Assembly: GCF_900105215.1 (NCBI RefSeq)
Contig: NZ_FOIP01000001.1
Location: 2,916,501-2,980,500, forward strand
DNA: 64,000 nt
Origin: Lacrimispora sphenoides
Lineage (GTDB): Bacteria > Bacillota > Clostridia > Lachnospirales > Lachnospiraceae
Reading direction: 5' to 3'
The translations under genes were made by a program, and so were the position numbers. This document shows, piece by piece, positions 1 through 64,000 of this stretch. The stretch's first letter is position 1, and every line of letters begins with the position of its first letter. The notes under the pieces are model-generated. The model did not search any database. It was not told the DNA's origin and was given only the letters and a program-made list of their open reading frames with translations.

Positions 1-92
1 TCCGGGCCAAGGGAGGCAGTAATCTGGCTGGCGTAAAGCATTCCCAAAGCGCCCAGCCCTACAATTGCAGTTGTTTTAGATTGATCGCACAT
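1..92 (-). CDS. Ketopantoate reductase-like protein, N-terminal fragment
   Basis: The first 30 codons of a minus-strand gene run off the left edge. The start is ATG at 92-90, preceded by an AAAGGAGA ribosome-binding site. The residues read MCDQSKTTAIVGLGALGMLY, a Rossmann nucleotide-binding motif (GxGALG) of the form seen at the N-terminus of ketopantoate reductase (ApbA/PanE family), which reduces 2-dehydropantoate with NADPH in pantothenate synthesis. Many PanE paralogues act on other 2-keto acids, and only the nucleotide-binding tip is visible, so the substrate is not assigned. It lies downstream of the small lipoprotein gene with a 26 bp gap and could share its transcript. Confidence 0.6.
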   Translation of the reverse strand, partial: MCDQSKTTAIVGLGALGMLYASQITASLGP

Positions 93-118
93 AAAATCTC
101 CTTTCAAATAAGACTTGT

Positions 119-577
119 CTACGGAATGAGGCACTGGTTCTTATCAAAGCCTCCTGCATTCATGCTGTCCTGATATATTTTTTCCAATTCTTCCAGATGA
201 AAAACCCCTTCAGAAACTTTATAGAATTTTTTCGTATCTGCCAGATAGAACATGCTGTTTTCGTCCACATTAATAGCGGCAGTCTGACCGTTGGTGTTAG
301 AAAAATAAATCTGGTAGGTGGTGGCGCTGTCAAGAGCTCCGTCAGGGACTTCTTCTAAAGAAAAGCCGTGAAAGAGATCGGCGGCCCTTTCTATAGTTTC
401 CTTGCTCTCGTCATAGAAGGAATAACAGATGGAACCATAGTAAATGGAAACGGATTCGGTTTTTTCTGTGTCAATAGGAATACCGGTAAGGTTCTCTTTT
501 TTCTGGCTTTGGCATGCAGTAAGAGATAAGATAAGAATGACAAAAGGGAAAAAGATTCTTTGTATTTTTCTATTCAT
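119..577 (-). CDS. Small putative lipoprotein, function unknown
   Basis: This encodes 152 residues. The N-terminus has a basic start, a hydrophobic stretch and the lipobox LTAC (residues about 19-22), so the product should be a lipoprotein anchored on the outer face of the membrane. The mature part is acidic, with no motif I can tie to an enzyme. It includes a YYGSICYSFYDES stretch and a predicted alpha/beta layout, possibly of the DUF5301 type, but I am not sure of that. The ATG at 577 follows AGAGGTTTCCT, a plausible ribosome-binding site. It is downstream of the lysR gene on the same strand with a 71 bp gap. No function is assigned. Confidence 0.65.
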   Translation of the reverse strand: MNRKIQRIFFPFVILILSLTACQSQKKENLTGIPIDTEKTESVSIYYGSICYSFYDESKETIERAADLFHGFSLEEVPDGALDSATTYQIYFSNTNGQTAAINVDENSMFYLADTKKFYKVSEGVFHLEELEKIYQDSMNAGGFDKNQCLIP

Positions 578-648
578 AGGAAACCTCTTTTTTTAATCTA
601 TATTACCATAAGTTCCTAAAAAAGCAAAGAATAGGAAGGGACCGATAA

Positions 649-1578
649 TTATGTTTGCTTTGTCTGATAATATTCTGTCAGGATATCAAGATAAGCCTTG
701 GCATATTTCGGCAGGTAGCGGTTTTTCTGATAGGCGGCTATAAGGGTGTTTTCAATCTTTTCTTTCCCAATGGACAGGCAGACTGAGGATTTAAGTTCTC
801 TGTCTTTTAGATAATGATAGTAGCTTTCAGGAGCAAAGGCGGCTCCCAGGCCTTCCATGGCGAGGCGGATGGACATTTCGCTGTTTCTGGTATGAAGGAG
901 AATATTTGGTTCCAGCCCGTAATCCTTAAAGAGCTTTAAAGCAAGGCCGCCTGTATTCTGGTCAGGATAAAGAAGAATAAAGGGCTCGTCTGCAAGAAAG
1001 CCAAGATCGATCCAGGGATATTGAAAGCCATCTTTTTTTTCAGCCATTTTTACCAGTGGATTAGATCCGGATAGGACGAGAACCATTTCTTCCTTTCCGA
1101 TCACCTGATAATCCAGGCCGGTGGGAAATTCATGGACATTGTAAATGGTCACGTCCACGGTATGGTCGGTCAGGGTATGTTCTGCTACAAAGTTGACTTC
1201 CTCCATCATGTTGACTGTGACATGGGGATATAGCTTGTGGAAGTTTGAAAGAGTGGGACCGATCAGGCTGTTTCCAAGCATGATGGGAATGGCGATATTT
1301 AAACGTCCGTGGTTTTGGTGCATAATATCGTCAAACTCCATGTCCCATTCGATTCCGAATTCCACGATTCTTTCGGCGTAGTGGATGTAACGTTCTCCGA
1401 TATAGGTCGGAGAATAGCAGCTTCCAACACGGTCAAAAAGACGGGCCCCAAGCTGATGCTCCAAGTTTTTTAAATATTTGCTTAAGGATGGCTGGGAGAT
1501 GAAAAGGGTTTCTGCAGCTTTGCTGATGTTTTTCTGTCTGGCGATGGCCAGAATGTATCTTGCTTCCTTTAATTCCAT
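649..1578 (-). CDS. LysR-family transcriptional regulator
   Basis: The 309-residue protein starts MELKEARYILAIARQKNISK and continues with a classic LysR winged helix-turn-helix (roughly residues 1-60, with AAETLFISQPSLSKYLKNLE). The rest is the periplasmic-binding-protein-like effector domain. An in-frame ATG at 1671 would add 31 residues, but the ATG at 1578 has an AAAGGGGGAAT ribosome-binding site and matches the family start. The gene is divergent from the PotABCD-like ABC operon and the 185 bp between them holds an inverted repeat, so it most likely controls that operon and itself. The effector is unknown; the amidohydrolases in the operon suggest a purine-like or amine ligand (inference). 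Confidence 0.92.
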   Translation of the reverse strand: MELKEARYILAIARQKNISKAAETLFISQPSLSKYLKNLEHQLGARLFDRVGSCYSPTYIGERYIHYAERIVEFGIEWDMEFDDIMHQNHGRLNIAIPIMLGNSLIGPTLSNFHKLYPHVTVNMMEEVNFVAEHTLTDHTVDVTIYNVHEFPTGLDYQVIGKEEMVLVLSGSNPLVKMAEKKDGFQYPWIDLGFLADEPFILLYPDQNTGGLALKLFKDYGLEPNILLHTRNSEMSIRLAMEGLGAAFAPESYYHYLKDRELKSSVCLSIGKEKIENTLIAAYQKNRYLPKYAKAYLDILTEYYQTKQT

Positions 1579-1704
1579 AAATATTCCCCCTTTGTGCAGG
1601 TGATGGCGTTCTCTTATAGCTTTAATGCATAGAAAATATAGATTATATGTATTTGACGTACAGTATATCATAAATTATAATAAAAGTATAGACATAAATT
1701 AACA

Positions 1705-1728
1705 GAACTTATAAGTAATAATAAGTTC
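1705..1728. promoter_or_regulatory. Candidate LysR operator between lysR and the ABC operon
   Basis: A perfect inverted repeat GAACTTAT-N8-ATAAGTTC sits 36 bp before the first gene of the ABC operon and about 125 bp before the lysR start. Size and dyad form fit LysR-type sites. Assignment to the adjacent regulator is inference. Confidence 0.5.
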
Positions 1729-1763
1729 ATAATAATTGACGTAAAAAGCATGGGGAGGTCCAG

Positions 1764-2597
1764 ATGAAGAAAAGTAGTGCATTTATCATGGTGGTGCCAG
1801 GGCTTGTAATACTGGCAGTGTGTCTGTTTTTACCGCTTTTAAGGGTACTGATTCCGTCTTTTCATACCGGAGACTATCCGTTCAGCGCTTATGTGGAGTT
1901 TTTTCAGGATGAGTATTATCTTAAGATTTTTATGAGAACGGTTAAGGTTGCGTTCATCACTACGGCTATCTGCATGGCAGCAGGAGTACCGACTGCATAT
2001 TTTATCAGCCGGTGCCAGAAGAAGTGGAGAGGGATTTTGCTGTCTGTTTCCATTTTTCCCCTGATGACCAATTCTGTCATCAGAAGCTTTGCCTGGATCA
2101 ATATTTTAGGAAGCAACGGTATTATTAACCGATTTCTTATGGCGGCCGGTCTTGTGGAAAAGCCTGCGAAACTGTTGTACACGGATTTTGCCATTATCAT
2201 TGGTTCCGTTTATTTATTTCTTCCCCTGATGATCGTTACAGTGGCCGGTATTATGGAAAATATTGAGGATGACATGATGGAAGCGGCTCTCAGCCTGGGG
2301 GCGGACCGGTTCAAGGCCTTTATGAAGGTGATTTTCCCCATAAGTCTTCCGGGAATCATCGTTGGAGGTATTCTGGTATTTACCGGAACCTTGACGGCCT
2401 ATACTACGCCTCAGCTGCTTGGCGGCAATAAACATATGGTTCTTGCCACATTCATCTACCAGAGGGCCATGAGTGTGGGAGACTGGAATGGGGCTGCAGT
2501 TATTTCCCTGATCATGATCGCCACGACCCTGGCTGTGATCAAAGGTTTAAATGCCCTGTCAGCCAGACTGGACAGAAGAGGAGGAAATCATGCGTAA
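1764..2597 (+). CDS. ABC transporter permease, PotB-like
   Basis: A 277-residue integral membrane protein with about six hydrophobic segments. It carries the cytoplasmic EAA loop (EAALSLGADRFKAFMKVIFP, around residues 173-192) that docks on the ATPase. Family: spermidine/putrescine-type (PotB) inner-membrane permeases. The start ATG follows GGGGAGGTCCAG. It overlaps the next permease gene by 8 bp, so the two are translationally linked, and it heads an operon with a second permease, an ATPase and a binding lipoprotein. Substrate is not visible from sequence; PotB-like permeases also serve iron, thiamine, phosphonate and other systems. Confidence 0.9.
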   Translation: MKKSSAFIMVVPGLVILAVCLFLPLLRVLIPSFHTGDYPFSAYVEFFQDEYYLKIFMRTVKVAFITTAICMAAGVPTAYFISRCQKKWRGILLSVSIFPLMTNSVIRSFAWINILGSNGIINRFLMAAGLVEKPAKLLYTDFAIIIGSVYLFLPLMIVTVAGIMENIEDDMMEAALSLGADRFKAFMKVIFPISLPGIIVGGILVFTGTLTAYTTPQLLGGNKHMVLATFIYQRAMSVGDWNGAAVISLIMIATTLAVIKGLNALSARLDRRGGNHA

Positions 2598-3372
2598 GAA
2601 TAAAATGCTGACTGCTTTTGCTGTGATCGTGTTTCTGTTTTTGGTTCTGCCGCTTGTCATCATTACTGTGACCGCTTTTGGGGAGGGCAGTGCCATCACC
2701 TTTCCCATTGACTCTTTCTCTTTTCGGTGGTTTGTCAATGTATTTGCATTAAAGTCCTTCCGGGTTTCCTTCCTGACCAGTTTGGAAATCGCTCTGCTTG
2801 CGACCGTGGCCGCACTGATTGCAGGGATTCCGGCTGCTTATGCTCTGGCAAGGTCCGGCATAAAAGGAAAGGGGATTCTAAAATCCGTGTTCCTTTCCCC
2901 GACCATTGTGCCTGGAATCGTAATCGGCTTCGTGCTCTATCAGTTTCTGGTTCTGACTTTAAGAGTTCCAGTGTTTGCCGGACTTTTGGCCGGGCATTTT
3001 ATGGTGACACTGCCCTATGTGATCCGGGTGGTCGGCTCCAGTCTGGACCAGTTCGATTTTTCGGTGGAAGAGGCGGCCTGGAGTCTGGGGTGCACAAAGA
3101 CGGGGGCATTTTTCCGTGTGGTACTGCCTAATATCACATCGGGAATCTCCGCTGCCTTTATGCTGGCTTTTATTAACTCCTTTAATAACATTCCGGTTTC
3201 CATGTTTCTCTCCGGTCCCGGTGTGTCTACTTTCCCGGCGACTCTCATGGGTTACATCGAATATAATTATGATCCCACCGTATCGGCGGTATCCGTGCTT
3301 TTAATGGCCGTAACGGTCCTTATTATGGTAATTGTTGATAAGACACTGGGAATTGCAGCTTTGGCAAAATAG
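2590..3372 (+). CDS. ABC transporter permease, PotC-like
   Basis: A 260-residue second permease of the same importer, with about six membrane segments and an EAA loop (EEAAWSLGCTKTGAFFRVV). The start at 2590 (MRKNKML) follows GAGGAAATC and overlaps the end of the upstream permease by 8 bp. An upstream in-frame ATG at 2551 lies deep in the previous gene and is not needed. Pairing with the PotB-like protein gives the heterodimeric channel. The ATPase gene begins 11 bp later. Confidence 0.9.
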   Translation: MRKNKMLTAFAVIVFLFLVLPLVIITVTAFGEGSAITFPIDSFSFRWFVNVFALKSFRVSFLTSLEIALLATVAALIAGIPAAYALARSGIKGKGILKSVFLSPTIVPGIVIGFVLYQFLVLTLRVPVFAGLLAGHFMVTLPYVIRVVGSSLDQFDFSVEEAAWSLGCTKTGAFFRVVLPNITSGISAAFMLAFINSFNNIPVSMFLSGPGVSTFPATLMGYIEYNYDPTVSAVSVLLMAVTVLIMVIVDKTLGIAALAK

Positions 3373-3383
3373 GAGGAGAAACC

Positions 3384-4418
3384 ATGGCGTATATGACACT
3401 GCAGGATATTGATGTCTGCTATGATAAGAAGAAACAGATTTTAAAGGGATTGAATTTAGAAGTGCAGGAAGGGGAGCTGGTTTCCCTTTTGGGGCCAAGC
3501 GGCTGCGGAAAGACTACGACCCTTCGGGTGGTAGCAGGGTTTATTGAGCCCCAGAATGGAGTTTTCGCTCTGGATGGGGAGGACCTTACCAAGGTTCCGG
3601 TCCACAAGAGGAATTTTGGAATCGTATTTCAAAGCTATGCCCTGTTTCCCCATTTAAGCGTATATGACAATGTGGCATTTGGGCTTAAGATGAGAAAGCT
3701 TGATAAAGCGGAAATTGATAAAAAAGTGGATCAGATCCTGGAGGTCTGCGGTCTTACGGAATTTCGCGGGCGTTTTCCCCAGCAGATGTCCGGCGGGCAG
3801 AGGCAGAGAGTGGCCCTTGCCAGGGCGTTAGTAATTGAACCGAAGCTTCTTCTCCTTGATGAGCCTTTAAGCAACTTAGATGCAAAGCTGCGCATCAATA
3901 TGCGAATGGAGATTAAGAGGATCCAGAAAAAGCTTGGCATTACCACCTTATTTGTCACCCATGACCAGGAGGAGTGCTTCTCCATCTCGGATAAAGTGGC
4001 GGTTATGAATCAGGGAGTGATCGAACAGTTTGACACGCCGGAAAATATTTATCAAAGGCCAAATACGGAATTTGTTGCAAGATTTATTGGTTTTGAGAAT
4101 TTTCTTCCTTTAAAGAGACAGGGAGATGTATATAAAACGGAGACCGGCGCAGTATTTAACGTAGAAAATACACACAGGGATGGCACCTGTACCGGCACCA
4201 TTCGTCCGGAGGATATCCGGGTGGCAGAAGAAGGACAGGATAACAATATCCTGGAAGGTACGGTAGGCGTCCGGACATTTCTTGGTAAGGGCTATCAGTA
4301 TGAGGTTCTTACCGCTGCCGGAAAGTTCCTGGTAAACAGGCCGGCAGAAGAAGCTTATGAAGAGGGCAGCCGGATCCGCCTTTATCTGCCGGAATCTAAG
4401 CTGATTCTTGTGAATTAA
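3384..4418 (+). CDS. ABC transporter ATP-binding protein, PotA-like
   Basis: A 344-residue ATPase. Walker A is GPSGCGKTT (about residues 37-45), signature MSGGQRQRVALARAL, Walker B LLLLDEPLSNLDAK, switch His in LFVTHDQEE. A C-terminal TOBE-type regulatory domain (about 240-344, with TIRPEDIRV) is typical of the PotA/MalK class. It energises the two upstream permeases from the cytoplasmic face. The ribosome-binding site AGGAGG lies just after the permease stop. An 87 bp gap with a small hairpin (CGGCTG-ata-CAGCCG, 4460-4474) separates it from the binding-protein gene. Confidence 0.94.
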   Translation: MAYMTLQDIDVCYDKKKQILKGLNLEVQEGELVSLLGPSGCGKTTTLRVVAGFIEPQNGVFALDGEDLTKVPVHKRNFGIVFQSYALFPHLSVYDNVAFGLKMRKLDKAEIDKKVDQILEVCGLTEFRGRFPQQMSGGQRQRVALARALVIEPKLLLLDEPLSNLDAKLRINMRMEIKRIQKKLGITTLFVTHDQEECFSISDKVAVMNQGVIEQFDTPENIYQRPNTEFVARFIGFENFLPLKRQGDVYKTETGAVFNVENTHRDGTCTGTIRPEDIRVAEEGQDNNILEGTVGVRTFLGKGYQYEVLTAAGKFLVNRPAEEAYEEGSRIRLYLPESKLILVN

Positions 4419-4504
4419 AAGGAATGTACCAGAGGACATGGACAGTAATAAGGTAACTGCGGCTGATACAGCCGGTCAATTATAAAAAAGAGAGGATCAT
4501 GATT

Positions 4505-5569
4505 ATGAAGAAAGTATTGGCATTATCCCTGTGTGCAGCCATTGTACTGACGGGCTGCGGCGGTGCCGGAGCTACGGGAACGGCAGGAGAGAAAAAGAGC
4601 GGTTCAGAAGAAAAGAAACTGGTGTTATCCACTTACGGCTTAAGCGAAGATATTTCTGAGGAAGAGGTGTACAAGCCCTTTGAGGACCAGTACAACTGCA
4701 AGATCGTTACAGAGACAGGTAGTACCAATGAGCGTTACACAAAGCTTTCTGCTGACTCACAAACCACCATTGACGTAATCGAGCTGTCCCAGGCCATGAC
4801 GGCAAAGGGGATCGAAGAGGATTTATTTGAGCCTCTGGATTTAAGTAAGATCGAGAACAGCCAGTATCTGATCAAAGCGGCAAAGACTATGGCGGACGCC
4901 GGACAGGGAATTGCCTATACCATCAACAGCATCGGTATTATGTATGATCCGGAAGCAGTGGGCTTTGAGATTAAGAGCTTTGATGATTTATGGAAGGCAG
5001 AGCTGGAAGGAAGCGTTGCCATTCCGGATATCACGACTACCTTTGGTCCTGCCATGGTTTATATGGCAAGCGATTACAAGGGCGTTGATGTGACCAGTGA
5101 CAATGGAGCGGCCGCATTTGAGGCATTGGAGGAATTAAAGCCAAACCTTGTAAAGACCTATGCAAAGTCTTCGGACTTAATCAATATGTTTACTTCCGGG
5201 GAAATCAAGGCTGCCATCGTAGGCGACTTCGGTGTTCCTACCATTAAAGAGGCAAACCCGGATCTGGTGTATGTGACTCCTGACGTTACTTATGCAAATT
5301 TCAATACCATCAGCATTACCAAGAACTGCAAAGACAAGGAACTGGCTTACGCATACATCAATTACCGTTTAAGCAAAGAGCTTCAGGATAAAACCACTAA
5401 GGCTTTAAATGAAGCACCTACCAATAACCAAGTGGAGGTTTCCAAGGAAGATTCGGAAAATATGACATATGGCCCTGCGGCAGAGAGTGCAAAGGTGTTA
5501 GATTATTCCTTTGTCAATCCGGTCTTAAGTGATTGGATTGATCAGTGGAACCGAACAATCAATAATTAA
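4505..5569 (+). CDS. ABC transporter substrate-binding lipoprotein, PotD-like
   Basis: The 354-residue protein starts MKKVLALSLCAAIVLTGCGG: a lipoprotein signal with lipobox LTGC. The mature part resembles PotD/family-1 binding proteins (two-lobed, with the segment AYTINSIGIMYDPEAVGF). An ATG two codons earlier (4499) is possible, but the AGAGAGG ribosome-binding site is 9 bp from the 4505 ATG and only 3 bp from the other. It captures the substrate for the upstream importer. The ligand is unknown; polyamine is the family default, but two purine-type amidohydrolases follow in the operon, which makes a nucleobase-like compound possible. Confidence 0.9.
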   Translation: MKKVLALSLCAAIVLTGCGGAGATGTAGEKKSGSEEKKLVLSTYGLSEDISEEEVYKPFEDQYNCKIVTETGSTNERYTKLSADSQTTIDVIELSQAMTAKGIEEDLFEPLDLSKIENSQYLIKAAKTMADAGQGIAYTINSIGIMYDPEAVGFEIKSFDDLWKAELEGSVAIPDITTTFGPAMVYMASDYKGVDVTSDNGAAAFEALEELKPNLVKTYAKSSDLINMFTSGEIKAAIVGDFGVPTIKEANPDLVYVTPDVTYANFNTISITKNCKDKELAYAYINYRLSKELQDKTTKALNEAPTNNQVEVSKEDSENMTYGPAAESAKVLDYSFVNPVLSDWIDQWNRTINN

Positions 5570-5582
5570 GGACAGAGGGAAA

Positions 5583-7298
5583 ATGAAGGTTGACTTACTT
5601 GTTCAAAATGGATGGGTCTACCGGACATACAGGCAATGCTTTGAAAAAATGGACATTGCGGTTGTAGGGGAAAGGTTTTACGACATTTCCCCTTCCTCCT
5701 ATTATGGGAACAAAATTCCTTATGAGGCTGAATGTGTGGTGGATGGTACAGGAAAATATTTTATACCGGGACTGATCGATATTCATATGCATATCGAAAG
5801 CTCCATGACATATCCGGGAGAGTTTTCCAGGGCGGCCCTGCCCTGGGGAGTCACCTGTGTGGTGGCTGACCCTCACGAGATCGCCAATGTATTCGGGTTA
5901 GAAGGAATAAAAAGCTTTATGGAACAGGAGACGGAGCTGGATATTTATTACGGGATTCCATCAAGTGTTCCTTCCACCGGAAGCAGCTTAGAAACCTCAG
6001 GCGGGCAAATCAGGGAAGAGGAGGTCCGGGAGCTTTTAAAAGAGGATAAAGTCATCTGCCTTGGAGAGGTGATGAATGATTCAGACTTAGTTTCCGGGGA
6101 AGATACCCTGATCAAACGCATTATCAGGCTGTGTCAAAGCGGGGACCGCAGGCTGAAGATTGAGGGGCATTGCCCTGCCCTGTCAGGAGAAGCGCTGGCA
6201 GGCTTTATCCGGGGCGGCGTGGATGCAGACCATACCCAGCAAACCCCAGAGTCAGTACTGGAAAAGACGGACATGGGCATGTTTCTGGAGCTTCAGGCAA
6301 AATCCCTGACATCTGATGTGGTAGAAACGGTGGTATCCCATGGTCTTTATGAAAATGTGGCTCTTGTAACAGATGATACCATGCCGGATCATCTGGCAAA
6401 GGGCCATTTAAACCAGATCCTTAAATTGGCTGTTGAGCAGGGAATGCCGGCAGAGAAGGCTATTTACTGTGGGACCCTTACACCTGCGCGGAGAATGGGC
6501 CTTGATGACAGGGGAATGATTGCGCCCGGAAAGCTGGCGGATTTCGTTGTACTTGATGATCTGGTAAGCTTTTGCCCTTCTGCGGTTTATAAAAACGGAA
6601 AACAGCATATAAAAAGTCCGGATTCCCCAAAAGCAGTTTTCCCGGACCATTTTTACCAGTCTGTAAAATGTCGCCTGGCTCTGGCTTCCGATTTTAAACT
6701 GAACCGGTGCGAGATACGGGAGGGAACAGCAACCGTAAATGTCATGGAGATTCAGGATTTTGGAACAAGGGTTAAGCATGTGAAAAGGGAAATTCCCGTC
6801 AGGAACCGCTGCATATGCTGGCAGGAGGCAGGACTTTCCCTGGCAATGGTATTTGAACGCTACGGAAAGACAGGAGATGTTTCCTATGGACTTGTGGAAC
6901 ATGCCTTAAAGTCTCCCGGAGCGGTGGCAACCACCTGGAGTCATGACAGCCATAATCTGCTGGTGCTTGGAAATTCAGTGGAGGATATGGTGCTTGCCCA
7001 GAACCGGGTGGTTCATATGCAGGGCGGTTATGTAACAGCCCGGGGCGGTAAAATCACAGCTTCCGCAGCCCTTCCTGTAGGAGGAATCCTCTCCGACGGA
7101 AGTCTCCCAAAGCTTTCAGAGGAACTGGCTGAGGTGCGGGAGGAAATCGAGGCCATGGGGTATGTGAACAGCAATGTTATCATGTCCATTTCCACCCTGA
7201 CGCTACTGGTTTCCCCGGAATTAAAGATAAGCGACAAGGGCCTGTTTGATGTAATGATGAAGCAAAGGGTTCCTTTGGTGGAAACATACGAGTCTTAA
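5583..7298 (+). CDS. ade: Adenine deaminase
   Basis: A 571-residue metal-dependent amidohydrolase that converts adenine to hypoxanthine plus ammonia in purine salvage. Metal-site motifs are IDIHMHIESSM (HxH), VVADPHEIANVFG, EGHCP and DADHTQ, all typical of microbial adenine deaminase; the length fits that family. The start MKVDLLVQNGWVYRT follows AGAGGGAAA; the upstream ATG inside the binding-protein gene is rejected. It begins 13 bp after the binding-protein gene, so it is co-transcribed with the importer. This suggests that the imported substrate yields, or is related to, a purine. Confidence 0.93.
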   Translation: MKVDLLVQNGWVYRTYRQCFEKMDIAVVGERFYDISPSSYYGNKIPYEAECVVDGTGKYFIPGLIDIHMHIESSMTYPGEFSRAALPWGVTCVVADPHEIANVFGLEGIKSFMEQETELDIYYGIPSSVPSTGSSLETSGGQIREEEVRELLKEDKVICLGEVMNDSDLVSGEDTLIKRIIRLCQSGDRRLKIEGHCPALSGEALAGFIRGGVDADHTQQTPESVLEKTDMGMFLELQAKSLTSDVVETVVSHGLYENVALVTDDTMPDHLAKGHLNQILKLAVEQGMPAEKAIYCGTLTPARRMGLDDRGMIAPGKLADFVVLDDLVSFCPSAVYKNGKQHIKSPDSPKAVFPDHFYQSVKCRLALASDFKLNRCEIREGTATVNVMEIQDFGTRVKHVKREIPVRNRCICWQEAGLSLAMVFERYGKTGDVSYGLVEHALKSPGAVATTWSHDSHNLLVLGNSVEDMVLAQNRVVHMQGGYVTARGGKITASAALPVGGILSDGSLPKLSEELAEVREEIEAMGYVNSNVIMSISTLTLLVSPELKISDKGLFDVMMKQRVPLVETYES

Positions 7299-7378
7299 AA
7301 AAATAATACAGAGACAGCCAATGGGTGTGCCTTTATGTCTCCTCAATTTGGGCAGAAATAAGGAAAAGGTTGATAAAT

Positions 7379-8716
7379 GTGAGAACGATAATCATAAATG
7401 TAACTGTGGTAACAATGAATGATCAGAGGGAAATTCACGATCCCGGTTTTGTGATGTTTGAAAATGATATCATCGCAGCGGTGGGAGGTATGAAGGATTT
7501 ACCGGAAGAAGCCTGGCATTTGGATACGGTGACAGTGGACGGAAAGAACGGCATCCTGATGCCGGGAATGGTGAATCTCCATACGCATATGGGGATGATC
7601 CCTTTCCGTGGACTTGGGGATGACTGCAAGGACCGGCTCCGGGTATTTTTGCTTCCGATGGAGCAAAAGGCCATGGATGAAGAGCTTGTATACCTGTCTT
7701 CCCGCTACGCGGCAGGGGAGATGCTTCTTGGCGGCGTGACCACAGCTCTTGATATGTATTACTTTGAGGAAGAAGCTGCAAGGGCCATGGATGAGATGGG
7801 AATGAGAGGGATTGCAGGGCAGACAGTGATGGAAGAAGGTGCCTGCGATTTCAGTGATCCTTATCAGGCATTGGCTTATGGGGAAGAATTGATAAAAAAA
7901 TATCAATCCCACCCCCGAATATCAGCCTGCATTGCTCCTCATGGAACTAATACCTGCGGGAAAACACTGCTTTTGGAAGCCTACCGTCTGGATTCGTCCT
8001 TAAAGGTTCCTTTTACTTTACATACGGCGGAAATGGATTATGAAATGGATTATTTCCGGAAGGAATACGGCATGTCCCCGGTTCAGTATTTGGACAGCAT
8101 CGGGGTATTGGGAAAAGAGACTCTGGCAGCCCACTGCATTCATATGGAGGAAGAGGATCTTTTGCTTTTAAAGGAACGGGAAGCAAGGGTGGCTCACTGC
8201 ATCGGCTCCAATACAAAGGCGGCAAAGGGCGTGGCACCGGTAAGCTCCATGCTTCGGATGGGAATCCCGGTAGGCCTTGGAACGGATGGCCCTGCAAGCG
8301 GAAATACTCTTGATATTTTTACGCAAATGAAGCTTTGTGCCGATTTTCATAAAAATGAAACCAGAGACCGGAGCGCATTTCCGGCGGAAACCATTGTGTC
8401 AATGGCTACGGATCTGGGAGCAAAGGCCCTTGGCCTTTATGACCACACAGGTTCCCTGGAACCGGGAAAGCAGGCGGATCTTGTTTTAGTTGAAACCTGC
8501 TCTGCTAATATGTTTCCGGTTTACAATCCCTATTCTGCCCTCGTTTACAGCGCCAATCCTTCCAATGTGGAGGCCGTATACGTTGCAGGGGAATGTGTGG
8601 TGAAGGATAAGAAGCTTGCAAAGGCAGATATGGCAGAAATCAGGAAAATGCTTATAAAGAAGATGAAAAAAACGGATTTTGGAATTTATATGGAAAAAAT
8701 GGGGAATATTTATTGA
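7379..8716 (+). CDS. Amidohydrolase, MtaD/S-adenosylhomocysteine deaminase-like
   Basis: A 445-residue TIM-barrel deaminase of the ATZ/TRZ-MtaD group. Metal ligands are visible as HTHMG (after MPGMVNL), THLTAE-like FTLHTAEMDYE, AAHCIHMEEED and GTDGPASGN. Family members deaminate 5-methylthioadenosine, S-adenosylhomocysteine, guanine or related amines; the exact substrate is not deducible. No ATG fits. I chose GTG 7379 (VRTIIINVTVVTMND), 9 bp after AAAAGG; TTG 7370 is the alternative. It lies 80 bp after adenine deaminase and closes the LysR-linked operon. Confidence 0.82.
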   Translation: MRTIIINVTVVTMNDQREIHDPGFVMFENDIIAAVGGMKDLPEEAWHLDTVTVDGKNGILMPGMVNLHTHMGMIPFRGLGDDCKDRLRVFLLPMEQKAMDEELVYLSSRYAAGEMLLGGVTTALDMYYFEEEAARAMDEMGMRGIAGQTVMEEGACDFSDPYQALAYGEELIKKYQSHPRISACIAPHGTNTCGKTLLLEAYRLDSSLKVPFTLHTAEMDYEMDYFRKEYGMSPVQYLDSIGVLGKETLAAHCIHMEEEDLLLLKEREARVAHCIGSNTKAAKGVAPVSSMLRMGIPVGLGTDGPASGNTLDIFTQMKLCADFHKNETRDRSAFPAETIVSMATDLGAKALGLYDHTGSLEPGKQADLVLVETCSANMFPVYNPYSALVYSANPSNVEAVYVAGECVVKDKKLAKADMAEIRKMLIKKMKKTDFGIYMEKMGNIY

Positions 8717-8815
8717 AGAAAGGGTTTGCAGGGTGATTATAATAAATCGATCTTAGGTATATTATAAACAGAGGTTTTAATTATTAATTCGCCGGTTGTA
8801 ATTTATTAGAAATAA

Positions 8816-8844
8816 TTGACAACCATATTGCCCTGTGGTAAACT
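8816..8844 (+). promoter_or_regulatory. SigmaA promoter of rpsO
   Basis: TTGACA (8816-8821), 17 bp spacer, TAAACT (8839-8844). Transcription should start near 8851, giving an rpsO leader of about 90 nt. Confidence 0.8.
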
Positions 8845-8850
8845 GTATCA

Positions 8851-8940
8851 GTACAAATACGCGCCGATACTTGGTATTTTGGATACTCCAACCAATACTT
8901 GGTATGAGGTGAGACTTTAAGACTAAAGGAGGAAATCAAC
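8851..8940 (+). promoter_or_regulatory. rpsO 5' leader, possible S15 autoregulatory RNA
   Basis: The leader carries two copies of ATACTTGGTAT (8867-8877 and 8895-8905) and can form TTGGT/ACCAA pairings between them, ahead of the GGAGG ribosome-binding site. S15 is known to repress its own mRNA through diverse leader folds in several bacteria. A regulatory role here is inferred from position and repeats only. The upstream part of the gap (8717-8815) shows nothing else. Confidence 0.4.
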
Positions 8941-9207
8941 ATGATTTCAAAGGAAAAGAAAGCAGCTATCATCGCTGAATTTGGCAGAAAAGCCGGAGAC
9001 ACAGGTTCACCGGAAGTACAGATCGCAATTCTGACAGAAAGAATTACAGAATTAACTGATCACCTTCAGAAGAACCCAAAAGATCATCATTCCAGAAGAG
9101 GACTTCTGATGATGGTTGGACAGAGAAGGGGTCTTCTTGATTACTTAAAGAAGACAGACTTAGAAGGCTATCGTTCATTGATCGAGAAGTTAGGAATCAG
9201 AAAATAA
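8941..9207 (+). CDS. rpsO: 30S ribosomal protein S15
   Basis: 88 residues, the usual S15 length, with the conserved [17 protein letters not shown] segment and the [21 protein letters not shown] helix. S15 binds the central domain of 16S rRNA early in 30S assembly. The ribosome-binding site AAAGGAGG lies 8 bp before the ATG. It precedes pnp, the common bacterial order, and has its own strong promoter. Confidence 0.98.
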
Positions 9208-9217
9208 TAAACCATTT

Positions 9218-9240
9218 AGGGTGGAGGACATCTCCACCCT
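9218..9240 (+). terminator. Hairpin after rpsO
   Basis: A perfect 9-bp stem AGGGTGGAG-gacat-CTCCACCCT starts 11 bp after the rpsO stop. The T-tract behind it is weak, so it may be a partial terminator or a 3'-end-stabilising/processing hairpin that lets some transcription reach pnp. Confidence 0.6.
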
Positions 9241-9305
9241 ATCTGTCTATTAGGAAAAGAATATTAAAAGTAGAAGCATTCCCCGAGACCGCTGATGTGC
9301 GCGTA

Positions 9306-9472
9306 ATAAGCAGAGCAAAGAGGCGGGAAGGGGGCACGGATATGCATGCATATCCGTGCCCCCTTCCAGTCTCTTGGCGAGCAGCCGCGAATGAGGGACT
9401 GAAAGTCCCGAATTTGCGGCTGCGGATTCTGCCCAAGGCAGAATCTGCTTATGCCCCCAGCGGGCCGCATAA
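9306..9472 (+). repeat. Multi-hairpin intergenic element between rpsO and pnp
   Basis: The element contains a perfect 42-bp palindrome (9326-9367), a GCAGCCGC/GCGGCTGC stem (9381-9423) with an inner GGGACT/AGTCCC stem, a GATTCTGCC/GGCAGAATC hairpin (9425-9445) and a TTATGC/GCATAA stem (9449-9472). ATAAGCAGA (9306-9314) pairs with TCTGCTTAT (9444-9452), enclosing most of it. It is non-coding: the open frame through it lacks a usable start. The fold could be an RNase III or PNPase target, or a repeated palindromic unit; it resembles the element at 38105-38230. Confidence 0.65.
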
Positions 9473-9566
9473 TCAAACTCATTTTTTCATTATTGCGCGC
9501 AGATCAGTAGTTTCGGCGTCTTCTACTGTTAATATAAATATTAATCCAGTAAAAGGAGATACCAGT

Positions 9567-11711
9567 ATGTACAAGAGTTATAGTATGGAACTGGCCGGCA
9601 GAACATTAACCGTTGATGTCGGCAGAGTAGCAAAGCAGGCAAGCGGCGCGGCACTTATGCACTATGGCGATACCGTTGTATTAGCTACCGCAACTGCTTC
9701 TGACAAACCAAGAGACGGAATCGATTTCTTCCCACTGAGCGTAGAATACGAAGAAAAATTATACGCCGTAGGAAAGATCCCAGGCGGCTTCAACAAAAGA
9801 GAGGGAAAAGCGTCTGAGAATGCAATTTTGACCTCCCGTGTCATTGATCGTCCAATGAGACCTCTGTTTCCAAAAGATTACCGTAACGATGTGACTTTAG
9901 ATAACATCGTTATGTCTGTAGACCAGGATTGCAGTCCTGAGCTGACAGCGATGTTAGGCTCAGCCATTTCAACCTGCATTTCCGATATTCCTTTTAACGG
10001 ACCATGCGCTTCCACCCAGGTGGGACTTGTAGACGGAGAATTCGTCATCAATCCGACCCAGGCTCAGAAGCAGGTTTCCGACATGGCGCTTACGGTTGCA
10101 TCTACAAGAGAAAAAGTCATCATGATCGAGGCCGGAGCCAATGAGGTGCCGGAAGATAAGATGATCGAGGCCATTTTTAGGGCTCATGAAGTAAACCAGG
10201 AAATTATCAAATTCATTGACACCATTGTAGCAGAGTGCGGAAAGCCGAAGCACCAGTACACCAGCTGCGCAGTGCCGGAAGAGTTATTTGCTGCCATCAG
10301 GGAAACCGTTACTCCTGAGGAGATGGAAGTTGCCGTATTTACCGATGAAAAGCAGATAAGAGAAGAAAACATCCGTAATATCACCGCAAAACTGGAAGAA
10401 GCCTTTGCAGATAAGGAAGAATGGCTGTCAGTGCTTGGAGAAGCCATTTACCAGTACCAGAAAAAGACTGTCCGCAAGATGATCTTAAAAGACCATAAGC
10501 GTCCTGATGGCCGTGCCATGGATCAGATCCGTCATCTGGCAGCAGAAATCGATATGCTTCCAAGAGTTCATGGTTCCGCCATGTTCACCCGCGGCCAGAC
10601 ACAGATTTTAAATATTTGTACCTTGGCTCCATTATCAGAAAGCCAGAGATTAGATGGCATTGATGATATGGAAACCTCCAAGAGATATATGCACCACTAT
10701 AATTTCCCGTCCTTCTCCGTAGGAGAGACAAGACCTTCCAGAGGACCGGGACGCCGTGAGATCGGCCATGGTGCCCTGGCAGAGAGAGCATTGATTCCGG
10801 TTCTTCCGTCTGAGGAAGAATTCCCATATGCGATCCGTACCGTTTCCGAGACCATGGAATCCAATGGATCTACCTCCCAGGCAAGCATCTGTTCCTCATC
10901 CATGTCCTTAATGGCTGCCGGTGTTCCTATTAAATCGGCTGTTGCAGGTATTTCCTGCGGACTTGTTACAGGAGATTCCGATGATGATTACATCGTCTTA
11001 ACCGATATTCAGGGTCTGGAAGATTTCTTCGGCGATATGGACTTTAAGGTTGGAGGTACCCACAAGGGTATCACTGCGATCCAGATGGATATTAAGATCC
11101 ACGGCCTTACAAGACCGATCATTGAGGAAGCTATCCGCACCACCAGAGAGGCAAGGCTTTACATTCTTGATGAGGTTATGGCAAAAGCCATTGCAGAGCC
11201 ACGTAAGGAAGTAGGCAAGTATGCTCCGAAGATCGACCGGATTTCCATTGATCCTCAGAAGATCGGTGATGTAGTAGGTAAGCAGGGGAAAGTGATCAAT
11301 AAGATCATTGAAGAAACCGGCGTAAAGATCGATATTAACGATGACGGAAATGTATCTGTATGCGGAACCGATCAGGCCATGATCGACCGTGCGATCCAGA
11401 TCATTAAGAGCATTGTTACGGAAATCGAAGCAGGACAGATTTTCAAAGGCAAGGTTGTCAGAATCATGAACTTTGGTGCTTTCGTTGAACTGGCTCCAAA
11501 CAAGGATGGTATGGTTCACATTTCCAAGTTGTCAGATAAGAGGGTGGCAAAGGTTGAGGATGTTGTCAACATCGGTGACGAAGTAACCGTTAAGGTAATG
11601 GAAGTCGACAAGATGGGCAGAATCAACTTAAGCATGAAGCCGGGAGATCTGGCCGGAAAGACAGAAGAGAAAAAAGCTGAAAAAGAAACAGGATCAAAAG
11701 AAACAGAATAA
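9567..11711 (+). CDS. pnp: Polyribonucleotide nucleotidyltransferase (PNPase)
   Basis: A 714-residue 3'-5' phosphorolytic exoribonuclease that degrades mRNA to nucleoside diphosphates. Two RNase PH domains are visible (N-terminal from MYKSYSMELAGRTLTVDVG; second with TRGQTQIL and GSTSQASICSSSM), followed by a KH domain (IGKQGK-type: DVVGKQGKVINKIIEETG) and an S1 domain (GKVVRIMNFGAFVELAPNKDG), with an acidic Lys/Glu tail. The start at 9567 follows AAAAGGAGATACCAG; the longer frame from 9297 runs through the palindromic element and is rejected. Autoregulation through a leader hairpin, as in enterobacteria, is conceivable given the upstream fold. Confidence 0.97.
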   Translation: MYKSYSMELAGRTLTVDVGRVAKQASGAALMHYGDTVVLATATASDKPRDGIDFFPLSVEYEEKLYAVGKIPGGFNKREGKASENAILTSRVIDRPMRPLFPKDYRNDVTLDNIVMSVDQDCSPELTAMLGSAISTCISDIPFNGPCASTQVGLVDGEFVINPTQAQKQVSDMALTVASTREKVIMIEAGANEVPEDKMIEAIFRAHEVNQEIIKFIDTIVAECGKPKHQYTSCAVPEELFAAIRETVTPEEMEVAVFTDEKQIREENIRNITAKLEEAFADKEEWLSVLGEAIYQYQKKTVRKMILKDHKRPDGRAMDQIRHLAAEIDMLPRVHGSAMFTRGQTQILNICTLAPLSESQRLDGIDDMETSKRYMHHYNFPSFSVGETRPSRGPGRREIGHGALAERALIPVLPSEEEFPYAIRTVSETMESNGSTSQASICSSSMSLMAAGVPIKSAVAGISCGLVTGDSDDDYIVLTDIQGLEDFFGDMDFKVGGTHKGITAIQMDIKIHGLTRPIIEEAIRTTREARLYILDEVMAKAIAEPRKEVGKYAPKIDRISIDPQKIGDVVGKQGKVINKIIEETGVKIDINDDGNVSVCGTDQAMIDRAIQIIKSIVTEIEAGQIFKGKVVRIMNFGAFVELAPNKDGMVHISKLSDKRVAKVEDVVNIGDEVTVKVMEVDKMGRINLSMKPGDLAGKTEEKKAEKETGSKETE

Positions 11712-11729
11712 AACAGCTATGCCTTTTGG

Positions 11730-11772
11730 CAGACAGCAGATAGGCCAATATCCGTCTGCTGTCTGTTTTTTT
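11730..11772 (+). terminator. Rho-independent terminator of pnp
   Basis: An 11-bp stem CAGACAGCAGA/TCTGCTGTCTG with a 14-nt loop is followed by seven T residues. Confidence 0.9.
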
Positions 11773-11913
11773 ACCTCATCAAGTAAGTAGGGGTGCAAGC
11801 CCCATCTGACAAGCTGCGATAGCAGCTATGAGGTTATGAGTAGTAGCGAAGCGGATTGCAAATATCCGATTGACTTACATAAATGCAGGTCAGGAACGGG
11901 GAAGGAGTTTATC

Positions 11914-12597
11914 ATGGAAAAACAGACACTGGCAGAAATTGCCGCCCAAAAATTATTGCAGATCATACAGGAAGAAGGATACACTGCAGGAGACAAATTA
12001 CCCACCGAGGCGGAACTGTCTGAAGTTCTGGGGGTAGGGCGTAATACGGTCCGTGAAGCCTTAAGGATCCTGATGTCCCGGAATATTGTCACTATCCGCC
12101 AGGGATCGGGGACCTTTCTGTCGGATAAAAATGGTGTGGCCGATGATCCTCTGGGATTTACCATGATAGAAGACAGAAGAAAGCTGACAGAGGATTTGAT
12201 CCAGATCCGGGTTATGCTGGAGCCCCCGATTGCAGCCCTGGCGGCCCAGAACGCGGATTTGGATCAAATCCTTTGCCTGGAACAGATACTTCTGGAGTTA
12301 GAAAAGATGATGGAGAACCGGGAGGATTATTCGGAAAGGGATTCCCAGTTCCATGCCCAGATTGCCAACTGCAGCCATAATCTGGTCATAGCAAACCTGG
12401 TGCCTGTCATTACCGACGGGGTCCGGGTCTTTGCCGGTTCGGTCCGGGAGACTGAATATGCCCAGACGTTATTGTCACATCGCAGGATTTATGAGGCGAT
12501 CAGGGACCGGAAGCCTGTAGAGGCACAGCAGGCAATGTATTTCCACTTAATGTACAACGAAAACCGCTATAAGGAAGAAGACCGGGAGAGAACCTGA
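11914..12597 (+). CDS. GntR-family regulator, FadR/FCD subgroup
   Basis: A 227-residue protein. The N-terminal winged helix-turn-helix (about 5-70) contains GDKLPTEAELSEVLGVGRNT and VREALRIL, followed by an all-helical FCD effector domain (about 95-215). The ATG at 11914 follows AAGGAGTTTATC; an in-frame ATG at 11836 lacks a ribosome-binding site. It is followed by a terminator and then by the GlpA-like operon, whose promoter carries a palindrome, so it is the likely regulator of that operon (inference). FCD domains usually bind small carboxylates, often with a metal. Confidence 0.9.
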   Translation: MEKQTLAEIAAQKLLQIIQEEGYTAGDKLPTEAELSEVLGVGRNTVREALRILMSRNIVTIRQGSGTFLSDKNGVADDPLGFTMIEDRRKLTEDLIQIRVMLEPPIAALAAQNADLDQILCLEQILLELEKMMENREDYSERDSQFHAQIANCSHNLVIANLVPVITDGVRVFAGSVRETEYAQTLLSHRRIYEAIRDRKPVEAQQAMYFHLMYNENRYKEEDRERT

Positions 12598-12629
12598 TTA
12601 AATCATGGTCTGAAATCATGCAGGAAGAG

Positions 12630-12671
12630 ATAAGGCATATATTCATGGGATGAGTATATGCCTTATTTTTT
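12630..12671 (+). terminator. Terminator after the GntR gene
   Basis: A 12-bp stem ATAAGGCATATA/TATATGCCTTAT with a 13-nt loop is followed by a T-run. Confidence 0.85.
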
Positions 12672-12679
12672 GCTTTTTC

Positions 12680-12741
12680 TTGACTTATTCCATAAAATGT
12701 GATAAAAATAAAATATATTTGTAGGATGAATATTCGTCCTA
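12680..12741 (+). promoter_or_regulatory. Promoter and palindromic operator of the GlpA-like operon
   Basis: TTGACT (12680-12685), 17 bp spacer and an extended -10 (TGA-TAAAAA, 12703-12708) are followed by a 20-bp near-perfect palindrome TAGGATGAATATTCGTCCTA (12722-12741). The palindrome would cover the transcription start, a repressor position. The adjacent GntR/FCD protein is the obvious candidate ligand (inference). Confidence 0.6.
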
Positions 12742-12773
12742 TAGTGTTCATTTATTTCTGGAGGTCAAAAATA

Positions 12774-14240
12774 TTGAAACAATTATATGATGTACTTATT
12801 ATCGGAGGCGGGGTCATTGGAAGCGCAATTGCGAGGGAAATGTCCAGATATCGCTTAAAAATAGGCGTTTTGGAAAAGAATCTGGATGTCTGCTGCGAGA
12901 CGAGCGGACGAAATTCCGGGGTGGTCCACGGAGGATTCGCGTATGACACTGGTTCTTTAAAAGCAAAACTGTGTGTAGAAGGCAACCAAATCATGGGACA
13001 ACTTTCCGAAGAACTGGATTTTCCTTTTAAACGTTGCGGAAAGGTTCTGGTAGGTAATACACCGGAGGATCAGGAAGCGCTGGAACGGACCATGAAGCAG
13101 GGCAAAGCCAATGGAGTAAACGGTATGGAGCTGATCGGAAAAGATCGGCTTCATGAACTGGTTCCTGCTGTGGTAGGGGAATTTGCCATGTACTCCGCTG
13201 AAAGCGGAATCGTAGATCCTTTCGGATATACCATTGCCCTGGCTGAGAATGCAGCAGAAAATGGTGTGGATTATTTCTTTGACCGCGAGGTGACAGCCAT
13301 TGAAAGAGATGCGGATTCCAATTATGTGATCACCGCATCCGGCGGAACCTTTTACGGCCGCTGGGTAGTGAACAGTGCCGGCTTAGGCTGCGGAAAAATA
13401 TCGGAGCTGCTTGGTATGGGCAGTTATAAGATCATAGGTTCCAAGGGAGATTACATCATTCTGGATAAAAGGACCGGTCCTTTGCTTCCCATGCCGGTAT
13501 ATCCGGTTCCCAGCAATACCTATATGGGGATCCACGTGACCAACACGACAGATGGCAATGTGATCGTCGGGCCCAATGCGGATCTGACAGAGAATTTTAC
13601 ATATTATGGCGTATCCCAGGACAATATGGACTATTTAGCAAGAAGTGCCTCCGACTTATGGCCCTGCATCCATAAGAAGGATTATATCCGTAATTATTCC
13701 GGAATCCTTCCCAAATGGGTAGATGAGAATGGAGCAATCCAGGATTTTAAAATTGAGGTGCAGGATTCGGCAGCCCTGCGAGCCATCAATCTGGTAGGCA
13801 TAGAATCTCCCGGACTGACTGCGGCTGTTCCGATTGCCCGCTATGCGGTAGGGCTCATGGCGGAGAGAGAAACGCTTACCCTTAACTCCTCCTTTAATCC
13901 CATACGCAAAGGTGTGGTGCGGTTTGCGGAGCTTTCAAAAGAAGAGCAGAACCTTAAAATTCTGGAAAATCCGGAATACGGAGAGGTGATCTGCCGTTGT
14001 GAAAAGGTGACTAAGGCAGAAATCCTACAGGCAATCCATAATCCTCTGGGAGTTGACACCTTAACCGGGATTAAGTATAGAACACGCTCGATGATGGGGC
14101 GCTGCCAGGGCGGGTACTGCCAGATGCGCATTGCACAGCTGCTGGGGCAGGAGCTGGGGAAAAAAGAAGATCAAATCCAATATGCCAGAAAAGGTTCTAA
14201 TATGTTCTTTGGCAAAGTACGGCAGGAGGTGGAGTCATGA
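12774..14240 (+). CDS. FAD-dependent dehydrogenase with C-terminal [2Fe-2S] domain, GlpA-like
   Basis: A 488-residue protein. The N-terminal FAD site is DVLIIGGGVIGSAIAREMSR, followed by a DAO-type substrate domain (CCETSGRNSGVVHGGFAY). A C-terminal BFD-like cysteine cluster (CRCEKVTKAEI, then GRCQGGYC) should carry an iron-sulfur centre. This domain order matches anaerobic glycerol-3-phosphate dehydrogenase A and its many clostridial homologues; L-2-hydroxyglutarate oxidase-like enzymes are the alternative. The start is TTG 12774 (LKQLYDVLIIGG), 9 bp after TGGAGG; the ATG at 12699 lies upstream of the operator and has no ribosome-binding site. It overlaps the next gene by 4 bp. Its substrate is unknown; no glycerol kinase is nearby. 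Confidence 0.85.
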   Translation: MKQLYDVLIIGGGVIGSAIAREMSRYRLKIGVLEKNLDVCCETSGRNSGVVHGGFAYDTGSLKAKLCVEGNQIMGQLSEELDFPFKRCGKVLVGNTPEDQEALERTMKQGKANGVNGMELIGKDRLHELVPAVVGEFAMYSAESGIVDPFGYTIALAENAAENGVDYFFDREVTAIERDADSNYVITASGGTFYGRWVVNSAGLGCGKISELLGMGSYKIIGSKGDYIILDKRTGPLLPMPVYPVPSNTYMGIHVTNTTDGNVIVGPNADLTENFTYYGVSQDNMDYLARSASDLWPCIHKKDYIRNYSGILPKWVDENGAIQDFKIEVQDSAALRAINLVGIESPGLTAAVPIARYAVGLMAERETLTLNSSFNPIRKGVVRFAELSKEEQNLKILENPEYGEVICRCEKVTKAEILQAIHNPLGVDTLTGIKYRTRSMMGRCQGGYCQMRIAQLLGQELGKKEDQIQYARKGSNMFFGKVRQEVES

Positions 14241-15496
14241 ATGCAGAACGAAAAGAGATCCAGGTAGAACAGGTGGATGTTGTAATTATAGGCGGAGGAC
14301 CTGCCGGGCTTGCAGCAGCGGCGGAACTTTACCGCCGCGGAATTCGTAACCTGCTGATCATTGAGCGGGAAAAGCAGCTGGGAGGCATCCTGCGTCAATG
14401 CATTCACGACGGATTCGGACTGACCCGCTTTCAGACTGCCTTAAGCGGTCCTGAATATGCACAGCGTTTCATTGACACAATAGAAGAACTGAATATTCCT
14501 TACATAACAGATGCAACGGTACTGGAGGTGACCCGTGAAAGACAGGTGACGGCAGTTTCCGGGGAGGGCATGAGAACCTGGCAGGCAAAGGCAGTGATCC
14601 TGACCATGGGCTGCCGCGAGCGGACAAGGGGAGCCATTGGGATTCCGGGTGAGCGGCCTGCGGGCGTATTTACAGCAGGCGTTGCCCAGGCTTATATGAA
14701 TCTGTTTAATACCATGCCGGCTAAGGAAGCGGTAATACTGGGTTCTGGAGATATCGGTTTGATTATGGCCCGCCGGCTTACTCTGGAAGGGGCTCATGTA
14801 AAGGCTGTATTTGAAATCCAGCCTTATCCCAGCGGTTTGCCGCGCAATATCGAACAGTGCCTTAATGATTATGACATACCATTGTATTTAAGCCATGGAA
14901 TAACCGCAATTCATGGAAATACCAGGCTTACCGGTGTCACTGTCTCTCAGGTAGATGAGAATTTTATGCCCATCCCAGGAACTGAAAAAGAGTACCAGTG
15001 TGATACGCTCATTCTTTCCGTCGGCCTGATTCCGGAGAATGAACTATCCCTGGATGCTGGAGTTATCTTAGATGAACGGACCAGGGGCGTTCTTGTAGAC
15101 GAATATTTCCAGACTGACGCAGAAGGGATCTTTGCCGCAGGAAACGTCCTTCATGTACATGACCTGGTTGATTTTGTCTCGATAGAGGCGGAGAGTCTGG
15201 CCGATTCAGTGGCGGAATACGTAAAAGAGGGAAGTCTCAAACCAGCTGCCATTGCGATTAAAACCGACTGCAATATCGGGTATACGGTACCTCAAAGAGT
15301 CAGCGGAACGAAAGAATTCACGTTGTCCTTAAGGGTAAAAAGACCGATGAAGGACTGCCGCATTGTTGTGCGCCAGGCCGGGACGGAAGTGGCTGCTAAA
15401 AAGAAGAAAAAAGCCATACCCGCAGAAATGATTCGCTTTGTCATCTCTCATGAAAAGCTGGTGTCCGGCTCAGATTTGGAGGTGTGCGTAGAATGA
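14237..15496 (+). CDS. FAD/NAD(P)-dependent oxidoreductase
   Basis: A 419-residue pyridine-nucleotide-disulfide-like flavoprotein. The FAD motif is DVVIIGGGPAGLAAAAELYR (about 15-34), a second dinucleotide motif is AVILGSGDIGLIMARRL (about 165-181), and a C-terminal FAD-contact motif reads DAEGIFAAGNVLHVHDLVD. In clostridial GlpA-like trios this protein takes the place of GlpB and probably passes electrons between the dehydrogenase and NAD or another carrier (family knowledge). ATGA overlaps on both sides tie it to the neighbouring genes, so the three proteins are likely made in equal amounts as a complex. Confidence 0.87.
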   Translation: MNAERKEIQVEQVDVVIIGGGPAGLAAAAELYRRGIRNLLIIEREKQLGGILRQCIHDGFGLTRFQTALSGPEYAQRFIDTIEELNIPYITDATVLEVTRERQVTAVSGEGMRTWQAKAVILTMGCRERTRGAIGIPGERPAGVFTAGVAQAYMNLFNTMPAKEAVILGSGDIGLIMARRLTLEGAHVKAVFEIQPYPSGLPRNIEQCLNDYDIPLYLSHGITAIHGNTRLTGVTVSQVDENFMPIPGTEKEYQCDTLILSVGLIPENELSLDAGVILDERTRGVLVDEYFQTDAEGIFAAGNVLHVHDLVDFVSIEAESLADSVAEYVKEGSLKPAAIAIKTDCNIGYTVPQRVSGTKEFTLSLRVKRPMKDCRIVVRQAGTEVAAKKKKKAIPAEMIRFVISHEKLVSGSDLEVCVE

Positions 15497-15882
15497 TGAA
15501 GGAATTTACCTGTATTATCTGTCCGAACGGGTGCGAAATAAGCGCAGATATAGAAATAAAAGAAGACGGCGGCAGCCTGATACGGTCCATAGATGGCGCC
15601 CTCTGTCCAAGAGGAGAGATTTATGTGAAGCAGGAACTGATCGATCCCCGTCGTAATATTGCAACTTCAGTTCTGGTAAAAGGAGGAATTCTTCCATTAG
15701 CCAGCGTACGTCTGACGAGCCCGATCCCAAAAGCCAGAATCTTTGATGCCATGGAAGAGATAAAGAAGTGCGGTCTGACAGCACCTGTGACAGCCGGAAC
15801 GGTTATCGTGGAAAATATTCTTGGATATGATGCAGATGTGATTGTGACAAAATCTGTGCCGGCCGGCGAACTGCAGAAATAA
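15493..15882 (+). CDS. DUF1667 iron-sulfur-type accessory protein
   Basis: 129 residues with Cys pairs in the N-terminal half (FTCIICPNGCEISADIE and GALCPRGEIYVKQE), typical of DUF1667 proteins and likely to bind a metal or iron-sulfur cluster. They are found with GlpA-like flavoprotein pairs and presumably take the GlpC role. The start at 15493 (MMKEFTC) uses an ATGA overlap with the previous gene and lies 10 bp after GGAGG; a GTG at 15484 is too close to it. It is the last gene of the operon, followed by a terminator. Confidence 0.85.
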   Translation: MMKEFTCIICPNGCEISADIEIKEDGGSLIRSIDGALCPRGEIYVKQELIDPRRNIATSVLVKGGILPLASVRLTSPIPKARIFDAMEEIKKCGLTAPVTAGTVIVENILGYDADVIVTKSVPAGELQK

Positions 15883-15904
15883 TAAAGATCCGGCAAAATA
15901 TAGC

Positions 15905-15932
15905 AGCCGTAAAACAGTCTTGTTTTACGGCT
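15905..15932. terminator. Hairpin between convergent genes
   Basis: A perfect 12-bp stem AGCCGTAAAACA/TGTTTTACGGCT with a 4-nt loop sits between the DUF1667 gene and the convergent GntR gene. T-rich tracts are modest on both sides, so it is probably a bidirectional terminator. Confidence 0.7.
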
Positions 15933-15963
15933 CCTTATCGTATCAAAATATGGTACCAATCCA

Positions 15964-16650
15964 TTAAATAAAATAATCGGGAAATTCTTTTTTAAGTATG
16001 GTCTGATCTGCCAATGCTGTGGATATGTGCTGGATCATGGCTTCAGAAGCCTTTTTCTTATCCTTTTCCATGATGGCTTTGCAGATGGCGGAGTGATCGC
16101 TGATGACACGGTCTGATACATTGATCTGATAACTCAGCTTTCGCTGCCTGTCAAAGTGAGGCATGATGGTCTGCATGGTGTCATAGATAAAGGTCATTCC
16201 GCATATATCATAAAATTCTTTGTGGAAAGCAATATCCAGAGTCAGAAATTTCTCGAAGTTCTCCCTCGGTCCGTTGGATGCGTAATCTTTCTGGAGCGTT
16301 ATATAGTCATATAAGTTATCCATGTGTTCCTGGGTAATAAAATCACAGCTCATTTCTGCCAGCGGCCCTTCAATCATTTTCCTCATGGTACATACCTGTT
16401 CCACGATATTACTATCGATCAAAGAAATAAAAATTCCCTTTTGAGGATAGCTTTCGATCAAATGGCCATTGGTCAGAGAAAGAATGGCTTCTCTGACCGG
16501 AGTCCGGCTGATGTTTAATTCCTTTGAAATTTCTATATCAGAGATTTTTTGTCCCGGCGTGAATTCCAGGTTAATAATCTGGTCCAGAAGAAACCGAAGG
16601 GCATATTCACGTGCAGACTCTCCCGGGTTTTGGGTAAAATTTTTTGTCAT
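15964..16650 (-). CDS. GntR-family regulator, FCD subgroup
   Basis: A 228-residue protein with an N-terminal winged helix-turn-helix (KISDIEISKELNISRTPVRE and AILSLTNGHLIE) and a helical FCD domain in the C-terminal 150 residues. The ATG at 16650 (MTKNFTQNPGES) follows AAAGGAGCGCTGAA; the ATG at 16698 has no ribosome-binding site. It is divergent from the Liv-type ABC operon. GTATAC-centred dyads in the intergenic region, one on the ABC promoter, fit a local repressor or activator that responds to the transported compound (inference). Confidence 0.9.
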   Translation of the reverse strand: MTKNFTQNPGESAREYALRFLLDQIINLEFTPGQKISDIEISKELNISRTPVREAILSLTNGHLIESYPQKGIFISLIDSNIVEQVCTMRKMIEGPLAEMSCDFITQEHMDNLYDYITLQKDYASNGPRENFEKFLTLDIAFHKEFYDICGMTFIYDTMQTIMPHFDRQRKLSYQINVSDRVISDHSAICKAIMEKDKKKASEAMIQHISTALADQTILKKEFPDYFI

Positions 16651-16752
16651 TTCAGCGCTCCTTTGTGTTATAGCTATGTCACGGAAAGATTCGGACATGG
16701 ATATTTTAAATTGTAATCAATATATTACTTTCAAGAAAAAATAGCACAATAG

Positions 16753-16768
16753 GTACAGTATACGGTAC
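16753..16768. promoter_or_regulatory. GTATAC-centred dyad, candidate GntR operator 1
   Basis: GTACAGTATACGGTAC is palindromic except for one pair and lies about 100 bp upstream of the GntR start codon. GTATAC cores are common in GntR/FCD operators. It shares its core with the site on the ABC promoter. Confidence 0.5.
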
Positions 16769-16922
16769 AAGTAATGTTTTTACCATGGATGAAAATAATA
16801 AATATAAATAAAAAATTATACAATTATCACATGGAAAATGATTATTATCGTTAAAGTGCACAAGAAACAGAGGTTTTAAATGGATAAAAGAAACAAAATC
16901 CTTGTTAAAAAAATATTTATTA

Positions 16923-16952
16923 TTGCTTTTCAAACACTGATATAGTATACTA
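16923..16952 (+). promoter_or_regulatory. Promoter of the Liv-type operon with overlapping operator 2
   Basis: TTGCTT (16923-16928), 17 bp spacer, TATACT (16946-16951). The perfect palindrome TAGTATACTA (16943-16952) covers the -10, so binding should block polymerase. It shares the core GTATAC with the dyad at 16753-16768. Confidence 0.6.
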
Positions 16953-17038
16953 GCGCCATGAAAATATATTACTGCTGAATTAATATATTTCTAAATCGAT
17001 TTAATTGAACTCATAATTCGTAAGAGGAGGATTACAAC

Positions 17039-18250
17039 ATGAGAAGGATGAAAAAAGTTTTATGCATGGCATTGGCGGTTGGTATGGCTGTCTCATCCCT
17101 GGCTGGCTGCGGCAGCAGTACATCAGGTGCAGCGAAAGCTTCGTCTTCAGGGAAAACGCAGGCAGGAGCCCAGTCAACGGCTACCGGTGCTCCGATCAAG
17201 GTGGGAGTATCCAACATGGTAACCGGCCCTATGGCAGCCGGTGGGCTTCGTATGAAGCAGGCCGTAACCATGGCGTTTGAAGAAATCAACGCCAAAGGCG
17301 GAGTGCTGGGTGGAAGACCTTTGGAGATGGTTCTGGTTGATGACACAGGGACTCCCACAGGTGCGGTAAATGCAGTCAATAAGATTCTGGGTGAGAATGT
17401 TTCGGTATCAATCGGACCTCATACTTCTCCCATGGCATCTGCAACTCAGGAATTATATCGGAAGGCAGGAGTTCCGTTCATCAGCGCTGCTACCTCACCA
17501 AAGCTTTTAGAAGCACAGAATCCATACTTTTTCCGTATATCCGTTTCTGACGGAGCCGTTGGACCGGCTATGGTGGAGTTTGCCAAGGACCAGTTTGGTG
17601 CTGCAAAGGTTGGAGCTCTCTATGATACTGATGATTACGGTGTAGCGGCCGACAATGCCACAAAACTGTATTGCGAAAAGAATGGCATTGAGTATTACTC
17701 AGAAGGATTTACATCTGGCGATAAGGACTTAACATCACAGCTTTCCAAAATAAAAGGCTGGGGACCTGATGTTATCTTTGATTTTTCCCATGACGCAGAG
17801 GCGGCTTTGATTGTCCGCCAGTTGGACGAGCTTGGTATGGGAGATCTTCCTCATGTTGGACCTAATGCTCTGGCACAGTCCCAGACCTATGATTTATGCG
17901 ATGCAAAACAGCTGGAAGGTACTTATGCATCTACAGATTTCTATGCAGACCAGACCAATGAGACCATGAAGAAATTCTTAGATGATTTTAAGACACGCTG
18001 GGGAGCTGACGTGGAACGTTATGCAGCGATGTATTATACTGCAGCTTACTTAACAGCCGATGCCATTGAGCGGGCAGGCTCCGATAAACCGGAAGATATT
18101 CGCAAGGCTCTTTCTGAAACAAAAGATTTTAATGCTGTATTTGGAAAGCTTAACTGCTCTGAGCAGGGAGAGATGAATACGAACCTTTATATTCTGGAGT
18201 TTAACGGAGAAAAGAATATGTCTGTATCCAAACAGGTATCCTTAGACTGA
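17039..18250 (+). CDS. Branched-chain amino acid-type ABC substrate-binding lipoprotein
   Basis: A 403-residue lipoprotein (lipobox LAGC at about residues 21-24, then a Ser/Ala/Gly-rich linker). The mature domain is a type I periplasmic-binding fold of the LivK group (IKVGVSNMVTGPMAAGG, GGRPLEMVLVDDTGTP). The start follows GAGGAGGATTACAAC. It heads the livK-H-M-G-F-type operon. LivK relatives bind amino acids, but also urea, aromatic acids and other small molecules. The nearby GlpA-like oxidoreductases and alcohol dehydrogenase point to a hydroxylated or carboxylic substrate rather than leucine, which is inference. Confidence 0.9.
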   Translation: MRRMKKVLCMALAVGMAVSSLAGCGSSTSGAAKASSSGKTQAGAQSTATGAPIKVGVSNMVTGPMAAGGLRMKQAVTMAFEEINAKGGVLGGRPLEMVLVDDTGTPTGAVNAVNKILGENVSVSIGPHTSPMASATQELYRKAGVPFISAATSPKLLEAQNPYFFRISVSDGAVGPAMVEFAKDQFGAAKVGALYDTDDYGVAADNATKLYCEKNGIEYYSEGFTSGDKDLTSQLSKIKGWGPDVIFDFSHDAEAALIVRQLDELGMGDLPHVGPNALAQSQTYDLCDAKQLEGTYASTDFYADQTNETMKKFLDDFKTRWGADVERYAAMYYTAAYLTADAIERAGSDKPEDIRKALSETKDFNAVFGKLNCSEQGEMNTNLYILEFNGEKNMSVSKQVSLD

Positions 18251-18270
18251 TTATAAAAAGGGAATAAACG

Positions 18271-18302
18271 GCACCCGGCGGCTTAAAACAGCTGCCGGGT
18301 GC
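18271..18302 (+). promoter_or_regulatory. Stem-loop between binding-protein and permease genes
   Basis: GCACCCGGC/GCCGGGTGC, a perfect 9-bp GC-rich stem with further internal pairing and no T-tract. In ABC operons such hairpins commonly protect the 3' end of the binding-protein mRNA and raise its level over the membrane genes. Confidence 0.55.
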
Positions 18303-18324
18303 AAATAACGAGGAGGTTCTACAT

Positions 18325-19191
18325 ATGCAGGTATTTGTACAGCTGCTCATTACCGGTATTGCCATGGGCTTTATCTATGCTCTGGTAGGTATTGAGTACA
18401 CTCTTATCTGGAACGCAACAGGATTACTAAATTTCAGCCATGATAAGTTCATCTTATTTGGAGCTTATATGTTTGCCGGTACCTATGTGCTGGGTCTTGG
18501 GCTTCCGCCGATACTAGCAATTCTTTTCACAATTCTTACCATGTTTTTATTAGGTATTGTCAGCGCGTTTGTAATTTTTAATCCGCTAAGCAAGCTTTCC
18601 ACCAATTTATTCGCAGTGATCGGAACCGTTATCCTTGGCAGGATCATGATAGAGTCGGTTCGCCTGATCTGGGGGCCTCTTCCCTTTACACTGGATAATT
18701 TCATGAGAGGATCCATTCACTTTGGTTCTGTGGTAGTCTCAAAAGCTCATTTGGTTATAATTGTGGTATGTTCCTTAATTACCGCTGGCCTTCAGGTTTT
18801 CTTTAAAGCAACCAAGACCGGAAAAGCCATGCGTTGTGTATCGGAAAATAAAACGGCAGCATCCTTAATGGGAATCAATGTTCCCATGAACATCGCCTTT
18901 ACCATTGGTTTATCAGCGATTGTCTGTGCCACCATCGGAATCCTGGTAATTCCTATATTCAATGTGGAACTTCAAATGTCATCCATGATCGGTTTAAAAG
19001 GATTTGCCTCCGGTGTCATCGGCGGCTTTGGCTACCTTCCAGGGGCAATTGTGGGGGGTATCCTACTTGGAGTGGTTGAAATCTTTGGAAGTATGCTGAT
19101 TCCGTCTGTTTATAAAGACTGTTTGTCATTTGTACTGTTAATCATTTTCTTGTTGGTGAGACCGTCAGGAATTCTGGGAAATAAGAGATAA
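18325..19191 (+). CDS. ABC permease, LivH-like
   Basis: A 288-residue inner-membrane permease with about eight hydrophobic segments. The LivH-type N-terminus reads GIAMGFIYALVGIEYTLIW, and the conserved cytoplasmic loop is TKTGKAMRCVSENKTAASLM. It forms a heterodimeric channel with the next gene product. The ribosome-binding site GAGGAGG precedes the ATG, and the LivM-like gene begins 15 bp after the stop. Confidence 0.93.
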   Translation: MQVFVQLLITGIAMGFIYALVGIEYTLIWNATGLLNFSHDKFILFGAYMFAGTYVLGLGLPPILAILFTILTMFLLGIVSAFVIFNPLSKLSTNLFAVIGTVILGRIMIESVRLIWGPLPFTLDNFMRGSIHFGSVVVSKAHLVIIVVCSLITAGLQVFFKATKTGKAMRCVSENKTAASLMGINVPMNIAFTIGLSAIVCATIGILVIPIFNVELQMSSMIGLKGFASGVIGGFGYLPGAIVGGILLGVVEIFGSMLIPSVYKDCLSFVLLIIFLLVRPSGILGNKR

Positions 19192-19206
19192 GGGAGGAGG
19201 AAAGCA

Positions 19207-20178
19207 ATGAAAATAAACAAAACATCGGCATTAATTGCAGCAGCAGCCATTGCTCTGGCAGCGATCCTACCCATGTTTATTTCCAATAACTATCATCTGA
19301 ATCTGATGATCCAGGTATTAATTAATATCATTATAGTAGTGGGTCTTAATTTCATAACCGGCCTTACCGGTCAGATGAATCTGGGAACTGCCGGTATATT
19401 CTCTATGGGAGCATATACGTCTTCCCTGCTGGCAACAAGACTTGGGATCAATCCATGGATTTGCTTAATTGCAGCCGTGGGTATGGGATTTTTAATAGGA
19501 ATGGGTCTTGGCTATCCTTCCTTAAGGGTGTCCGGAGTATATTTAGCCCTTACTACCATTGGTTTTTCTGAAATTGTCCGTATTCTGATGACGAATTTAA
19601 CAGGCCTGACAGGAGGAGCATTGGGCGTAACGGGAATTCCCCCATTTTCTATCCTGGGCCATAAGTTCCAGACCAATAAAGAGATTTACTATCTCTATCT
19701 GGTCATAGCGGTCATTCTTATCTTTAACGCATACCGGATTGTTAACTCCAAATGGGGACGGGCTTTCCTGGCAGTTAAGGATAATCCGGATGCGGTGGAA
19801 GCAGGAGGGATCAACATTGCGTCCATTAAGATTTTAGCGTTTACCCTTGCAGCTGTTTATGCAACAGTGGCAGGAAGCCTTTATGCCCATTACGTTGGTT
19901 TCATCAATCCTAGTGCGTATAACCTTGAGTATTCCATTAACTACGTTGTCATGTTGGTTATCGGAGGAATCGGCTCTGTGCCAGGCAATGTGCTCGGGGC
20001 GATTCTGGTTACTTTAGTGCCGGAATTATTAAGATTCATGGAAAATTACTACTGGCTGGTATTTTCAATCATCACTCTGCTGTTTGTCATCTTTATGCCA
20101 AATGGGATCGTTTCTCTATTTAAGGGTAAGAAGAGGGCAGCAAAAGCAGGGAAAGGAGTGCAGGCAAATGGCAGATAA
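19207..20178 (+). CDS. ABC permease, LivM-like
   Basis: A 323-residue permease with about nine membrane segments, containing the LivM hallmark GLTGQMNLGTAGIFSMGAY and the loop NSKWGRAFLAVKDNPDAVEA. It partners the LivH-like subunit. The basic C-terminal tail overlaps the start of the LivG-like ATPase gene by 11 bp, indicating tight co-translation. Confidence 0.93.
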   Translation: MKINKTSALIAAAAIALAAILPMFISNNYHLNLMIQVLINIIIVVGLNFITGLTGQMNLGTAGIFSMGAYTSSLLATRLGINPWICLIAAVGMGFLIGMGLGYPSLRVSGVYLALTTIGFSEIVRILMTNLTGLTGGALGVTGIPPFSILGHKFQTNKEIYYLYLVIAVILIFNAYRIVNSKWGRAFLAVKDNPDAVEAGGINIASIKILAFTLAAVYATVAGSLYAHYVGFINPSAYNLEYSINYVVMLVIGGIGSVPGNVLGAILVTLVPELLRFMENYYWLVFSIITLLFVIFMPNGIVSLFKGKKRAAKAGKGVQANGR

Positions 20179-20983
20179 CAGAGAAGGAAAATCTATTTTA
20201 ACCCTGAAACATGTAACAAAACGTTTTTCCGGGCTGGTTGCGGTAAATGATCTGTCTCTGGATATGAAAGAACGTACTATTCATGCTTTGATCGGACCAA
20301 ACGGAGCAGGTAAGTCAACTGCTATCAATATGATCACCGGCCTTCTGCCGTTAACAGAGGGTGAGATTTACCATGAGAATACGAAAATAAGCGGTATGAG
20401 TGCCCATCAGATCGCCCAGACCAGCTGCAGCCGGACCTTCCAGAATTTAAAGTTATATCGTTCCATGACAGTGAAAGAAAACTTAATGATGGGAAATATG
20501 ACAGACCGGAAGCAGGGCTTTGTACCTTTTCTGTTTGATATTAAGAACGCATACAGGGAAGAGAAGCTTATGAATGAAAAAGCAGATCAGATCCTGGAGT
20601 TTATGGGATTAAAGGATCTGGCAGAAGAGTATCCGTCCAATATGCCTTATGGAAAACAGAAACTTACGGAGCTTGCCAGGTCTCTCATGTCAGATCCAAG
20701 ACTTCTGTTCTTAGATGAACCTGCCGCAGGACTCAATCCCTCCGAACGTGTGGAATTTGTAAATATTATGCTTAAGGTATTTGATTCCGGCATCGATATT
20801 TTCCTCATTGAGCACAATATGGATGTTATCATGAATATCAGCAATTATATTACCGTTATTAACTTTGGAGCTAAAATTGCCGAAGGCACACCGGAAGAAA
20901 TACAGCAGGATCCGTTGGTAATTAAGGCGTATTTAGGCGACCGGTATAAACAGAATATGGCAAGGGGGGCTTCAAATGCTTAA
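20168..20983 (+). CDS. ABC ATP-binding protein, LivG-like
   Basis: A 271-residue ATPase. Walker A is GPNGAGKSTAINMITG, the LivG-type Q-loop region reads TSCSRTFQNLKLYRSMTVKE, Walker B is LLFLDEPAAGLNPSE, and the switch is FLIEHNMDVIM. The ABC signature is unusual: MPYGKQKLTELARSL in place of LSGGQ-type, as seen in LivG. The ATG at 20168 follows AAAGGAG; the longer frame from 20084 lies inside the LivM-like gene. It overlaps the LivF-like gene by 8 bp. Confidence 0.93.
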   Translation: MADNREGKSILTLKHVTKRFSGLVAVNDLSLDMKERTIHALIGPNGAGKSTAINMITGLLPLTEGEIYHENTKISGMSAHQIAQTSCSRTFQNLKLYRSMTVKENLMMGNMTDRKQGFVPFLFDIKNAYREEKLMNEKADQILEFMGLKDLAEEYPSNMPYGKQKLTELARSLMSDPRLLFLDEPAAGLNPSERVEFVNIMLKVFDSGIDIFLIEHNMDVIMNISNYITVINFGAKIAEGTPEEIQQDPLVIKAYLGDRYKQNMARGASNA

Positions 20984-21686
20984 AGTAAATGGCATTGACG
21001 TATATTATGGCAAGGTTCAGGCTCTGTTTGACGTATCCATTGAAGTGGGTGACCGGGAAATCGTATCCATCATCGGAGCCAACGGAGCAGGAAAGACTAC
21101 CCTGATGAAATCTATTATGGGAATCAATAAACCGAAAAACGGCACCATCGAATACAACGGCCAGGTCATAAGCGGCCTCCCTCCCCATAAGGTGGTAAGT
21201 AAAAAGATTGTTTATATCCCTGAGGGCCGTGAAATTTTCCCCAATATGACGGTTCAGGAAAATCTGGAAATGGGCGCTTATTCTGTAAAGTTATCAAAGG
21301 CGGAAATGGAGCGTCATCTGGAAGAACAGTACGATATTTTTCCGAGGCTTAAGGAACGGGCAAAACAAAAAGCCGGTTCCATGTCAGGAGGCGAGCAGCA
21401 GATGTTAGCCATAGCAAGAGGGCTAATGTCAGATCCGGAGCTTTTGATGCTTGATGAGCCAAGCCTTGGTCTTGCACCAGTCATTGTTGATGACATGTTT
21501 GATGTAATTGTCCGCGTAAATAAGGTGAGAAATATACCGATCGCTATCGTGGAGCAGAATGCATTTATGGCCATGTCCATATCTGACAGGACCTATGTAT
21601 TGGAAGTGGGTAACCTTGTTACCCATGGAGAAAGCAAGGCACTGATGGATTCTGATGAAATTAAAAAAGCTTATCTGGGAGGCTGA
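20976..21686 (+). CDS. ABC ATP-binding protein, LivF-like
   Basis: A 236-residue second ATPase. Walker A GANGAGKTTLMKSIMG, signature MSGGEQQMLAIARGL, Walker B LLMLDEPSLGLAP, switch IAIVEQNAFMAM. It pairs with the LivG-like protein to drive import. The ribosome-binding site is AAGGGGGG, and the start lies inside the end of the preceding gene. The dehydrogenase gene begins 41 bp later on the same strand. Confidence 0.94.
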   Translation: MLKVNGIDVYYGKVQALFDVSIEVGDREIVSIIGANGAGKTTLMKSIMGINKPKNGTIEYNGQVISGLPPHKVVSKKIVYIPEGREIFPNMTVQENLEMGAYSVKLSKAEMERHLEEQYDIFPRLKERAKQKAGSMSGGEQQMLAIARGLMSDPELLMLDEPSLGLAPVIVDDMFDVIVRVNKVRNIPIAIVEQNAFMAMSISDRTYVLEVGNLVTHGESKALMDSDEIKKAYLGG

Positions 21687-21727
21687 CGGCCTCCCACTGT
21701 TTACATAATGAATGGAGGTAAAAGAAA

Positions 21728-22744
21728 TTGCGCGCTATTTATTTAGAAGAACCGTGGAAGGTTGCATGTATTGACAATGAGAAACCAGAGCCAAAGGAAG
21801 GTCAGGCCCTTATAAAAGTACGGGCAGCAGGTATCTGTGGAAGTGATATAGGTGCTTACCGGGGAACCAATCCTCTGGTATCCTATCCAAGGATTATCGG
21901 CCATGAGGTTGTGGGAGAGGTAATATCCATTCCGGAGGACAACAGGAAAGGAATTAAAGCAGGAGACCATGTGATCGTAGATCCCTATCTCTTTTGCGGA
22001 GAGTGCTACCCCTGTTCCATTGGACGAACCAATTGCTGTACCGATTTAAAGGTACTTGGCGTCCATGTGGAGGGAGGAATGTCCGACTATATGGTACATC
22101 CGGCAGATATGCTGTGGAAGCTTCCGGAAGATATGCCATGGGATATTGCACCGATGGCAGAGCCTCTTACCATTGCCTTACATGGCATTCACAGAGGCAG
22201 TTTAAAGAAAGGGGAGCATGTGGCGATCATAGGGGCAGGCCCCATCGGTCTTCTGGCAGCCATGTCAGCTCTGGCTTATGAGGCAGTGCCTATTGTTATT
22301 GACGTTGTTGCTGAGCGCCTTTCTTTTGCAAAAGAGCTGGGAGTAAAATATACCATTCATTCAGCAGAAGAAAATCTGACAGAAAAGGTATTTGAATATA
22401 CCGATGGCCGTTTGGCAGAGCTTGTCATGGAGTGTTCTGGTGCAAACCCGGCAGTCCGCTCTGCCCTGGACATTACAGCGAACGCAGGCCGGATTACGTT
22501 GACCGGATGGCCGAAAAAAGAAACTCCGCTCCCTACCGATATGATCACCAGAAAGGAAATTGATATCCGCGGTGCCCGTACCAGTGCCAATGAATTTGAA
22601 GAAGCCATTGAGCTGATCCATTCAGGCAGGGTAGATGTGAGAAAAATACTGACCAAAACCGTTACGATGGAAGAAACCCCGGAAGTGATCGCTGATATTG
22701 AACAAAATTCCGGTAACTATATGAAAGTAAACGTAATTCTGTGA
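21728..22744 (+). CDS. Zinc-dependent alcohol/polyol dehydrogenase
   Basis: A 338-residue medium-chain dehydrogenase of the threonine/sorbitol dehydrogenase group. Catalytic zinc ligands lie in AAGICGSDIGAYRG (Cys) and IIGHEVVGEV (His-Glu). Structural zinc is held by the four-cysteine lobe CGECYPCSIGRTNCC. The NAD(P) motif is VAIIGAGPIGLLAAMSAL. It oxidises a secondary alcohol; the substrate is unknown. The start is TTG 21728 (MRAIYLEEPWKV), placed by the GGAGGT ribosome-binding site. It is the distal gene of the Liv-type operon, so it probably acts on the imported compound. Confidence 0.88.
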   Translation: MRAIYLEEPWKVACIDNEKPEPKEGQALIKVRAAGICGSDIGAYRGTNPLVSYPRIIGHEVVGEVISIPEDNRKGIKAGDHVIVDPYLFCGECYPCSIGRTNCCTDLKVLGVHVEGGMSDYMVHPADMLWKLPEDMPWDIAPMAEPLTIALHGIHRGSLKKGEHVAIIGAGPIGLLAAMSALAYEAVPIVIDVVAERLSFAKELGVKYTIHSAEENLTEKVFEYTDGRLAELVMECSGANPAVRSALDITANAGRITLTGWPKKETPLPTDMITRKEIDIRGARTSANEFEEAIELIHSGRVDVRKILTKTVTMEETPEVIADIEQNSGNYMKVNVIL

Positions 22745-22783
22745 CGGATGGCAGGAGAAAAGTCATACAGAAGAAAATGATGA

Positions 22784-22812
22784 TTGACAAATAAAGCTTT
22801 AGAACGTATAAT
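22784..22812 (+). promoter_or_regulatory. Consensus sigmaA promoter of the riboswitch-ATPase unit
   Basis: TTGACA (22784-22789), 17 bp spacer, TATAAT (22807-22812): a perfect match to the housekeeping consensus. Transcription should start about 22819, some 45 nt before the aptamer. Confidence 0.88.
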
Positions 22813-22862
22813 TGTCTGGATCGAAGACATAAGCATCTGATTTACAATTAAATATGCTTCAT

Positions 22863-22953
22863 TAAGAGGGAGTAGTTTTAATGCATCGTCAACATCCTGA
22901 CTGCCAAAGGGCAGCCTGGTGGTGCATGCCAGACAATGGTTACCAGACTTTTA
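22863..22953 (+). ncRNA. yybP-ykoY manganese riboswitch aptamer
   Basis: The conserved elements of this RNA are present in order: AAGAGGGAGTAG (loop L1), TCGTCAACATCC (the second conserved loop), a CTGCC-aaag-GGCAG hairpin, a GCAT/ATGC stem and a closing strand CCAGACTTTT that pairs with the 5' AAGAG as P1. The class senses Mn2+ and typically turns on Mn2+ efflux genes, including P-type ATPases. The 3' strand of P1 (from 22945) is also the first arm of the terminator, so ligand binding should prevent termination (ON switch). Confidence 0.85.
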
Positions 22954-23022
22954 ATGTATTTATTCTGAACATTTAATATTTTTCAGAATAAGTGCATTGA
23001 AAGTCTTTTTCTTTTTCTTTTT
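22945..23022 (+). terminator. Riboswitch-controlled terminator
   Basis: A long stem pairs 22945-22967 (starting AGACTTTTAATG) with 22984-23006 (ending GCATTGAAAGTCT), nearly perfectly over 23 nt, followed by a T-rich run to 23018. Its 5' arm overlaps aptamer helix P1, so the two structures exclude each other. Confidence 0.85.
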
Positions 23023-23101
23023 GGGGCAATAATAAATCAGAGAGATCAAACAGTACATGTTGATGCAGGCTGTCCGTATGGGCAGCAGAATGGAGGAAAG
23101 T

Positions 23102-25705
23102 TTGAAAGACTGGTATCAGAAAACAGAAGAAGAAGTTTTAGAAGCGCTTCATACGTCAAAGGAAGGCTTAAGTGCAACAGAAGCAGCCGGACTTCTTGCC
23201 AGCAAGGGAGAAAATATTCTGGAGGAGGGAAAGAAAAAAAGCACCCTTCAAGTATTTGCCGAGCAGTTCCGTGATCTGCTGGTGGTCATTCTGATTGCAG
23301 CGGCTGTCATTTCCATGCTTTCAGGAAATGCAGAAAGTACCATCGTTATCGTAGCGGTTATTGTGCTGAATGCAGTTCTTGGAACCGTGCAGCATGAAAA
23401 GGCCCAGAAGTCTCTGGCAAGCTTAAAGTCCTTATCGTCACCAACTGCCAAGGTGATCCGGGATGGACAAAAGGTAGAGATCGCTTCCAAAGGTGTGGTT
23501 CCCGGAGATATCCTGCTTCTGGAAGCCGGAGATATGGTAGTGGCTGATGGACGGATCCTTAATAATTATTCCCTGCAGGTAAACGAAAGCTCCTTAACCG
23601 GCGAATCTACCAATGTGGATAAGGAAGAAGGGACTCTTGATACAGAAGCACCTCTGGCAGACCGGACCAATATGGTTTATTCCGGAAGCCTGGTTACTTA
23701 TGGCAGAGCGGTTGTAGCTATCACCGGAACCGGAATGGATACGGAGATCGGAAAGATCGCCAGCCTGATGAATGCGACTAAGGAGAAAAAAACACCTTTG
23801 CAGATCAGTCTGGATCAGTTTTCCAGCCGGCTTGCCATGGTCATTATGGTGATCTGCGCCATGGTGTTCCTGTTAAGTATTTATCGTAAAATGCCACTTT
23901 TAGACTCCCTGATGTTTGCTGTGGCTCTTGCAGTTGCTGCGATTCCAGAGGCCTTAAGCTCCATCGTAACCATTGTACAGGCAATGGGAACACAGCGAAT
24001 GGCAAAAGAAAATGCTATTATTAAGGAATTAAAGGCGGTGGAAAGCCTTGGCTGCGTTTCCGTCATCTGCTCTGATAAGACCGGAACCCTGACCCAAAAT
24101 AAGATGACTGTAAAGGATATCTATGTGGATGGCAAAGTCTGTCAACCGGATGAGTTAGACCTTCGCAACCAGCTCCACCGGTATCTGCTTTACGATGCAC
24201 TGCTGACCAACGATTCCTCTATTGTAGAAGGAAAGGGGATCGGAGATCCTACGGAGTATGCCCTTCTTGAAATGGCAGGAAAAGTCAGCTTAAGTCATGA
24301 TCTCATCAGGGAAATGATGCACCGTCTGGAAGAGATTCCTTTTGATTCCGACCGGAAGCTGATGAGCACCAAATACCAGCTCCATGGAGTTCCTACCATA
24401 CTGACAAAGGGTGCGGTGGATGTATTGCTGTACCGGACCACCCACATCCGTACCTCGGAAGGAGTCAGGGAACTGACAGAAAAAGACCGGGAGAATATCC
24501 TGGAGCAGAATATGAGATTTTCAGAGAATGGACTTCGAGTGCTTGCTTTTGCCTATAAGGAAGTAGAAGAAGACCATGTGCTTTCCTTAAAATCAGAAAA
24601 CGACTTTATCTTTATTGGGCTTATCTCCATGGTTGACCCGCCGAGAGAAGAGTCTAAAGATGCGGTAGCCGATGCCAAACGGGCAGGAATCCGGCCGGTA
24701 ATGATCACCGGAGATCATAAGATAACGGCAACTGCCATAGCAAAACAGATCGGTATTTTTGAAAAGGGAGATATGGCTGTTACCGGCGCGGAATTAGACG
24801 CAATGACCGATGAAGAGCTTGACTTAAATATTACTAAGACTTCCGTATATGCCAGAGTTTCGCCGGAAAATAAGATCCGAATTGTGGACGCATGGCAGAG
24901 GCGGGGAAATGTTGTTTCTATGACAGGAGACGGAGTCAATGATGCGCCTGCCTTAAAGAAGGCCGACATCGGAGTGGCTATGGGAATCACCGGTACGGAG
25001 GTTTCCAAGGATGCTGCATCTATGATTCTGGCAGATGATAACTTTGCAACCATTATAAAGGCAGTTGCCAACGGCCGTAATGTTTACCGGAACATAAAAA
25101 ACGCCATTCAGTTTTTGCTGTCCGGCAACATGGCGGGAATCCTTTCCGTCCTGTATACATCGATTATGGCTCTTCCTGTGCCCTTTGCACCGGTTCATCT
25201 GCTGTTCATTAACCTGCTGACTGATTCACTTCCGGCAATCGCTATTGGCATGGAGCCTGCGGAGCACGGACTGCTTAACAGGAAGCCAAGAGATCCAAAA
25301 GAGGGAATCCTGTCCAAAGAATTTATGCTTAAGATACTGGTGCAGGGCGCTCTGATTGCCGTATGTACCATGACGGCTTTCCATATCGGATTAAAGCAGG
25401 GCAGTGCAGCCACAGCCAGCACCATGGCCTTTTGTACCCTGACCCTTTCCCGGTTGTTCCACGGATTTAACTGCAGAAGCCGCCAGTCTATTTTCCGGTT
25501 GGGTTTTGCAAGCAACTGGTACAGTCTTGGAGCATTCCTTGCAGGAGTTTTCCTGTTAAGCCTTGTTATGTTTGTGCCTGTCCTTGAAAAGCTGTTTTCC
25601 GTAGCTCCTCTAACAGCCAGCCAGATTGGCATCATATATGGTCTTGCAGTCATTCCTACGATCATCATACAGTTAACAAAAATCATAAAAGAAAACAGGA
25701 AATAA
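23102..25705 (+). CDS. P-type cation-transporting ATPase (P2A, probably Mn2+/Ca2+ efflux)
   Basis: An 867-residue P2A ATPase, the usual bacterial size. Actuator motif TGES, phosphorylation motif SDKTGTLTQNKM, nucleotide-binding KGA and hinge TGDGVNDAPALKKADIGVAMG are all present, with about ten membrane segments. The M4 ion motif reads IPEAL rather than the PEGLP of classic Ca2+ pumps. TTG 23102 (LKDWYQKTEEEVLEALHTS) is chosen because GGAGG lies 5 bp upstream and homologues start at this point; ATGs at 23057, 23063 and 23090 lack good sites. The riboswitch leader argues that Mn2+ is the physiological signal and likely a cargo (inference). Confidence 0.92.
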   Translation: MKDWYQKTEEEVLEALHTSKEGLSATEAAGLLASKGENILEEGKKKSTLQVFAEQFRDLLVVILIAAAVISMLSGNAESTIVIVAVIVLNAVLGTVQHEKAQKSLASLKSLSSPTAKVIRDGQKVEIASKGVVPGDILLLEAGDMVVADGRILNNYSLQVNESSLTGESTNVDKEEGTLDTEAPLADRTNMVYSGSLVTYGRAVVAITGTGMDTEIGKIASLMNATKEKKTPLQISLDQFSSRLAMVIMVICAMVFLLSIYRKMPLLDSLMFAVALAVAAIPEALSSIVTIVQAMGTQRMAKENAIIKELKAVESLGCVSVICSDKTGTLTQNKMTVKDIYVDGKVCQPDELDLRNQLHRYLLYDALLTNDSSIVEGKGIGDPTEYALLEMAGKVSLSHDLIREMMHRLEEIPFDSDRKLMSTKYQLHGVPTILTKGAVDVLLYRTTHIRTSEGVRELTEKDRENILEQNMRFSENGLRVLAFAYKEVEEDHVLSLKSENDFIFIGLISMVDPPREESKDAVADAKRAGIRPVMITGDHKITATAIAKQIGIFEKGDMAVTGAELDAMTDEELDLNITKTSVYARVSPENKIRIVDAWQRRGNVVSMTGDGVNDAPALKKADIGVAMGITGTEVSKDAASMILADDNFATIIKAVANGRNVYRNIKNAIQFLLSGNMAGILSVLYTSIMALPVPFAPVHLLFINLLTDSLPAIAIGMEPAEHGLLNRKPRDPKEGILSKEFMLKILVQGALIAVCTMTAFHIGLKQGSAATASTMAFCTLTLSRLFHGFNCRSRQSIFRLGFASNWYSLGAFLAGVFLLSLVMFVPVLEKLFSVAPLTASQIGIIYGLAVIPTIIIQLTKIIKENRK

Positions 25706-25713
25706 TTACTTCT

Positions 25714-25757
25714 AAAAAAGAGGTTCAACCGTAAAAAAAGTGTTGAACCTCTTTTTT
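25714..25757 (+). terminator. Terminator after the P-type ATPase
   Basis: A 16-bp perfect stem AAAAAAGAGGTTCAAC/GTTGAACCTCTTTTTT with a 12-nt loop, ending in six T residues. Confidence 0.92.
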
Positions 25758-25813
25758 AAAAATGTTAAAATATTTCAGTACATAAAATTAAATATAGGAG
25801 AAAGGAACGACAC

Positions 25814-27115
25814 ATGACAGGACAACTTTCACTAAAAGTGAGAAATTGCGGACCGCTGTCCAGGCGGACGAAATTCCAAATTCTTGCCCTGGTGCCGATT
25901 TATTTTATTGTTGCAGGCCTCTTACTGCAGCCGTTCGATGAAATCTGGAGGGGTATCATTACAATTGTCAGGGAGCCAGATTTCCTGATTACGGATTATT
26001 TTGCTATTGGCGGCGTAGGAGCTGCTTTTGTTAATGCGGGTGTATTAACCTTATTAAGTATTGCAATTGTATATTTTCTTGGTATGGAGATGAGCGGCCA
26101 TACTATAACCTCATGCTTTCTTATGTTTGGTTTTTCTTTGTTTGGGAAAAATATCATGAACATATGGGCTATCATGCTGGGCATCTGCCTGTATTCTTAT
26201 TATCACAAAACTTCCATTACACGTTATATTTATGTTGGCTTTTACGGGACCTCATTGTCCCCGATCATCACTCAGATCATGCAGATCGGCAATTTACATT
26301 TGGCGTCCAGGCTGATTTTGAGCATTTTTGTAGGATTGGCAATTGGATTTGTACTTCCGCCCTTGTCCACTCATACGCATTACGCCCACAAGGGATATTC
26401 TCTCTATAATGTGGGATTTTCTGCCGGCATCATTGCCACAGTGATTGTATCACTGATGAAGTCCTTTGGAATCACTATAGAGACAAGACTGATCTGGTTT
26501 GAGGGCAACAATGAGTTGTTTGCAAGGTTGCTTCTGTTTTTGTTTTTTGGTATGATAATATTTGCATTCCTGTTATCAGAGAATGTTGGAAAGCGTTATC
26601 TGGAAATACTGAAAACCTATGGTCTCAGCGGAACCGATTATGTAAAGAGTGAGGGATTTGGGCCTACACTCCTTAATATGGGAATTAACGGAATTGTAGC
26701 AACATTGTTCCTTGTTATGTCAGGAGGTGCGTTAAACGGACCTACGATTGGAGGGATATTCACCATTGTAGGCTTCAGTGCAACAGGAAAGCACCTGCGA
26801 AACATTCTCCCTATCATGATGGGAGTGGTACTTGGAGGAGCGATTCAGAACTGGAGCATTACGGATCCCAACGCTCTTCTTGCACTTTTATTGTCGACAA
26901 CCCTTGCACCGATTGCCGGTGAGTTCGGCATTATAGCGGGTATTATAGCCGGATTTTTACACTCTGCCGCTGCGCTTAATGTAGGCATTGTTTACGGCGG
27001 AATGAACCTTTATAACAATGGCTTTGCAGGAGGTCTCATAGCCACCTTCCTGGTACCGGTGTACCAGTCTGTCCGGGACAGAAGCGCGCGGGCCAAGGTC
27101 CATGATTCCTTATAG
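25814..27115 (+). CDS. DUF1576 multi-pass membrane protein
   Basis: A 433-residue hydrophobic protein with about ten to twelve membrane segments, including repeated glycine-rich helices (ALNGPTIGGIFTIVGFSATGKH, shown by its start; GLAIGFVLPPLSTHTHYAHKG). The sequence matches my recollection of the DUF1576 family, which is widespread in Clostridia and has no established role. The ribosome-binding site AGGAG lies about 8 bp before the ATG. It stands alone between a terminator and the ABC-F gene. The internal pseudo-repeat suggests a transporter or channel fold, but no substrate can be named. Confidence 0.75.
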   Translation: MTGQLSLKVRNCGPLSRRTKFQILALVPIYFIVAGLLLQPFDEIWRGIITIVREPDFLITDYFAIGGVGAAFVNAGVLTLLSIAIVYFLGMEMSGHTITSCFLMFGFSLFGKNIMNIWAIMLGICLYSYYHKTSITRYIYVGFYGTSLSPIITQIMQIGNLHLASRLILSIFVGLAIGFVLPPLSTHTHYAHKGYSLYNVGFSAGIIATVIVSLMKSFGITIETRLIWFEGNNELFARLLLFLFFGMIIFAFLLSENVGKRYLEILKTYGLSGTDYVKSEGFGPTLLNMGINGIVATLFLVMSGGALNGPTIGGIFTIVGFSATGKHLRNILPIMMGVVLGGAIQNWSITDPNALLALLLSTTLAPIAGEFGIIAGIIAGFLHSAAALNVGIVYGGMNLYNNGFAGGLIATFLVPVYQSVRDRSARAKVHDSL

Positions 27116-27165
27116 CTTCATGAGAAACGAAAGCCAGAATAAAATTAATTTAAGAACAGGAAAAT

Positions 27166-29055
27166 TTGAAGATGTTGTATCAGATAAAGGATGGGACAGT
27201 CATTGCCGGAGGCAGCCTGATTCTGTCACATATTGACTTTGAAATACACGGCAGAGAAAAAATAGCGGTGGTAGGTAATAATGGAGCCGGAAAAACCACA
27301 CTTTTAAAACTGATAGCCGGGGAAGTGGATTTAGACCGGGATGATAAACGGCAAGGCCCTGGAATCATCAGTTCCAGAAAACTGACAATCGGATACTTAA
27401 AGCAACAGGCATTTGATGATAAGGACAGGACAGTAGAGGAAGAACTGCTGTCCTCCTGTCCTGCCAGGGATCCCTTTGCCAGGGAGCAGTTTGAATATGA
27501 GCGGGAATATGATACGCTGTTTACCGGGTTTGGATTTACAAAAGAAGATAAGAAAAAAAGGATTTCCCAGTTCTCCGGCGGAGAGCAGACAAAGATTGCC
27601 CTTATCCGTTATCTGCTGTTAAAACCGGATATCCTGCTTCTGGATGAACCGACCAATCATCTGGATGTTCAGGCTACGGAATGGCTGGAGCAGTATATGA
27701 AGCAGTATGAAAAATCAGTGGTAATGGTATCCCATGACCGCTTTTTTCTGGACCAGACGGCATCTGTGGTATATGAATTGTCGGGAAAGAGGCTTACCCG
27801 TTACCCTGGAAACTATACCCATTACCGGGAAGAAAAGAGGAAAGCGGTCAGGATACAGACGAAGGTCTATGAACGGCAGCAGGAAGAGATCAAACGCTTA
27901 AATGATTTAGTGGAACGGTTTAAGAATAAGCCCCGGAAAGCCTCATTTGCAAGAGCAAAAAGGAAGGCAATGGAACGGATGGGCCCGGCAGTGAAACCGG
28001 TGGAAGATGATATCCACATGTTCACAGGGCCTTTGGAGCCAGCCTTTTTAGGGAGTAAATGGGTCTTTGAAGCGGAACACTTGAAAATCGGTTATGACCA
28101 TCCTCTCATGGAACTCACCATGAGGATCCGAAGGGGACAGAAGATAGGAATCCTGGGTCCAAACGGGGCCGGAAAAAGTACCTTTTTAAAAACGGCAGCA
28201 GGTCTTATTCCTCCGCTCTCCGGGGAGTATTCTCTGGGAAACCAGATTACCATCGGCTATTTTGACCAGCATTCTTCTGAGATAGACTCTGATAAATCCG
28301 TTGCCCAGCATTTTCATGATTTGTTCCCTTCCCTGACAGAAAAAGAGGTTAGGAGTATATTGGGGGCATATTTATTTGGTGGAAAAGAGGCTGGAAAACG
28401 GGTGAGCCTCCTGTCGGGAGGAGAAAAGGCAAGGCTTGTTCTGGCTGAGCTTTTGCAGAGCAGACCGAATTTTCTGATCCTGGATGAGCCGACCAACCAC
28501 ATGGACATCAGGGCAAAAGAGACCCTGGAATCTGCATTCCGGGCTTATACGGGCACCATTTTGTTTGTATCCCATGACCGTTATTTTTTAAGCCGGGTGG
28601 CAGAATCGGTTCTCATCTTTGAGAATCAGTCCGCCTTTTACTATCCTTTCGGTTATGAGCATTATCTGGAAGGTCGCAGAAGGACAGTGAAGGGGGAAGG
28701 TCTTTCGGCACAGATCAGGGCGGAGGAGCAGGCTCTGATTGCCGGAATGCGCGCAGTCCCCAAGGCAGAAAAACATAGGTTAAGAGAGATACCGGTGGAA
28801 GAAGCCTACATGGACTGGAAGCTTGGTCTGGTTCTGGAACGTCTTTTGCCGGCAAGAGACAGGGTGATGGAATTGACAGCTGCCATGGAGGAGATGAAAG
28901 AAAGGTGGCTGGGATCGGAAGATTTCTGGAAGGAAGAAACGTGGAAAGAGTCCGGCCGCTACGAGGAACTAAAGGAAGAGCAGCAAAAGGCATGGGAGGA
29001 CTGGCATGAGCTGTGCCTGGAATGGTTTGATACGGCATATGAAGAAGGTATGTAA
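27166..29055 (+). CDS. ABC-F family ATPase (translation factor/ribosome protection type)
   Basis: A 629-residue soluble protein with two ABC domains and no membrane segments. Domain 1: GNNGAGKTTLLKL, FSGGEQTKIALIRYLL, LLLDEPTNHLD. Domain 2: GPNGAGKSTFLKT, LSGGEKARLVLAELL, LILDEPTNHMD. The basic linker (about 225-280, FKNKPRKASFARAKRKAMERM) would reach the ribosomal E/P site. ABC-F proteins either tune translation or eject ribosome-targeting antibiotics (Lsa/Vga/VmlR-type); which applies is not decidable here. The C-terminal 120 residues are helical and charged. TTG 27166 is 6 bp after AGG; the ATG two codons later is an alternative start. Confidence 0.9.
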   Translation: MKMLYQIKDGTVIAGGSLILSHIDFEIHGREKIAVVGNNGAGKTTLLKLIAGEVDLDRDDKRQGPGIISSRKLTIGYLKQQAFDDKDRTVEEELLSSCPARDPFAREQFEYEREYDTLFTGFGFTKEDKKKRISQFSGGEQTKIALIRYLLLKPDILLLDEPTNHLDVQATEWLEQYMKQYEKSVVMVSHDRFFLDQTASVVYELSGKRLTRYPGNYTHYREEKRKAVRIQTKVYERQQEEIKRLNDLVERFKNKPRKASFARAKRKAMERMGPAVKPVEDDIHMFTGPLEPAFLGSKWVFEAEHLKIGYDHPLMELTMRIRRGQKIGILGPNGAGKSTFLKTAAGLIPPLSGEYSLGNQITIGYFDQHSSEIDSDKSVAQHFHDLFPSLTEKEVRSILGAYLFGGKEAGKRVSLLSGGEKARLVLAELLQSRPNFLILDEPTNHMDIRAKETLESAFRAYTGTILFVSHDRYFLSRVAESVLIFENQSAFYYPFGYEHYLEGRRRTVKGEGLSAQIRAEEQALIAGMRAVPKAEKHRLREIPVEEAYMDWKLGLVLERLLPARDRVMELTAAMEEMKERWLGSEDFWKEETWKESGRYEELKEEQQKAWEDWHELCLEWFDTAYEEGM

Positions 29056-29093
29056 AAGCCTGTTAATAAATAAGTTTGCATTAGAGTCGGAAT

Positions 29094-29144
29094 AAAAAAA
29101 TGAGCTTTGAGTGTGGCAATTAGACCAATCAAAGCTCATTTTTT
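29094..29144. terminator. Bidirectional terminator
   Basis: AAAAAAATGAGCTTTGA pairs with TCAAAGCTCATTTTTT. A-run and T-run on opposite sides give a U-tract on both strands, serving the convergent ABC-F and chemoreceptor genes. Confidence 0.9.
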
Positions 29145-29208
29145 ATTTACAATTTTGTTGTGAGGCTATTTTATGGCAGCCCTATGTAATCTGAGATTGT
29201 TCCCCTTA

Positions 29209-30984
29209 TCAATACTTGCCGGAATAATCATAGGGTGTTGAAGTGCCTGTATAAAATTCCGGTTCCGCGCTCTCAAAGGAAGGAACGTATTCCTTATGAA
29301 AATCCGTTTGTTCTCCATTTAATTTGAATTTTCCAACTTCCTGCTGCAGTGTCTCGGACTGTGCTGCCAGCTCCTCACTGGAAGCGGAGCTTTCTTCTGC
29401 GGTTGCTGCATTTGTCTGTATGACTGCAGAAACCTGTGACAGGCCCTGGTTAATCTGGTCGATTGCAACCACCTGTTGGGAAGAAGCAGATTCAATTTCC
29501 CGGATCGCTTGTTCCAAAAACTTTGATTTTTCTTCCACTTCCTGAAGGATCTTAGCGGCATCAACTGACATCTTTCTGCCTTCGGTAACGGCTTCTACGG
29601 AATGAACGATGAGGTTTGCTGTTTCCTTTGCCGCTTCCGCAGATTTGATCGCAAGGTTCCGAACCTCATCCGCTACTACTGCAAACCCCTTTCCGGCGCT
29701 GCCGGCACGGGCGGCCTCAATGGCGGCATTTAATGCAAGAATATTTGTCTGGAAGGCGATGTCCTCAATCACTTTTGTGATGCTGGAAATTTCTTCGGAA
29801 GTTGCGTTGATCTTATTCATAGATGCATTCAGGCTTTGCATGCGTATATTGCTTTCGTTGACTCCGGCTGCATTCTGTTCTACGTACTCAGATGCCAAAC
29901 GGACATTATCCGCATTCTGGCTGGCCTGTTTTGCTACTGTGGCTATGGCAGCGTTAAGCTCTTCCACGGTTGCGGCTTGTTCCGTAGAACCGGAAGCCAG
30001 GGCCTGTGCTGCGGAGGATACCTGTCCGGCGCCGGAGTTTACCTGATCGGCTGCTGTGTTTATAAGAAGCAGAGTCCGGTTGAGATCCTTCTCGATCTTA
30101 CGAAGGGCAAGTCCGAGCACGTCTTCCTCAGAACGAAGGGGAACTTCCTGTGTAAAATCTCCGTTGCTGATTTTCTCGGCAATGAGCACCTGATCCCGGA
30201 TGCCAGCCAGCATAGTGGTAAAAGAGGCAGCAAGCTGACCGGTCTCATCTTTGGAGTTAACATCCTTTAAGTCAACATCCACATGCCCAAGAGCGATTTT
30301 ATCGGCAGCCTTTACAATCTGCCCGATCGGCAGGCTGATCATGCGGGAAATTCTTAAGCCCAGGTATATGGCAATGGCTGTTCCTGCTAAAATGATGAGG
30401 CAAAGAACAACCGTCAGGATGAACGCGGTAGAATCGTTGTTTTCACTGGTCTCTTTAGCCACCCTCATCCGGACATCCACCAGCTTGTCAAAGTTGTCAA
30501 ACATCCTTTGGATGTTGTCCTTCTCATTATCGAAAGCGTGTAATGCCGTGTCCTTAGACCCTTGTTTGGCTACGTTTAAGCATTTTTGGATGGAGGGATC
30601 AAAGGAATCCGTAAATAATTGAGTTGCCTCGTCTATTAAAGCGAGAGCTTCTGAATTCTTGATACTTGTCCGGTACTCGGCGGTACTACTAAGAAAGTTG
30701 TTCTTTGCTTCCACATAGCTTTTCTCCAGGGATTCCAGTTCCATGGTATCACCGGCATGGCTGGCCATAGCGTTGGCATCTGCACGAAGCTGATACAGAT
30801 TTTTGGTGGCAATGATTAAGTCCTTCATGGGAACCGTCTGCTCTTTGTACAAAAAGGTGTCCTTCTTGTTGATTTGGGACATGCCCCAAACCCCTGTGAT
30901 GCCGATCACAAGCATAATAAATACCATGCTGAGAAAGGCTGTAAGTAATTTTCTGGTGATGCTGAAGTCTTTGAATTTCTTCAT
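29209..30984 (-). CDS. Methyl-accepting chemotaxis protein
   Basis: A 591-residue transmembrane chemoreceptor. TM1 lies at about 12-34, an extracellular four-helix-bundle (4HB_MCP) sensor at about 35-188, TM2 at about 189-211, HAMP at about 212-265, and a long cytoplasmic signalling coiled coil carries the invariant tip ([18 protein letters not shown] and [13 protein letters not shown]). It would pass ligand signals to CheA/CheW at the membrane. The start ATG follows AGGAGGTATCAGT. The gene is alone on its strand with its own promoter. The ligand is unknown. Confidence 0.95.
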
Positions 30985-31205
30985 ACTGATACCTCCTAGT
31001 TTTTCATCTGCTTTTCATCTGTTTTTTATGTATAATCGTTTCCATTTGGTTTGTCATGCTCCTCAAAACACGAACTGGTGTATACATACAACGTCTGAAG
31101 CCCCGTTTTCGGTATACAATATGAATCAATATTTTGTGAACATCTCCAGGCGGCGGTTTTACCAGAATCCCGCCATCCATTTTTTGACAAATATCGACAA
31201 GGATC

Positions 31206-31235
31206 ATTATATAATACAAGATTATTGTTTGTCAA
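31206..31235 (-). promoter_or_regulatory. SigmaA-type promoter of the chemoreceptor gene
   Basis: On the minus strand: TTGACA (31235-31230), 18 bp spacer, TATAAT (31211-31206). The predicted leader is about 215 nt, and no conserved RNA was recognised in it. The rest of the 500 bp gap holds the sugar-operon promoter region. Confidence 0.65.
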
Positions 31236-31392
31236 TCTAAAGAAAAAGAGTGTTAATGATAGAATATAAAAACATTTTAATAAAAAATAAAAGGTATTTT
31301 TAAAAAAAATTTGAACATTTGATTCAGAAGCTTCGACGCGGGCCAAAAGTGATTTGAAATACAAAAATATTGTGCAATATACACATGACAAA

Positions 31393-31413
31393 TGTCATAT
31401 ATCTAATTACATT
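31393..31413 (+). promoter_or_regulatory. Shared regulatory block, copy 1 (sugar catabolic operon)
   Basis: TGTCATATA-N4-ATTACATT lies 75 bp before the PfkB start and just upstream of the -35. The same two half-blocks occur at 34236-34258 before the sugar-binding-protein gene. Copy 1 overlaps a dyad ATGACA-aa-TGTCAT (31385-31398). It is a candidate site for the sugar-responsive regulator encoded downstream. Confidence 0.5.
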
Positions 31414-31435
31414 AGTAATAAATGCATAAAAAATA

Positions 31436-31463
31436 TTGACTTTTTCCTTGGAGTTGTTATGAT
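31436..31463 (+). promoter_or_regulatory. Promoter of the sugar kinase operon
   Basis: TTGACT (31436-31441), 16 bp spacer, TATGAT (31458-31463), about 25 bp before the start codon of the PfkB kinase gene. Confidence 0.65.
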
Positions 31464-31487
31464 GATTACAGAGAAAGGGGGTTAAAC

Positions 31488-32603
31488 ATGAAATATCAGA
31501 AAGGGAAGAAAAAAGTTATAGTGGCCGGACATATTTCCCTGGACATTACGCCGGTATTTAACAATAGCGGTGATCAGAAGTTTTCTGCTCTTTTGCGTCC
31601 GGGAAAGCTTTTGCGTGTGGGAAAGGCACAGATATCCACAGGCGGGGCTGTTTCCAATACGGGGCTGGGTCTTCATGCCTTAGGAGCTGACGTGCTTTTG
31701 ATGGCAAAGGTCGGAAATGATGACTTCGGCCTGATATTAAAAGAAAAGATCAGGCAGAGCGGATGTGAGAGCAGCATTCCGGCAGTGGAGGGGGAATCCA
31801 CATCCTATACGGTGGTGATAGCTCCAAAGGGTTTTGACCGGTTTTTTATCCATGATCCCGGTTGCAATGATACGTTTTGCTGCATGGACGTGGATTTTGA
31901 GCAGGTGTCAGGGGCTTCCCATTTTCATTTTGGATATCCCACGCTGATGCGCAGATTTTACGAGAACAACGGAGAAGAACTAGTCAGCCTTTTTAGGAAG
32001 ATCAAGGAGCTTTCCCTTACCACATCCCTGGATTTAACGGCAGTTGATCCTGATTCTGAGGCGGCTGGCTGTGACTGGGAGAGGATCCTGGCATCTGTGC
32101 TACCTTACGTGGATTTCTTTGTTCCAAGCATTGAAGAACTGGGGTACATGCTGGACAAAAAGTTGTATGACAAATGGCAGGAAAGGGCAGGCGGAGAGGA
32201 CGTTACATCCATACTTTCCTTAAGCGAGGATGTGGAGGTCCTTGCGGACCGGGCGCTTAATCTGGGAGCAAAAACCGTATTGATAAAATGTGGGGCGGCC
32301 GGCATGTATTTAAAGACCGCACCGGAGCACTTTTTGGAAGGCTGGGGCGCAATTGCCTGTTTCCAGAACAGCTTTGTCCCTGACCGCATCCTTTCAGCTA
32401 CCGGAGCAGGGGATACGAGCATTGCTGCGTTTATAAAGGCAATGTTAGATGGATCAAGACCGGAGGAATGTCTGGAGCTTGCAGCGGCAACAGGAGCTTC
32501 CTGTGTGACGGCTTATGATGCCATCAGCGGACTTCTGCCCTTTGAGGCTCTTAGAGAAAAGATACAAAACGGGTGGGAACAACAGAACATCATACACCCA
32601 TAA
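31488..32603 (+). CDS. PfkB-family carbohydrate kinase
   Basis: A 371-residue ribokinase-fold sugar kinase. The N-terminal glycine motif is STGGAVSNTGLGLHALGAD and the C-terminal catalytic motif is SATGAGDTSIAAF with the general-base Asp. It phosphorylates a sugar with ATP; the exact sugar is not readable. The start follows GAAAGGGGG. It leads an operon with a class II aldolase and a D-lyxose isomerase, so a keto-sugar such as xylulose or fructose produced by that isomerase is a reasonable substrate (inference). The aldolase gene starts 29 bp after its stop. Confidence 0.88.
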   Translation: MKYQKGKKKVIVAGHISLDITPVFNNSGDQKFSALLRPGKLLRVGKAQISTGGAVSNTGLGLHALGADVLLMAKVGNDDFGLILKEKIRQSGCESSIPAVEGESTSYTVVIAPKGFDRFFIHDPGCNDTFCCMDVDFEQVSGASHFHFGYPTLMRRFYENNGEELVSLFRKIKELSLTTSLDLTAVDPDSEAAGCDWERILASVLPYVDFFVPSIEELGYMLDKKLYDKWQERAGGEDVTSILSLSEDVEVLADRALNLGAKTVLIKCGAAGMYLKTAPEHFLEGWGAIACFQNSFVPDRILSATGAGDTSIAAFIKAMLDGSRPEECLELAAATGASCVTAYDAISGLLPFEALREKIQNGWEQQNIIHP

Positions 32604-32632
32604 TAAAAACTATAAAACAGGAGGAAAAAGAT

Positions 32633-33493
32633 ATGCTGATCACAATGAAGGCAATTTTAGAACTGGCGGAAGTAAAAAACATAGCAATAGGGGCATTTAA
32701 CATTACTTCCCTGGAAGGGATCCAGGCGGTGCTTGAAGCCTCGGAAGAATTAAACCAGCCGGTAATCCTGCAATTTGCTCCGGTGCATGAGGCCATCATC
32801 CCCATGAAGGTCATAGGTCCTATTATGCTCATGATGGCAGAAAGAGCTTCTGTACCGGTAGCAGTGCATCTGGATCACGGCGATGATTTAAGCATACTGA
32901 AGAAGGCCCTGGATATGGGATTTACTTCAGTCATGTATGACGGTTCTGCCCTGTCCTTTGAGGAGAATGCAGCCAACACACGGATCGCAGTTGAGATGGC
33001 AGGGACATACGGGGCATCTGTGGAAGCGGAAATCGGCGCCATGGGAAGACAGGAATTCTCCAGTATAGGAGAGGGAGAAGAGGGAGAAGCCACGGAAGGC
33101 TGCTATACGGACCCGGAGCAGGCGGAGAGATTTGTAAAAACCACGGGAATCGATGCCCTGGCATGCTCCTTTGGAACGGTTCACGGACTTTACATTACGG
33201 AACCTAAGCTGGATTTTGACCGGATCAGTCAGATAAAAAGCAGGATCGGACTTCCCATTGTCATGCATGGAGGCTCCGGTGTCAGTGACCAGGACTTCCG
33301 TAAGTGCATTAATAACGGCGTCCGCAAGATCAATTATTATACATACTTAGCGAAGGTAGGCGGAATGCATGTAAAAGAAAAGGCCATGGAATCGGAAGGA
33401 TATGTATATTATCATGATGTGACCTTATGGGGAATTGAAGCCATGAAGAAGGATGTGCTTCATACCATAAAAGTATTTTCCAATTTGGAATAA
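32633..33493 (+). CDS. Class II (zinc) fructose/tagatose-bisphosphate-type aldolase
   Basis: A 286-residue zinc aldolase of the FbaA/GatY/KbaY group. Zinc and catalytic residues are visible as AVHLDHGDD (Asp-His), SVEAEIGAMG (Glu), FGTVHGLY (His) and IVMHGGSGV (His plus phosphate loop). It splits a ketose phosphate into DHAP and an aldehyde. The start at 32633 (MLITMKAILELAE) follows AGGAGG; the upstream frame from 32573 overlaps the kinase gene and is rejected. With the kinase and the lyxose isomerase it suggests a route sugar to ketose to ketose phosphate to DHAP plus aldehyde (inference). Confidence 0.9.
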   Translation: MLITMKAILELAEVKNIAIGAFNITSLEGIQAVLEASEELNQPVILQFAPVHEAIIPMKVIGPIMLMMAERASVPVAVHLDHGDDLSILKKALDMGFTSVMYDGSALSFEENAANTRIAVEMAGTYGASVEAEIGAMGRQEFSSIGEGEEGEATEGCYTDPEQAERFVKTTGIDALACSFGTVHGLYITEPKLDFDRISQIKSRIGLPIVMHGGSGVSDQDFRKCINNGVRKINYYTYLAKVGGMHVKEKAMESEGYVYYHDVTLWGIEAMKKDVLHTIKVFSNLE

Positions 33494-33504
33494 GGAGGTT
33501 TCCG

Positions 33505-34185
33505 ATGAAACGTTCAGAAATTAACAAAGCATTAAGGGATATGGAAGAGATGGCTAAGGCATGCGGATTTGCCCTTCCCCCATTTTGCCATTTTACGCCG
33601 GAAGAGTGGAAGAAAGCAGGCCATGACTATGATGAGATCCGTGATAATATGCTGGGCTGGGATATTACGGATTTCGGAATGGGCGACTTTGATAAGGTGG
33701 GATTTTCTCTGATCACACTGCGAAACGGAAATGTGAACATGGAGAAGTATACAAAGCCATATGCGGAAAAGCTGCTTTATATTAAGGAAGGGCAATTCGC
33801 AGCTATGCATTTTCACTGGACGAAAATGGAGGACATTATCAACCGGGGCGGAGGAAATGTGCTCATCCGTGTCTATGAGTCCACAGCAGATGGGGAATTT
33901 GCAGATACAGATGTGACCGTTCACAGTGACGGGCGGGAATACAAGGTGGCTGCAGGGACCCAGGTAAAGCTGTGTCCGGGAGAAAGCATTACCATCTATC
34001 CGGGATTGTACCATGATTTTGAACTGGAGCCGGGAACCGGTCCTGTACTTTTGGGAGAGGTTTCCATGTGCAACGACGACAATGGGGATAACCGGTTTTA
34101 CCTGCCTGCCGGGCGTTTCCCGGAAATTGAAGAGGATGAGCCTCCCTACCGTCTTCTTTGCAACGAATATCCGGCAGCGGATTAA
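33505..34185 (+). CDS. D-lyxose ketol-isomerase
   Basis: A 226-residue cupin-fold isomerase matching the D-lyxose isomerase family, which interconverts D-lyxose with D-xylulose and often D-mannose with D-fructose. The metal site is visible as AMHFHWTKMEDIINRGGG (His, His, Glu) with a later His in YHDFELEPG. The start follows AAGGAGGTTTCCG, 11 bp after the aldolase stop. It is the last gene before a 157 bp gap with the transporter promoter region, and gives the best clue to the sugar handled by the locus. Confidence 0.88.
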   Translation: MKRSEINKALRDMEEMAKACGFALPPFCHFTPEEWKKAGHDYDEIRDNMLGWDITDFGMGDFDKVGFSLITLRNGNVNMEKYTKPYAEKLLYIKEGQFAAMHFHWTKMEDIINRGGGNVLIRVYESTADGEFADTDVTVHSDGREYKVAAGTQVKLCPGESITIYPGLYHDFELEPGTGPVLLGEVSMCNDDNGDNRFYLPAGRFPEIEEDEPPYRLLCNEYPAAD

Positions 34186-34235
34186 GGTGTTGGAAAACCC
34201 GGATTCTCAAGAGAGCAGCATAAGAATGTTACATT

Positions 34236-34258
34236 TGTCATATAAAACTCATTACATT
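34236..34258 (+). promoter_or_regulatory. Shared regulatory block, copy 2 (sugar ABC operon)
   Basis: TGTCATATA-N6-ATTACATT, 84 bp before the binding-protein start, matches the block at 31393-31413. Position relative to the start codon is nearly the same in both operons. TGTGCACAT follows immediately, and a related TTGTGCAAT stands beside copy 1. Confidence 0.5.
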
Positions 34259-34342
34259 GTGCACATGTTTTAAAAATAAACTCATGATAAGATAAAAATG
34301 TAGCAAATACAACGAACATATTGTGTACAAGGAGGAAGTAAC

Positions 34343-35428
34343 ATGAAAAAAAGCACAAAAAAATTAACGGCAATGTTGATTTGTGCAGCTCTTACAGGAA
34401 TCTCTCTGGCAGGGTGCAGCAATGGGGAGCCAGAGACGAAAGCGCCTGAGACTACGGCAGCTGCCACTACGGCAGCAGAGACAAAAGCAGCAGCAGAGAC
34501 AAAGGCAGCTGTAAAATCTGAATCCGGCGTCAATATGGCTGATGCCAATGTGAAGAAAAAAGATTCAAGCAAACACTACAAATTCGGATATACCTGTATG
34601 GATGGTACAAACCCTTTCTTCGTTACCATTGAGAAGACCATGCGGGAAATGGTTGAGGCCCAGGGCGATGAGCTTATTTCTGTGGACCCTGCTAATGATG
34701 TAACCCTTCAGATCACTCAGGTGGAGGATCTGATTTCCCAGAGTATTGATGCCATGTTCATGAACCCGGCGGAAGCGGAAGGCATACTGCCGGCCCTGGA
34801 TCAGTTAAAGGCGGCAAATGTTCCCATCGTAGGCTTTGATACGGAAGTGGCTGACTTGTCTTATCTGATTTCCTACACAGGATCCGATAACTATAATGCC
34901 GGTTTCGTATGTGGCGAAGACCTGGTTAAGAAATGTCCGGAGGGCGGAGATATCATTGTACTTGATTCCCCTACCATGAATTCTGTAACCGACAGAACCA
35001 ACGGTTTCCTGGATGCAATTAAAGGACATAACTTTAACATCGTAGCCCAGCAGGATGCTAAGGGCAACTTACAGGTTGCCATGGGTATAGCAGAAGACCT
35101 TCTCCAGGCACACGGCGATGTAGTTGCCATCTTCGGCGGCAACGATCCGACAGCACTTGGAGCTCTGGCAGCAGCCAATGCAGCAGGAATCAAGGACTGT
35201 AAGATCTACGGCGTAGACGGTTCTCCTGATATCAAGGCAGAGATGGCTTCTGGCGATTCCCTTATTGAAGGAAGCGGCGCACAGTCTCCGGTTAAGATCG
35301 CACAGTCTGCAGTCAATATTATGTATTCCTATTTAAATGGTGATAAAGTAGATGACCGTTATCCGGTAGAAACATTCCTGATCACATCTGATAATGTAAA
35401 GGATTTCGGAACAGACGGCTGGCAGTAA
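34343..35428 (+). CDS. RbsB-like sugar-binding lipoprotein
   Basis: A 361-residue lipoprotein (lipobox LAGC, then an Ala/Thr/Glu/Lys-rich tether of about 50 residues). The mature domain is a pentose/hexose-binding type I fold (FGYTCMDGTNPFFVTIEKTM, FGGNDPTALGALAAANAAG, YGVDGSPDIKAEM). It delivers sugar to the RbsA/RbsC-like pair downstream. The start follows AAGGAGGAAGTAAC. The gene at 38277 encodes a close paralogue without a transporter of its own. D-lyxose, D-xylulose or a related sugar is a guess from the upstream enzymes. Confidence 0.93.
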   Translation: MKKSTKKLTAMLICAALTGISLAGCSNGEPETKAPETTAAATTAAETKAAAETKAAVKSESGVNMADANVKKKDSSKHYKFGYTCMDGTNPFFVTIEKTMREMVEAQGDELISVDPANDVTLQITQVEDLISQSIDAMFMNPAEAEGILPALDQLKAANVPIVGFDTEVADLSYLISYTGSDNYNAGFVCGEDLVKKCPEGGDIIVLDSPTMNSVTDRTNGFLDAIKGHNFNIVAQQDAKGNLQVAMGIAEDLLQAHGDVVAIFGGNDPTALGALAAANAAGIKDCKIYGVDGSPDIKAEMASGDSLIEGSGAQSPVKIAQSAVNIMYSYLNGDKVDDRYPVETFLITSDNVKDFGTDGWQ

Positions 35429-35450
35429 AAGAAATATGGAAAGTGCTGTA

Positions 35451-35502
35451 GGAGGGTGTCTCAAAACAGGAGAAACATTGGGTTTGGGACGCCCTCCGGG
35501 CG
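35451..35502 (+). promoter_or_regulatory. Two mutually exclusive stem-loops before the ATPase gene
   Basis: GGAGGGTGTC (35451-35460) pairs with GACGCCCTCC (35488-35497); alternatively CGCCC-tcc-GGGCG (35490-35502) forms a short hairpin using the same CGCCC. No T-tract follows. It is probably an mRNA-stabilising or attenuating element that keeps the binding protein in excess. Confidence 0.5.
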
Positions 35503-35559
35503 CTTTAAAACGGTAAATCCCAGAAGACAAAGCAATCGTTAGAACAGGCAGGTGAGTTT

Positions 35560-37047
35560 ATGAGCGAAAAGATTCTGCTTCAGATGAAAAATATCCATAA
35601 ATCCTTTCCGGGAGTAAAGGCGCTTCTAGGAGTGGATTTAGAACTCCGTACCGGTGAGGTCCATGCGCTTCTTGGGGAGAATGGAGCCGGAAAGTCTACG
35701 CTGATAAAGGTTTTAGGCGGCATTTATATAGCGGAAGAGGGGGAGATTTTCATTGATGGCCAGATGGTGATTATTGACGGGGTAAATACCTCCCATGCAA
35801 ACGGTATCTCCATCATTCATCAGGAGCTGGTACTGGTGCCTCATATGACCGTAGCGGAAAATATCTTTCTGGGACGGGAGCCGGGGAAGGGCGGCTGGAT
35901 CAACCATGAAGCTATGGAAAAGGACGCCCAGGAATTACTTGATGACTATCATATGAACATTCATGCAGATGCACTCGTTAAGAATTTGACGATCGCCCAG
36001 CAGCAGATGGTGGAGATCGTAAAAGCAATCTCCTATCATTCAAAGATCCTGGTTATGGATGAACCGACCTCTTCTATTTCGGATAAAGAAGTGGAGTTCC
36101 TGTTTAAGACCATGCGGGCGCTGACAAAGAAAGGCGTAGGCATCATTTACATTTCCCACAAAATGGATGAACTGGAGCAGATCTGTGACAGGGTGACCGT
36201 ATTGCGGGATGGTGCTTTTGTAGGAACGGAAGTTGTTAAGGATACGACGAGAGATAAGCTGATCGCCATGATGGTCGGCCGGGAGCTGACCAAGTACTAT
36301 ACCCGTGATTATCTGGAACCAGGCGAAGTAGTATTAAAATGTGAAAATATTGCAGACGGAAACATGGTAAAGGGAGCCAGCTTTGAGCTGCGCAAAGGAG
36401 AAATCATAGGATTTGCAGGACTTGTGGGGGCAGGGCGCAGTGAAGCCATAAAATGCATCTTCGGCCTTACCCCGGGTTCTACCGGAACGATTTACGTGGA
36501 AGGCAGGGAAGTGAAAATCAAATCTCCCGTTGATGCCATGAAATACGGAATCGCTCTGGTGCCGGAGGACAGGAAGCAGGAGGGAATTTACAAGGTGCAG
36601 ACCGTCCGCTTTAACTCTACCATTGAAGTGCTTAAATCATTTATAAAAGGAATCTGGGTGGATTCAAAAAAGGAAGAAAAGATCACTCAGGAATATATTG
36701 ATATGATGGACACCAGAACTCCGTCTCAGGAGCAGTTAATGGGAAACTTGTCCGGCGGAAACCAACAGAAGGTCATGATCGGCAGATGGCTTGCCACTTC
36801 TCCTAAGATCCTGATTCTTGACGAGCCTACCAGAGGCGTGGACGTTGGGGCAAAATCAGAGATCTACGGGATCATGAACGAGCTGGTAAAAGACGGCATG
36901 TCGATCATCATGATTTCCTCCGAGCTGCCGGAGATCTTAAATATGAGCGACCGGGTTTATGTCATGTGCGACGGCAGGGTCACAGGCTGTTTCAGCCATG
37001 AGGAGAGCGTCACTCAGGAAGAGATCATGAAGCTGGCAGCAAAGTAG
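35560..37047 (+). CDS. Sugar ABC transporter ATP-binding protein, RbsA/MglA-like
   Basis: A 495-residue tandem ATPase, the standard length of this family. The first domain has GENGAGKSTLIKVLGG and LVMDEPTSSIS with a signature region LTIAQQQMVEIVKAI. The second has the degenerate P-loop GLVGAGRSEAIKCIFG, then LSGGNQQKVMIGRWL and LILDEPTRGVD. A degenerate P-loop in domain 2 is normal here. It powers uptake through the RbsC-like channel. A 131 bp gap with stem-loops separates it from the binding-protein gene. Confidence 0.95.
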   Translation: MSEKILLQMKNIHKSFPGVKALLGVDLELRTGEVHALLGENGAGKSTLIKVLGGIYIAEEGEIFIDGQMVIIDGVNTSHANGISIIHQELVLVPHMTVAENIFLGREPGKGGWINHEAMEKDAQELLDDYHMNIHADALVKNLTIAQQQMVEIVKAISYHSKILVMDEPTSSISDKEVEFLFKTMRALTKKGVGIIYISHKMDELEQICDRVTVLRDGAFVGTEVVKDTTRDKLIAMMVGRELTKYYTRDYLEPGEVVLKCENIADGNMVKGASFELRKGEIIGFAGLVGAGRSEAIKCIFGLTPGSTGTIYVEGREVKIKSPVDAMKYGIALVPEDRKQEGIYKVQTVRFNSTIEVLKSFIKGIWVDSKKEEKITQEYIDMMDTRTPSQEQLMGNLSGGNQQKVMIGRWLATSPKILILDEPTRGVDVGAKSEIYGIMNELVKDGMSIIMISSELPEILNMSDRVYVMCDGRVTGCFSHEESVTQEEIMKLAAK

Positions 37048-37065
37048 GAAAGAGGGGAAAATCAA

Positions 37066-38034
37066 ATGGCAACAAGACTTCAAAAAAACATAAAACAATA
37101 CTTAAAAGACAATATCGGTATTATCGGGGCATTGCTGATCCTGTGTATTTTCTTATCCGTATTTCCAAAGACAAGCGGTGCCTTCCTGACACATAAGAAT
37201 ATGTTCAATGTGCTGAGGCAGATTTCATCGAACTTATTCCTGGCATGCGGCATGACTATGGTCATCATTTTGGGAGGCATCGATCTTTCCGTCGGTTCTA
37301 TCATCGCTTTGTCCGGCTGTGTAGCTGCCGGCTGTGTGGCCCGCTATAACCTTCCCATATTTGCTGCTGTCATCATTGGCATCCTCATCGGCATGGCAGT
37401 GGGCATGATGAATGGTGTGGTCATTTCCAAAACCACGATTCCGCCTTTTATAGTGACCCTTGCTACCATGAACGTGGCAAAGGGTCTGGCATATGTCTAT
37501 ACCGGCGGTTCACCTGTGCGGGTGGTTACAAAGGAATGGCAGTTTCTCGGCGCCGGTTACATCGGAGGAGTTCCAACGCCAGTCATACTTCTGGTATTTG
37601 TCCTGATCATAACTGCGGTTATTATGAACAAGACTAAGTTGGGGCGCCATATCTACGCAGTGGGCGGCAACGCCCAGGCGGCGAAATTTTCCGGCATCAG
37701 CACAGCCAGGGTAAAGCTTCTGGTTCATACATATTCCGGTATTATGGCGGGTCTTGCCGGCGTGGTATTGGCCTCCCGCATGTACTCCGGGCAGCCTACA
37801 GCAGGTGACGGAGCGGAAATGGATGCCATTGCAGCAGTAGTGGTAGGAGGTACTTCCATGGCAGGCGGTTCCGGAAAGATCGGCGGAACCATTATCGGCG
37901 GCCTTATTATCGGTGTTCTAAACAACGGGCTGAATCTGATGAATGTCAATTCCTTCTGGCAATATGTAGTAAAAGGAATCGTCATACTCCTGGCTGTATT
38001 CATCGACTATTTAAGAAATAAAAAGAAGGATTAA
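37066..38034 (+). CDS. Sugar ABC transporter permease, RbsC-like
   Basis: A 322-residue membrane permease with eight to ten hydrophobic helices and the RbsC hallmarks GGIDLSVGSIIALSGC and GRHIYAVGGNAQAAKFSGI. Homodimers form the sugar channel. It starts 18 bp after the ATPase stop behind GAGGGG, and the operon ends at the hairpin 38053-38082. Confidence 0.95.
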   Translation: MATRLQKNIKQYLKDNIGIIGALLILCIFLSVFPKTSGAFLTHKNMFNVLRQISSNLFLACGMTMVIILGGIDLSVGSIIALSGCVAAGCVARYNLPIFAAVIIGILIGMAVGMMNGVVISKTTIPPFIVTLATMNVAKGLAYVYTGGSPVRVVTKEWQFLGAGYIGGVPTPVILLVFVLIITAVIMNKTKLGRHIYAVGGNAQAAKFSGISTARVKLLVHTYSGIMAGLAGVVLASRMYSGQPTAGDGAEMDAIAAVVVGGTSMAGGSGKIGGTIIGGLIIGVLNNGLNLMNVNSFWQYVVKGIVILLAVFIDYLRNKKKD

Positions 38035-38052
38035 AACCCACATCCTTACAAG

Positions 38053-38082
38053 AAGCGTTTCCTTAACGGAGAGACGCTTTTT
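38053..38082 (+). terminator. Terminator of the sugar ABC operon
   Basis: AAGCGT/ACGCTT stem, extended imperfectly by TTCC/GGAG, followed by a T-run (CTTTTTG). Confidence 0.7.
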
Positions 38083-38104
38083 GTGATATCCACGAAAGCA
38101 AAGA

Positions 38105-38230
38105 GCAGTGCGAAATAGGACAGGGAAAGATTTTCGTTTTGCCTGCACATAAGAAAATCTTTCCCTGTCCTATTTCATAGGGCGAATGCCCGTGAGCGAA
38201 CGAATCCTCAGGATTCGTTCGCTGCACTGC
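38105..38230 (+). repeat. Multi-hairpin intergenic element, second copy type
   Basis: Outer arms GCAGTGC/GCACTGC (38105-38111, 38224-38230) enclose three hairpins: a perfect 24-bp stem (38112-38135 with 38153-38176, 17-nt loop), GGGC-gaat-GCCC (38180-38191), and a perfect 12-bp stem GCGAACGAATCC/GGATTCGTTCGC (38196-38222). Architecture and short words (AGCAAAGAG 5' of the long stem; GCGAATG) recall the rpsO-pnp element. It sits between a terminator and the next gene. Confidence 0.65.
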
Positions 38231-38276
38231 GGATGTATGATATAATGAAAAAAACCGCATTTGAGGAGTGAAATAC

Positions 38277-39224
38277 ATGAAGATGAGGACATGGCGATTC
38301 ATTCTGGTCATAGCAATATTGGCCCTTTTGCCCGGATGCAGAAGAAATGAGTTAGACCCCAGACAACACGAGGCCCTCCTTTTTGGGGCGACCTATATGA
38401 CAAGGAACAACCCTTATTTTGACGTCTTGAACCAGGGAATCGAAGAAGTGGTTGTAGCCAACGGGGATATTCTTCTCACCAGGGACCCCCTACAGGACCA
38501 GGAGAAACAGAATGAGCAGATTTTGGAATTGATTCATGAGGGAATCTGCATGCTGTTTATAAATCCTGTGGACTGGGAGGCTGTTACCCCTGCCCTTGAT
38601 GCCTGCAAAGAGGCAGGAGTTGCCGTCATCAATGTGGATACCGCGGTAAAGGACCGGGATTCTGTCATATCCATCATAGAAACGGATAATTATCAAGCAG
38701 GGCAGATTTGCGCCCTGGATATGATGAAGAGGAAGAAATCCGCCAATATAATAATCCTGGACAATCCCATACAAATGTCCATCACCTACCGTTCCCAGGG
38801 ATTTACCGATGCAATTGCAGGCAATGACAATTACCGGGTGGTATACCGTCATGCAGCTGCCGGTGAAATTGAGGTGTCTTCCAAAGTGATGGAGGAAATT
38901 TTGCGTAAAAACATTGACTTTGATGTCATCCTGGGCGGCAACGATCCAACGGCTCTGGGAGCTCTCGCGGCTTTGCAGCAGGCAAGGCGGGAGGAAGGAA
39001 TCCTGATCTACGGGATCGACGGTTCCCCTGATTTTAAATCGATCCTGGATATGGGCTATGTAACCGGAACCAGCGCCCAAAGCCCTAAGTCTATCGGCAG
39101 GGTGGCGGCGGAAACGGCTTACGGGTATCTGGCAGGTGAACCGGTGGAAAAATACATAAGCCTGCCCAGCACATTGATTACAAAGGACAATCTTGATAAT
39201 TACGAAATTGACGGTTGGCAGTAG
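38277..39224 (+). CDS. Orphan RbsB-like sugar-binding lipoprotein (probable sensor component)
   Basis: A 315-residue lipoprotein (lipobox LLPGC) and paralogue of the transporter-linked binding protein: both share NPYF/NPFF, GGNDPTALGALAA, YGIDGSPDFK and the SAQSPKSIG region. No ATPase or permease accompanies it; instead a sensor kinase gene starts 9 bp later. The start at 38277 (MKMRTWRF) follows GAGGAG; the GTG at 38268 sits inside that site. By analogy with XylFII-LytS of Clostridium beijerinckii, it probably binds the sugar outside the cell and presents it to the kinase (inference). Confidence 0.87.
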   Translation: MKMRTWRFILVIAILALLPGCRRNELDPRQHEALLFGATYMTRNNPYFDVLNQGIEEVVVANGDILLTRDPLQDQEKQNEQILELIHEGICMLFINPVDWEAVTPALDACKEAGVAVINVDTAVKDRDSVISIIETDNYQAGQICALDMMKRKKSANIIILDNPIQMSITYRSQGFTDAIAGNDNYRVVYRHAAAGEIEVSSKVMEEILRKNIDFDVILGGNDPTALGALAALQQARREEGILIYGIDGSPDFKSILDMGYVTGTSAQSPKSIGRVAAETAYGYLAGEPVEKYISLPSTLITKDNLDNYEIDGWQ

Positions 39225-39233
39225 GTAGAAGAG

Positions 39234-40547
39234 ATGGAAGCAGAAAAAATTAACAGCCGGATCGGCCTCCTTCAGGTGGGGATTCTGGCCTTAAACATGA
39301 TCTCGGTCATGGGGATCAGCATATTTATTTACCGGACTATTGAAAAAATCCGCAGGGCGTACGCTGCAAGGGAATTCTTAAACGGGATCCAGGCGATCGT
39401 ATGGTATCCTTATGCAAAAATCTGGCTCTGTGCCCTTCTTTTAGGACTGCTGACCTTAAGCATGGTGATTCGCGACCGTTTGTTTCCCAATAACAGCAAG
39501 GTCATCCTTACCAGCTTGGTAGCAGATTTCATCATTTGCTTTATGATCATCATTCTTTTAAATTTTAACTATAACGGGATCCTGCTTCTGGTATTTTCCA
39601 ATGTCATCATGTATGTGAAGAACGGGAAATCCAGATATATCCTGGCCGCCGTTGCCATCGGAAGCTTTATATTGGCAGATTATGAGCTATTATCCATTTC
39701 CTACCGTCTGTATTCCATCCAGGATTACATCTCTTATTACAGCGCATCGGTACAGCAGTACCTTTTAAGCGTATACAACATTTTAATATCATTAAATGTC
39801 ATTGTGTTTGTTGTATACTGTGTTAACATCATCAACGAGCAGCAGGGAAATTTAGATGAGATTCACGGACTCAATGAAAAGCTTCAGGAGGTCAATGAGC
39901 AGCTTCAAAAATATTCTCTTATGGCTGAAAAAATGGCTGAAACAAGGGAGAGGAACCGTCTGGCCAGGGAAATACATGACACCCTGGGCCATACCCTGAC
40001 CGGGATCGCAGCTGGGATCGATGCCTGCCTTGCCATCATCGGGACTTCCCCGGAGCAAACAAAGAAGCAGCTGGAGCTGATCTCCAAGGTCACCAGAGAC
40101 GGGATAAAGGATATCCGCCGCTCGGTGAGCGAATTAAGGCCGGATGCCTTGGAGCGTTTCAGCCTGGAATATGCGATTAACAAAATGGTCACGGATATTA
40201 ATGCGGTCTCAGAAACCAGGATCTATTTTGATTGCAGGGTCCAGAACCTAAAGTTTGATGAAGATGAGGAAAATGCCATCTACCGTGTGGTTCAGGAAGG
40301 GATCACCAATGCCATGCGCCACGGACATGCCAGGGAGATCTGGATCACCATGAAAAGAGAAAATCAGGACATCCTGATTCAGATTAAGGATAATGGGATC
40401 GGCTGTAAGGAAATGAAAAACGGTTTCGGAACAAAGCACATGAAAGAGCGGATCCGAATGTTAAGCGGAGTTGTGACGTTTGATGGAAGCGATGGGTTCA
40501 TCGTCAATGCAAGAATACCGATTCGGAGGGGGGAGACTTATGATTAA
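39234..40547 (+). CDS. Sensor histidine kinase, DesK/NarX-type (HisKA_3)
   Basis: A 437-residue membrane kinase. About six hydrophobic segments lie within residues 12-200, with no large extracellular domain. A coiled coil (about 203-240) leads to the phospho-acceptor motif RLAREIHDTLGHTLTG, then HATPase_c motifs (VVQEGITNAMRHG, DNGIGC, GFGTKHMKERI). It autophosphorylates on His and signals to the adjacent response regulator, whose gene overlaps by 8 bp. The lack of a sensor domain fits sensing through the neighbouring binding protein. The start ATG at 39234 follows GGTAGAAGAG. Confidence 0.92.
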   Translation: MEAEKINSRIGLLQVGILALNMISVMGISIFIYRTIEKIRRAYAAREFLNGIQAIVWYPYAKIWLCALLLGLLTLSMVIRDRLFPNNSKVILTSLVADFIICFMIIILLNFNYNGILLLVFSNVIMYVKNGKSRYILAAVAIGSFILADYELLSISYRLYSIQDYISYYSASVQQYLLSVYNILISLNVIVFVVYCVNIINEQQGNLDEIHGLNEKLQEVNEQLQKYSLMAEKMAETRERNRLAREIHDTLGHTLTGIAAGIDACLAIIGTSPEQTKKQLELISKVTRDGIKDIRRSVSELRPDALERFSLEYAINKMVTDINAVSETRIYFDCRVQNLKFDEDEENAIYRVVQEGITNAMRHGHAREIWITMKRENQDILIQIKDNGIGCKEMKNGFGTKHMKERIRMLSGVVTFDGSDGFIVNARIPIRRGETYD

Positions 40548-41208
40548 AGTATTGATTGCGGATGATCAGGAATTGATTCGTCAGAGCCTGCAGATCGTAT
40601 TAAACAGCAGGCAGGACATGACGGTGACCGATGTGGCTGCAGATGGCCAGGAGGTGATCCGGTGCGTGAGGAAGAACGTGCCAGATGTGATTTTAATGGA
40701 TGTGCGGATGCCAAAGATGGACGGAGTGCAGTGCACAAAGATCATTAAGGAAAGCTATCCACAAATTAAGATCATTATACTGACCACCTTTGATGATGAC
40801 GAATACGTGTATAACGCGTTAAAATACGGGGCAAGCGGGTACATGCTGAAAGGGGTTTCCATGGATGAGCTGGTAGGAGCCATTACAACGGTTTACAATG
40901 GCTGGGCGATGATTAATCCGGATATTGCAACAAAGGTACTGCGTTTCTTTTCTCAGATGGCCCAGGCGGATGATACCATATCTGTCCGGGAGAAAAATAT
41001 GGACGAACTGACTAAAACGGAATGGAAGATCATCGCCCAGGTGGAGAAGGGGGCCAGCAACAAGGAAATAGCAAAGGCCTTGAACCTTTCTGAGGGAACG
41101 GTCCGCAATTACCTGAGTACGATTTTAAACAAGCTGGATTTAAGGGACCGCACCCAGCTGGCGATCTGGGCTGTCCAGACCAATGTAAGAAAGCGGATAG
41201 AAACTTAG
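40540..41208 (+). CDS. NarL/LuxR-type response regulator
   Basis: A 222-residue regulator. The receiver domain (1-120) has IADDQE acidic residues, the phospho-acceptor Asp in VILMDVRMPKMDG, and the T/K switch residues in ILTTFDDDEY and YMLKGVS. A C-terminal LuxR helix-turn-helix follows (LTKTEWKIIAQVEKGASNKE and AKALNLSEGTVRNYLSTIL). The start at 40540 (MIKVLIADD) follows GGAGGGGGGAGACTT. Probable targets are the two sugar operons sharing the block TGTCATATA..ATTACATT (inference). Confidence 0.94.
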   Translation: MIKVLIADDQELIRQSLQIVLNSRQDMTVTDVAADGQEVIRCVRKNVPDVILMDVRMPKMDGVQCTKIIKESYPQIKIIILTTFDDDEYVYNALKYGASGYMLKGVSMDELVGAITTVYNGWAMINPDIATKVLRFFSQMAQADDTISVREKNMDELTKTEWKIIAQVEKGASNKEIAKALNLSEGTVRNYLSTILNKLDLRDRTQLAIWAVQTNVRKRIET

Positions 41209-41240
41209 TATATAAATAGAAGAACAAAGGGGAAACAGGA

Positions 41241-42557
41241 ATGGGGAAGTGGAGAAAGCGCCTTTGCATGAGTGCCTTCATAGGGGCGCTGACTGCAGCG
41301 GCCTTGATTTACCGCGATCAGCATAGGGAAACAGTTCTGGAATTCGGCATGTTCACAGGGAGCAACTGGGATGTGGCCAGTGCCAACAGCTTTAAGATCA
41401 TAGACAAAGCGGTGAAACGCTTTGAGGAATCTCACCCCAATGTGAAGATCCATTATTACAGCGGAATTGCGAAAGAGGATTATTCGGAATGGTGTGCCCG
41501 CAAGCTTTTGGAAGGGGAGATGCCGGATGTGTTCATGGTTCTGGATTCGGACTTTGACAAGTTCACTTCCCTGGGAGTTATGAAGGATTTAGATGAGCTG
41601 ATGACAGGAGATAATACCTTTCATAAAGAGGATTTTTTTACCACGGCCTTGAATACGGGGCAACGCAATGGACGTCAGTATGCTCTTCCCTATGAAACAG
41701 TACCCACTCTCATGTTTGTAAATAAATCTCTGCTGGCAAAGGAGAAGATCCAGATGCCGAGGGAGGACTGGACCTGGGAGGATATGTATGAAATATGCAG
41801 GAAGGTGACAAAAGATACGGATAAGGACGGACTTTTGGATCAGTTCGGCACTTATAATTACAGCTGGCGGGATGCGTTTTACACCAGTGGAGGAAAACTG
41901 TATGACGAAAACCAGGAACAGATTTCCTTTACCGACAGCCGGGTCCTGGACGCAATCAAATATATCAAACGGCTGAATGACCTAAACCAGGGACAGAGCG
42001 TTACCCAGGAAGATTTTAATGAGGGTAGGGTCGCGTTCATGCCACTGACCTTTGCGGAATACCGTACCTATAAGACCTATCCTTACCGGATCAAAAAGTA
42101 CACCAGGTTTCAGTGGGACTGTATCACTTTCCCGGCGGGAAGGGAAGGAAAAAACATATCGAAGGTAGATGCACTATTGATGGGGATCAACAGCAAGACA
42201 AAGCATGAAAGATTGGCATGGGAATTTTTGAAACAGCTGACCTATAGTACGGAAATGCAGATGGATGTATACTTATACTCTCAGGGAGTTCCAGCCTTAA
42301 AGAGTGTAGCTTCCTCTAAAGAAGGGGCAAATATCATACAGGAGGACATGGATGAGGGAGAACAGGTAATCAGCAGCACCCTGCTGTATAATGTCATTGA
42401 GGATGGTATCATTGAGTCTAAGCTATTGCAGTACCAGCAGATCATGAATCTGGCCGATGGGGAGGTATCCAAGATTCTGCAGGAAAATAAAAATGTTGAC
42501 AGCAGCATAAAAATATTTCAGAGAACGGTCAGTAAATATTTGCAGCAGCAGAAATAA
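41241..42557 (+). CDS. Membrane-anchored family-1 extracellular solute-binding protein
   Basis: A 438-residue protein of the MalE/UgpB-like binding fold (FGMFTGSNWDVASANSFKII, LPYETVPTLMFVNKSLL, TKHERLAWEFLKQLTYS). The N-terminal hydrophobic segment has no lipobox cysteine, so it is probably held as an uncleaved anchor or released by signal peptidase. No transporter genes follow. It begins 32 bp after the response regulator in the same transcriptional direction, so it may be a second sensing or scavenging component of the sugar-response unit. Ligand unknown. Confidence 0.85.
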   Translation: MGKWRKRLCMSAFIGALTAAALIYRDQHRETVLEFGMFTGSNWDVASANSFKIIDKAVKRFEESHPNVKIHYYSGIAKEDYSEWCARKLLEGEMPDVFMVLDSDFDKFTSLGVMKDLDELMTGDNTFHKEDFFTTALNTGQRNGRQYALPYETVPTLMFVNKSLLAKEKIQMPREDWTWEDMYEICRKVTKDTDKDGLLDQFGTYNYSWRDAFYTSGGKLYDENQEQISFTDSRVLDAIKYIKRLNDLNQGQSVTQEDFNEGRVAFMPLTFAEYRTYKTYPYRIKKYTRFQWDCITFPAGREGKNISKVDALLMGINSKTKHERLAWEFLKQLTYSTEMQMDVYLYSQGVPALKSVASSKEGANIIQEDMDEGEQVISSTLLYNVIEDGIIESKLLQYQQIMNLADGEVSKILQENKNVDSSIKIFQRTVSKYLQQQK

Positions 42558-42881
42558 ATTGGCGTGATGCGACCCGGTTACTCCGCTATAGATGAAGAGT
42601 ATATCCGCAAAAAAAGTACGTCAAGGCTTAAATGTACGCAATGAAGCTTCAATTGGTCAATTTGGTTAATCTCACTTATCACGTCACCTATTACATTCAT
42701 TTTCAAAACACAAATTCAGGGCATTAAAAACCGTGCTCATGGCATTGATACCCTACGCGTAGACAATGAATGTTATATTTATATTGTGTAATTGGGCGAA
42801 AGGATATGGCTGCTTAACGAATCATTGGATGGTTGGATACTATTATGTTATATAATATAGGTAACGAAAGGAAGGATATTT
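42558..42881. other. Gene-free stretch before the VOC gene
   Basis: No coding potential, strong hairpin or recognisable RNA was seen. A TATAAT at 42851-42856 may be the -10 of the VOC gene promoter, without a good -35. Composition is more AT-rich than the operons to the left. Confidence 0.4.
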
Positions 42882-43274
42882 ATGAGCCGGGAAAGCAGCA
42901 ATCGTGTTAAAATTAACAGGATAAATATTGTCGTTGACTGTGCTGATGCAGGTATTATGGCTGATTTTTATAGTAAGCTTTTGGGATGGGAATGGACGCA
43001 TCCGCAGGCAAACGGCTGGGCCGCTATTACATCTCCTACAGGTTCAGTAATTGCGTTCCAAGAGGTGGAAGGCTATAACCCTCCTGTTTGGCCGTGGGAA
43101 CCGGAAAGACAGGGGCAAATGCTTCATCTTGATTTATTGGTAGACAATCTTGATGAAGGAGTGAAACATGCGATTGAATGTGGTGCAAAAGAAGCGGGTT
43201 ATCAATTTTTTAATACATCCAGAACCATGTTGGACCCTTCCGGTCATCCTTTTTGTATTGATACCGAGGATTAG
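42882..43274 (+). CDS. VOC-family (glyoxalase/bleomycin-resistance fold) protein
   Basis: 130 residues forming the paired beta-alpha-beta-beta-beta units of the vicinal-oxygen-chelate superfamily (INIVVDCADAGIMADFYSKL, LGWEWTHP, then MLHLDLLVDNLDEGVKHA and MLDPSGHPFCID). Members include glyoxalases, dioxygenases and antibiotic-binding proteins; nothing here fixes the reaction. The start ATG follows AAAGGAAGGATATTT. It is a stand-alone gene. Confidence 0.85.
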   Translation: MSRESSNRVKINRINIVVDCADAGIMADFYSKLLGWEWTHPQANGWAAITSPTGSVIAFQEVEGYNPPVWPWEPERQGQMLHLDLLVDNLDEGVKHAIECGAKEAGYQFFNTSRTMLDPSGHPFCIDTED

Positions 43275-43405
43275 GAAACTGAGCAATAAGTTGGTCTGAA
43301 AAATCATTCTTGATTACTCATCAGACTTGGAGAACCATAATAACCCTGAATGGTATTACGCAAATAAAAGGTTTGTTCATTGCCCATAGAGAAAGGATGT
43401 ATATT

Positions 43406-43828
43406 ATGCCAAAGCAATTATTAAGAGATGTAAATATTTTCCCTACTTCTGAAGTTATCCATGAAGCATTGAGGGAAGCCTCCGTATCATATGAACAGTT
43501 TCTGTACAGGCTGTCAGAGTCTTTTCCCGAAATGTCACTTGACTGGCGGTATTACAAGGATGGGAAGGCATGGCTTTGCAAAGGCAGCAAACGGAAAAAG
43601 ACTATATTTTGGCTTTCTGTTTGGGAAGGCTTTTTCAAGTTATCTTTTTTCTTCACTGAGAAGACATGCTCTGGCGTAATGGATTTGGAGATCGCAGAAG
43701 AATTAAAAATGCAGTTGCGAAATGCCGCAATGATCGGAAAACTAATACCACTTATTTGTGATATGAGCGATGAGTGTCAGTTAGAGGACTTATTTACCGT
43801 AATGAAATATAAAGCGGCTTTGAAATAA
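43406..43828 (+). CDS. DUF3788 family protein
   Basis: 140 residues with the DUF3788 pattern (SLDWRYYKDGKAWLCKGSKR, TIFWLSVWEGFFKLSFFF). The family is small, cytoplasmic and uncharacterised. The start at 43406 (MPKQLLRDVNIFP) follows AAAGGA; the longer frame from TTG 43310 has no ribosome-binding site. It lies 131 bp after the VOC gene and could be in the same transcript. Confidence 0.8.
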   Translation: MPKQLLRDVNIFPTSEVIHEALREASVSYEQFLYRLSESFPEMSLDWRYYKDGKAWLCKGSKRKKTIFWLSVWEGFFKLSFFFTEKTCSGVMDLEIAEELKMQLRNAAMIGKLIPLICDMSDECQLEDLFTVMKYKAALK

Positions 43829-44445
43829 TGTATTTCCGCTTGACGACTGCCCAATTTACTTCTTCATTGGGTGTCTACTAAATTGTATCCTCTTTTTTCT
43901 ATTCATCTCTTACATGGTAAGGATAAATGCCATAATACCGTTGGCTCCATGTCTAATTAAGTTGAAAATTATTTTTGATGGAAAGGTTGATTTTTATATT
44001 TACATCCTTGATTTACTGGTTTATAATGACAGATATAATTTTTTTCTAAAGTACTTGTCTTTTATTCTAATTCATTATTTTATCATTTTCAATTTCAAAT
44101 AAATCATATTAAAATCCCATATCATATAATATCTGATTCCCAAGTCATCATCGCTGTATTCCATTCTTGCAACCAAATATCTGAAATGTTATAATTCTTA
44201 TAACCCGTACTCACAGATATATGTAATGAGCCGGCTTTTAGTATTAATCTGGCTTTGCGGCAATATCATTATGAATTTATGTGTGCACAGGTTATACAGT
44301 ATCTGACGTGCAAAAACAAAAATACAAGCTTCGTTGTGACCTCACAGGTGATGTTCTGCGGAATCCATTTTTCAGCAGGATATCATAAATAATGCCTCCT
44401 GTTGTTGATATAGAATTTTAAGAACAATAAGAGGAGGTTTTACAA
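43829..44445. other. AT-rich gene-free stretch
   Basis: About 600 bp with no convincing gene. A weak stem CCCAAT/ATTGGG (43850-43871) after the DUF3788 gene may mark its 3' end. A 62-codon frame at 43914-44102 has no ribosome-binding site and a biased hydrophobic composition, and is not called. Confidence 0.4.
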
Positions 44446-45609
44446 GTGGAGGAAAGTCTCATAAGAGAATTATATTCAGCCGGCATAAATGCAGAGTATG
44501 ATGAACATGCGAAAAAACTATTGGCTCAGAAGATTATACTGGCTCACATTCTTGTAAGCACGGTTTCTGAATTTGCAGAAATGGAGCCTGAACATGTGGT
44601 TCCTCTTATTGAAGGGGTACCGGAAGTATCAATGGTTCCCGTAAATCCAGGAGAAACAAACTCTCTGAAAGAAAACTTGAGCAATGGAGAAAAGGGAGTT
44701 ATGCCTGCTATCTCCGGGATTAACACAGAGAGCCAGATTCCTTATGAAGGCAGGGTTAATTATGATGTTCATTTCTTTGTCTGGGCCCCGGGAAAAAGGG
44801 GAAAGATGAAGATGATACTGGATGTTGAGGCTCAGAAAAATTTTTATCCAGGTTACCCAATTGTCACTAGAGGAGTTTTCTATACGTCCCGTATGATTTC
44901 TGCTCAGCTGGATACAGAATTTAAAATTCCTAATTATGATGATATTAAAAAGGTGTACTCCATTTGGATTTGCATGAACTCGTCAGAAAGAGTCGGCAAC
45001 ACCATTACGGAGTTTGGAATGAATAAGAGAGAGATTGTAGGAAAGTCTGGTGATATGGGAAGGTATGATCTGCTCGGCGTTATAATCGTGGGTCTGCCGA
45101 AGGAACTTGCAGGGGAAAACGACGGATCAAAGCTGCATAGACTCTTAGGAACTTTATTTTCCTCCCGTTTATCAGCAAAAGAAAAAGGGAAGATTTTATC
45201 AGAAGAATTTAATATACCAATGGAATCTGATTTAGAAAGGAGGATCAATATTATGTGTAATTTAAGCGAAGCGATTGTGGATGAAGCGATTGAAAGGGGC
45301 TGGAAAGAAGGGCTGGAAAAGGGGATTGAGCAAGGAATAGAGCAAGGAATAGAGCAAGGAATAGAGCAAGGAATAGAGCAAGGAATAGAGCAAGGAATAG
45401 AGCAAGGAATAGAGCAAGGAATAGAGCAAGGAATAGAGCAAGGAATAGAAAAGGGACTTGAAAAAGGACTAGAACAGGGAATGGAGCAATTAATTGCCAA
45501 CTTTCTACATAATGACAATCATATAAACCTGGCAGTTAAAATGTTGGGAGTGCCGGAAAAAATGGTACTCTCGGTTGCTCTAAGAGAAGGGATTAAGGTT
45601 GTGAGCTAA
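44446..45609 (+). CDS. Rpn-family PD-(D/E)XK nuclease with EQGI repeats
   Basis: A 387-residue recombination-promoting-nuclease/putative-transposase family protein. The N-terminal part holds the PD-(D/E)XK-type core (NYDVHFFVWAP, then MILDVEAQK with the D-x-E-x-Q arrangement). The C-terminal part begins at MCNLSEAIVDEAIERG and carries ten EQGI repeats plus degenerate units. The GTG start follows AGAGGAGGTTTTACAA. Published work on E. coli Rpn proteins shows they are anti-phage toxins (RpnL) controlled by an antitoxin (RpnS) translated from an internal start and bearing four-residue repeats. This gene has both features. Confidence 0.85.
   Translation: MEESLIRELYSAGINAEYDEHAKKLLAQKIILAHILVSTVSEFAEMEPEHVVPLIEGVPEVSMVPVNPGETNSLKENLSNGEKGVMPAISGINTESQIPYEGRVNYDVHFFVWAPGKRGKMKMILDVEAQKNFYPGYPIVTRGVFYTSRMISAQLDTEFKIPNYDDIKKVYSIWICMNSSERVGNTITEFGMNKREIVGKSGDMGRYDLLGVIIVGLPKELAGENDGSKLHRLLGTLFSSRLSAKEKGKILSEEFNIPMESDLERRINIMCNLSEAIVDEAIERGWKEGLEKGIEQGIEQGIEQGIEQGIEQGIEQGIEQGIEQGIEQGIEQGIEKGLEKGLEQGMEQLIANFLHNDNHINLAVKMLGVPEKMVLSVALREGIKVVS
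45253..45609 (+). CDS. Possible internal RpnS-like product (gene within gene)
   Basis: An in-frame ATG at 45253, codon 270 of the Rpn gene, is preceded by AAAGGAGG at the usual distance (9 bp), a better ribosome-binding site than most genes here. Translation would give a 118-residue protein MCNLSEAIVDEAIERG..., consisting of the helical repeat domain without the nuclease. By analogy with E. coli RpnS it would dimerise with and block the full-length toxin. Expression is not shown by sequence alone; the purine-rich site also encodes Glu-Arg-Arg and could be incidental. Confidence 0.5.
   Translation: MCNLSEAIVDEAIERGWKEGLEKGIEQGIEQGIEQGIEQGIEQGIEQGIEQGIEQGIEQGIEQGIEKGLEKGLEQGMEQLIANFLHNDNHINLAVKMLGVPEKMVLSVALREGIKVVS
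45328..45447 (+). repeat. Ten perfect tandem 12-bp repeats (GAGCAAGGAATA)
   Basis: Ten identical in-frame units encode EQGI repeated ten times, flanked by degenerate units on both sides. Identity at synonymous positions indicates recent slippage or unequal exchange; any change in copy number keeps the frame. Confidence 0.97.
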
Positions 45610-45654
45610 ATACTTTAAGGAAGATTTATGAAGAGGGTTGATTATACGTAGTAT

Positions 45655-45700
45655 GACAGTAGGAAAATCATTGAATGATTTTCCTACTGTCTGTTTGTTC
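45655..45700 (+). terminator. Terminator after the Rpn gene
   Basis: A perfect 16-bp stem GACAGTAGGAAAATCA/TGATTTTCCTACTGTC with a 5-nt loop, followed by a TGTTTGTT tract. Confidence 0.85.
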
Positions 45701-45723
45701 CTGCAGTGCAGCATCTTCAGCTG

Positions 45724-48700
45724 TTACTTATCAAAATGCTTTCTCCACAATATGCCCGAAGATGTCAGGCCTAGAAGTGCCGAGATGATAAGAAATCCGT
45801 AAATTATGATATCATCGGACATGTCATCACCGGTTTTTGGAAGGCCAATCGGATGGAGCTTTCCATTTGAACCTACGATATAGCCAAGAGGTACTTCACC
45901 ATAAACATCATATAGCTCTTGGGGGGTCATCTCTTCCCTGGGTTTTACTTCGGTCGTTGGTGTACCTGGCTCGGTAGGCTCGGTTGGATCTGGCTTTGTC
46001 GGATCCGGCTGTTTGGGCTTTACGGAAGGTGTCTTTCCGCCACCGCCACCGCCTGAGCTAGTGGGTTTGCGGTATGTGTTGGTAAATGCAGCAATTGATG
46101 TTTCAAGTGTACGGATAATGCCTGAGTCTCCTGTTTGTGCGGCAGTGTATCTTTCAGAGGTATAGTTGGCTTCTGTCACCTGATATTTGGTTCCGTCGGG
46201 TAATCCGGTGATGGTGATGCTTTCCCCGTCGGCAAGTGAGATCTTATCACCGCTTTTGATGGTTCCGTCAGAAACTCCCTTTCCCATATAGGAATAGGTA
46301 CCACTTGCGTTAAAGGTTACAGTGAAATCAAACTTCTTTTTGGTATCAGCGCCGCTTCCTGCAACTGTCTTGCTGATGGTCAGGCTACCGGGCAAAATCT
46401 TCGTGTTGATGAAGGCAGCTACATGTTCCTCATCTGTCCTGATGGTACCGGTTGAGCCTATAGATGCGGTAGAATATCCGTTTGTAGAATAATCTTTTTC
46501 GATTACCGTATAGTCCGTGTCTTTTGGAAGTCCGGTTATGGTGGCGCTTTGCCCGTCAGCGATAGAAATTGTACCGCCGCTCTTAATGTGTTTCGCCAGA
46601 GAATCTCCTGTAATGGTGTAGCCATAGGAGCTGTCATCTGGTGTACCGTCCGGTTTTGTGAAGGTAACAGTGAACTCAAAAGGACCGGTTTCGTTGCTGT
46701 TTCCGGCAACAGTTTTTTTGATAGTCAGACTACCAGGAAGATATTTTGTGTTTACGAAGGATGCTGTCTGCACTTTGTCGGTTTCAATTTTACCGGACGA
46801 ACCAGTGGAGGCAGAGGAGTATCCGCTTGCGGAATAATCTTTTTCAGTTACCGTATAGATTGTATCCATTGGAAGTCCGGTTATGACGGCGCTTTGCCCG
46901 TCAGAGATAGAAAGTGTACCGCCGTTCTTGATTTGTTTCGTTATAGCATCTCCTGTTATGGTGTAGTCATAGGAGTTGTCGTCAGAGGTACCGTCCGGCA
47001 TTGTGAAGGTAACTGTGAACTCAAATGGACCGGTCTCATTGGTGTTTCCAGCAACCGTTTTGTTGATGACCAGGCTACCGGGCAGATATTTTGTGTTGTT
47101 AAACTCAGCTGTCTGTGTCTTATTAATTTCGATAGTACCATGCTCACCTGAAAAGGTAGTCTGATAACCATCGCCGGTGTAGTCAGATTCAGTTACCAGA
47201 TAGGTGGTATCCTTCGGAAGTCCGGTTATTGTGATACTTTCATTATGCTTAAGCTGAACCGTTCCAAGACCGTTCGTGATAATAAGCTGGCCGTTTTCTT
47301 TATTGCCGGAGCCTATATAGTTGTAAGTGCCGTCTATATTTTGGCCGATAAGCCTAATGGTGAAATTAAAATCTTTGTTGATATCACCTGCATTGCCATC
47401 AACCATTTTGCGTATGGATAGATTGCCAACTGTGTCTGGTTGGTAGTTTATAACTGTTAGAACCTCACCCGCTGTTTTTCCTGCTACCGTAGTAATGGTT
47501 TTATTATTTGAATCCTTTGCAACGGTCACAATATAAATCATATTGTCTGATTCATAGGTGTCAGGAACCGTTGTTTCCTTTAAATAGTAGGTAAACGCAG
47601 GATCGCCAAAAGCTTTTGGCGCAGGAATCGGGTTGATTCTCAATGTACCATCCGGCCGCATGATGCTGGTCAAAACAGGGTTTTGAAGTGTTTTATCTGT
47701 GTATAATGTAAACACAGCGCCGTCAATGATCTGATTCTGAGTATTAACCTTACGGATGTCAATGTAGCCATTGCGCACCAAGGTCGCGCTGGCATGAGAA
47801 CTATCGACTTGATAAGAGGCATTGGTGCCAGTACCATCGATTGAACTGCCAGACACGGAGACCTGATTCTTTAAGCTGGTGCCGACATTACCGGTTACCT
47901 CGGTCGTATAAACGATCAGATATAACTTGCCGTCTGTAGGGGTAAAGGTCAATACGCGCGAATCTTTATCATACGAGATTCTGTCCTGCAGCTGCTCCGT
48001 GGTTAACACATTTCCTCCTGAGGTTGGAAATGCTCCATTTATCATCTGATCATACTCTGTGATATGGAAAGCGGTAAGATTCAGGGAGCCGTTCCGTTCA
48101 AAAGGAAGTTCAAGTCCTACGGGTATTTTATCCGTGATTTTTATATTTTTCAAATCCGGTAAATCATAGGGATTAAATTTAATTGTCCACTCCAGTGGTT
48201 CTTTGCTCGTATTTACATTTTTAATCAGGAATTGAGTTGATACTTGAACCGATGTTGTAGTTTCCGGATTCCATTTATTATCACCTTCTGCAGTCATCTT
48301 GACCGTGTTTGTCGCAGTTTGATATGGATCGGTTCTTCCATTTGTATATGATGCCTCCAGATATTTTAAATACTGGTCGTCAGAGAGCTGTGCCTTTACT
48401 AAAATGTAATAGGCTTTATCCAGTTTTTTGAACACAAATGTTGCATTTTGGCCGGAAATATTAGTGCTTTCAATAATCTCCGAATCATCCGTAACCGGAG
48501 TATCGCTGCTTGTATAAAGCTGATATTTCACATCAGAACCTATGTCAACAAACGACCAGCCAACGGGTAATGTATCTGTCACTGTCACCTTGCCCAGTTT
48601 TCCGTTTTCAATGTCTGCACCAGTCAGGTCAAAGCCATCCTTATTAATGTTTAAGCGGAATACTGCGGTCTTATCCAGTGAGTTAAATCCATTTCCACTA

Positions 48701-50883
48701 TCGCCAACAGTCTTTGTTCCGGCTTTAAGTACCTGCTTGCTTAAAACGCTGCTGTTATAAATGGTTCCGGCATTTCCGTCATCTAAATGTACTGTTCCAT
48801 AATACAGGGAAGCAGTATTGCTGATATCTTTGCCTGTATTTGCGGCAAAGATGTTCGGATCGAGAACCTGTGATTTGAAATTATAAGTGTATGCCTTGTC
48901 AGTATTGAACCCACTGACCACAAGAAGGTCACCTACGCGTGTAGAACTTACCATAACTGGTTGGATGGTAAAATTCAGACCATTCTTAGTCCAGTTTTCA
49001 TTCTCGGTCCCACTTTCATTAACAACTTTCTGACCATACATTGGTGCTATCTTTTTGTATTCTTCGCCAACCAAAGTATTAAGGTTTGTGCTGTCCAGGT
49101 TTACAGAGTTACCGTAAATCAAAAGGTCGTATACTTTAAGGCTTGAAGTGTCATGAAAGCCTGATTGTTTTTTTAAGTCAACGGTTACTTTCCATTCGAT
49201 TTGGCGCAAGGGATAATTCGTTGATACATAACCTTTTGTAAGGCTGTCAAAACCAATGCCTACATCGGCGCTATCCGAAAAGGTTCCATTTGGTTTACCG
49301 GTCCAAGTCAGTGTCGCGGTGTTGTGATAGGTTTTAACTGCCCCTACATATGCATCATTTGCGACATCACATACAATCGTCAGCCGAACTTTCTTGCTGG
49401 TAGTTCCAGTCAGCGTATACTGTCCGCTCCCGGGTTCCGTTGTATAGGTTGGTACATTAGTCAGCCCATCGCCGGCAGTGAGTTCTGCCCATGTATCTGC
49501 CGCTGATTCATATTCCCATTTCGCTGACTTCCAGCTTAATCCTGCAGGGCTGGTGGGAAGATTATCAGTGATGGTCAAGTCCTGTAAGGGTATCTGATCT
49601 TGATTAACGGTGATAGTCCATGTAATCGTGCGGTCATTGGGGTTATATGTACCTTCACTCAGCCCGTCTCCTGGCTTACCCTCTTTTTTTATCAAATTTT
49701 TTCTTTGAATGGTTATTGGAACAGTATTTGTATTAACCAGCGTATCTTTTCCGAACTTTGCGGTATTATTGATTGTACCGCCATTGATCAGCATCTCCGC
49801 AGGAATCATCGTGCGAAAGGTGATGATCTGTTCTCCTTTCACATCTCCAAATTCATAGGATAACAGATTACTGGCATCAGGAATGACCTTAGGACTTGGT
49901 TCACTGCCATTGATCATAAACGAATCTTCCACATACTCACCAACATTCGTCAAATGGTCCTGGAATTTATAGCCAAGTAAAGAAATGTCGCTGCCCTTCT
50001 TTGCGTTTACTTTGACAGTCCATTCAATTTGTGTCTTGTCATCGGAAAGCCGGCCGGTTTTGCTCTGGGTCTGTGTGATTGGAATCTCCGGTGCCTTGAC
50101 AGTAAACTCCTTTCCTAAAATGTAAACATTGTTTTTTGGGTTTTCTTCCGTTACGTCGGAGCCGGTGTATTTCATGGTGGCACCGAATTCACAGTTGACA
50201 TTTGATATGCCCGGATCCTTAAGTACCTCTCCATTAAAGTCGATTCTTACCTGACTATTCTCGAAAGTAAGAGTCCCTACCTTTTCTCCGTTAAACGTTA
50301 AATTAAGTGTTGGGGAACCTACGATTGTTATGTTGTCATCCAGCTTCAGTATTGCAAAGTCTCCATAGCTAACGTACTGGTCTGGATCGCTTATGCCATC
50401 TCCCTCAACCGGTACATCAAAGGAACCTTCTGCTGTAAAATTCTGTCCAGCAATGATTTCTGTGACAGATGAACCATTCTGCTTGATTGATATGGTTAAA
50501 TTACCAAGTAATTCTGTTACATCCTTTGGTACCATATCCATAAATTCCGGCTGAAGACTTACTATGCCGGAAGGCGTGGAAGCGTTGGAATCTGTGGCTG
50601 TGGTTGGTTCATTCACCTGGCCTTCATCCAATTCTTCCGTTTCATCCGGTTCATCCGTGGGATTGGTTTTTTCCTCTTCCCCGGATGAATCCGGCTTATG
50701 CGCCTGACTACCGGTAGCGACGTTGTCATGGTTACTGATCTCAATTACACTGTCAGAACTGTCATTCAATGTATCCAGTCCTCCAGCCCAAACATTGTTG
50801 AGCGGCGAAAACACGTTCAGTACCATCATTAGTACCAACAGCCAGCTTACCAGCCGTCTTTGTTTACTTATTTTCAATCTCAT
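45724..50883 (-). CDS. Giant LPKTG-anchored surface protein with prealbumin-like repeats
   Basis: A 1719-residue cell-wall protein. The signal peptide spans residues 1-33, followed by an acidic Ser/Thr/Glu linker (about 45-110). A long stalk of beta-rich adhesin domains of the DUF11/SDR-like type occupies about 110-1030. A SpaA/Cna-B prealbumin domain lies near 1036-1150 (DIRKVNTQNQIIDGAVFTLY), then four related domains of about 115 residues each. A Gly/Pro-rich spacer leads to the sorting signal LPKTGDD, membrane helix and basic tail. Lys, Asn and Glu positions in such domains usually form internal isopeptide bonds. It should be anchored to peptidoglycan by a class A-type sortase not present in this window. 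The start follows AAAAGGAGGAATG. It is divergent from the gene at 51193. Confidence 0.9.
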   Translation of the reverse strand: MRLKISKQRRLVSWLLVLMMVLNVFSPLNNVWAGGLDTLNDSSDSVIEISNHDNVATGSQAHKPDSSGEEEKTNPTDEPDETEELDEGQVNEPTTATDSNASTPSGIVSLQPEFMDMVPKDVTELLGNLTISIKQNGSSVTEIIAGQNFTAEGSFDVPVEGDGISDPDQYVSYGDFAILKLDDNITIVGSPTLNLTFNGEKVGTLTFENSQVRIDFNGEVLKDPGISNVNCEFGATMKYTGSDVTEENPKNNVYILGKEFTVKAPEIPITQTQSKTGRLSDDKTQIEWTVKVNAKKGSDISLLGYKFQDHLTNVGEYVEDSFMINGSEPSPKVIPDASNLLSYEFGDVKGEQIITFRTMIPAEMLINGGTINNTAKFGKDTLVNTNTVPITIQRKNLIKKEGKPGDGLSEGTYNPNDRTITWTITVNQDQIPLQDLTITDNLPTSPAGLSWKSAKWEYESAADTWAELTAGDGLTNVPTYTTEPGSGQYTLTGTTSKKVRLTIVCDVANDAYVGAVKTYHNTATLTWTGKPNGTFSDSADVGIGFDSLTKGYVSTNYPLRQIEWKVTVDLKKQSGFHDTSSLKVYDLLIYGNSVNLDSTNLNTLVGEEYKKIAPMYGQKVVNESGTENENWTKNGLNFTIQPVMVSSTRVGDLLVVSGFNTDKAYTYNFKSQVLDPNIFAANTGKDISNTASLYYGTVHLDDGNAGTIYNSSVLSKQVLKAGTKTVGDSGNGFNSLDKTAVFRLNINKDGFDLTGADIENGKLGKVTVTDTLPVGWSFVDIGSDVKYQLYTSSDTPVTDDSEIIESTNISGQNATFVFKKLDKAYYILVKAQLSDDQYLKYLEASYTNGRTDPYQTATNTVKMTAEGDNKWNPETTTSVQVSTQFLIKNVNTSKEPLEWTIKFNPYDLPDLKNIKITDKIPVGLELPFERNGSLNLTAFHITEYDQMINGAFPTSGGNVLTTEQLQDRISYDKDSRVLTFTPTDGKLYLIVYTTEVTGNVGTSLKNQVSVSGSSIDGTGTNASYQVDSSHASATLVRNGYIDIRKVNTQNQIIDGAVFTLYTDKTLQNPVLTSIMRPDGTLRINPIPAPKAFGDPAFTYYLKETTVPDTYESDNMIYIVTVAKDSNNKTITTVAGKTAGEVLTVINYQPDTVGNLSIRKMVDGNAGDINKDFNFTIRLIGQNIDGTYNYIGSGNKENGQLIITNGLGTVQLKHNESITITGLPKDTTYLVTESDYTGDGYQTTFSGEHGTIEINKTQTAEFNNTKYLPGSLVINKTVAGNTNETGPFEFTVTFTMPDGTSDDNSYDYTITGDAITKQIKNGGTLSISDGQSAVITGLPMDTIYTVTEKDYSASGYSSASTGSSGKIETDKVQTASFVNTKYLPGSLTIKKTVAGNSNETGPFEFTVTFTKPDGTPDDSSYGYTITGDSLAKHIKSGGTISIADGQSATITGLPKDTDYTVIEKDYSTNGYSTASIGSTGTIRTDEEHVAAFINTKILPGSLTISKTVAGSGADTKKKFDFTVTFNASGTYSYMGKGVSDGTIKSGDKISLADGESITITGLPDGTKYQVTEANYTSERYTAAQTGDSGIIRTLETSIAAFTNTYRKPTSSGGGGGGKTPSVKPKQPDPTKPDPTEPTEPGTPTTEVKPREEMTPQELYDVYGEVPLGYIVGSNGKLHPIGLPKTGDDMSDDIIIYGFLIISALLGLTSSGILWRKHFDK
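46050..47440 (-). repeat. Four tandem prealbumin-like domain repeats
   Basis: Units of about 345 bp encode domains opening with G-(S/N)-L-(V/T/S)-I-x-K-x-V-x-G-N and closing with F-x-N-T. The middle two (near 46730 and 47080) share KTVAGN, ETGPFEFTVTFT and ITGLP blocks at the DNA level. The outer two are more diverged, which points to recent duplication in the middle. Confidence 0.85.
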
Positions 50884-51040
50884 TCCTCCTTTTAGTACTG
50901 CCTTTCATTGAATTTCAGGCATATGCCTGAGAATTGCGGCTTTGTATTTATAGTAATTCTTCCGCTGATTCGAATTTAGCGCAAAGAATCCTACGAAGAT
51001 TATATAAAGCTGCCTTACTTGACGCTTGAAAGTTTTTAAA

Positions 51041-51172
51041 AAAAGTTACGGGAAAATAGACAAGAATGAAAAAATAAGTAACATTATTTTCCAAAATAGG
51101 AAAAGCAGGGTAAAAGGTTACACTGAAATAGACAAAAGAGAAAAATCATGTTACAATATTTTCCAGAATATG
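51041..51172. repeat. 72-bp-period imperfect direct repeat in the divergent control region
   Basis: Two copies (51041-51100 and 51113-51172) share GTTAC (51045, 51117), AAATAGACAA (51054, 51126) and TTTTCCA (51087, 51159), all exactly 72 bp apart. They lie between the LPKTG gene and the regulator at 51193 and are probably binding sites for that regulator or the remains of a promoter duplication. Confidence 0.7.
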
Positions 51173-51192
51173 GAATAGTGGGGGAGCAAGTG

Positions 51193-52608
51193 ATGAAAAC
51201 CGGTAAATTGCTGGAAGAGCTGATCGATATTGCAAAGACGCCGAAAACAGACTTTGCAATCAGCATGAATATGACTCCTAGTGGATTAAGTAAGATCTTA
51301 AAAGGAGGACGGCTGCCTTTTTTAAAGGAGAAGAGAGCATTCAGCAGACAGGCTGCTGCCTATTTTGCCGAGATTCTGTATGGCCATGGCTGTTATTTGA
51401 AATTTATTCATATCTTTCCGGTCATATATAATTTCAGTTCCAGGTATGAACTGGAAATATTTCTGGCCTATGCCATAGAATATGCTTTTGATAAAGATTT
51501 TGACGAGGAGAACAATGGGAATCTGGGTTATCCGGACAGGGAAGCCAGCTTTCTGGGGAAAAAGACCATTCTGAACATGTTTTGTGTGCTTGTTTCCGAT
51601 CATATCATGGTTAATCATGATATTCCCCTTGAGTTTTACAGTACCCTTTCTTTTTTTGACCAGTCATATTCCGATATTTTCCAAAGAATAAAAATATCAG
51701 GCTCCCGGAAGCGGGAAAGAGCTGTCTTTAACCACTATTTTGATATGTCCGTGATTGAGGCGTCAGCCCTCAATAATAATACTGATATACTTTCCTCCAT
51801 AGTCGGAGCACAGGAGTATGTAGACTTAAATTTATGGAAAATCACAAAAGAAATGAATTGCACCTTTTTACTTTTAAAGGGGCAATTTCTTCTGATCTTC
51901 AGTTTACAGCTGGATGGGATGCCCCTTATGACCTTTGTCAGCCATAAAGGCTATTTAAACGTCTTCTATAATTCACTGGTAAAGAAGGATGCTAAGAAAA
52001 TAAGCTATAGCGGAAGAGAAGCAGTTACTGTTCTGGAAGCAGATTCTTCTATTCTAACCAGGCTTATGGATATGCATGTGGAAGCTGTATATAATTTTAT
52101 ATCCATTGGTTATTTGATCGGAGAAAAGGATTTGGAATCTGTGAACGGGAGGGCAGTCTCAAAAAGAGCCATTCTGGAACTTTTTCGTAGAATACTGGAT
52201 AAGGAAACTGCTTTTTTCGTGACTGTGGATGCGATGATTGGTTTTTGCTCTACGGGAAAAGCGATTGTACCTCTTTTTGGCGTCGTGGACTTTCCGCCCG
52301 AGGAGCGTATCCCATACCTACAAAGGTTTAATACTTTTATTAATGATAAAAGTTCTGATAAAGTCAGGATCGTGAACAGTGAACAGCCGAAAGCGGCAGT
52401 ATTCTGTTTACAGGGGTTAAATCTGATTTATACGATTGACCATGATTATAAAAATGAAAAAATCCATTGCTTTGAAACGGATCTTTTTCAGTTGATTTTA
52501 AGCAGGGAAACATCAGAAAGTACGATGAAATTACTGGATTTCAGCCCTGACTTATGGCTGGCGTATCTCGATGAGATGTCCAGGAACCTTGGCAGATCCG
52601 CTTTATAA
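51193..52608 (+). CDS. Putative helix-turn-helix regulator, divergent from the surface protein
   Basis: A 471-residue soluble protein. The N-terminus (MKTGKLLEELIDIAKTPKTD, then FAISMNMTPSGLSKILKGGR) reads like an XRE-type helix-turn-helix. The remaining 400 residues are mixed helical and strand with no motif I recognise. The ATG at 51193 follows GGGGGAGCAAGTG; the frame from 51148 crosses the repeat region and is rejected. Location and the repeats upstream suggest control of the giant LPKTG gene, perhaps also of the pilus operon downstream. The large C-terminal part may sense a signal, but its family is unknown to me. Confidence 0.65.
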   Translation: MKTGKLLEELIDIAKTPKTDFAISMNMTPSGLSKILKGGRLPFLKEKRAFSRQAAAYFAEILYGHGCYLKFIHIFPVIYNFSSRYELEIFLAYAIEYAFDKDFDEENNGNLGYPDREASFLGKKTILNMFCVLVSDHIMVNHDIPLEFYSTLSFFDQSYSDIFQRIKISGSRKRERAVFNHYFDMSVIEASALNNNTDILSSIVGAQEYVDLNLWKITKEMNCTFLLLKGQFLLIFSLQLDGMPLMTFVSHKGYLNVFYNSLVKKDAKKISYSGREAVTVLEADSSILTRLMDMHVEAVYNFISIGYLIGEKDLESVNGRAVSKRAILELFRRILDKETAFFVTVDAMIGFCSTGKAIVPLFGVVDFPPEERIPYLQRFNTFINDKSSDKVRIVNSEQPKAAVFCLQGLNLIYTIDHDYKNEKIHCFETDLFQLILSRETSESTMKLLDFSPDLWLAYLDEMSRNLGRSAL

Positions 52609-52710
52609 AAATGTATAGGAGGTTCCCAAGGCTAAGGTATACGCCTGAAACTGCATTTTAGAGACTGCTGAAAATATTATAAAACGGAATAAGATTATAA
52701 CATTCAAAGA

Positions 52711-52750
52711 AAACCGGTGCCAGGATTTGAGTCCTGACACCGGTTTATTT
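52711..52750 (+). terminator. Terminator after the 51193 regulator
   Basis: A 15-bp stem AAACCGGTGCCAGGA/TCCTGACACCGGTTT with a single mismatch and a 6-nt loop, followed by TTTATTT. The rest of the gap up to 53028 shows no gene. Confidence 0.8.
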
Positions 52751-53028
52751 AATTAAGAAATTATTATTCTGGCTTATCCTTGGTATTCTGACATTTTTAC
52801 CTGAAGTACGTGAACCCGAACTTTGATGAAGGATCTGATGAATATGAAATTCAGTTCTGTTTTCTTTAACGTTTTTGCAAGAATAAGATAAGAATTTTAT
52901 AGCAGAAAGGGTCAGAGTATGGTAAGGAAATGTATATGATGACAACTGGTGCCAGATATGGAAAAGTACTGACTTTCTTATTTTATACTTGTAAAGTACA
53001 CAGTTTCTCAATATGTGGATCAACATTG

Positions 53029-53379
53029 CTATTTGCTTTCCCCACCAAGGCGTGTTTTCAAGGCTTTGATGGTGTCAAGCAAATATAGCTGTTCGTCTTC
53101 TGATAATCCCTTAATTACTTCATATAATTCAGTTAATATCTTTGCCCTCTGATTTATTCTTGCAGTGTTCTCCATCTCCCCCGAGCCATTCATTAGCCAG
53201 TCTTTGTTTATATTAAGGGTCTGGCAGATGGCATTTATGACTATAGTTTGTGGCTCTGTTTTATTTTTTTCTAAATTGAATATAACACCACGCGATACTC
53301 CAATAGTTTCAGCTAAGGAATCTTGGGTAAACCCTTTATTTTTGCGGGCATGTTTTAGGCGTCCGCCTAATGTATCCAT
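53029..53379 (-). CDS. XRE-family transcriptional regulator
   Basis: A 116-residue protein. The N-terminal helix-turn-helix reads LKHARKNKGFTQDSLAETIG with VSRGVIFNLEKNKTEP (about residues 7-60), followed by a helical tail. This is the layout of phage- and element-type repressors. The start at 53379 (MDTLGGRLKH) follows GAGGTGATTTCA; the frame from 53406 has no site. It is divergent from a 57-residue gene, sharing an inverted-repeat control region, and most likely represses both. Confidence 0.88.
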   Translation of the reverse strand: MDTLGGRLKHARKNKGFTQDSLAETIGVSRGVIFNLEKNKTEPQTIVINAICQTLNINKDWLMNGSGEMENTARINQRAKILTELYEVIKGLSEDEQLYLLDTIKALKTRLGGESK

Positions 53380-53397
53380 TGAAATCACCTCAAGGGA

Positions 53398-53472
53398 ATT
53401 ATACACCGCAAATAATTCATTGTCAATGCGGCTTAAAAAGCGTTGACAGTGAAAAAAATCCTATGCTATAAT
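53398..53472. promoter_or_regulatory. Divergent promoters with inverted repeat at both -35 boxes
   Basis: Minus strand: TTGACA (53426-53421), 17 bp, TATAAT (53403-53398) for the XRE gene. Plus strand: TTGACA (53443-53448), 18 bp, TATAAT (53467-53472) for the small gene. The -35 boxes form the arms of a dyad TGTCAATGC-N10-GCGTTGACA (53421-53448), a natural XRE operator that would block both promoters. Confidence 0.75.
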
Positions 53473-53507
53473 TCATTCATAAGGCAAAAATGAGAGGGGG
53501 TTATGCC

Positions 53508-53681
53508 GTGTCAAAGCAAAATGAAGATATAGAGCTGATAGATGAGATTATTGAAAATGTAAACGGGCTGCAGCTTGAATATCAGGAATTTTTTTTGGAA
53601 ATCGCTAAAGGAATGGCGTTTACAAAGAGCTGTTTAAACAAACAGATTGACGGCGAAACCGACAAGCCAAAGACTGCTTAA
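53508..53681 (+). CDS. Small acidic protein divergent from the XRE repressor
   Basis: 57 residues, VSKQNEDIELIDEIIENVNG..., predicted helical and acidic. GTG 53508 is 7 bp after AGAGGGGG; an ATG at 53490 precedes the site and is not used. It resembles the small partner genes found next to XRE repressors in Clostridia; function unknown. Its consensus promoter suggests strong expression when the repressor is off. Confidence 0.6.
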   Translation: MSKQNEDIELIDEIIENVNGLQLEYQEFFLEIAKGMAFTKSCLNKQIDGETDKPKTA

Positions 53682-53844
53682 CCACCGCAGGAACAGTGGT
53701 GTAGTTTGGAGCAAAAAGACTGCTGTTTATGCATTAATCAATACAAATTGAGAAAAATGGGATAAAGTTATGTTGAGAAAAATTGTTAATTAAATAAAGG
53801 ATATAACCAAATCAATATACAGCAGGAAGCGGGTTTATGTAAAT

Positions 53845-54387
53845 ATGAAGAGGTCAGTAAAAACTTATCGGCCAAAACATGCCGCAGCAACGAATTACTC
53901 CAGCCAGTCATTCTGGCTCTCACTTATAAAATGTACTGTGACTGCGGTGGCGGTAGCGGTGATTTTTAATACAATGTTTGGAATTGCAGCTGTATCAGGG
54001 ACCTCGATGGAACCGACTCTTTATGATGGGGATATAATCATATTTTGGAAACAATCAAGTTCATATGAAAGAGGGGATATTATATTTATTAAGGCAAATG
54101 GACGGGAAGATTACGTCAAGCGAATCTGCGGTATTTCCGGAGATGTGCTGGGGTTTGATGATGATAATGGACTTTTTCTTTTAAATGGAGAAGTACAAAA
54201 AGAGCAGTATATCTATGAAAGGACTTATGGGAAGCCGAAAATCGGTTATCCGCTGAAGGTTTCCGAAGATCAGTTTTTTGTTATGGGAGATCACCGAAGT
54301 GATTCACTGGACTCCCGCAACTACGGCACTGTAAGTAAAAAACAGATCAATGGAAAAGCTCTCATCCTATTTCGTGGCAGGTTATAA
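53845..54387 (+). CDS. Signal peptidase I, catalytic residues intact
   Basis: A 180-residue type I signal peptidase with one N-terminal membrane helix (about 28-50). The catalytic Ser lies in SGTSMEPTLYDGD and the catalytic Lys in DYVKRICGISGD; box E is MGDHRSDSLDSRNYG. It cleaves secreted precursors at the outer face of the membrane. It begins the pilus gene cluster, 32 bp before the giant adhesin gene, so it may be dedicated to pilus proteins. The ribosome-binding site is poor (AGGAAGCGGG lies far upstream), so the start is less certain. Two TTGAGAAAAAT direct repeats (53748, 53773) lie in the 160 bp upstream. Confidence 0.87.
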   Translation: MKRSVKTYRPKHAAATNYSSQSFWLSLIKCTVTAVAVAVIFNTMFGIAAVSGTSMEPTLYDGDIIIFWKQSSSYERGDIIFIKANGREDYVKRICGISGDVLGFDDDNGLFLLNGEVQKEQYIYERTYGKPKIGYPLKVSEDQFFVMGDHRSDSLDSRNYGTVSKKQINGKALILFRGRL

Positions 54388-54419
54388 ACGTATGAAATTA
54401 TTGAAGGCAGAGGTACAGT

Positions 54420-57400
54420 ATGAGAAAAAAATGTAATTGGCACATTGGCCTTTCGCTGTTGCTGGTAGTGGTGCTGATTATAGGATTGCTGCCGGTTACA
54501 GGTATCGCCCAGAATGACAATGAAGGAGAACTAATTTTGTCCTTTGACATGCCTGTGACAGAAATTAATGTTCCATTAGGTACGGTAAGTGCAGATATTC
54601 CGTTGCCTGAAACCCTGACAGCAACCCTGGAGGGCGGCTCAACAGTGAACATACCTGTAACATGGGGAACCAGTGGATTATATCAAAAGGATGAGGCAGG
54701 AACCTATCTGTTTACTGCTGATATCGGAACCTATGTCTATGCAAAGGCACGTCCTGTTGCTGTGGTAACAGTAGTACCCTTAGGCGAACTTTTCCATGAG
54801 AATCAGATCAGCGGCAAGCTGTGGCTGGATGAAAATGGTGACGGTGTAATGGATGATGGTGAACATGCTATAGCAGGTTATCCTGTCAGCCTTTATACAG
54901 CAGATGATAAAAGCACGGCAATCAGGGATACGAAAACTCTGTCAGACGGGACATACCGGTTTGATAACGTGGAACCAGGCAGTTATGTGGTGGGTATAGC
55001 ATCTAAGACCATTGAAGAAACAGAATATCTTCTGCCGACAGAAGGGGTTACCGGTGATAATAAATTTAATCTGGTACAGATAGACGAGGAAATTACAGCT
55101 GCTTACAGCGAACCGGTTGTGATCATGGAGGATGTTGATACTGCGGCAGAGAATATAAATGCCGGACTGTACCAGGGAGCCAAACGATTTTCTTTTCTAG
55201 TAGGATCATTCATAAACCTGCCTTTAGGAGGCAATGTACTTGCCAGCGGTGACACGGGCAAATTGGTAGTAATGGAAGCGGACGGGGATCCTTTAAGCGG
55301 CTATTATGAGGCATATACCGCAAATGAAAGCGGCCTTCGTGCGGCGCTGATGGGAATCTACCAGAGGAACCAGGCAGAATCAGATTATATTATGTATTTT
55401 GGTTCCAATATTACGAATCTGCCGGGAAATATTTTTAATGATACCACTTCCGCAACCGGTACCGGAGATGTTACATTTGCCTCCTTGCGTGAGAGATTAA
55501 ATACACTTGTGCTGACAGGGGATCAAGAGGATCCGGTTACAGACACGCCGGCGGCTTCCGCCCCCTCCAATGCAAGCCTCATCTCCGTTTCAGGCACCGG
55601 TGAAAGATATTTCGGCTGTAACATCATTCTCCGCAATATCCGGCATACGTTTAATGCAGGTAACAGCGGAACACAGGGTGTATATATGAACGGGTATGCC
55701 CTTACCCTGGGGGGGAACTCCTGGCAGACGGCAGCCACCCGCTATTTTGGAGGAAGCAGCACCGGGTTTGTTACGCCTTATGAGGAAACTGCCTCCATCA
55801 CGGTTTACTCTACCGGCAATGGAGACTCTTACTTCATCGGCGGTATGAGGACAGGCACCTTAAATGGCAATGCTGCTGTTACGATACTTGGTACCAGCGG
55901 CAATACCTTCAGTATCCGGGGCGGTGGCCTGGGCACCTCCGCCAGTGCACCTGCCAATATTACCGGCAGTGTGACTAACACCATCATCAATATGGCTACC
56001 GGGAGCGGTGGATTGGAACGTTTCCTTGGTGGGGTGGAATATGGGTCCGTAGAAGGTCCGATCACCAATGAAATCAGCGGAAGCGGCAGGTTTACATCCT
56101 CGGATGCAGGATATACCTGGACTTCAGGTACAAGCCGTTTTATCGGAGGCTCCCTTTACGGTGATGTGGGAAGCGATGCCACGCTGGGAAGTGCTTTGGA
56201 TACCTCCGATCTTACAGGTCTTTTATATACGGACGATTATGTCATCAAGAACTATATCGATACCAGCAATTTTACCAATGGAAGAGCGTGTTATATCGGT
56301 ACTAATTTCCAGTCCGGCATTGTAAAAGGTAATGTTATCAACCTTGTAAAGGCGGGGACGGACAACAACGGATCCATCAGCGTTTTTTCCGGAGGTGCAA
56401 GTATCTACGCGGCCATCGGGGGTGTCTGGCAGAGTCAGTTCACGTATTATCCTTCCACTGCAAAGGTCACAAACGTGGAGGCCGGACTTAACGCAGCTAA
56501 GGCTGCAGCCGATTACCAGCTGTACGGTAATATTACAAATGTAATATATTCGGGCAGCATCTGCTATAGCGCAGACAATGAGCATTGGTTCCGCGGTGCC
56601 GGCTGGGGATATATGGAAGGAAACGCTTATTCAGAGGTTGGAACAGAAGGAATAGCCTATCTGGGAAACTATAAAAGTTACAGCTATTCTACCACCAATA
56701 GATCTCAGGGATACAACACGGGGTTCGATCTGGTCGGAGGCGGAGGAACTATCTCAGCTAATAACAGTTTTTGTATCAAGGGGGATACGACTTTGGTCAC
56801 CAGGAATGTCCTTGCACGCTGGACCTACGGCGGCAGTTTCGGCGGGGTGCAGGTGGGGGATTCTGTACGGATTCATCATGGGGGTGTGGTTGATACCTGT
56901 GAGGGAACCGGCTACAACAGCTTTATCCATGTAGGGGATGGCCGCGCAGAGGTGCACGGCGGACAGGTGGATTGGTTTCTCAGCGGCGGTGGCTGGAACG
57001 ATTCTTATCAGGATGGGAATGTAAGCGTTGAAGTTTTCGATAAACCAAATGTTTACATAAATGCTTCAATGGGAGGTACCTATGGTTCTTCTACTACCCA
57101 CTATATCAGTGGCGATTCGACGATAGTCGTACATGGAGGCAATTTTTCCGGGACGGCTCGTGCTGACGTTTTCCGGGGGTTTTCCGCGGGCCCGTCATAT
57201 GCCGGGTATATTTACGGCAATGCAAGTGTTACGATCGATCTGCGAGGAAACCAGTATGGTTTTTCCCTTGCGTCCGGTGACAGCATCAGCGGAGGACGGA
57301 GGCTGGGGGCTGGTACAAGCTCTTATCTAGGTACAGATGCGAACAATACGGTTACATTGAATGTTCTCACTGACGATTCCCAGACAGATCTGCTGAATGG

Positions 57401-59810
57401 GCTTAACATATACGGAGATTGTTCTGGTACGGCAGCCAGCGCAGGTAATACAAGGGCCGGGCGTATTATCATCAATGTCAATGCCCCTAATGCCATCATC
57501 GGAAATCTTTACGCCACGGATTACTCGAATCTTACCGGGGGAACTTTAAGAAGAGATGTGCAGGTAAATCTGGTTTCTGCGGGGACCATTACAGGACTTT
57601 GTGCCGGCAATGGTACGGAAAACATCACAAACACCGTGGCCTCAGCAAGTGAACAAGCTGGTAAGAAAGCAGTAATAAACGTTGGACCGCAGTCTGCGGA
57701 TCCCAATGATATCCTGGGTGACTGGGAAACCGGCCAGACCCCAGACGGCCTGCCTCATCGGATTTTGATTTCTACGAACGGCATCATCGGCTTTACCTCC
57801 ATGGATATCCAGAAACGTCTGCTGGTAGCACAGAACGGTAATATTAAAAACGGTTTAAATGCCACAGTATCCAATCACGGCACGTCCTATCATACCTTCG
57901 GAGATGTGACCCTGCATGCAGGGGAAGGGATGGTGGGTGCAGGCTTAGGTATTGCCTCTGCCGGCGCATCTTTCATTGCGGGTACAGCACATGTGGAAGG
58001 CGAAGGTCAGGTATATATCCAGTCTACCGGTCAGGTAGACCAGATCGTTCTCACTGATATCATAACCACCGAAAATAACGCGCTGACATGGCTGAAGGTG
58101 GGGAATGTTAGTGCGGACAGCAATCTGCAGACGAACTGGTTCGGAGTCAGCAGCGGCTGGCGCGTCATCACTTTGAATCCGGATAAAGAAAAAGCAAAAG
58201 ACAGGATCACCCCTGTGAATTTCAGAGGCTCTGAAGAGTCCACAGGAAAAACGTTCATCGGGGACAGCGATACGCATTTCTCTGGAAATAATGGATATGC
58301 AGTTGCAATTCTCGGTTCGGTCTATAACTGGGAGGTAACGGAAGGATATGGCAAGGTATCTCATAATGTTCCGGTATCTACCACAGTGCCGTCTTCCGGG
58401 CATTCTATAAGCGCTTACGGTACTGTTCCGGCAGATACGCCGTCTGCAAAAGGGTCCATTGCTCTTCCAAGCGCTTTGATTCCAGGAACGGTTCCCTATC
58501 CGGTGTTTTCCTTTATCCCGGATTCTGCCCGCGGTGAACATATGGAAAGCGTTGACATCTTCGGTTCTGACCGGTATATATCCGCAACGCCGCATATGTA
58601 CCACATTGATGCAGGTGATGTTAATCAGGTAAAAACCTGGACAGCAAGCGGTGACGACAAGGACTATAGCTTTGATATCAGAGCACAGTTTGCCCAGGGC
58701 GATACCCAGGTATCTGCCCAGGACGTCATTATCACAGAATCGGAAGCGGCAGCCATTAACAGTGTGGATGATGTCATCTCGTATACGCAGGCCAGCGGAT
58801 CCCCTTTCTTCGGAAACAATATAACGGCCCAGCTGCTTGATGAGATCCGCACACCGCTGGGGCAGGATCAGACGTGGCGGACCCATACAGTCAGCTATAC
58901 AGCGGGAGATGAGGCGCTGACAGGGGGTCAGGTACATACAGACGCCCGTGTTACCGTTGTGAGAGACGGAACGGCTGTATCAGCAGACCGGCAGTTTGCT
59001 CTCTATGCCAATGATGGGACGATGACACTGGAACAGGCCCAGTTGATAGGCAGCCAGACGGCTCTGGACAGCGGATTTACAAAGGCTGTGGCGATTCTGG
59101 CAAATGGAACTACTGCGATGCCTTCTATTGATGATGGAGCTCTTCCTGCTATTACAGGTTCGACTGCCGCAACGGTTCCCAAAGATGTTCCGGTCAGCTA
59201 TTCTTATGCTCCGGATGGGCAGTCCCAGGCAGTTACGAAACAGGTAAACGTACATATTGAAGGTCCGAGTGAAGTAAATGTTACCATTTCCAAAAGAGTA
59301 GCAGGCGACTACGCCGACAAAACAAGGGAATTTTCGTTTGCAATATACATTCGGGACAACAGCGGAGCCGCCATCCCAGCCGGAACCCAGCTTTTATATA
59401 CAGGCAGTACGGTATCCGGCTCTGGAGCAGAGGCACCGGCCAATGGAACACTGACACTTAATGAGGAAGGAAAAGCCACGTTTACGTTGAAGCATGGCCA
59501 GCAGATAACCGTTAAAAATCCTGTGCCGCAGGGCAGTGTCCAAATTGTAGAATCAGCCGATCCGAACTACAGCGTGTCTTTTACGGACAACAGCACCACA
59601 AGCGCAACAAACGGTTCGGATACCGGGATAGTCAGCCTTGCAGGAGCAGACAAAACCTTTGATTTCATCAACACAAGAATTTCTGTCGTACCGACCGGCG
59701 TATTGATGGGAAGCATACAGGGGCCGGCTCTTCTAGGGCTGTCCATGCTTTTGCTGATGGGGCTGTTTAGCGCCTGTATGATTAATTACCGCCGGAAAAG
59801 GAGTTTGTGA
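54420..59810 (+). CDS. Giant pilus-associated adhesin with VPTGV sorting signal
   Basis: A 1796-residue surface protein. The signal peptide spans about 1-31 and an Ig-like domain about 40-125. An SdrD/Cna-B domain (about 130-215) opens GKLWLDENGDGVMDDGEHAI. A very long Gly/Ser/Thr/Asn-rich beta region (about 250-1340), probably a beta-helix or repeat adhesin, follows. A C-terminal pilin-like domain (VTISKRVAGDYADKTREFSF) leads to VVPTGV, a membrane helix and RRKRSL. The sorting motif differs from LPXTG and matches the pilin encoded next, so the same class B sortase probably attaches it. Position and motif resemble the tip adhesin Cpa of streptococcal FCT pili. The start ATG follows AGAGGTACAGT. 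Confidence 0.88.
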   Translation: MRKKCNWHIGLSLLLVVVLIIGLLPVTGIAQNDNEGELILSFDMPVTEINVPLGTVSADIPLPETLTATLEGGSTVNIPVTWGTSGLYQKDEAGTYLFTADIGTYVYAKARPVAVVTVVPLGELFHENQISGKLWLDENGDGVMDDGEHAIAGYPVSLYTADDKSTAIRDTKTLSDGTYRFDNVEPGSYVVGIASKTIEETEYLLPTEGVTGDNKFNLVQIDEEITAAYSEPVVIMEDVDTAAENINAGLYQGAKRFSFLVGSFINLPLGGNVLASGDTGKLVVMEADGDPLSGYYEAYTANESGLRAALMGIYQRNQAESDYIMYFGSNITNLPGNIFNDTTSATGTGDVTFASLRERLNTLVLTGDQEDPVTDTPAASAPSNASLISVSGTGERYFGCNIILRNIRHTFNAGNSGTQGVYMNGYALTLGGNSWQTAATRYFGGSSTGFVTPYEETASITVYSTGNGDSYFIGGMRTGTLNGNAAVTILGTSGNTFSIRGGGLGTSASAPANITGSVTNTIINMATGSGGLERFLGGVEYGSVEGPITNEISGSGRFTSSDAGYTWTSGTSRFIGGSLYGDVGSDATLGSALDTSDLTGLLYTDDYVIKNYIDTSNFTNGRACYIGTNFQSGIVKGNVINLVKAGTDNNGSISVFSGGASIYAAIGGVWQSQFTYYPSTAKVTNVEAGLNAAKAAADYQLYGNITNVIYSGSICYSADNEHWFRGAGWGYMEGNAYSEVGTEGIAYLGNYKSYSYSTTNRSQGYNTGFDLVGGGGTISANNSFCIKGDTTLVTRNVLARWTYGGSFGGVQVGDSVRIHHGGVVDTCEGTGYNSFIHVGDGRAEVHGGQVDWFLSGGGWNDSYQDGNVSVEVFDKPNVYINASMGGTYGSSTTHYISGDSTIVVHGGNFSGTARADVFRGFSAGPSYAGYIYGNASVTIDLRGNQYGFSLASGDSISGGRRLGAGTSSYLGTDANNTVTLNVLTDDSQTDLLNGLNIYGDCSGTAASAGNTRAGRIIINVNAPNAIIGNLYATDYSNLTGGTLRRDVQVNLVSAGTITGLCAGNGTENITNTVASASEQAGKKAVINVGPQSADPNDILGDWETGQTPDGLPHRILISTNGIIGFTSMDIQKRLLVAQNGNIKNGLNATVSNHGTSYHTFGDVTLHAGEGMVGAGLGIASAGASFIAGTAHVEGEGQVYIQSTGQVDQIVLTDIITTENNALTWLKVGNVSADSNLQTNWFGVSSGWRVITLNPDKEKAKDRITPVNFRGSEESTGKTFIGDSDTHFSGNNGYAVAILGSVYNWEVTEGYGKVSHNVPVSTTVPSSGHSISAYGTVPADTPSAKGSIALPSALIPGTVPYPVFSFIPDSARGEHMESVDIFGSDRYISATPHMYHIDAGDVNQVKTWTASGDDKDYSFDIRAQFAQGDTQVSAQDVIITESEAAAINSVDDVISYTQASGSPFFGNNITAQLLDEIRTPLGQDQTWRTHTVSYTAGDEALTGGQVHTDARVTVVRDGTAVSADRQFALYANDGTMTLEQAQLIGSQTALDSGFTKAVAILANGTTAMPSIDDGALPAITGSTAATVPKDVPVSYSYAPDGQSQAVTKQVNVHIEGPSEVNVTISKRVAGDYADKTREFSFAIYIRDNSGAAIPAGTQLLYTGSTVSGSGAEAPANGTLTLNEEGKATFTLKHGQQITVKNPVPQGSVQIVESADPNYSVSFTDNSTTSATNGSDTGIVSLAGADKTFDFINTRISVVPTGVLMGSIQGPALLGLSMLLLMGLFSACMINYRRKRSL

Positions 59811-59811
59811 C

Positions 59812-60369
59812 ATGTCTGAATTGCAGAAACAAGGAGAAAATAAAGCAGCAGAAAAAATTTACGAATTTCAGGCAGAACCCTCACTTGGAAAAGAAATCGT
59901 GTTTCTTCTGGCAAAAATAGCTGCGATCATCCTCGCCTTCCTTTTGGTGTTCACGTTTTTGTTTGGTCTTTGCCGCAATTCGGATGCCTCTATGGTTCCG
60001 TCCGTTAAAGACGGAGATCTGGTGATGTTCTACCGTCTGGACAAAAGCTATGTTGCCCAGGACACCCTTGTTCTGGAGTATAAAGGAAAGAAACAGGTGC
60101 GCCGGGTAATCGCCACAGCAGGTGATACGGTAGATATCACGGAAGACGGGCTTCTGGTTAATGGCGCGCTTCAGCAAGAAGCAGGAATCTATTCACCTAC
60201 GCAGCGATATGAAGATGGCGTAGAATTTCCGCTTACTGTCAGGGAAGGAGAAGTATTCGTTCTTGGTGACAGTAGGGAAAACTCCACAGACAGCCGTATA
60301 TACGGAGCTGTGAGGGTGAAAGACACACTGGGGAAAGTGATGACGATCCTCAGACGTAGAAATATATAG
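59812..60369 (+). CDS. SipA-like signal peptidase homologue lacking the catalytic lysine
   Basis: A 185-residue signal peptidase I family protein with one membrane helix (about 27-52). The Ser box is present (SDASMVPSVKDGD), but the position of the catalytic Lys reads QVRRVIATAGD, with Arg where the intact paralogue at 53845 has Lys (VKR). It is therefore probably not a normal peptidase. In streptococcal FCT pili the SipA protein is a catalytically dead signal-peptidase homologue required for pilin polymerisation, and its gene occupies the same place, between adhesin and major pilin. It starts 1 bp after the adhesin stop. Confidence 0.85.
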   Translation: MSELQKQGENKAAEKIYEFQAEPSLGKEIVFLLAKIAAIILAFLLVFTFLFGLCRNSDASMVPSVKDGDLVMFYRLDKSYVAQDTLVLEYKGKKQVRRVIATAGDTVDITEDGLLVNGALQQEAGIYSPTQRYEDGVEFPLTVREGEVFVLGDSRENSTDSRIYGAVRVKDTLGKVMTILRRRNI

Positions 60370-60468
60370 CATATGCGGAACAATAGGCGGCAGAATGTCA
60401 GAATACAACCCCGCCATCCCCTGTGTTTATATAAAAAGTACAAGAATAACAAACAAGGAGTGAATACG

Positions 60469-61764
60469 ATGAAAAAAAAATCGAACGAGTTACGAGGGAG
60501 GCTGACGGCCATGGCGCTTGCTGTGGTCATGTGCATGGGAACTGTCATATCCTCATTTGCGGCCGGTGATCCGATCTTTGGTACGGAAGACGCACCAGCA
60601 GCGGCCGCGATCACGAAAAATCTGATCATGCCGGAAGGAACTACAACACCGGCTGCAACCTTTACCTTCCAATTTTCCCCGGTAAGCGTTGACGATAGAA
60701 CAACATCTGATGATTTAAATACAATGCCGGCCGTTGGTCCAACGACCTTAGCATTTTCAGCCAGCGATACAGGCACTGTATCTGCCGGTGCCAAGAACAT
60801 ATTAAAGCAGTCTGGGGACGTTCTTTCCGGCGTTTCCTTCCCCCATGCGGGCGTATACGTATACAAAATTGATGAGAATCCCAGTGTGACCGGCTATACA
60901 CCCGGGGACAATGAGTCCTATGTATTTTCTCCTGCACAGTATACGCTTACGGTTTATGTGAAAAATGGTGTAAATGGACTGTACGTGGCTGCTGTCGCTT
61001 CAAGTATTTCTGTGAATGACAGCAGTAACCAAACTTCCGATCCTGGCGATAAGGTGGATCCGACTCCGCAGCCAGGTGACCCTAACATCACTGGCAATTA
61101 CAGTAAAATAATCTTTACCAATACCTATTCAAAAACCGCAGGCGGCGTTGACCCTACGGATCCGAATAACCATGTTCTTACTATAGGAAAAGCTGTTTCA
61201 GGCGATTATGCCGATAGGACCAAGTATTTTGCATTTCAGATAACGGCGACTCAGCCGGGTGTTGTACAAGGCTCTGCTACATATAAAGCGTATGTTCTGG
61301 ATTCAGGCAATAACGTAGTAACATCAGAAGACAACGCCTCTAACCTGCAAACTGACGTCAACGATTATTCGTATATTGAATTTACGTCGGGAGCCACAGA
61401 AACAGTTAATCTCAAACATAATCAAAAGCTGGTATTTACTGATTTGCACATTGGTGCAAACTATGTTGCAGTAGAAAGTGCAGTGGAACATTATACGGCA
61501 TCCGCAATGGTCGTGGAAAACGGGGTAGGTCCGATCCAATATTTTAATTCAATCGAAAATTTGTCTCTTAGTACCAGCACCAAACTGATCGGAGAAAATG
61601 AAAACAGTGCTGCATTCACCAATACCTACAGGACCATTACTCCTACAGGCGTGATTATTAACAACCTTCCCTTTGTTATGATTTTGATTTTGGCAGCAGG
61701 GGCATTTGCGGCATTTGTAGTAATAAAATCCCGTAAAAAAAGCAACTATGTTCCCCATCGTTAG
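60469..61764 (+). CDS. FctA-like major pilin with TPTGV sorting signal
   Basis: 431 residues: a signal peptide (about 1-28), then two FctA/Spy0128-type isopeptide domains. Domain 1 runs from ITKNLIMPEG to IIFTNTYSK; domain 2 from LTIGKAVSGDYADRTKYFAF to AAFTNTYRT. The opening Lys and closing Asn of each are placed for an internal Lys-Asn bond. The C-terminus is ITPTGV, membrane helix, KSRKKS. It should be polymerised by the class B sortase encoded next. The ATG at 60469 follows AAGGAGTGAATACG; the earlier ATG at 60373 has no site. Confidence 0.88.
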   Translation: MKKKSNELRGRLTAMALAVVMCMGTVISSFAAGDPIFGTEDAPAAAAITKNLIMPEGTTTPAATFTFQFSPVSVDDRTTSDDLNTMPAVGPTTLAFSASDTGTVSAGAKNILKQSGDVLSGVSFPHAGVYVYKIDENPSVTGYTPGDNESYVFSPAQYTLTVYVKNGVNGLYVAAVASSISVNDSSNQTSDPGDKVDPTPQPGDPNITGNYSKIIFTNTYSKTAGGVDPTDPNNHVLTIGKAVSGDYADRTKYFAFQITATQPGVVQGSATYKAYVLDSGNNVVTSEDNASNLQTDVNDYSYIEFTSGATETVNLKHNQKLVFTDLHIGANYVAVESAVEHYTASAMVVENGVGPIQYFNSIENLSLSTSTKLIGENENSAAFTNTYRTITPTGVIINNLPFVMILILAAGAFAAFVVIKSRKKSNYVPHR

Positions 61765-61830
61765 GCCGGGACGGAAAAGCGGCAGGAATATCCTGTGATT
61801 TACATTTAACTTACCGGAAAGGGGTCTTAT

Positions 61831-62778
61831 ATGGACATAAAAAGAATCGGCAGAAAAGCAGTAAAAACCGCAAACAGTATTGTAGATTTCCTGGTTCTGA
61901 CTGTCATTCTCCTGCTGGTCGCTATAGCTTTTTATGCCATATGGGACTCGGATCAGGTATATCAGGCAGCGGATGCTGCCCAGTACTCAATTTATAAGCC
62001 GGATGCAGAAGAAGGCAGCATATCATTTGATGAACTTAAGGCAATTAACCCGGAGGTATTCAGCTGGCTCACAGTTTATGGCACGAATATTGACTATCCG
62101 GTAACACAGGGAAATGATAATGCAAAATATGTAAATACCAATGCATTAGGAGAATATTCCCTGTCGGGAGCGATCTTTTTAGACTATTCTAATAGTAAGG
62201 ATTTTCAGGATTTTAACAGTATTTTATACGGACATCACATGGAAAAACAGGCAATGTTCGGAGAACTTGGCTCATTCAGCAGCAAAAGTTTTTTTGACAA
62301 CCATGTATACGGCAATCTGTACTATAACGGGAAAAATCATGGATTGGAATTTTTTGCTTTTATTAAAACGGATGCATACGACGGAGGAGTGTTTGCGCCG
62401 CGGGTCCAGGGCAAAGAGGCACAGCAGGCTTATCTGCAATATCTGTTGGATAAGGCAATGCATACCCGTGAAACCGGAGTTACGACGGAGGACCATATTC
62501 TGCTCCTGACCACCTGTGCTTCGGATGCCACCAATGGAAGAGATATTCTTGCAGCCAGGATCATGGAAGAATGTTACACCAATACGTTTGACAAGGAACT
62601 ATCAGGCGATACAAACGAATCAGTATCGGTGGACCGGCAAGCTGGTCTGTGGGAAAGCCTTCCCCAGTGGCTGAAGATCATGCTGCCGATTATGCTGATA
62701 ATCCTGTTTGCTATTGCAGTTTATCATAAAGTTAGAAGAAACGCGAAAGGGGTTAATGGAGATGAGCTCCAAGAATAA
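61831..62778 (+). CDS. Class B-type pilus sortase
   Basis: A 315-residue sortase with an N-terminal membrane helix (about 18-40) and a second C-terminal helix (about 280-300). Catalytic His is in ILYGHHMEKQAMFGEL, Cys in LLTTCASD, Arg in GRDILAARIM. The extra C-terminal anchor is common in pilus polymerases, while the catalytic domain is class B, as in SrtC2 of streptococcal FCT-3 pili, which uses QVPTG substrates. It probably joins the TPTGV pilin and the VPTGV adhesin. The start follows GGAAAGGGG; its 3' end overlaps the next gene by 17 bp. Confidence 0.9.
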   Translation: MDIKRIGRKAVKTANSIVDFLVLTVILLLVAIAFYAIWDSDQVYQAADAAQYSIYKPDAEEGSISFDELKAINPEVFSWLTVYGTNIDYPVTQGNDNAKYVNTNALGEYSLSGAIFLDYSNSKDFQDFNSILYGHHMEKQAMFGELGSFSSKSFFDNHVYGNLYYNGKNHGLEFFAFIKTDAYDGGVFAPRVQGKEAQQAYLQYLLDKAMHTRETGVTTEDHILLLTTCASDATNGRDILAARIMEECYTNTFDKELSGDTNESVSVDRQAGLWESLPQWLKIMLPIMLIILFAIAVYHKVRRNAKGVNGDELQE

Positions 62779-63997
62779 AGTGAATCCGAAAGGGATAGCT
62801 GTGTGGTATCTGCTTATCCTCAGTCTTATGGCCATAGCATTTCCCCTGGATACTCCCGCAGGAACGGATTCGGTTTCCGTTACTCTATATGTAGATCAGG
62901 TCTTCGTAAAAAACAGTTCCGCATCAGATGTGAACAATGTGTTTTTGTATGACCTTATTTCTCTGGATCCGGGAAATCCAATGCCGTCAGGGAGTTTAAG
63001 CAGTGTCCATTCCTTTACGGCTGCCGGTACAAGCGTGAAAGAAGTCGGTCCCATCACCTTTTCTAACACTGGTATATATCGTTACGAAATCAAAGGGAAT
63101 GCATCATCCCCGGCCAGTGGATATTCCTATGATACTCAGGTTTATTCGGTGGAAGTCTATGTGAAGAGGATCACAGAAGAGCTTTCGGCTGAGATCATAG
63201 TAAAAAAAAATGACGGCAGCAAAGTGGGCAGCATTAAGTTTGAAAATACTTATACTCCCCTTGCAAGCGATCCCGAGATTATGGTAGATCCGCCGGTGAA
63301 AAAAACAGTATCCGGCAACCCATCAAAAACCAGCAGTTTTACCTTTTCCCTGACGGCCAGAGATGGGGCAAATCCCATGCCGGAAGGCAGCGCGAATGGT
63401 GTTAAGTATATCACCATTTATGGTTCCGGTGAAAAGGATTTTGGTACATGGAGCTATATCCGGGAAGGTACTTATTATTATACTATTTCTGAAGTAGTCC
63501 TTCCGGACACCGGATATACTTACGATGACTCTGTTTACACGATCACCGATGTGGTAAAGGATACAGATGGACAGCTTGTAGTTACTCGGACGGTAACAAA
63601 CGGCTCAAACAAGCAGGTGGAATCCTGTACGTTTATCAATAAGTATAACGGAGGAGGCGGAAGCAGTGGGAGCGGCGGAAGCGGCGGGAAAGGGAGCGGT
63701 GGAAGCAGCTCTGGAGGCCCTGGTGTCAAAATCGATGAAAACAGTGACGACAGCCTTCAATTTGTAAATGGAGATACTCCGCTTGCAAACCTTCTCGAAA
63801 ATGAAAGCAATGCCGGTTCTGGTGCTTACAGCCCAAAAACCGGTGATGATATCAGATACGAATTATATGCAGCAATGCTTTGTACAGCTGCTGCTGTCGC
63901 GGCGGGGTGTGTGATCTATCTGATCCTGGCCTCCAACCGCATAAAGAAAAATCAGAGGAAAGATGATAACGGTGAAATAATCACAGGTGAAACATGA
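62762..63997 (+). CDS. FctB-like basal pilin with SPKTG cell-wall sorting signal
   Basis: 411 residues: a signal peptide (about 8-30), two FctA-type domains (VSVTLYVDQVFVKNSSASDV and PVKKTVSGNPSKTSSFTFSL, each closing with F-x-N-x-Y), a Gly/Ser spacer, then SPKTGDD, membrane helix and basic tail. SPKTG is of the LPXTG type, unlike the PTGV motif of the other pilus proteins, so a housekeeping sortase should fix this subunit, and with it the pilus base, to the wall. ATG 62762 is 9 bp after AAAGGGG; the ATG at 62756 is the alternative. Confidence 0.87.
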   Translation: MSSKNKVNPKGIAVWYLLILSLMAIAFPLDTPAGTDSVSVTLYVDQVFVKNSSASDVNNVFLYDLISLDPGNPMPSGSLSSVHSFTAAGTSVKEVGPITFSNTGIYRYEIKGNASSPASGYSYDTQVYSVEVYVKRITEELSAEIIVKKNDGSKVGSIKFENTYTPLASDPEIMVDPPVKKTVSGNPSKTSSFTFSLTARDGANPMPEGSANGVKYITIYGSGEKDFGTWSYIREGTYYYTISEVVLPDTGYTYDDSVYTITDVVKDTDGQLVVTRTVTNGSNKQVESCTFINKYNGGGGSSGSGGSGGKGSGGSSSGGPGVKIDENSDDSLQFVNGDTPLANLLENESNAGSGAYSPKTGDDIRYELYAAMLCTAAAVAAGCVIYLILASNRIKKNQRKDDNGEIITGET

Positions 63998-64000
63998 GTA
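63994..64000 (+). CDS. Possible next gene of the pilus operon, start only
   Basis: ATGAGTA at the window edge overlaps the stop of the basal pilin gene (ATGA) with AGGTG just upstream, the same coupling used elsewhere in this genome. Two codons are visible, so nothing can be said about the product; another sortase or pilin would be expected. Confidence 0.3.

Follow-up and report, generated by a model that had tools for sequence, protein, structure and literature searches.

What kind of surface structure is encoded at the 3′ end of a 64,000-bp stretch of Lacrimispora sphenoides DNA (hereafter the window; G000:C1:2916501-2980500), and how would its products be joined to each other and to the cell wall? 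A first-pass annotation had described a complete pilus operon here, running from a signal peptidase through a giant adhesin, a SipA-like protein, a major pilin and a class B sortase to a basal pilin. ORF translation of the window reproduced these positions as six co-oriented ORFs, all on the + strand, and Pfam and NCBIfam matched the products to the named families. Completeness did not hold: three more genes lie outside the window, the first of which, srtB2, starts at 63994 and is located almost wholly beyond it. The genes are as follows, in window positions unless C1 is given.

53845..54387, + strand: signal peptidase I with serine and lysine in place (SMEP ... YVKRICG; TIGR02227, 1.9e-33; Ser54 and Lys92 present)
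54420..59810, + strand: tip adhesin of 1796 aa with signal peptide, Big_4, SdrD_B, beta-helix-like head, DUF7601 and VPTGV
59812..60369, + strand: SipA-like pilus assembly protein of the signal peptidase family (serine kept, catalytic lysine replaced by arginine)
60469..61764, + strand: major (shaft) pilin with two isopeptide Ig-like domains and TPTGV (pLDDT 89.1; PitB best match; triads)
61831..62778, + strand: SrtB1, class B sortase of the pilin polymerase type (TIGR03064 above cut-off)
62756..63997, + strand: basal pilin with FctA-type domains and SPKTG anchor signal (PF12892, 7.5e-29; Spy0128/FctB relatives)
63994..64000, + strand: first bases of srtB2 (265-aa product), which extends to G000:C1:2981291
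C1:2981316-2981735, 3′ of srtB2: DivIVA-domain gene (139 aa)
C1:2981749-2982609, 3′ of the DivIVA-domain gene: secreted acidic protein gene

We consider it very probable that these nine genes are one operon encoding a sortase-assembled PI-2/FCT-type pilus, that is, one with SipA and a class B sortase.

The shaft pilin ORF opens at 60373, its start at 60469 being deduced from the signal peptide; the base ORF opens at 62708 and likely starts at 62756, which gives a 23-base overlap with srtB1. The spacings between the base, srtB2, DivIVA-domain and acidic protein genes are -4, 24 and 13 bases. Pfam matched Peptidase_S26 in the signal peptidase and SipA-like genes far above chance (3.2e-31 and 5.8e-24), SdrD_B at 6.4e-12, and DUF7601 in tip and shaft pilin (7.9e-15 and 7.6e-12); a weak match to a streptococcal pilin repeat lies beside DUF7601 in the shaft pilin (Pfam/NCBIfam). 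In the translations, each of VPTGV, TPTGV and SPKTG is followed by a hydrophobic span and a basic tail, and the split between PTGV in tip and shaft and SPKTG in the base is as first described. The closest named relatives among the matches listed (the best 120 of 194, 256 and 1150) were Lacrimispora proteins, some from L. sphenoides, and the placement in a Lachnospiraceae-type genome therefore stands. The window also has a strong sigma-70-like site (53443-53472), but it probably does not serve as the pilus promoter, because similarity to the upstream region of a sister genome (L117) begins only near 53660. Rfam gave zero matches at gathering scores between 50800 and 64000.

The major pilin, already recognised from its TPTGV signal, proved to be a two-domain protein whose model best matches PitB of the S. 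pneumoniae and S. oralis PI-2 pili (TMt 0.75 to PitB versus about 0.45 to S. pyogenes Spy0128, scores that also depend on the interdomain angle). PitB entries were also its only good sequence matches, at 25-28% identity. Both Lys-Glu-Asn triads, whose absence had been named as an argument against pilin domains, are present and conserved: K49-E135-N217 in 61, 61 and 58 of 61 aligned pilins, and K240-E335-N384 in 57, 56 and 61 (residues counted from the one after Met). The protein thus has the two isopeptide Ig domains and PTG signal of a PI-2 or FCT shaft. K194, which lies outside both triads, is lysine in 60 of the 61 rows and a gap in the other, making it the best candidate for the acceptor lysine, with K221 (57/61) as the second. 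The sorting signal reads TPTG(V/I/L)..(N)NLP(F/Y), with Gly393 and Pro400 invariant in 61 rows; the PI-2 shaft pilin of L094 carries VTPTGLLIDNLPF. Where at least 3 kb of sequence upstream of SrtB1 is available (58 loci), 56 have a pilin gene within 4 kb.

SrtB1 is a class B sortase, as predicted (TIGR03064 at 2.5e-57, above cut-off). Its best solved relatives are 4y4q, of the SrtB family (233 bits), and the pilus sortase Spy0129 (3psq, 159 bits); the other 13 listed solved SrtB sequences score at most 107. A sortase tree was built from 103 sequences; nine sortase ORFs were left out as shorter than 235 aa or missing the search motif (one each from L026, L034, L052, L063, L076, L080, L093, L094, where it is the second sortase, and L102). 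In this tree, 75 SrtB1 rows fall together with two PI-2 SrtG1, one SrtG2 and the pilus-locus sortase of L100 (100/98). SrtB1 thus shares a clade with PI-2 SrtG1, a haem-type grouping being the outcome that would have spoken against a pilus, and the operon has a polymerase-clade sortase of class B, as in PI-2 and FCT. A haem-type (Isd) function was rejected on the tree, on the pilus-gene neighbours and on the scores of SrtB1, which reach 87-88 bits with NPQTN-specific SrtB but 159 with Spy0129 and 233 with 4y4q. Eighteen of the 22 rows labelled SrtB2 make up a clade of their own (100/99), with two further SrtBs of the L. sphenoides genome as neighbours (99/90); the remaining four are placed at the foot of the SrtB1 side (L054, L077), inside it (L100_2794) or on a very long branch (L040_15828).

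PF04203 and TIGR03064 agree on seven sortase places in the genome; five exceed the TIGR03064 cut-off, and the two SrtB2 fall slightly short of it (151.9 and 145.1 versus 153.75). The class A type profile TIGR01076 matched nothing in this genome or in 25 genomes of the genus; in a control set it matched 3 of 14 genomes (B. subtilis, C. glutamicum and Lactococcus), above cut-off in two. Judged by these profiles, all seven sortases found in the genome are class B.

The first gene was expected to encode an active signal peptidase, and the presence of both Ser54 and Lys92 points that way. The SipA-like identification of the third gene was borne out by its solved relatives, SipA 4n31 (79 bits) and LepA 4k8w (76 bits), the next, a signal peptidase, scoring 34.5. 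Like PI-2 and FCT SipA it lacks the full Ser-Lys dyad; since the serine is retained, inactivity is suggested rather than proved. We then scanned 82 loci, comprising the two operons of this genome (see below) and L025-L104, the best 80 of 300 loci from a profile scan of genome contigs. Sixty-two of them yielded 67 signal-peptidase-like ORFs above 100 bits with a local profile; L043 (minus strand, 84 bits), L089 (54) and L046 (43) fell outside this set. Serine and lysine occur together in only five of the 67, each the extra first gene of its locus (L019, L020, L025, L026 and L027). The lysine is missing from all 62 others, replaced by Arg in 49, Glu in 4, Leu in 3, Gly and Ala in 2 each, and Met and Ser in 1 each, while the serine is kept in 16. 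A signal-peptidase-like gene lies within 4.5 kb of SrtB1 in 53 of the 58 loci having at least 3 kb upstream. According to PMC4049620, S. pyogenes SipA has Asp and Gly at the dyad positions and a homologue in S. suis and S. agalactiae has an apparently intact dyad, so that absence of the lysine is not a universal rule. A review (PMC7900414) counts the need of class B pili for a dead signal peptidase, SipA, among the open questions. The clean rule seen here, with lysine absent in 62 of 62 and serine drifting, together with a lineage in which a live partner adjoins the SipA-like gene, makes this question testable outside streptococci.

The giant VPTGV adhesin was confirmed at its full length. Its C-terminal domain, and that domain only, matches Cpa (2xi9) at 1.7e-4, and the Cpa-related model NF033396 gave a partial match there, far below cut-off. 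Pfam detected no thioester domain in the tip at E 0.1, and Foldseek returned no solved structure resembling the head at E up to 0.001. The VIA-align rows for the head are mostly beta-helix proteins, which tells shape, not function; the head is most likely a beta-helix. The paralogous operon of the same genome has a different tip head, and a 1648-aa giant protein of Enterococcus phoeniculicola (L120) is a homologue of the present one (42% across the best stretch). The latter belongs to a WxL operon, suggesting that adhesive heads are passed between display systems that are otherwise unrelated. Among the matches listed, we found no report in the open-licence literature of a head shared by pilus tips and WxL proteins.

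The DivIVA-domain proteins of the two operons score 31.3 and 28.5 bits with PF05103, above its gathering score of 28 and hence within this family of cell-positioning proteins. The pair of DivIVA-domain and acidic protein genes also lies 3′ of SrtB2 in L025 (26.7 bits, under cut-off) and in the MAG loci L027 (28.4) and L028 (30.4), and was not seen at the other SrtB2 loci listed; L118 scores 20.4, also under cut-off. Such a gene suggests a way for pili to get their position, and among the matches listed no open-licence report of a DivIVA-domain gene in such a pilus operon was found. The genome carries the entire nine-gene operon twice, the other copy being on the opposite strand at about C1:90100-100300, and the two share 72.8% identity in the signal peptidase, 81% in the SipA-like protein, 63% in the pilin, 76% in SrtB1, 65% in the base, 74% each in SrtB2 and the DivIVA-domain protein, and 54% in the acidic protein. 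Another genome of the genus has the same nine genes (L118). With SrtB1 at E 1e-60 or better as the marker, and this genome counted in both samples, the island is patchy, occurring in 6 of 25 genus genomes and 8 of 299 sampled family genomes.

The basal pilin carries FctA-type domains and the SPKTG signal assigned to it. To compare bases, we read the tails in the translations, as the automatic finder missed or misread many sorting signals. Among bases with a PxTG motif, none of 21 beside SrtB2 begins with Leu (most read GPKTGD), against 5 of 14 without SrtB2 (Fisher p 0.006, which is indicative only and overstates independence because the loci are related by descent). This count leaves out 13 bases without a recognised motif, four loci with less than 1 kb after the base and those cut by contig ends (L042, L088); non-PxTG motifs, outside the Fisher test, occur at 12 of 26 loci without SrtB2 and 1 of 22 with it. 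The TIGR01076 check covered 22 of the 80 named loci, in 21 genomes. All five Leu bases of the test (L044, L070, L083, L084, L101) are in genomes that carry a TIGR01076 sortase, as is L099, whose small LPQTG protein the base profile did not catch. In those checked genomes that gave no TIGR01076 match the first residue is V (G328), G (G330, G331), T (G332), A (G341), N (G342), I (G343) or S/V (G000). Non-Leu bases also occur despite a TIGR01076 sortase in the genome (L026, L027, L028, L040, L054, L067, L082), and the first five of these loci are SrtB2 loci, out of nine whose genomes were checked; we thus rejected a strict rule by which SrtB2 occurs only where a class A type sortase is lacking.

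On balance, the motifs support class B anchoring of non-Leu bases; signals of a similar non-Leu kind are used by C. difficile SrtB. The genome search turned up no class A sortase, so the FCT mode of anchoring cannot be taken for granted here. SrtB2 is likely the anchor sortase for the base. Among solved sequences it scores highest to Lmo2181 (89 bits) and 5gyj (C. difficile SrtB, 87 bits), followed so closely by Spy0129 (83 bits) that this ranking alone leaves its type undecided. SrtB2 might instead join tip to shaft or shaft to base, with a general class B sortase anchoring the fibre along with other surface proteins. Three further class B sortases of the genome could do so, the same class of base motif occurs at some loci without SrtB2 (GPKTGD at L031 and L041), and the authors of the C. 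perfringens study leave the role of their own SrtB2 open (PMC8088525). We nonetheless regard this alternative as rather unlikely, because SrtB2 of this operon falls outside the polymerase clade, the srtB2 and base genes share 4 bases, and base and SrtB2 are fused in one ORF in L057; Lmo2181 and 5gyj head its solved relatives, but only narrowly ahead of Spy0129. Fusions of SrtB1 and base occur as well (L081, L085). SrtB2 as an orthologue of SrtG2 was rejected, their clades differing on a tree that holds one SrtG2 row.

Does the operon build a polymer at all? The proteins could instead each be displayed singly on the wall. This seems improbable given a PitB-type shaft with both triads, a pilus-type sortase and a SipA homologue, the S. 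pyogenes counterpart of which is essential for polymerisation (PMC4049620). Domains, motifs, triads and the sortase tree all favour a pilus with the roles and catalytic residues predicted from sequence. Nor does the operon look like a streptococcal FCT or PI-2 islet recently transferred into Lacrimispora, as the identical gene order and the patchy occurrence might suggest: the pilin is too distant from PitB, the nearest named relatives among the matches listed are clostridial, and the tree places SrtB1 with the sortases of Lacrimispora and other clostridia, at a distance from SrtG1. We rejected recent transfer, an extremely improbable origin, on this last position.

The most likely product of the operon is a surface fibre whose subunits are covalently linked and whose adhesive tip can be exchanged. 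In the mechanism we propose, the operon's own signal peptidase, a general one or both would remove the signal peptides, and the tip adhesin would be loaded first. SrtB1 would cleave the tip and shaft PTG signals at the Thr-Gly bond and join each Thr to a lysine of the next shaft pilin, with K194 as the candidate, while the SipA-like protein would present or position the sorting signals for SrtB1 rather than cut them. The basal pilin would end growth, and SrtB2, as an anchor-type class B sortase, would stand in for the class A sortase that was not found, linking the SPKTG signal of the base to peptidoglycan. The DivIVA-domain protein would probably set the site of assembly at a pole or septum. 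More tentatively, and as a reading that is less likely than not, we suggest a self-contained, class-B-only pilus machine comprising a polymerase, its own anchor sortase, a live/dead pair of signal peptidases for processing and presenting the pilins, and a DivIVA-domain landmark fixing the building site, with no class A sortase and with a tip cassette whose beta-helix head also serves on enterococcal WxL platforms.

How does this operon relate to known systems? The cpa-sipA-fctA-srtC-fctB order of streptococcal FCT pili, to which it had been likened, is indeed the same, but FCT is not the nearest model, the pilin being nearer PI-2 PitB in sequence and fold. PI-2 (pitA-sipA-pitB-srtG1-srtG2) shares a tip, SipA, a PitB-type shaft with (V)TPTG, a polymerase of the same clade and a second sortase placed last. 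As far as the PI-2 account in PMC3178606 extends, the islet is described without a basal pilin, and neither an extra signal peptidase nor a DivIVA gene figures in it, unlike the Lacrimispora operon, which has all three; most srtG2 and pneumococcal pitA are given there as pseudogenes. PitA has a vWA domain, which Pfam did not find in the Lacrimispora genes, and SrtG2 (one row) groups with SrtG1 whereas SrtB2 lies in another clade. With its base and its different second sortase, the operon is not PI-2 in the strict sense. S. pyogenes FCT-2/3/4 share the order of tip, SipA, shaft, class B sortase and base, a SipA lacking the Ser-Lys dyad and a Cpa-related C-terminal tip domain; the Lacrimispora head is unlike Cpa. 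The FCT base is anchored by housekeeping SrtA (PMC7900414), whereas no class A type was found in the Lacrimispora genome; an SPKTG base and seven class B sortases, in place of an LPXTG-type base and class A anchoring, set it apart from strict FCT as well.

Compared by description (PMC8088525), the C. perfringens NE pilus locus VR-10B (CnaA, signal peptidase, FimA, SrtB1, FimB) is likewise clostridial and has a class B sortase; its base has been proposed as a sortase B substrate, and its pilus was demonstrated by immunoblot and immunogold TEM. It differs in having srtB2 upstream in opposite orientation, a housekeeping SrtA, and a TIGR03063 signal in the base, which was not reported in the Lacrimispora base at E 0.1. 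In the Enterococcus WxL operon (E. phoeniculicola, L120), WxL and WxLIP proteins, in place of the pilins and SrtB1, accompany the homologue of the tip head. Among the matches listed, the open-licence literature held no report of this operon. Class B pilus polymerases, SipA and the gene order are already known from FCT and PI-2 (PMC3019223, PMC3178606 and PMC7900414), and a clostridial pilus has been demonstrated in C. perfringens (PMC8088525). Newer are the class-B-only sortase set, a SrtB2 of a non-SrtG2 clade, the live/dead signal-peptidase pair, the DivIVA-domain gene, the paralogous operon whose tip head differs, and a head, most likely a beta-helix, that recurs in an Enterococcus WxL operon.

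The 486-aa protein encoded upstream of the pilus operon is a possible regulator. It gave no match in a Pfam search. In the sister-genome locus L117, an equally long ORF is likewise found upstream of the operon. Nearby, a divergent pair of sigma-70-like sites is flanked by a helix-turn-helix gene (minus strand) and a small GTG-started ORF (plus strand, by eye); the sister-genome upstream region is not alike here.

51148-52608, plus strand: 486-aa protein gene, helix-turn-helix-like N-terminus (by eye)
53398-53508, both directions: two perfect, divergent sigma-70-like sites

The paralogous operon is adjoined in two genomes by response regulator and histidine kinase genes, LytTR/AgrC-like by eye.

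L020, 1916-4003: response regulator and histidine kinase genes
L118, 3861-5967: response regulator and histidine kinase genes

Close to the pilus operon, on the opposite strand, lies a surface protein gene whose product carries an LPKTGDD signal and matches four DUF7601, DUF5979, SpaA and Collagen_bind. Two open frames with DUF7601 matches elsewhere in the source genome (G000) probably encode giant surface proteins.

45724-50883, minus strand: 1719-aa surface protein gene (ORF translation, Pfam matches)
C1:831559: DUF7601 match, 4702-codon frame
C2:41602: DUF7601 match, 4691-codon frame

At related loci, SrtB1 and base are fused in one ORF in two Bifidobacteriaceae MAGs (L081, L085), as are base and SrtB2 in a Eubacteriaceae MAG (L057), possibly through assembly errors; L093 is a weaker case. 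The base signal takes an xVKTGD form, with the motif proline replaced by valine, in L090, L091, L095 and L097 (Lachnospiraceae and one further MAG). The tails of the base-like proteins of L036, L052, L058, L062, L068, L073, L076 and L096, mostly from Coriobacteriia and Family XIII MAGs, lack a clear sorting signal and end in segments resembling membrane spans; perhaps these pili are membrane-held.
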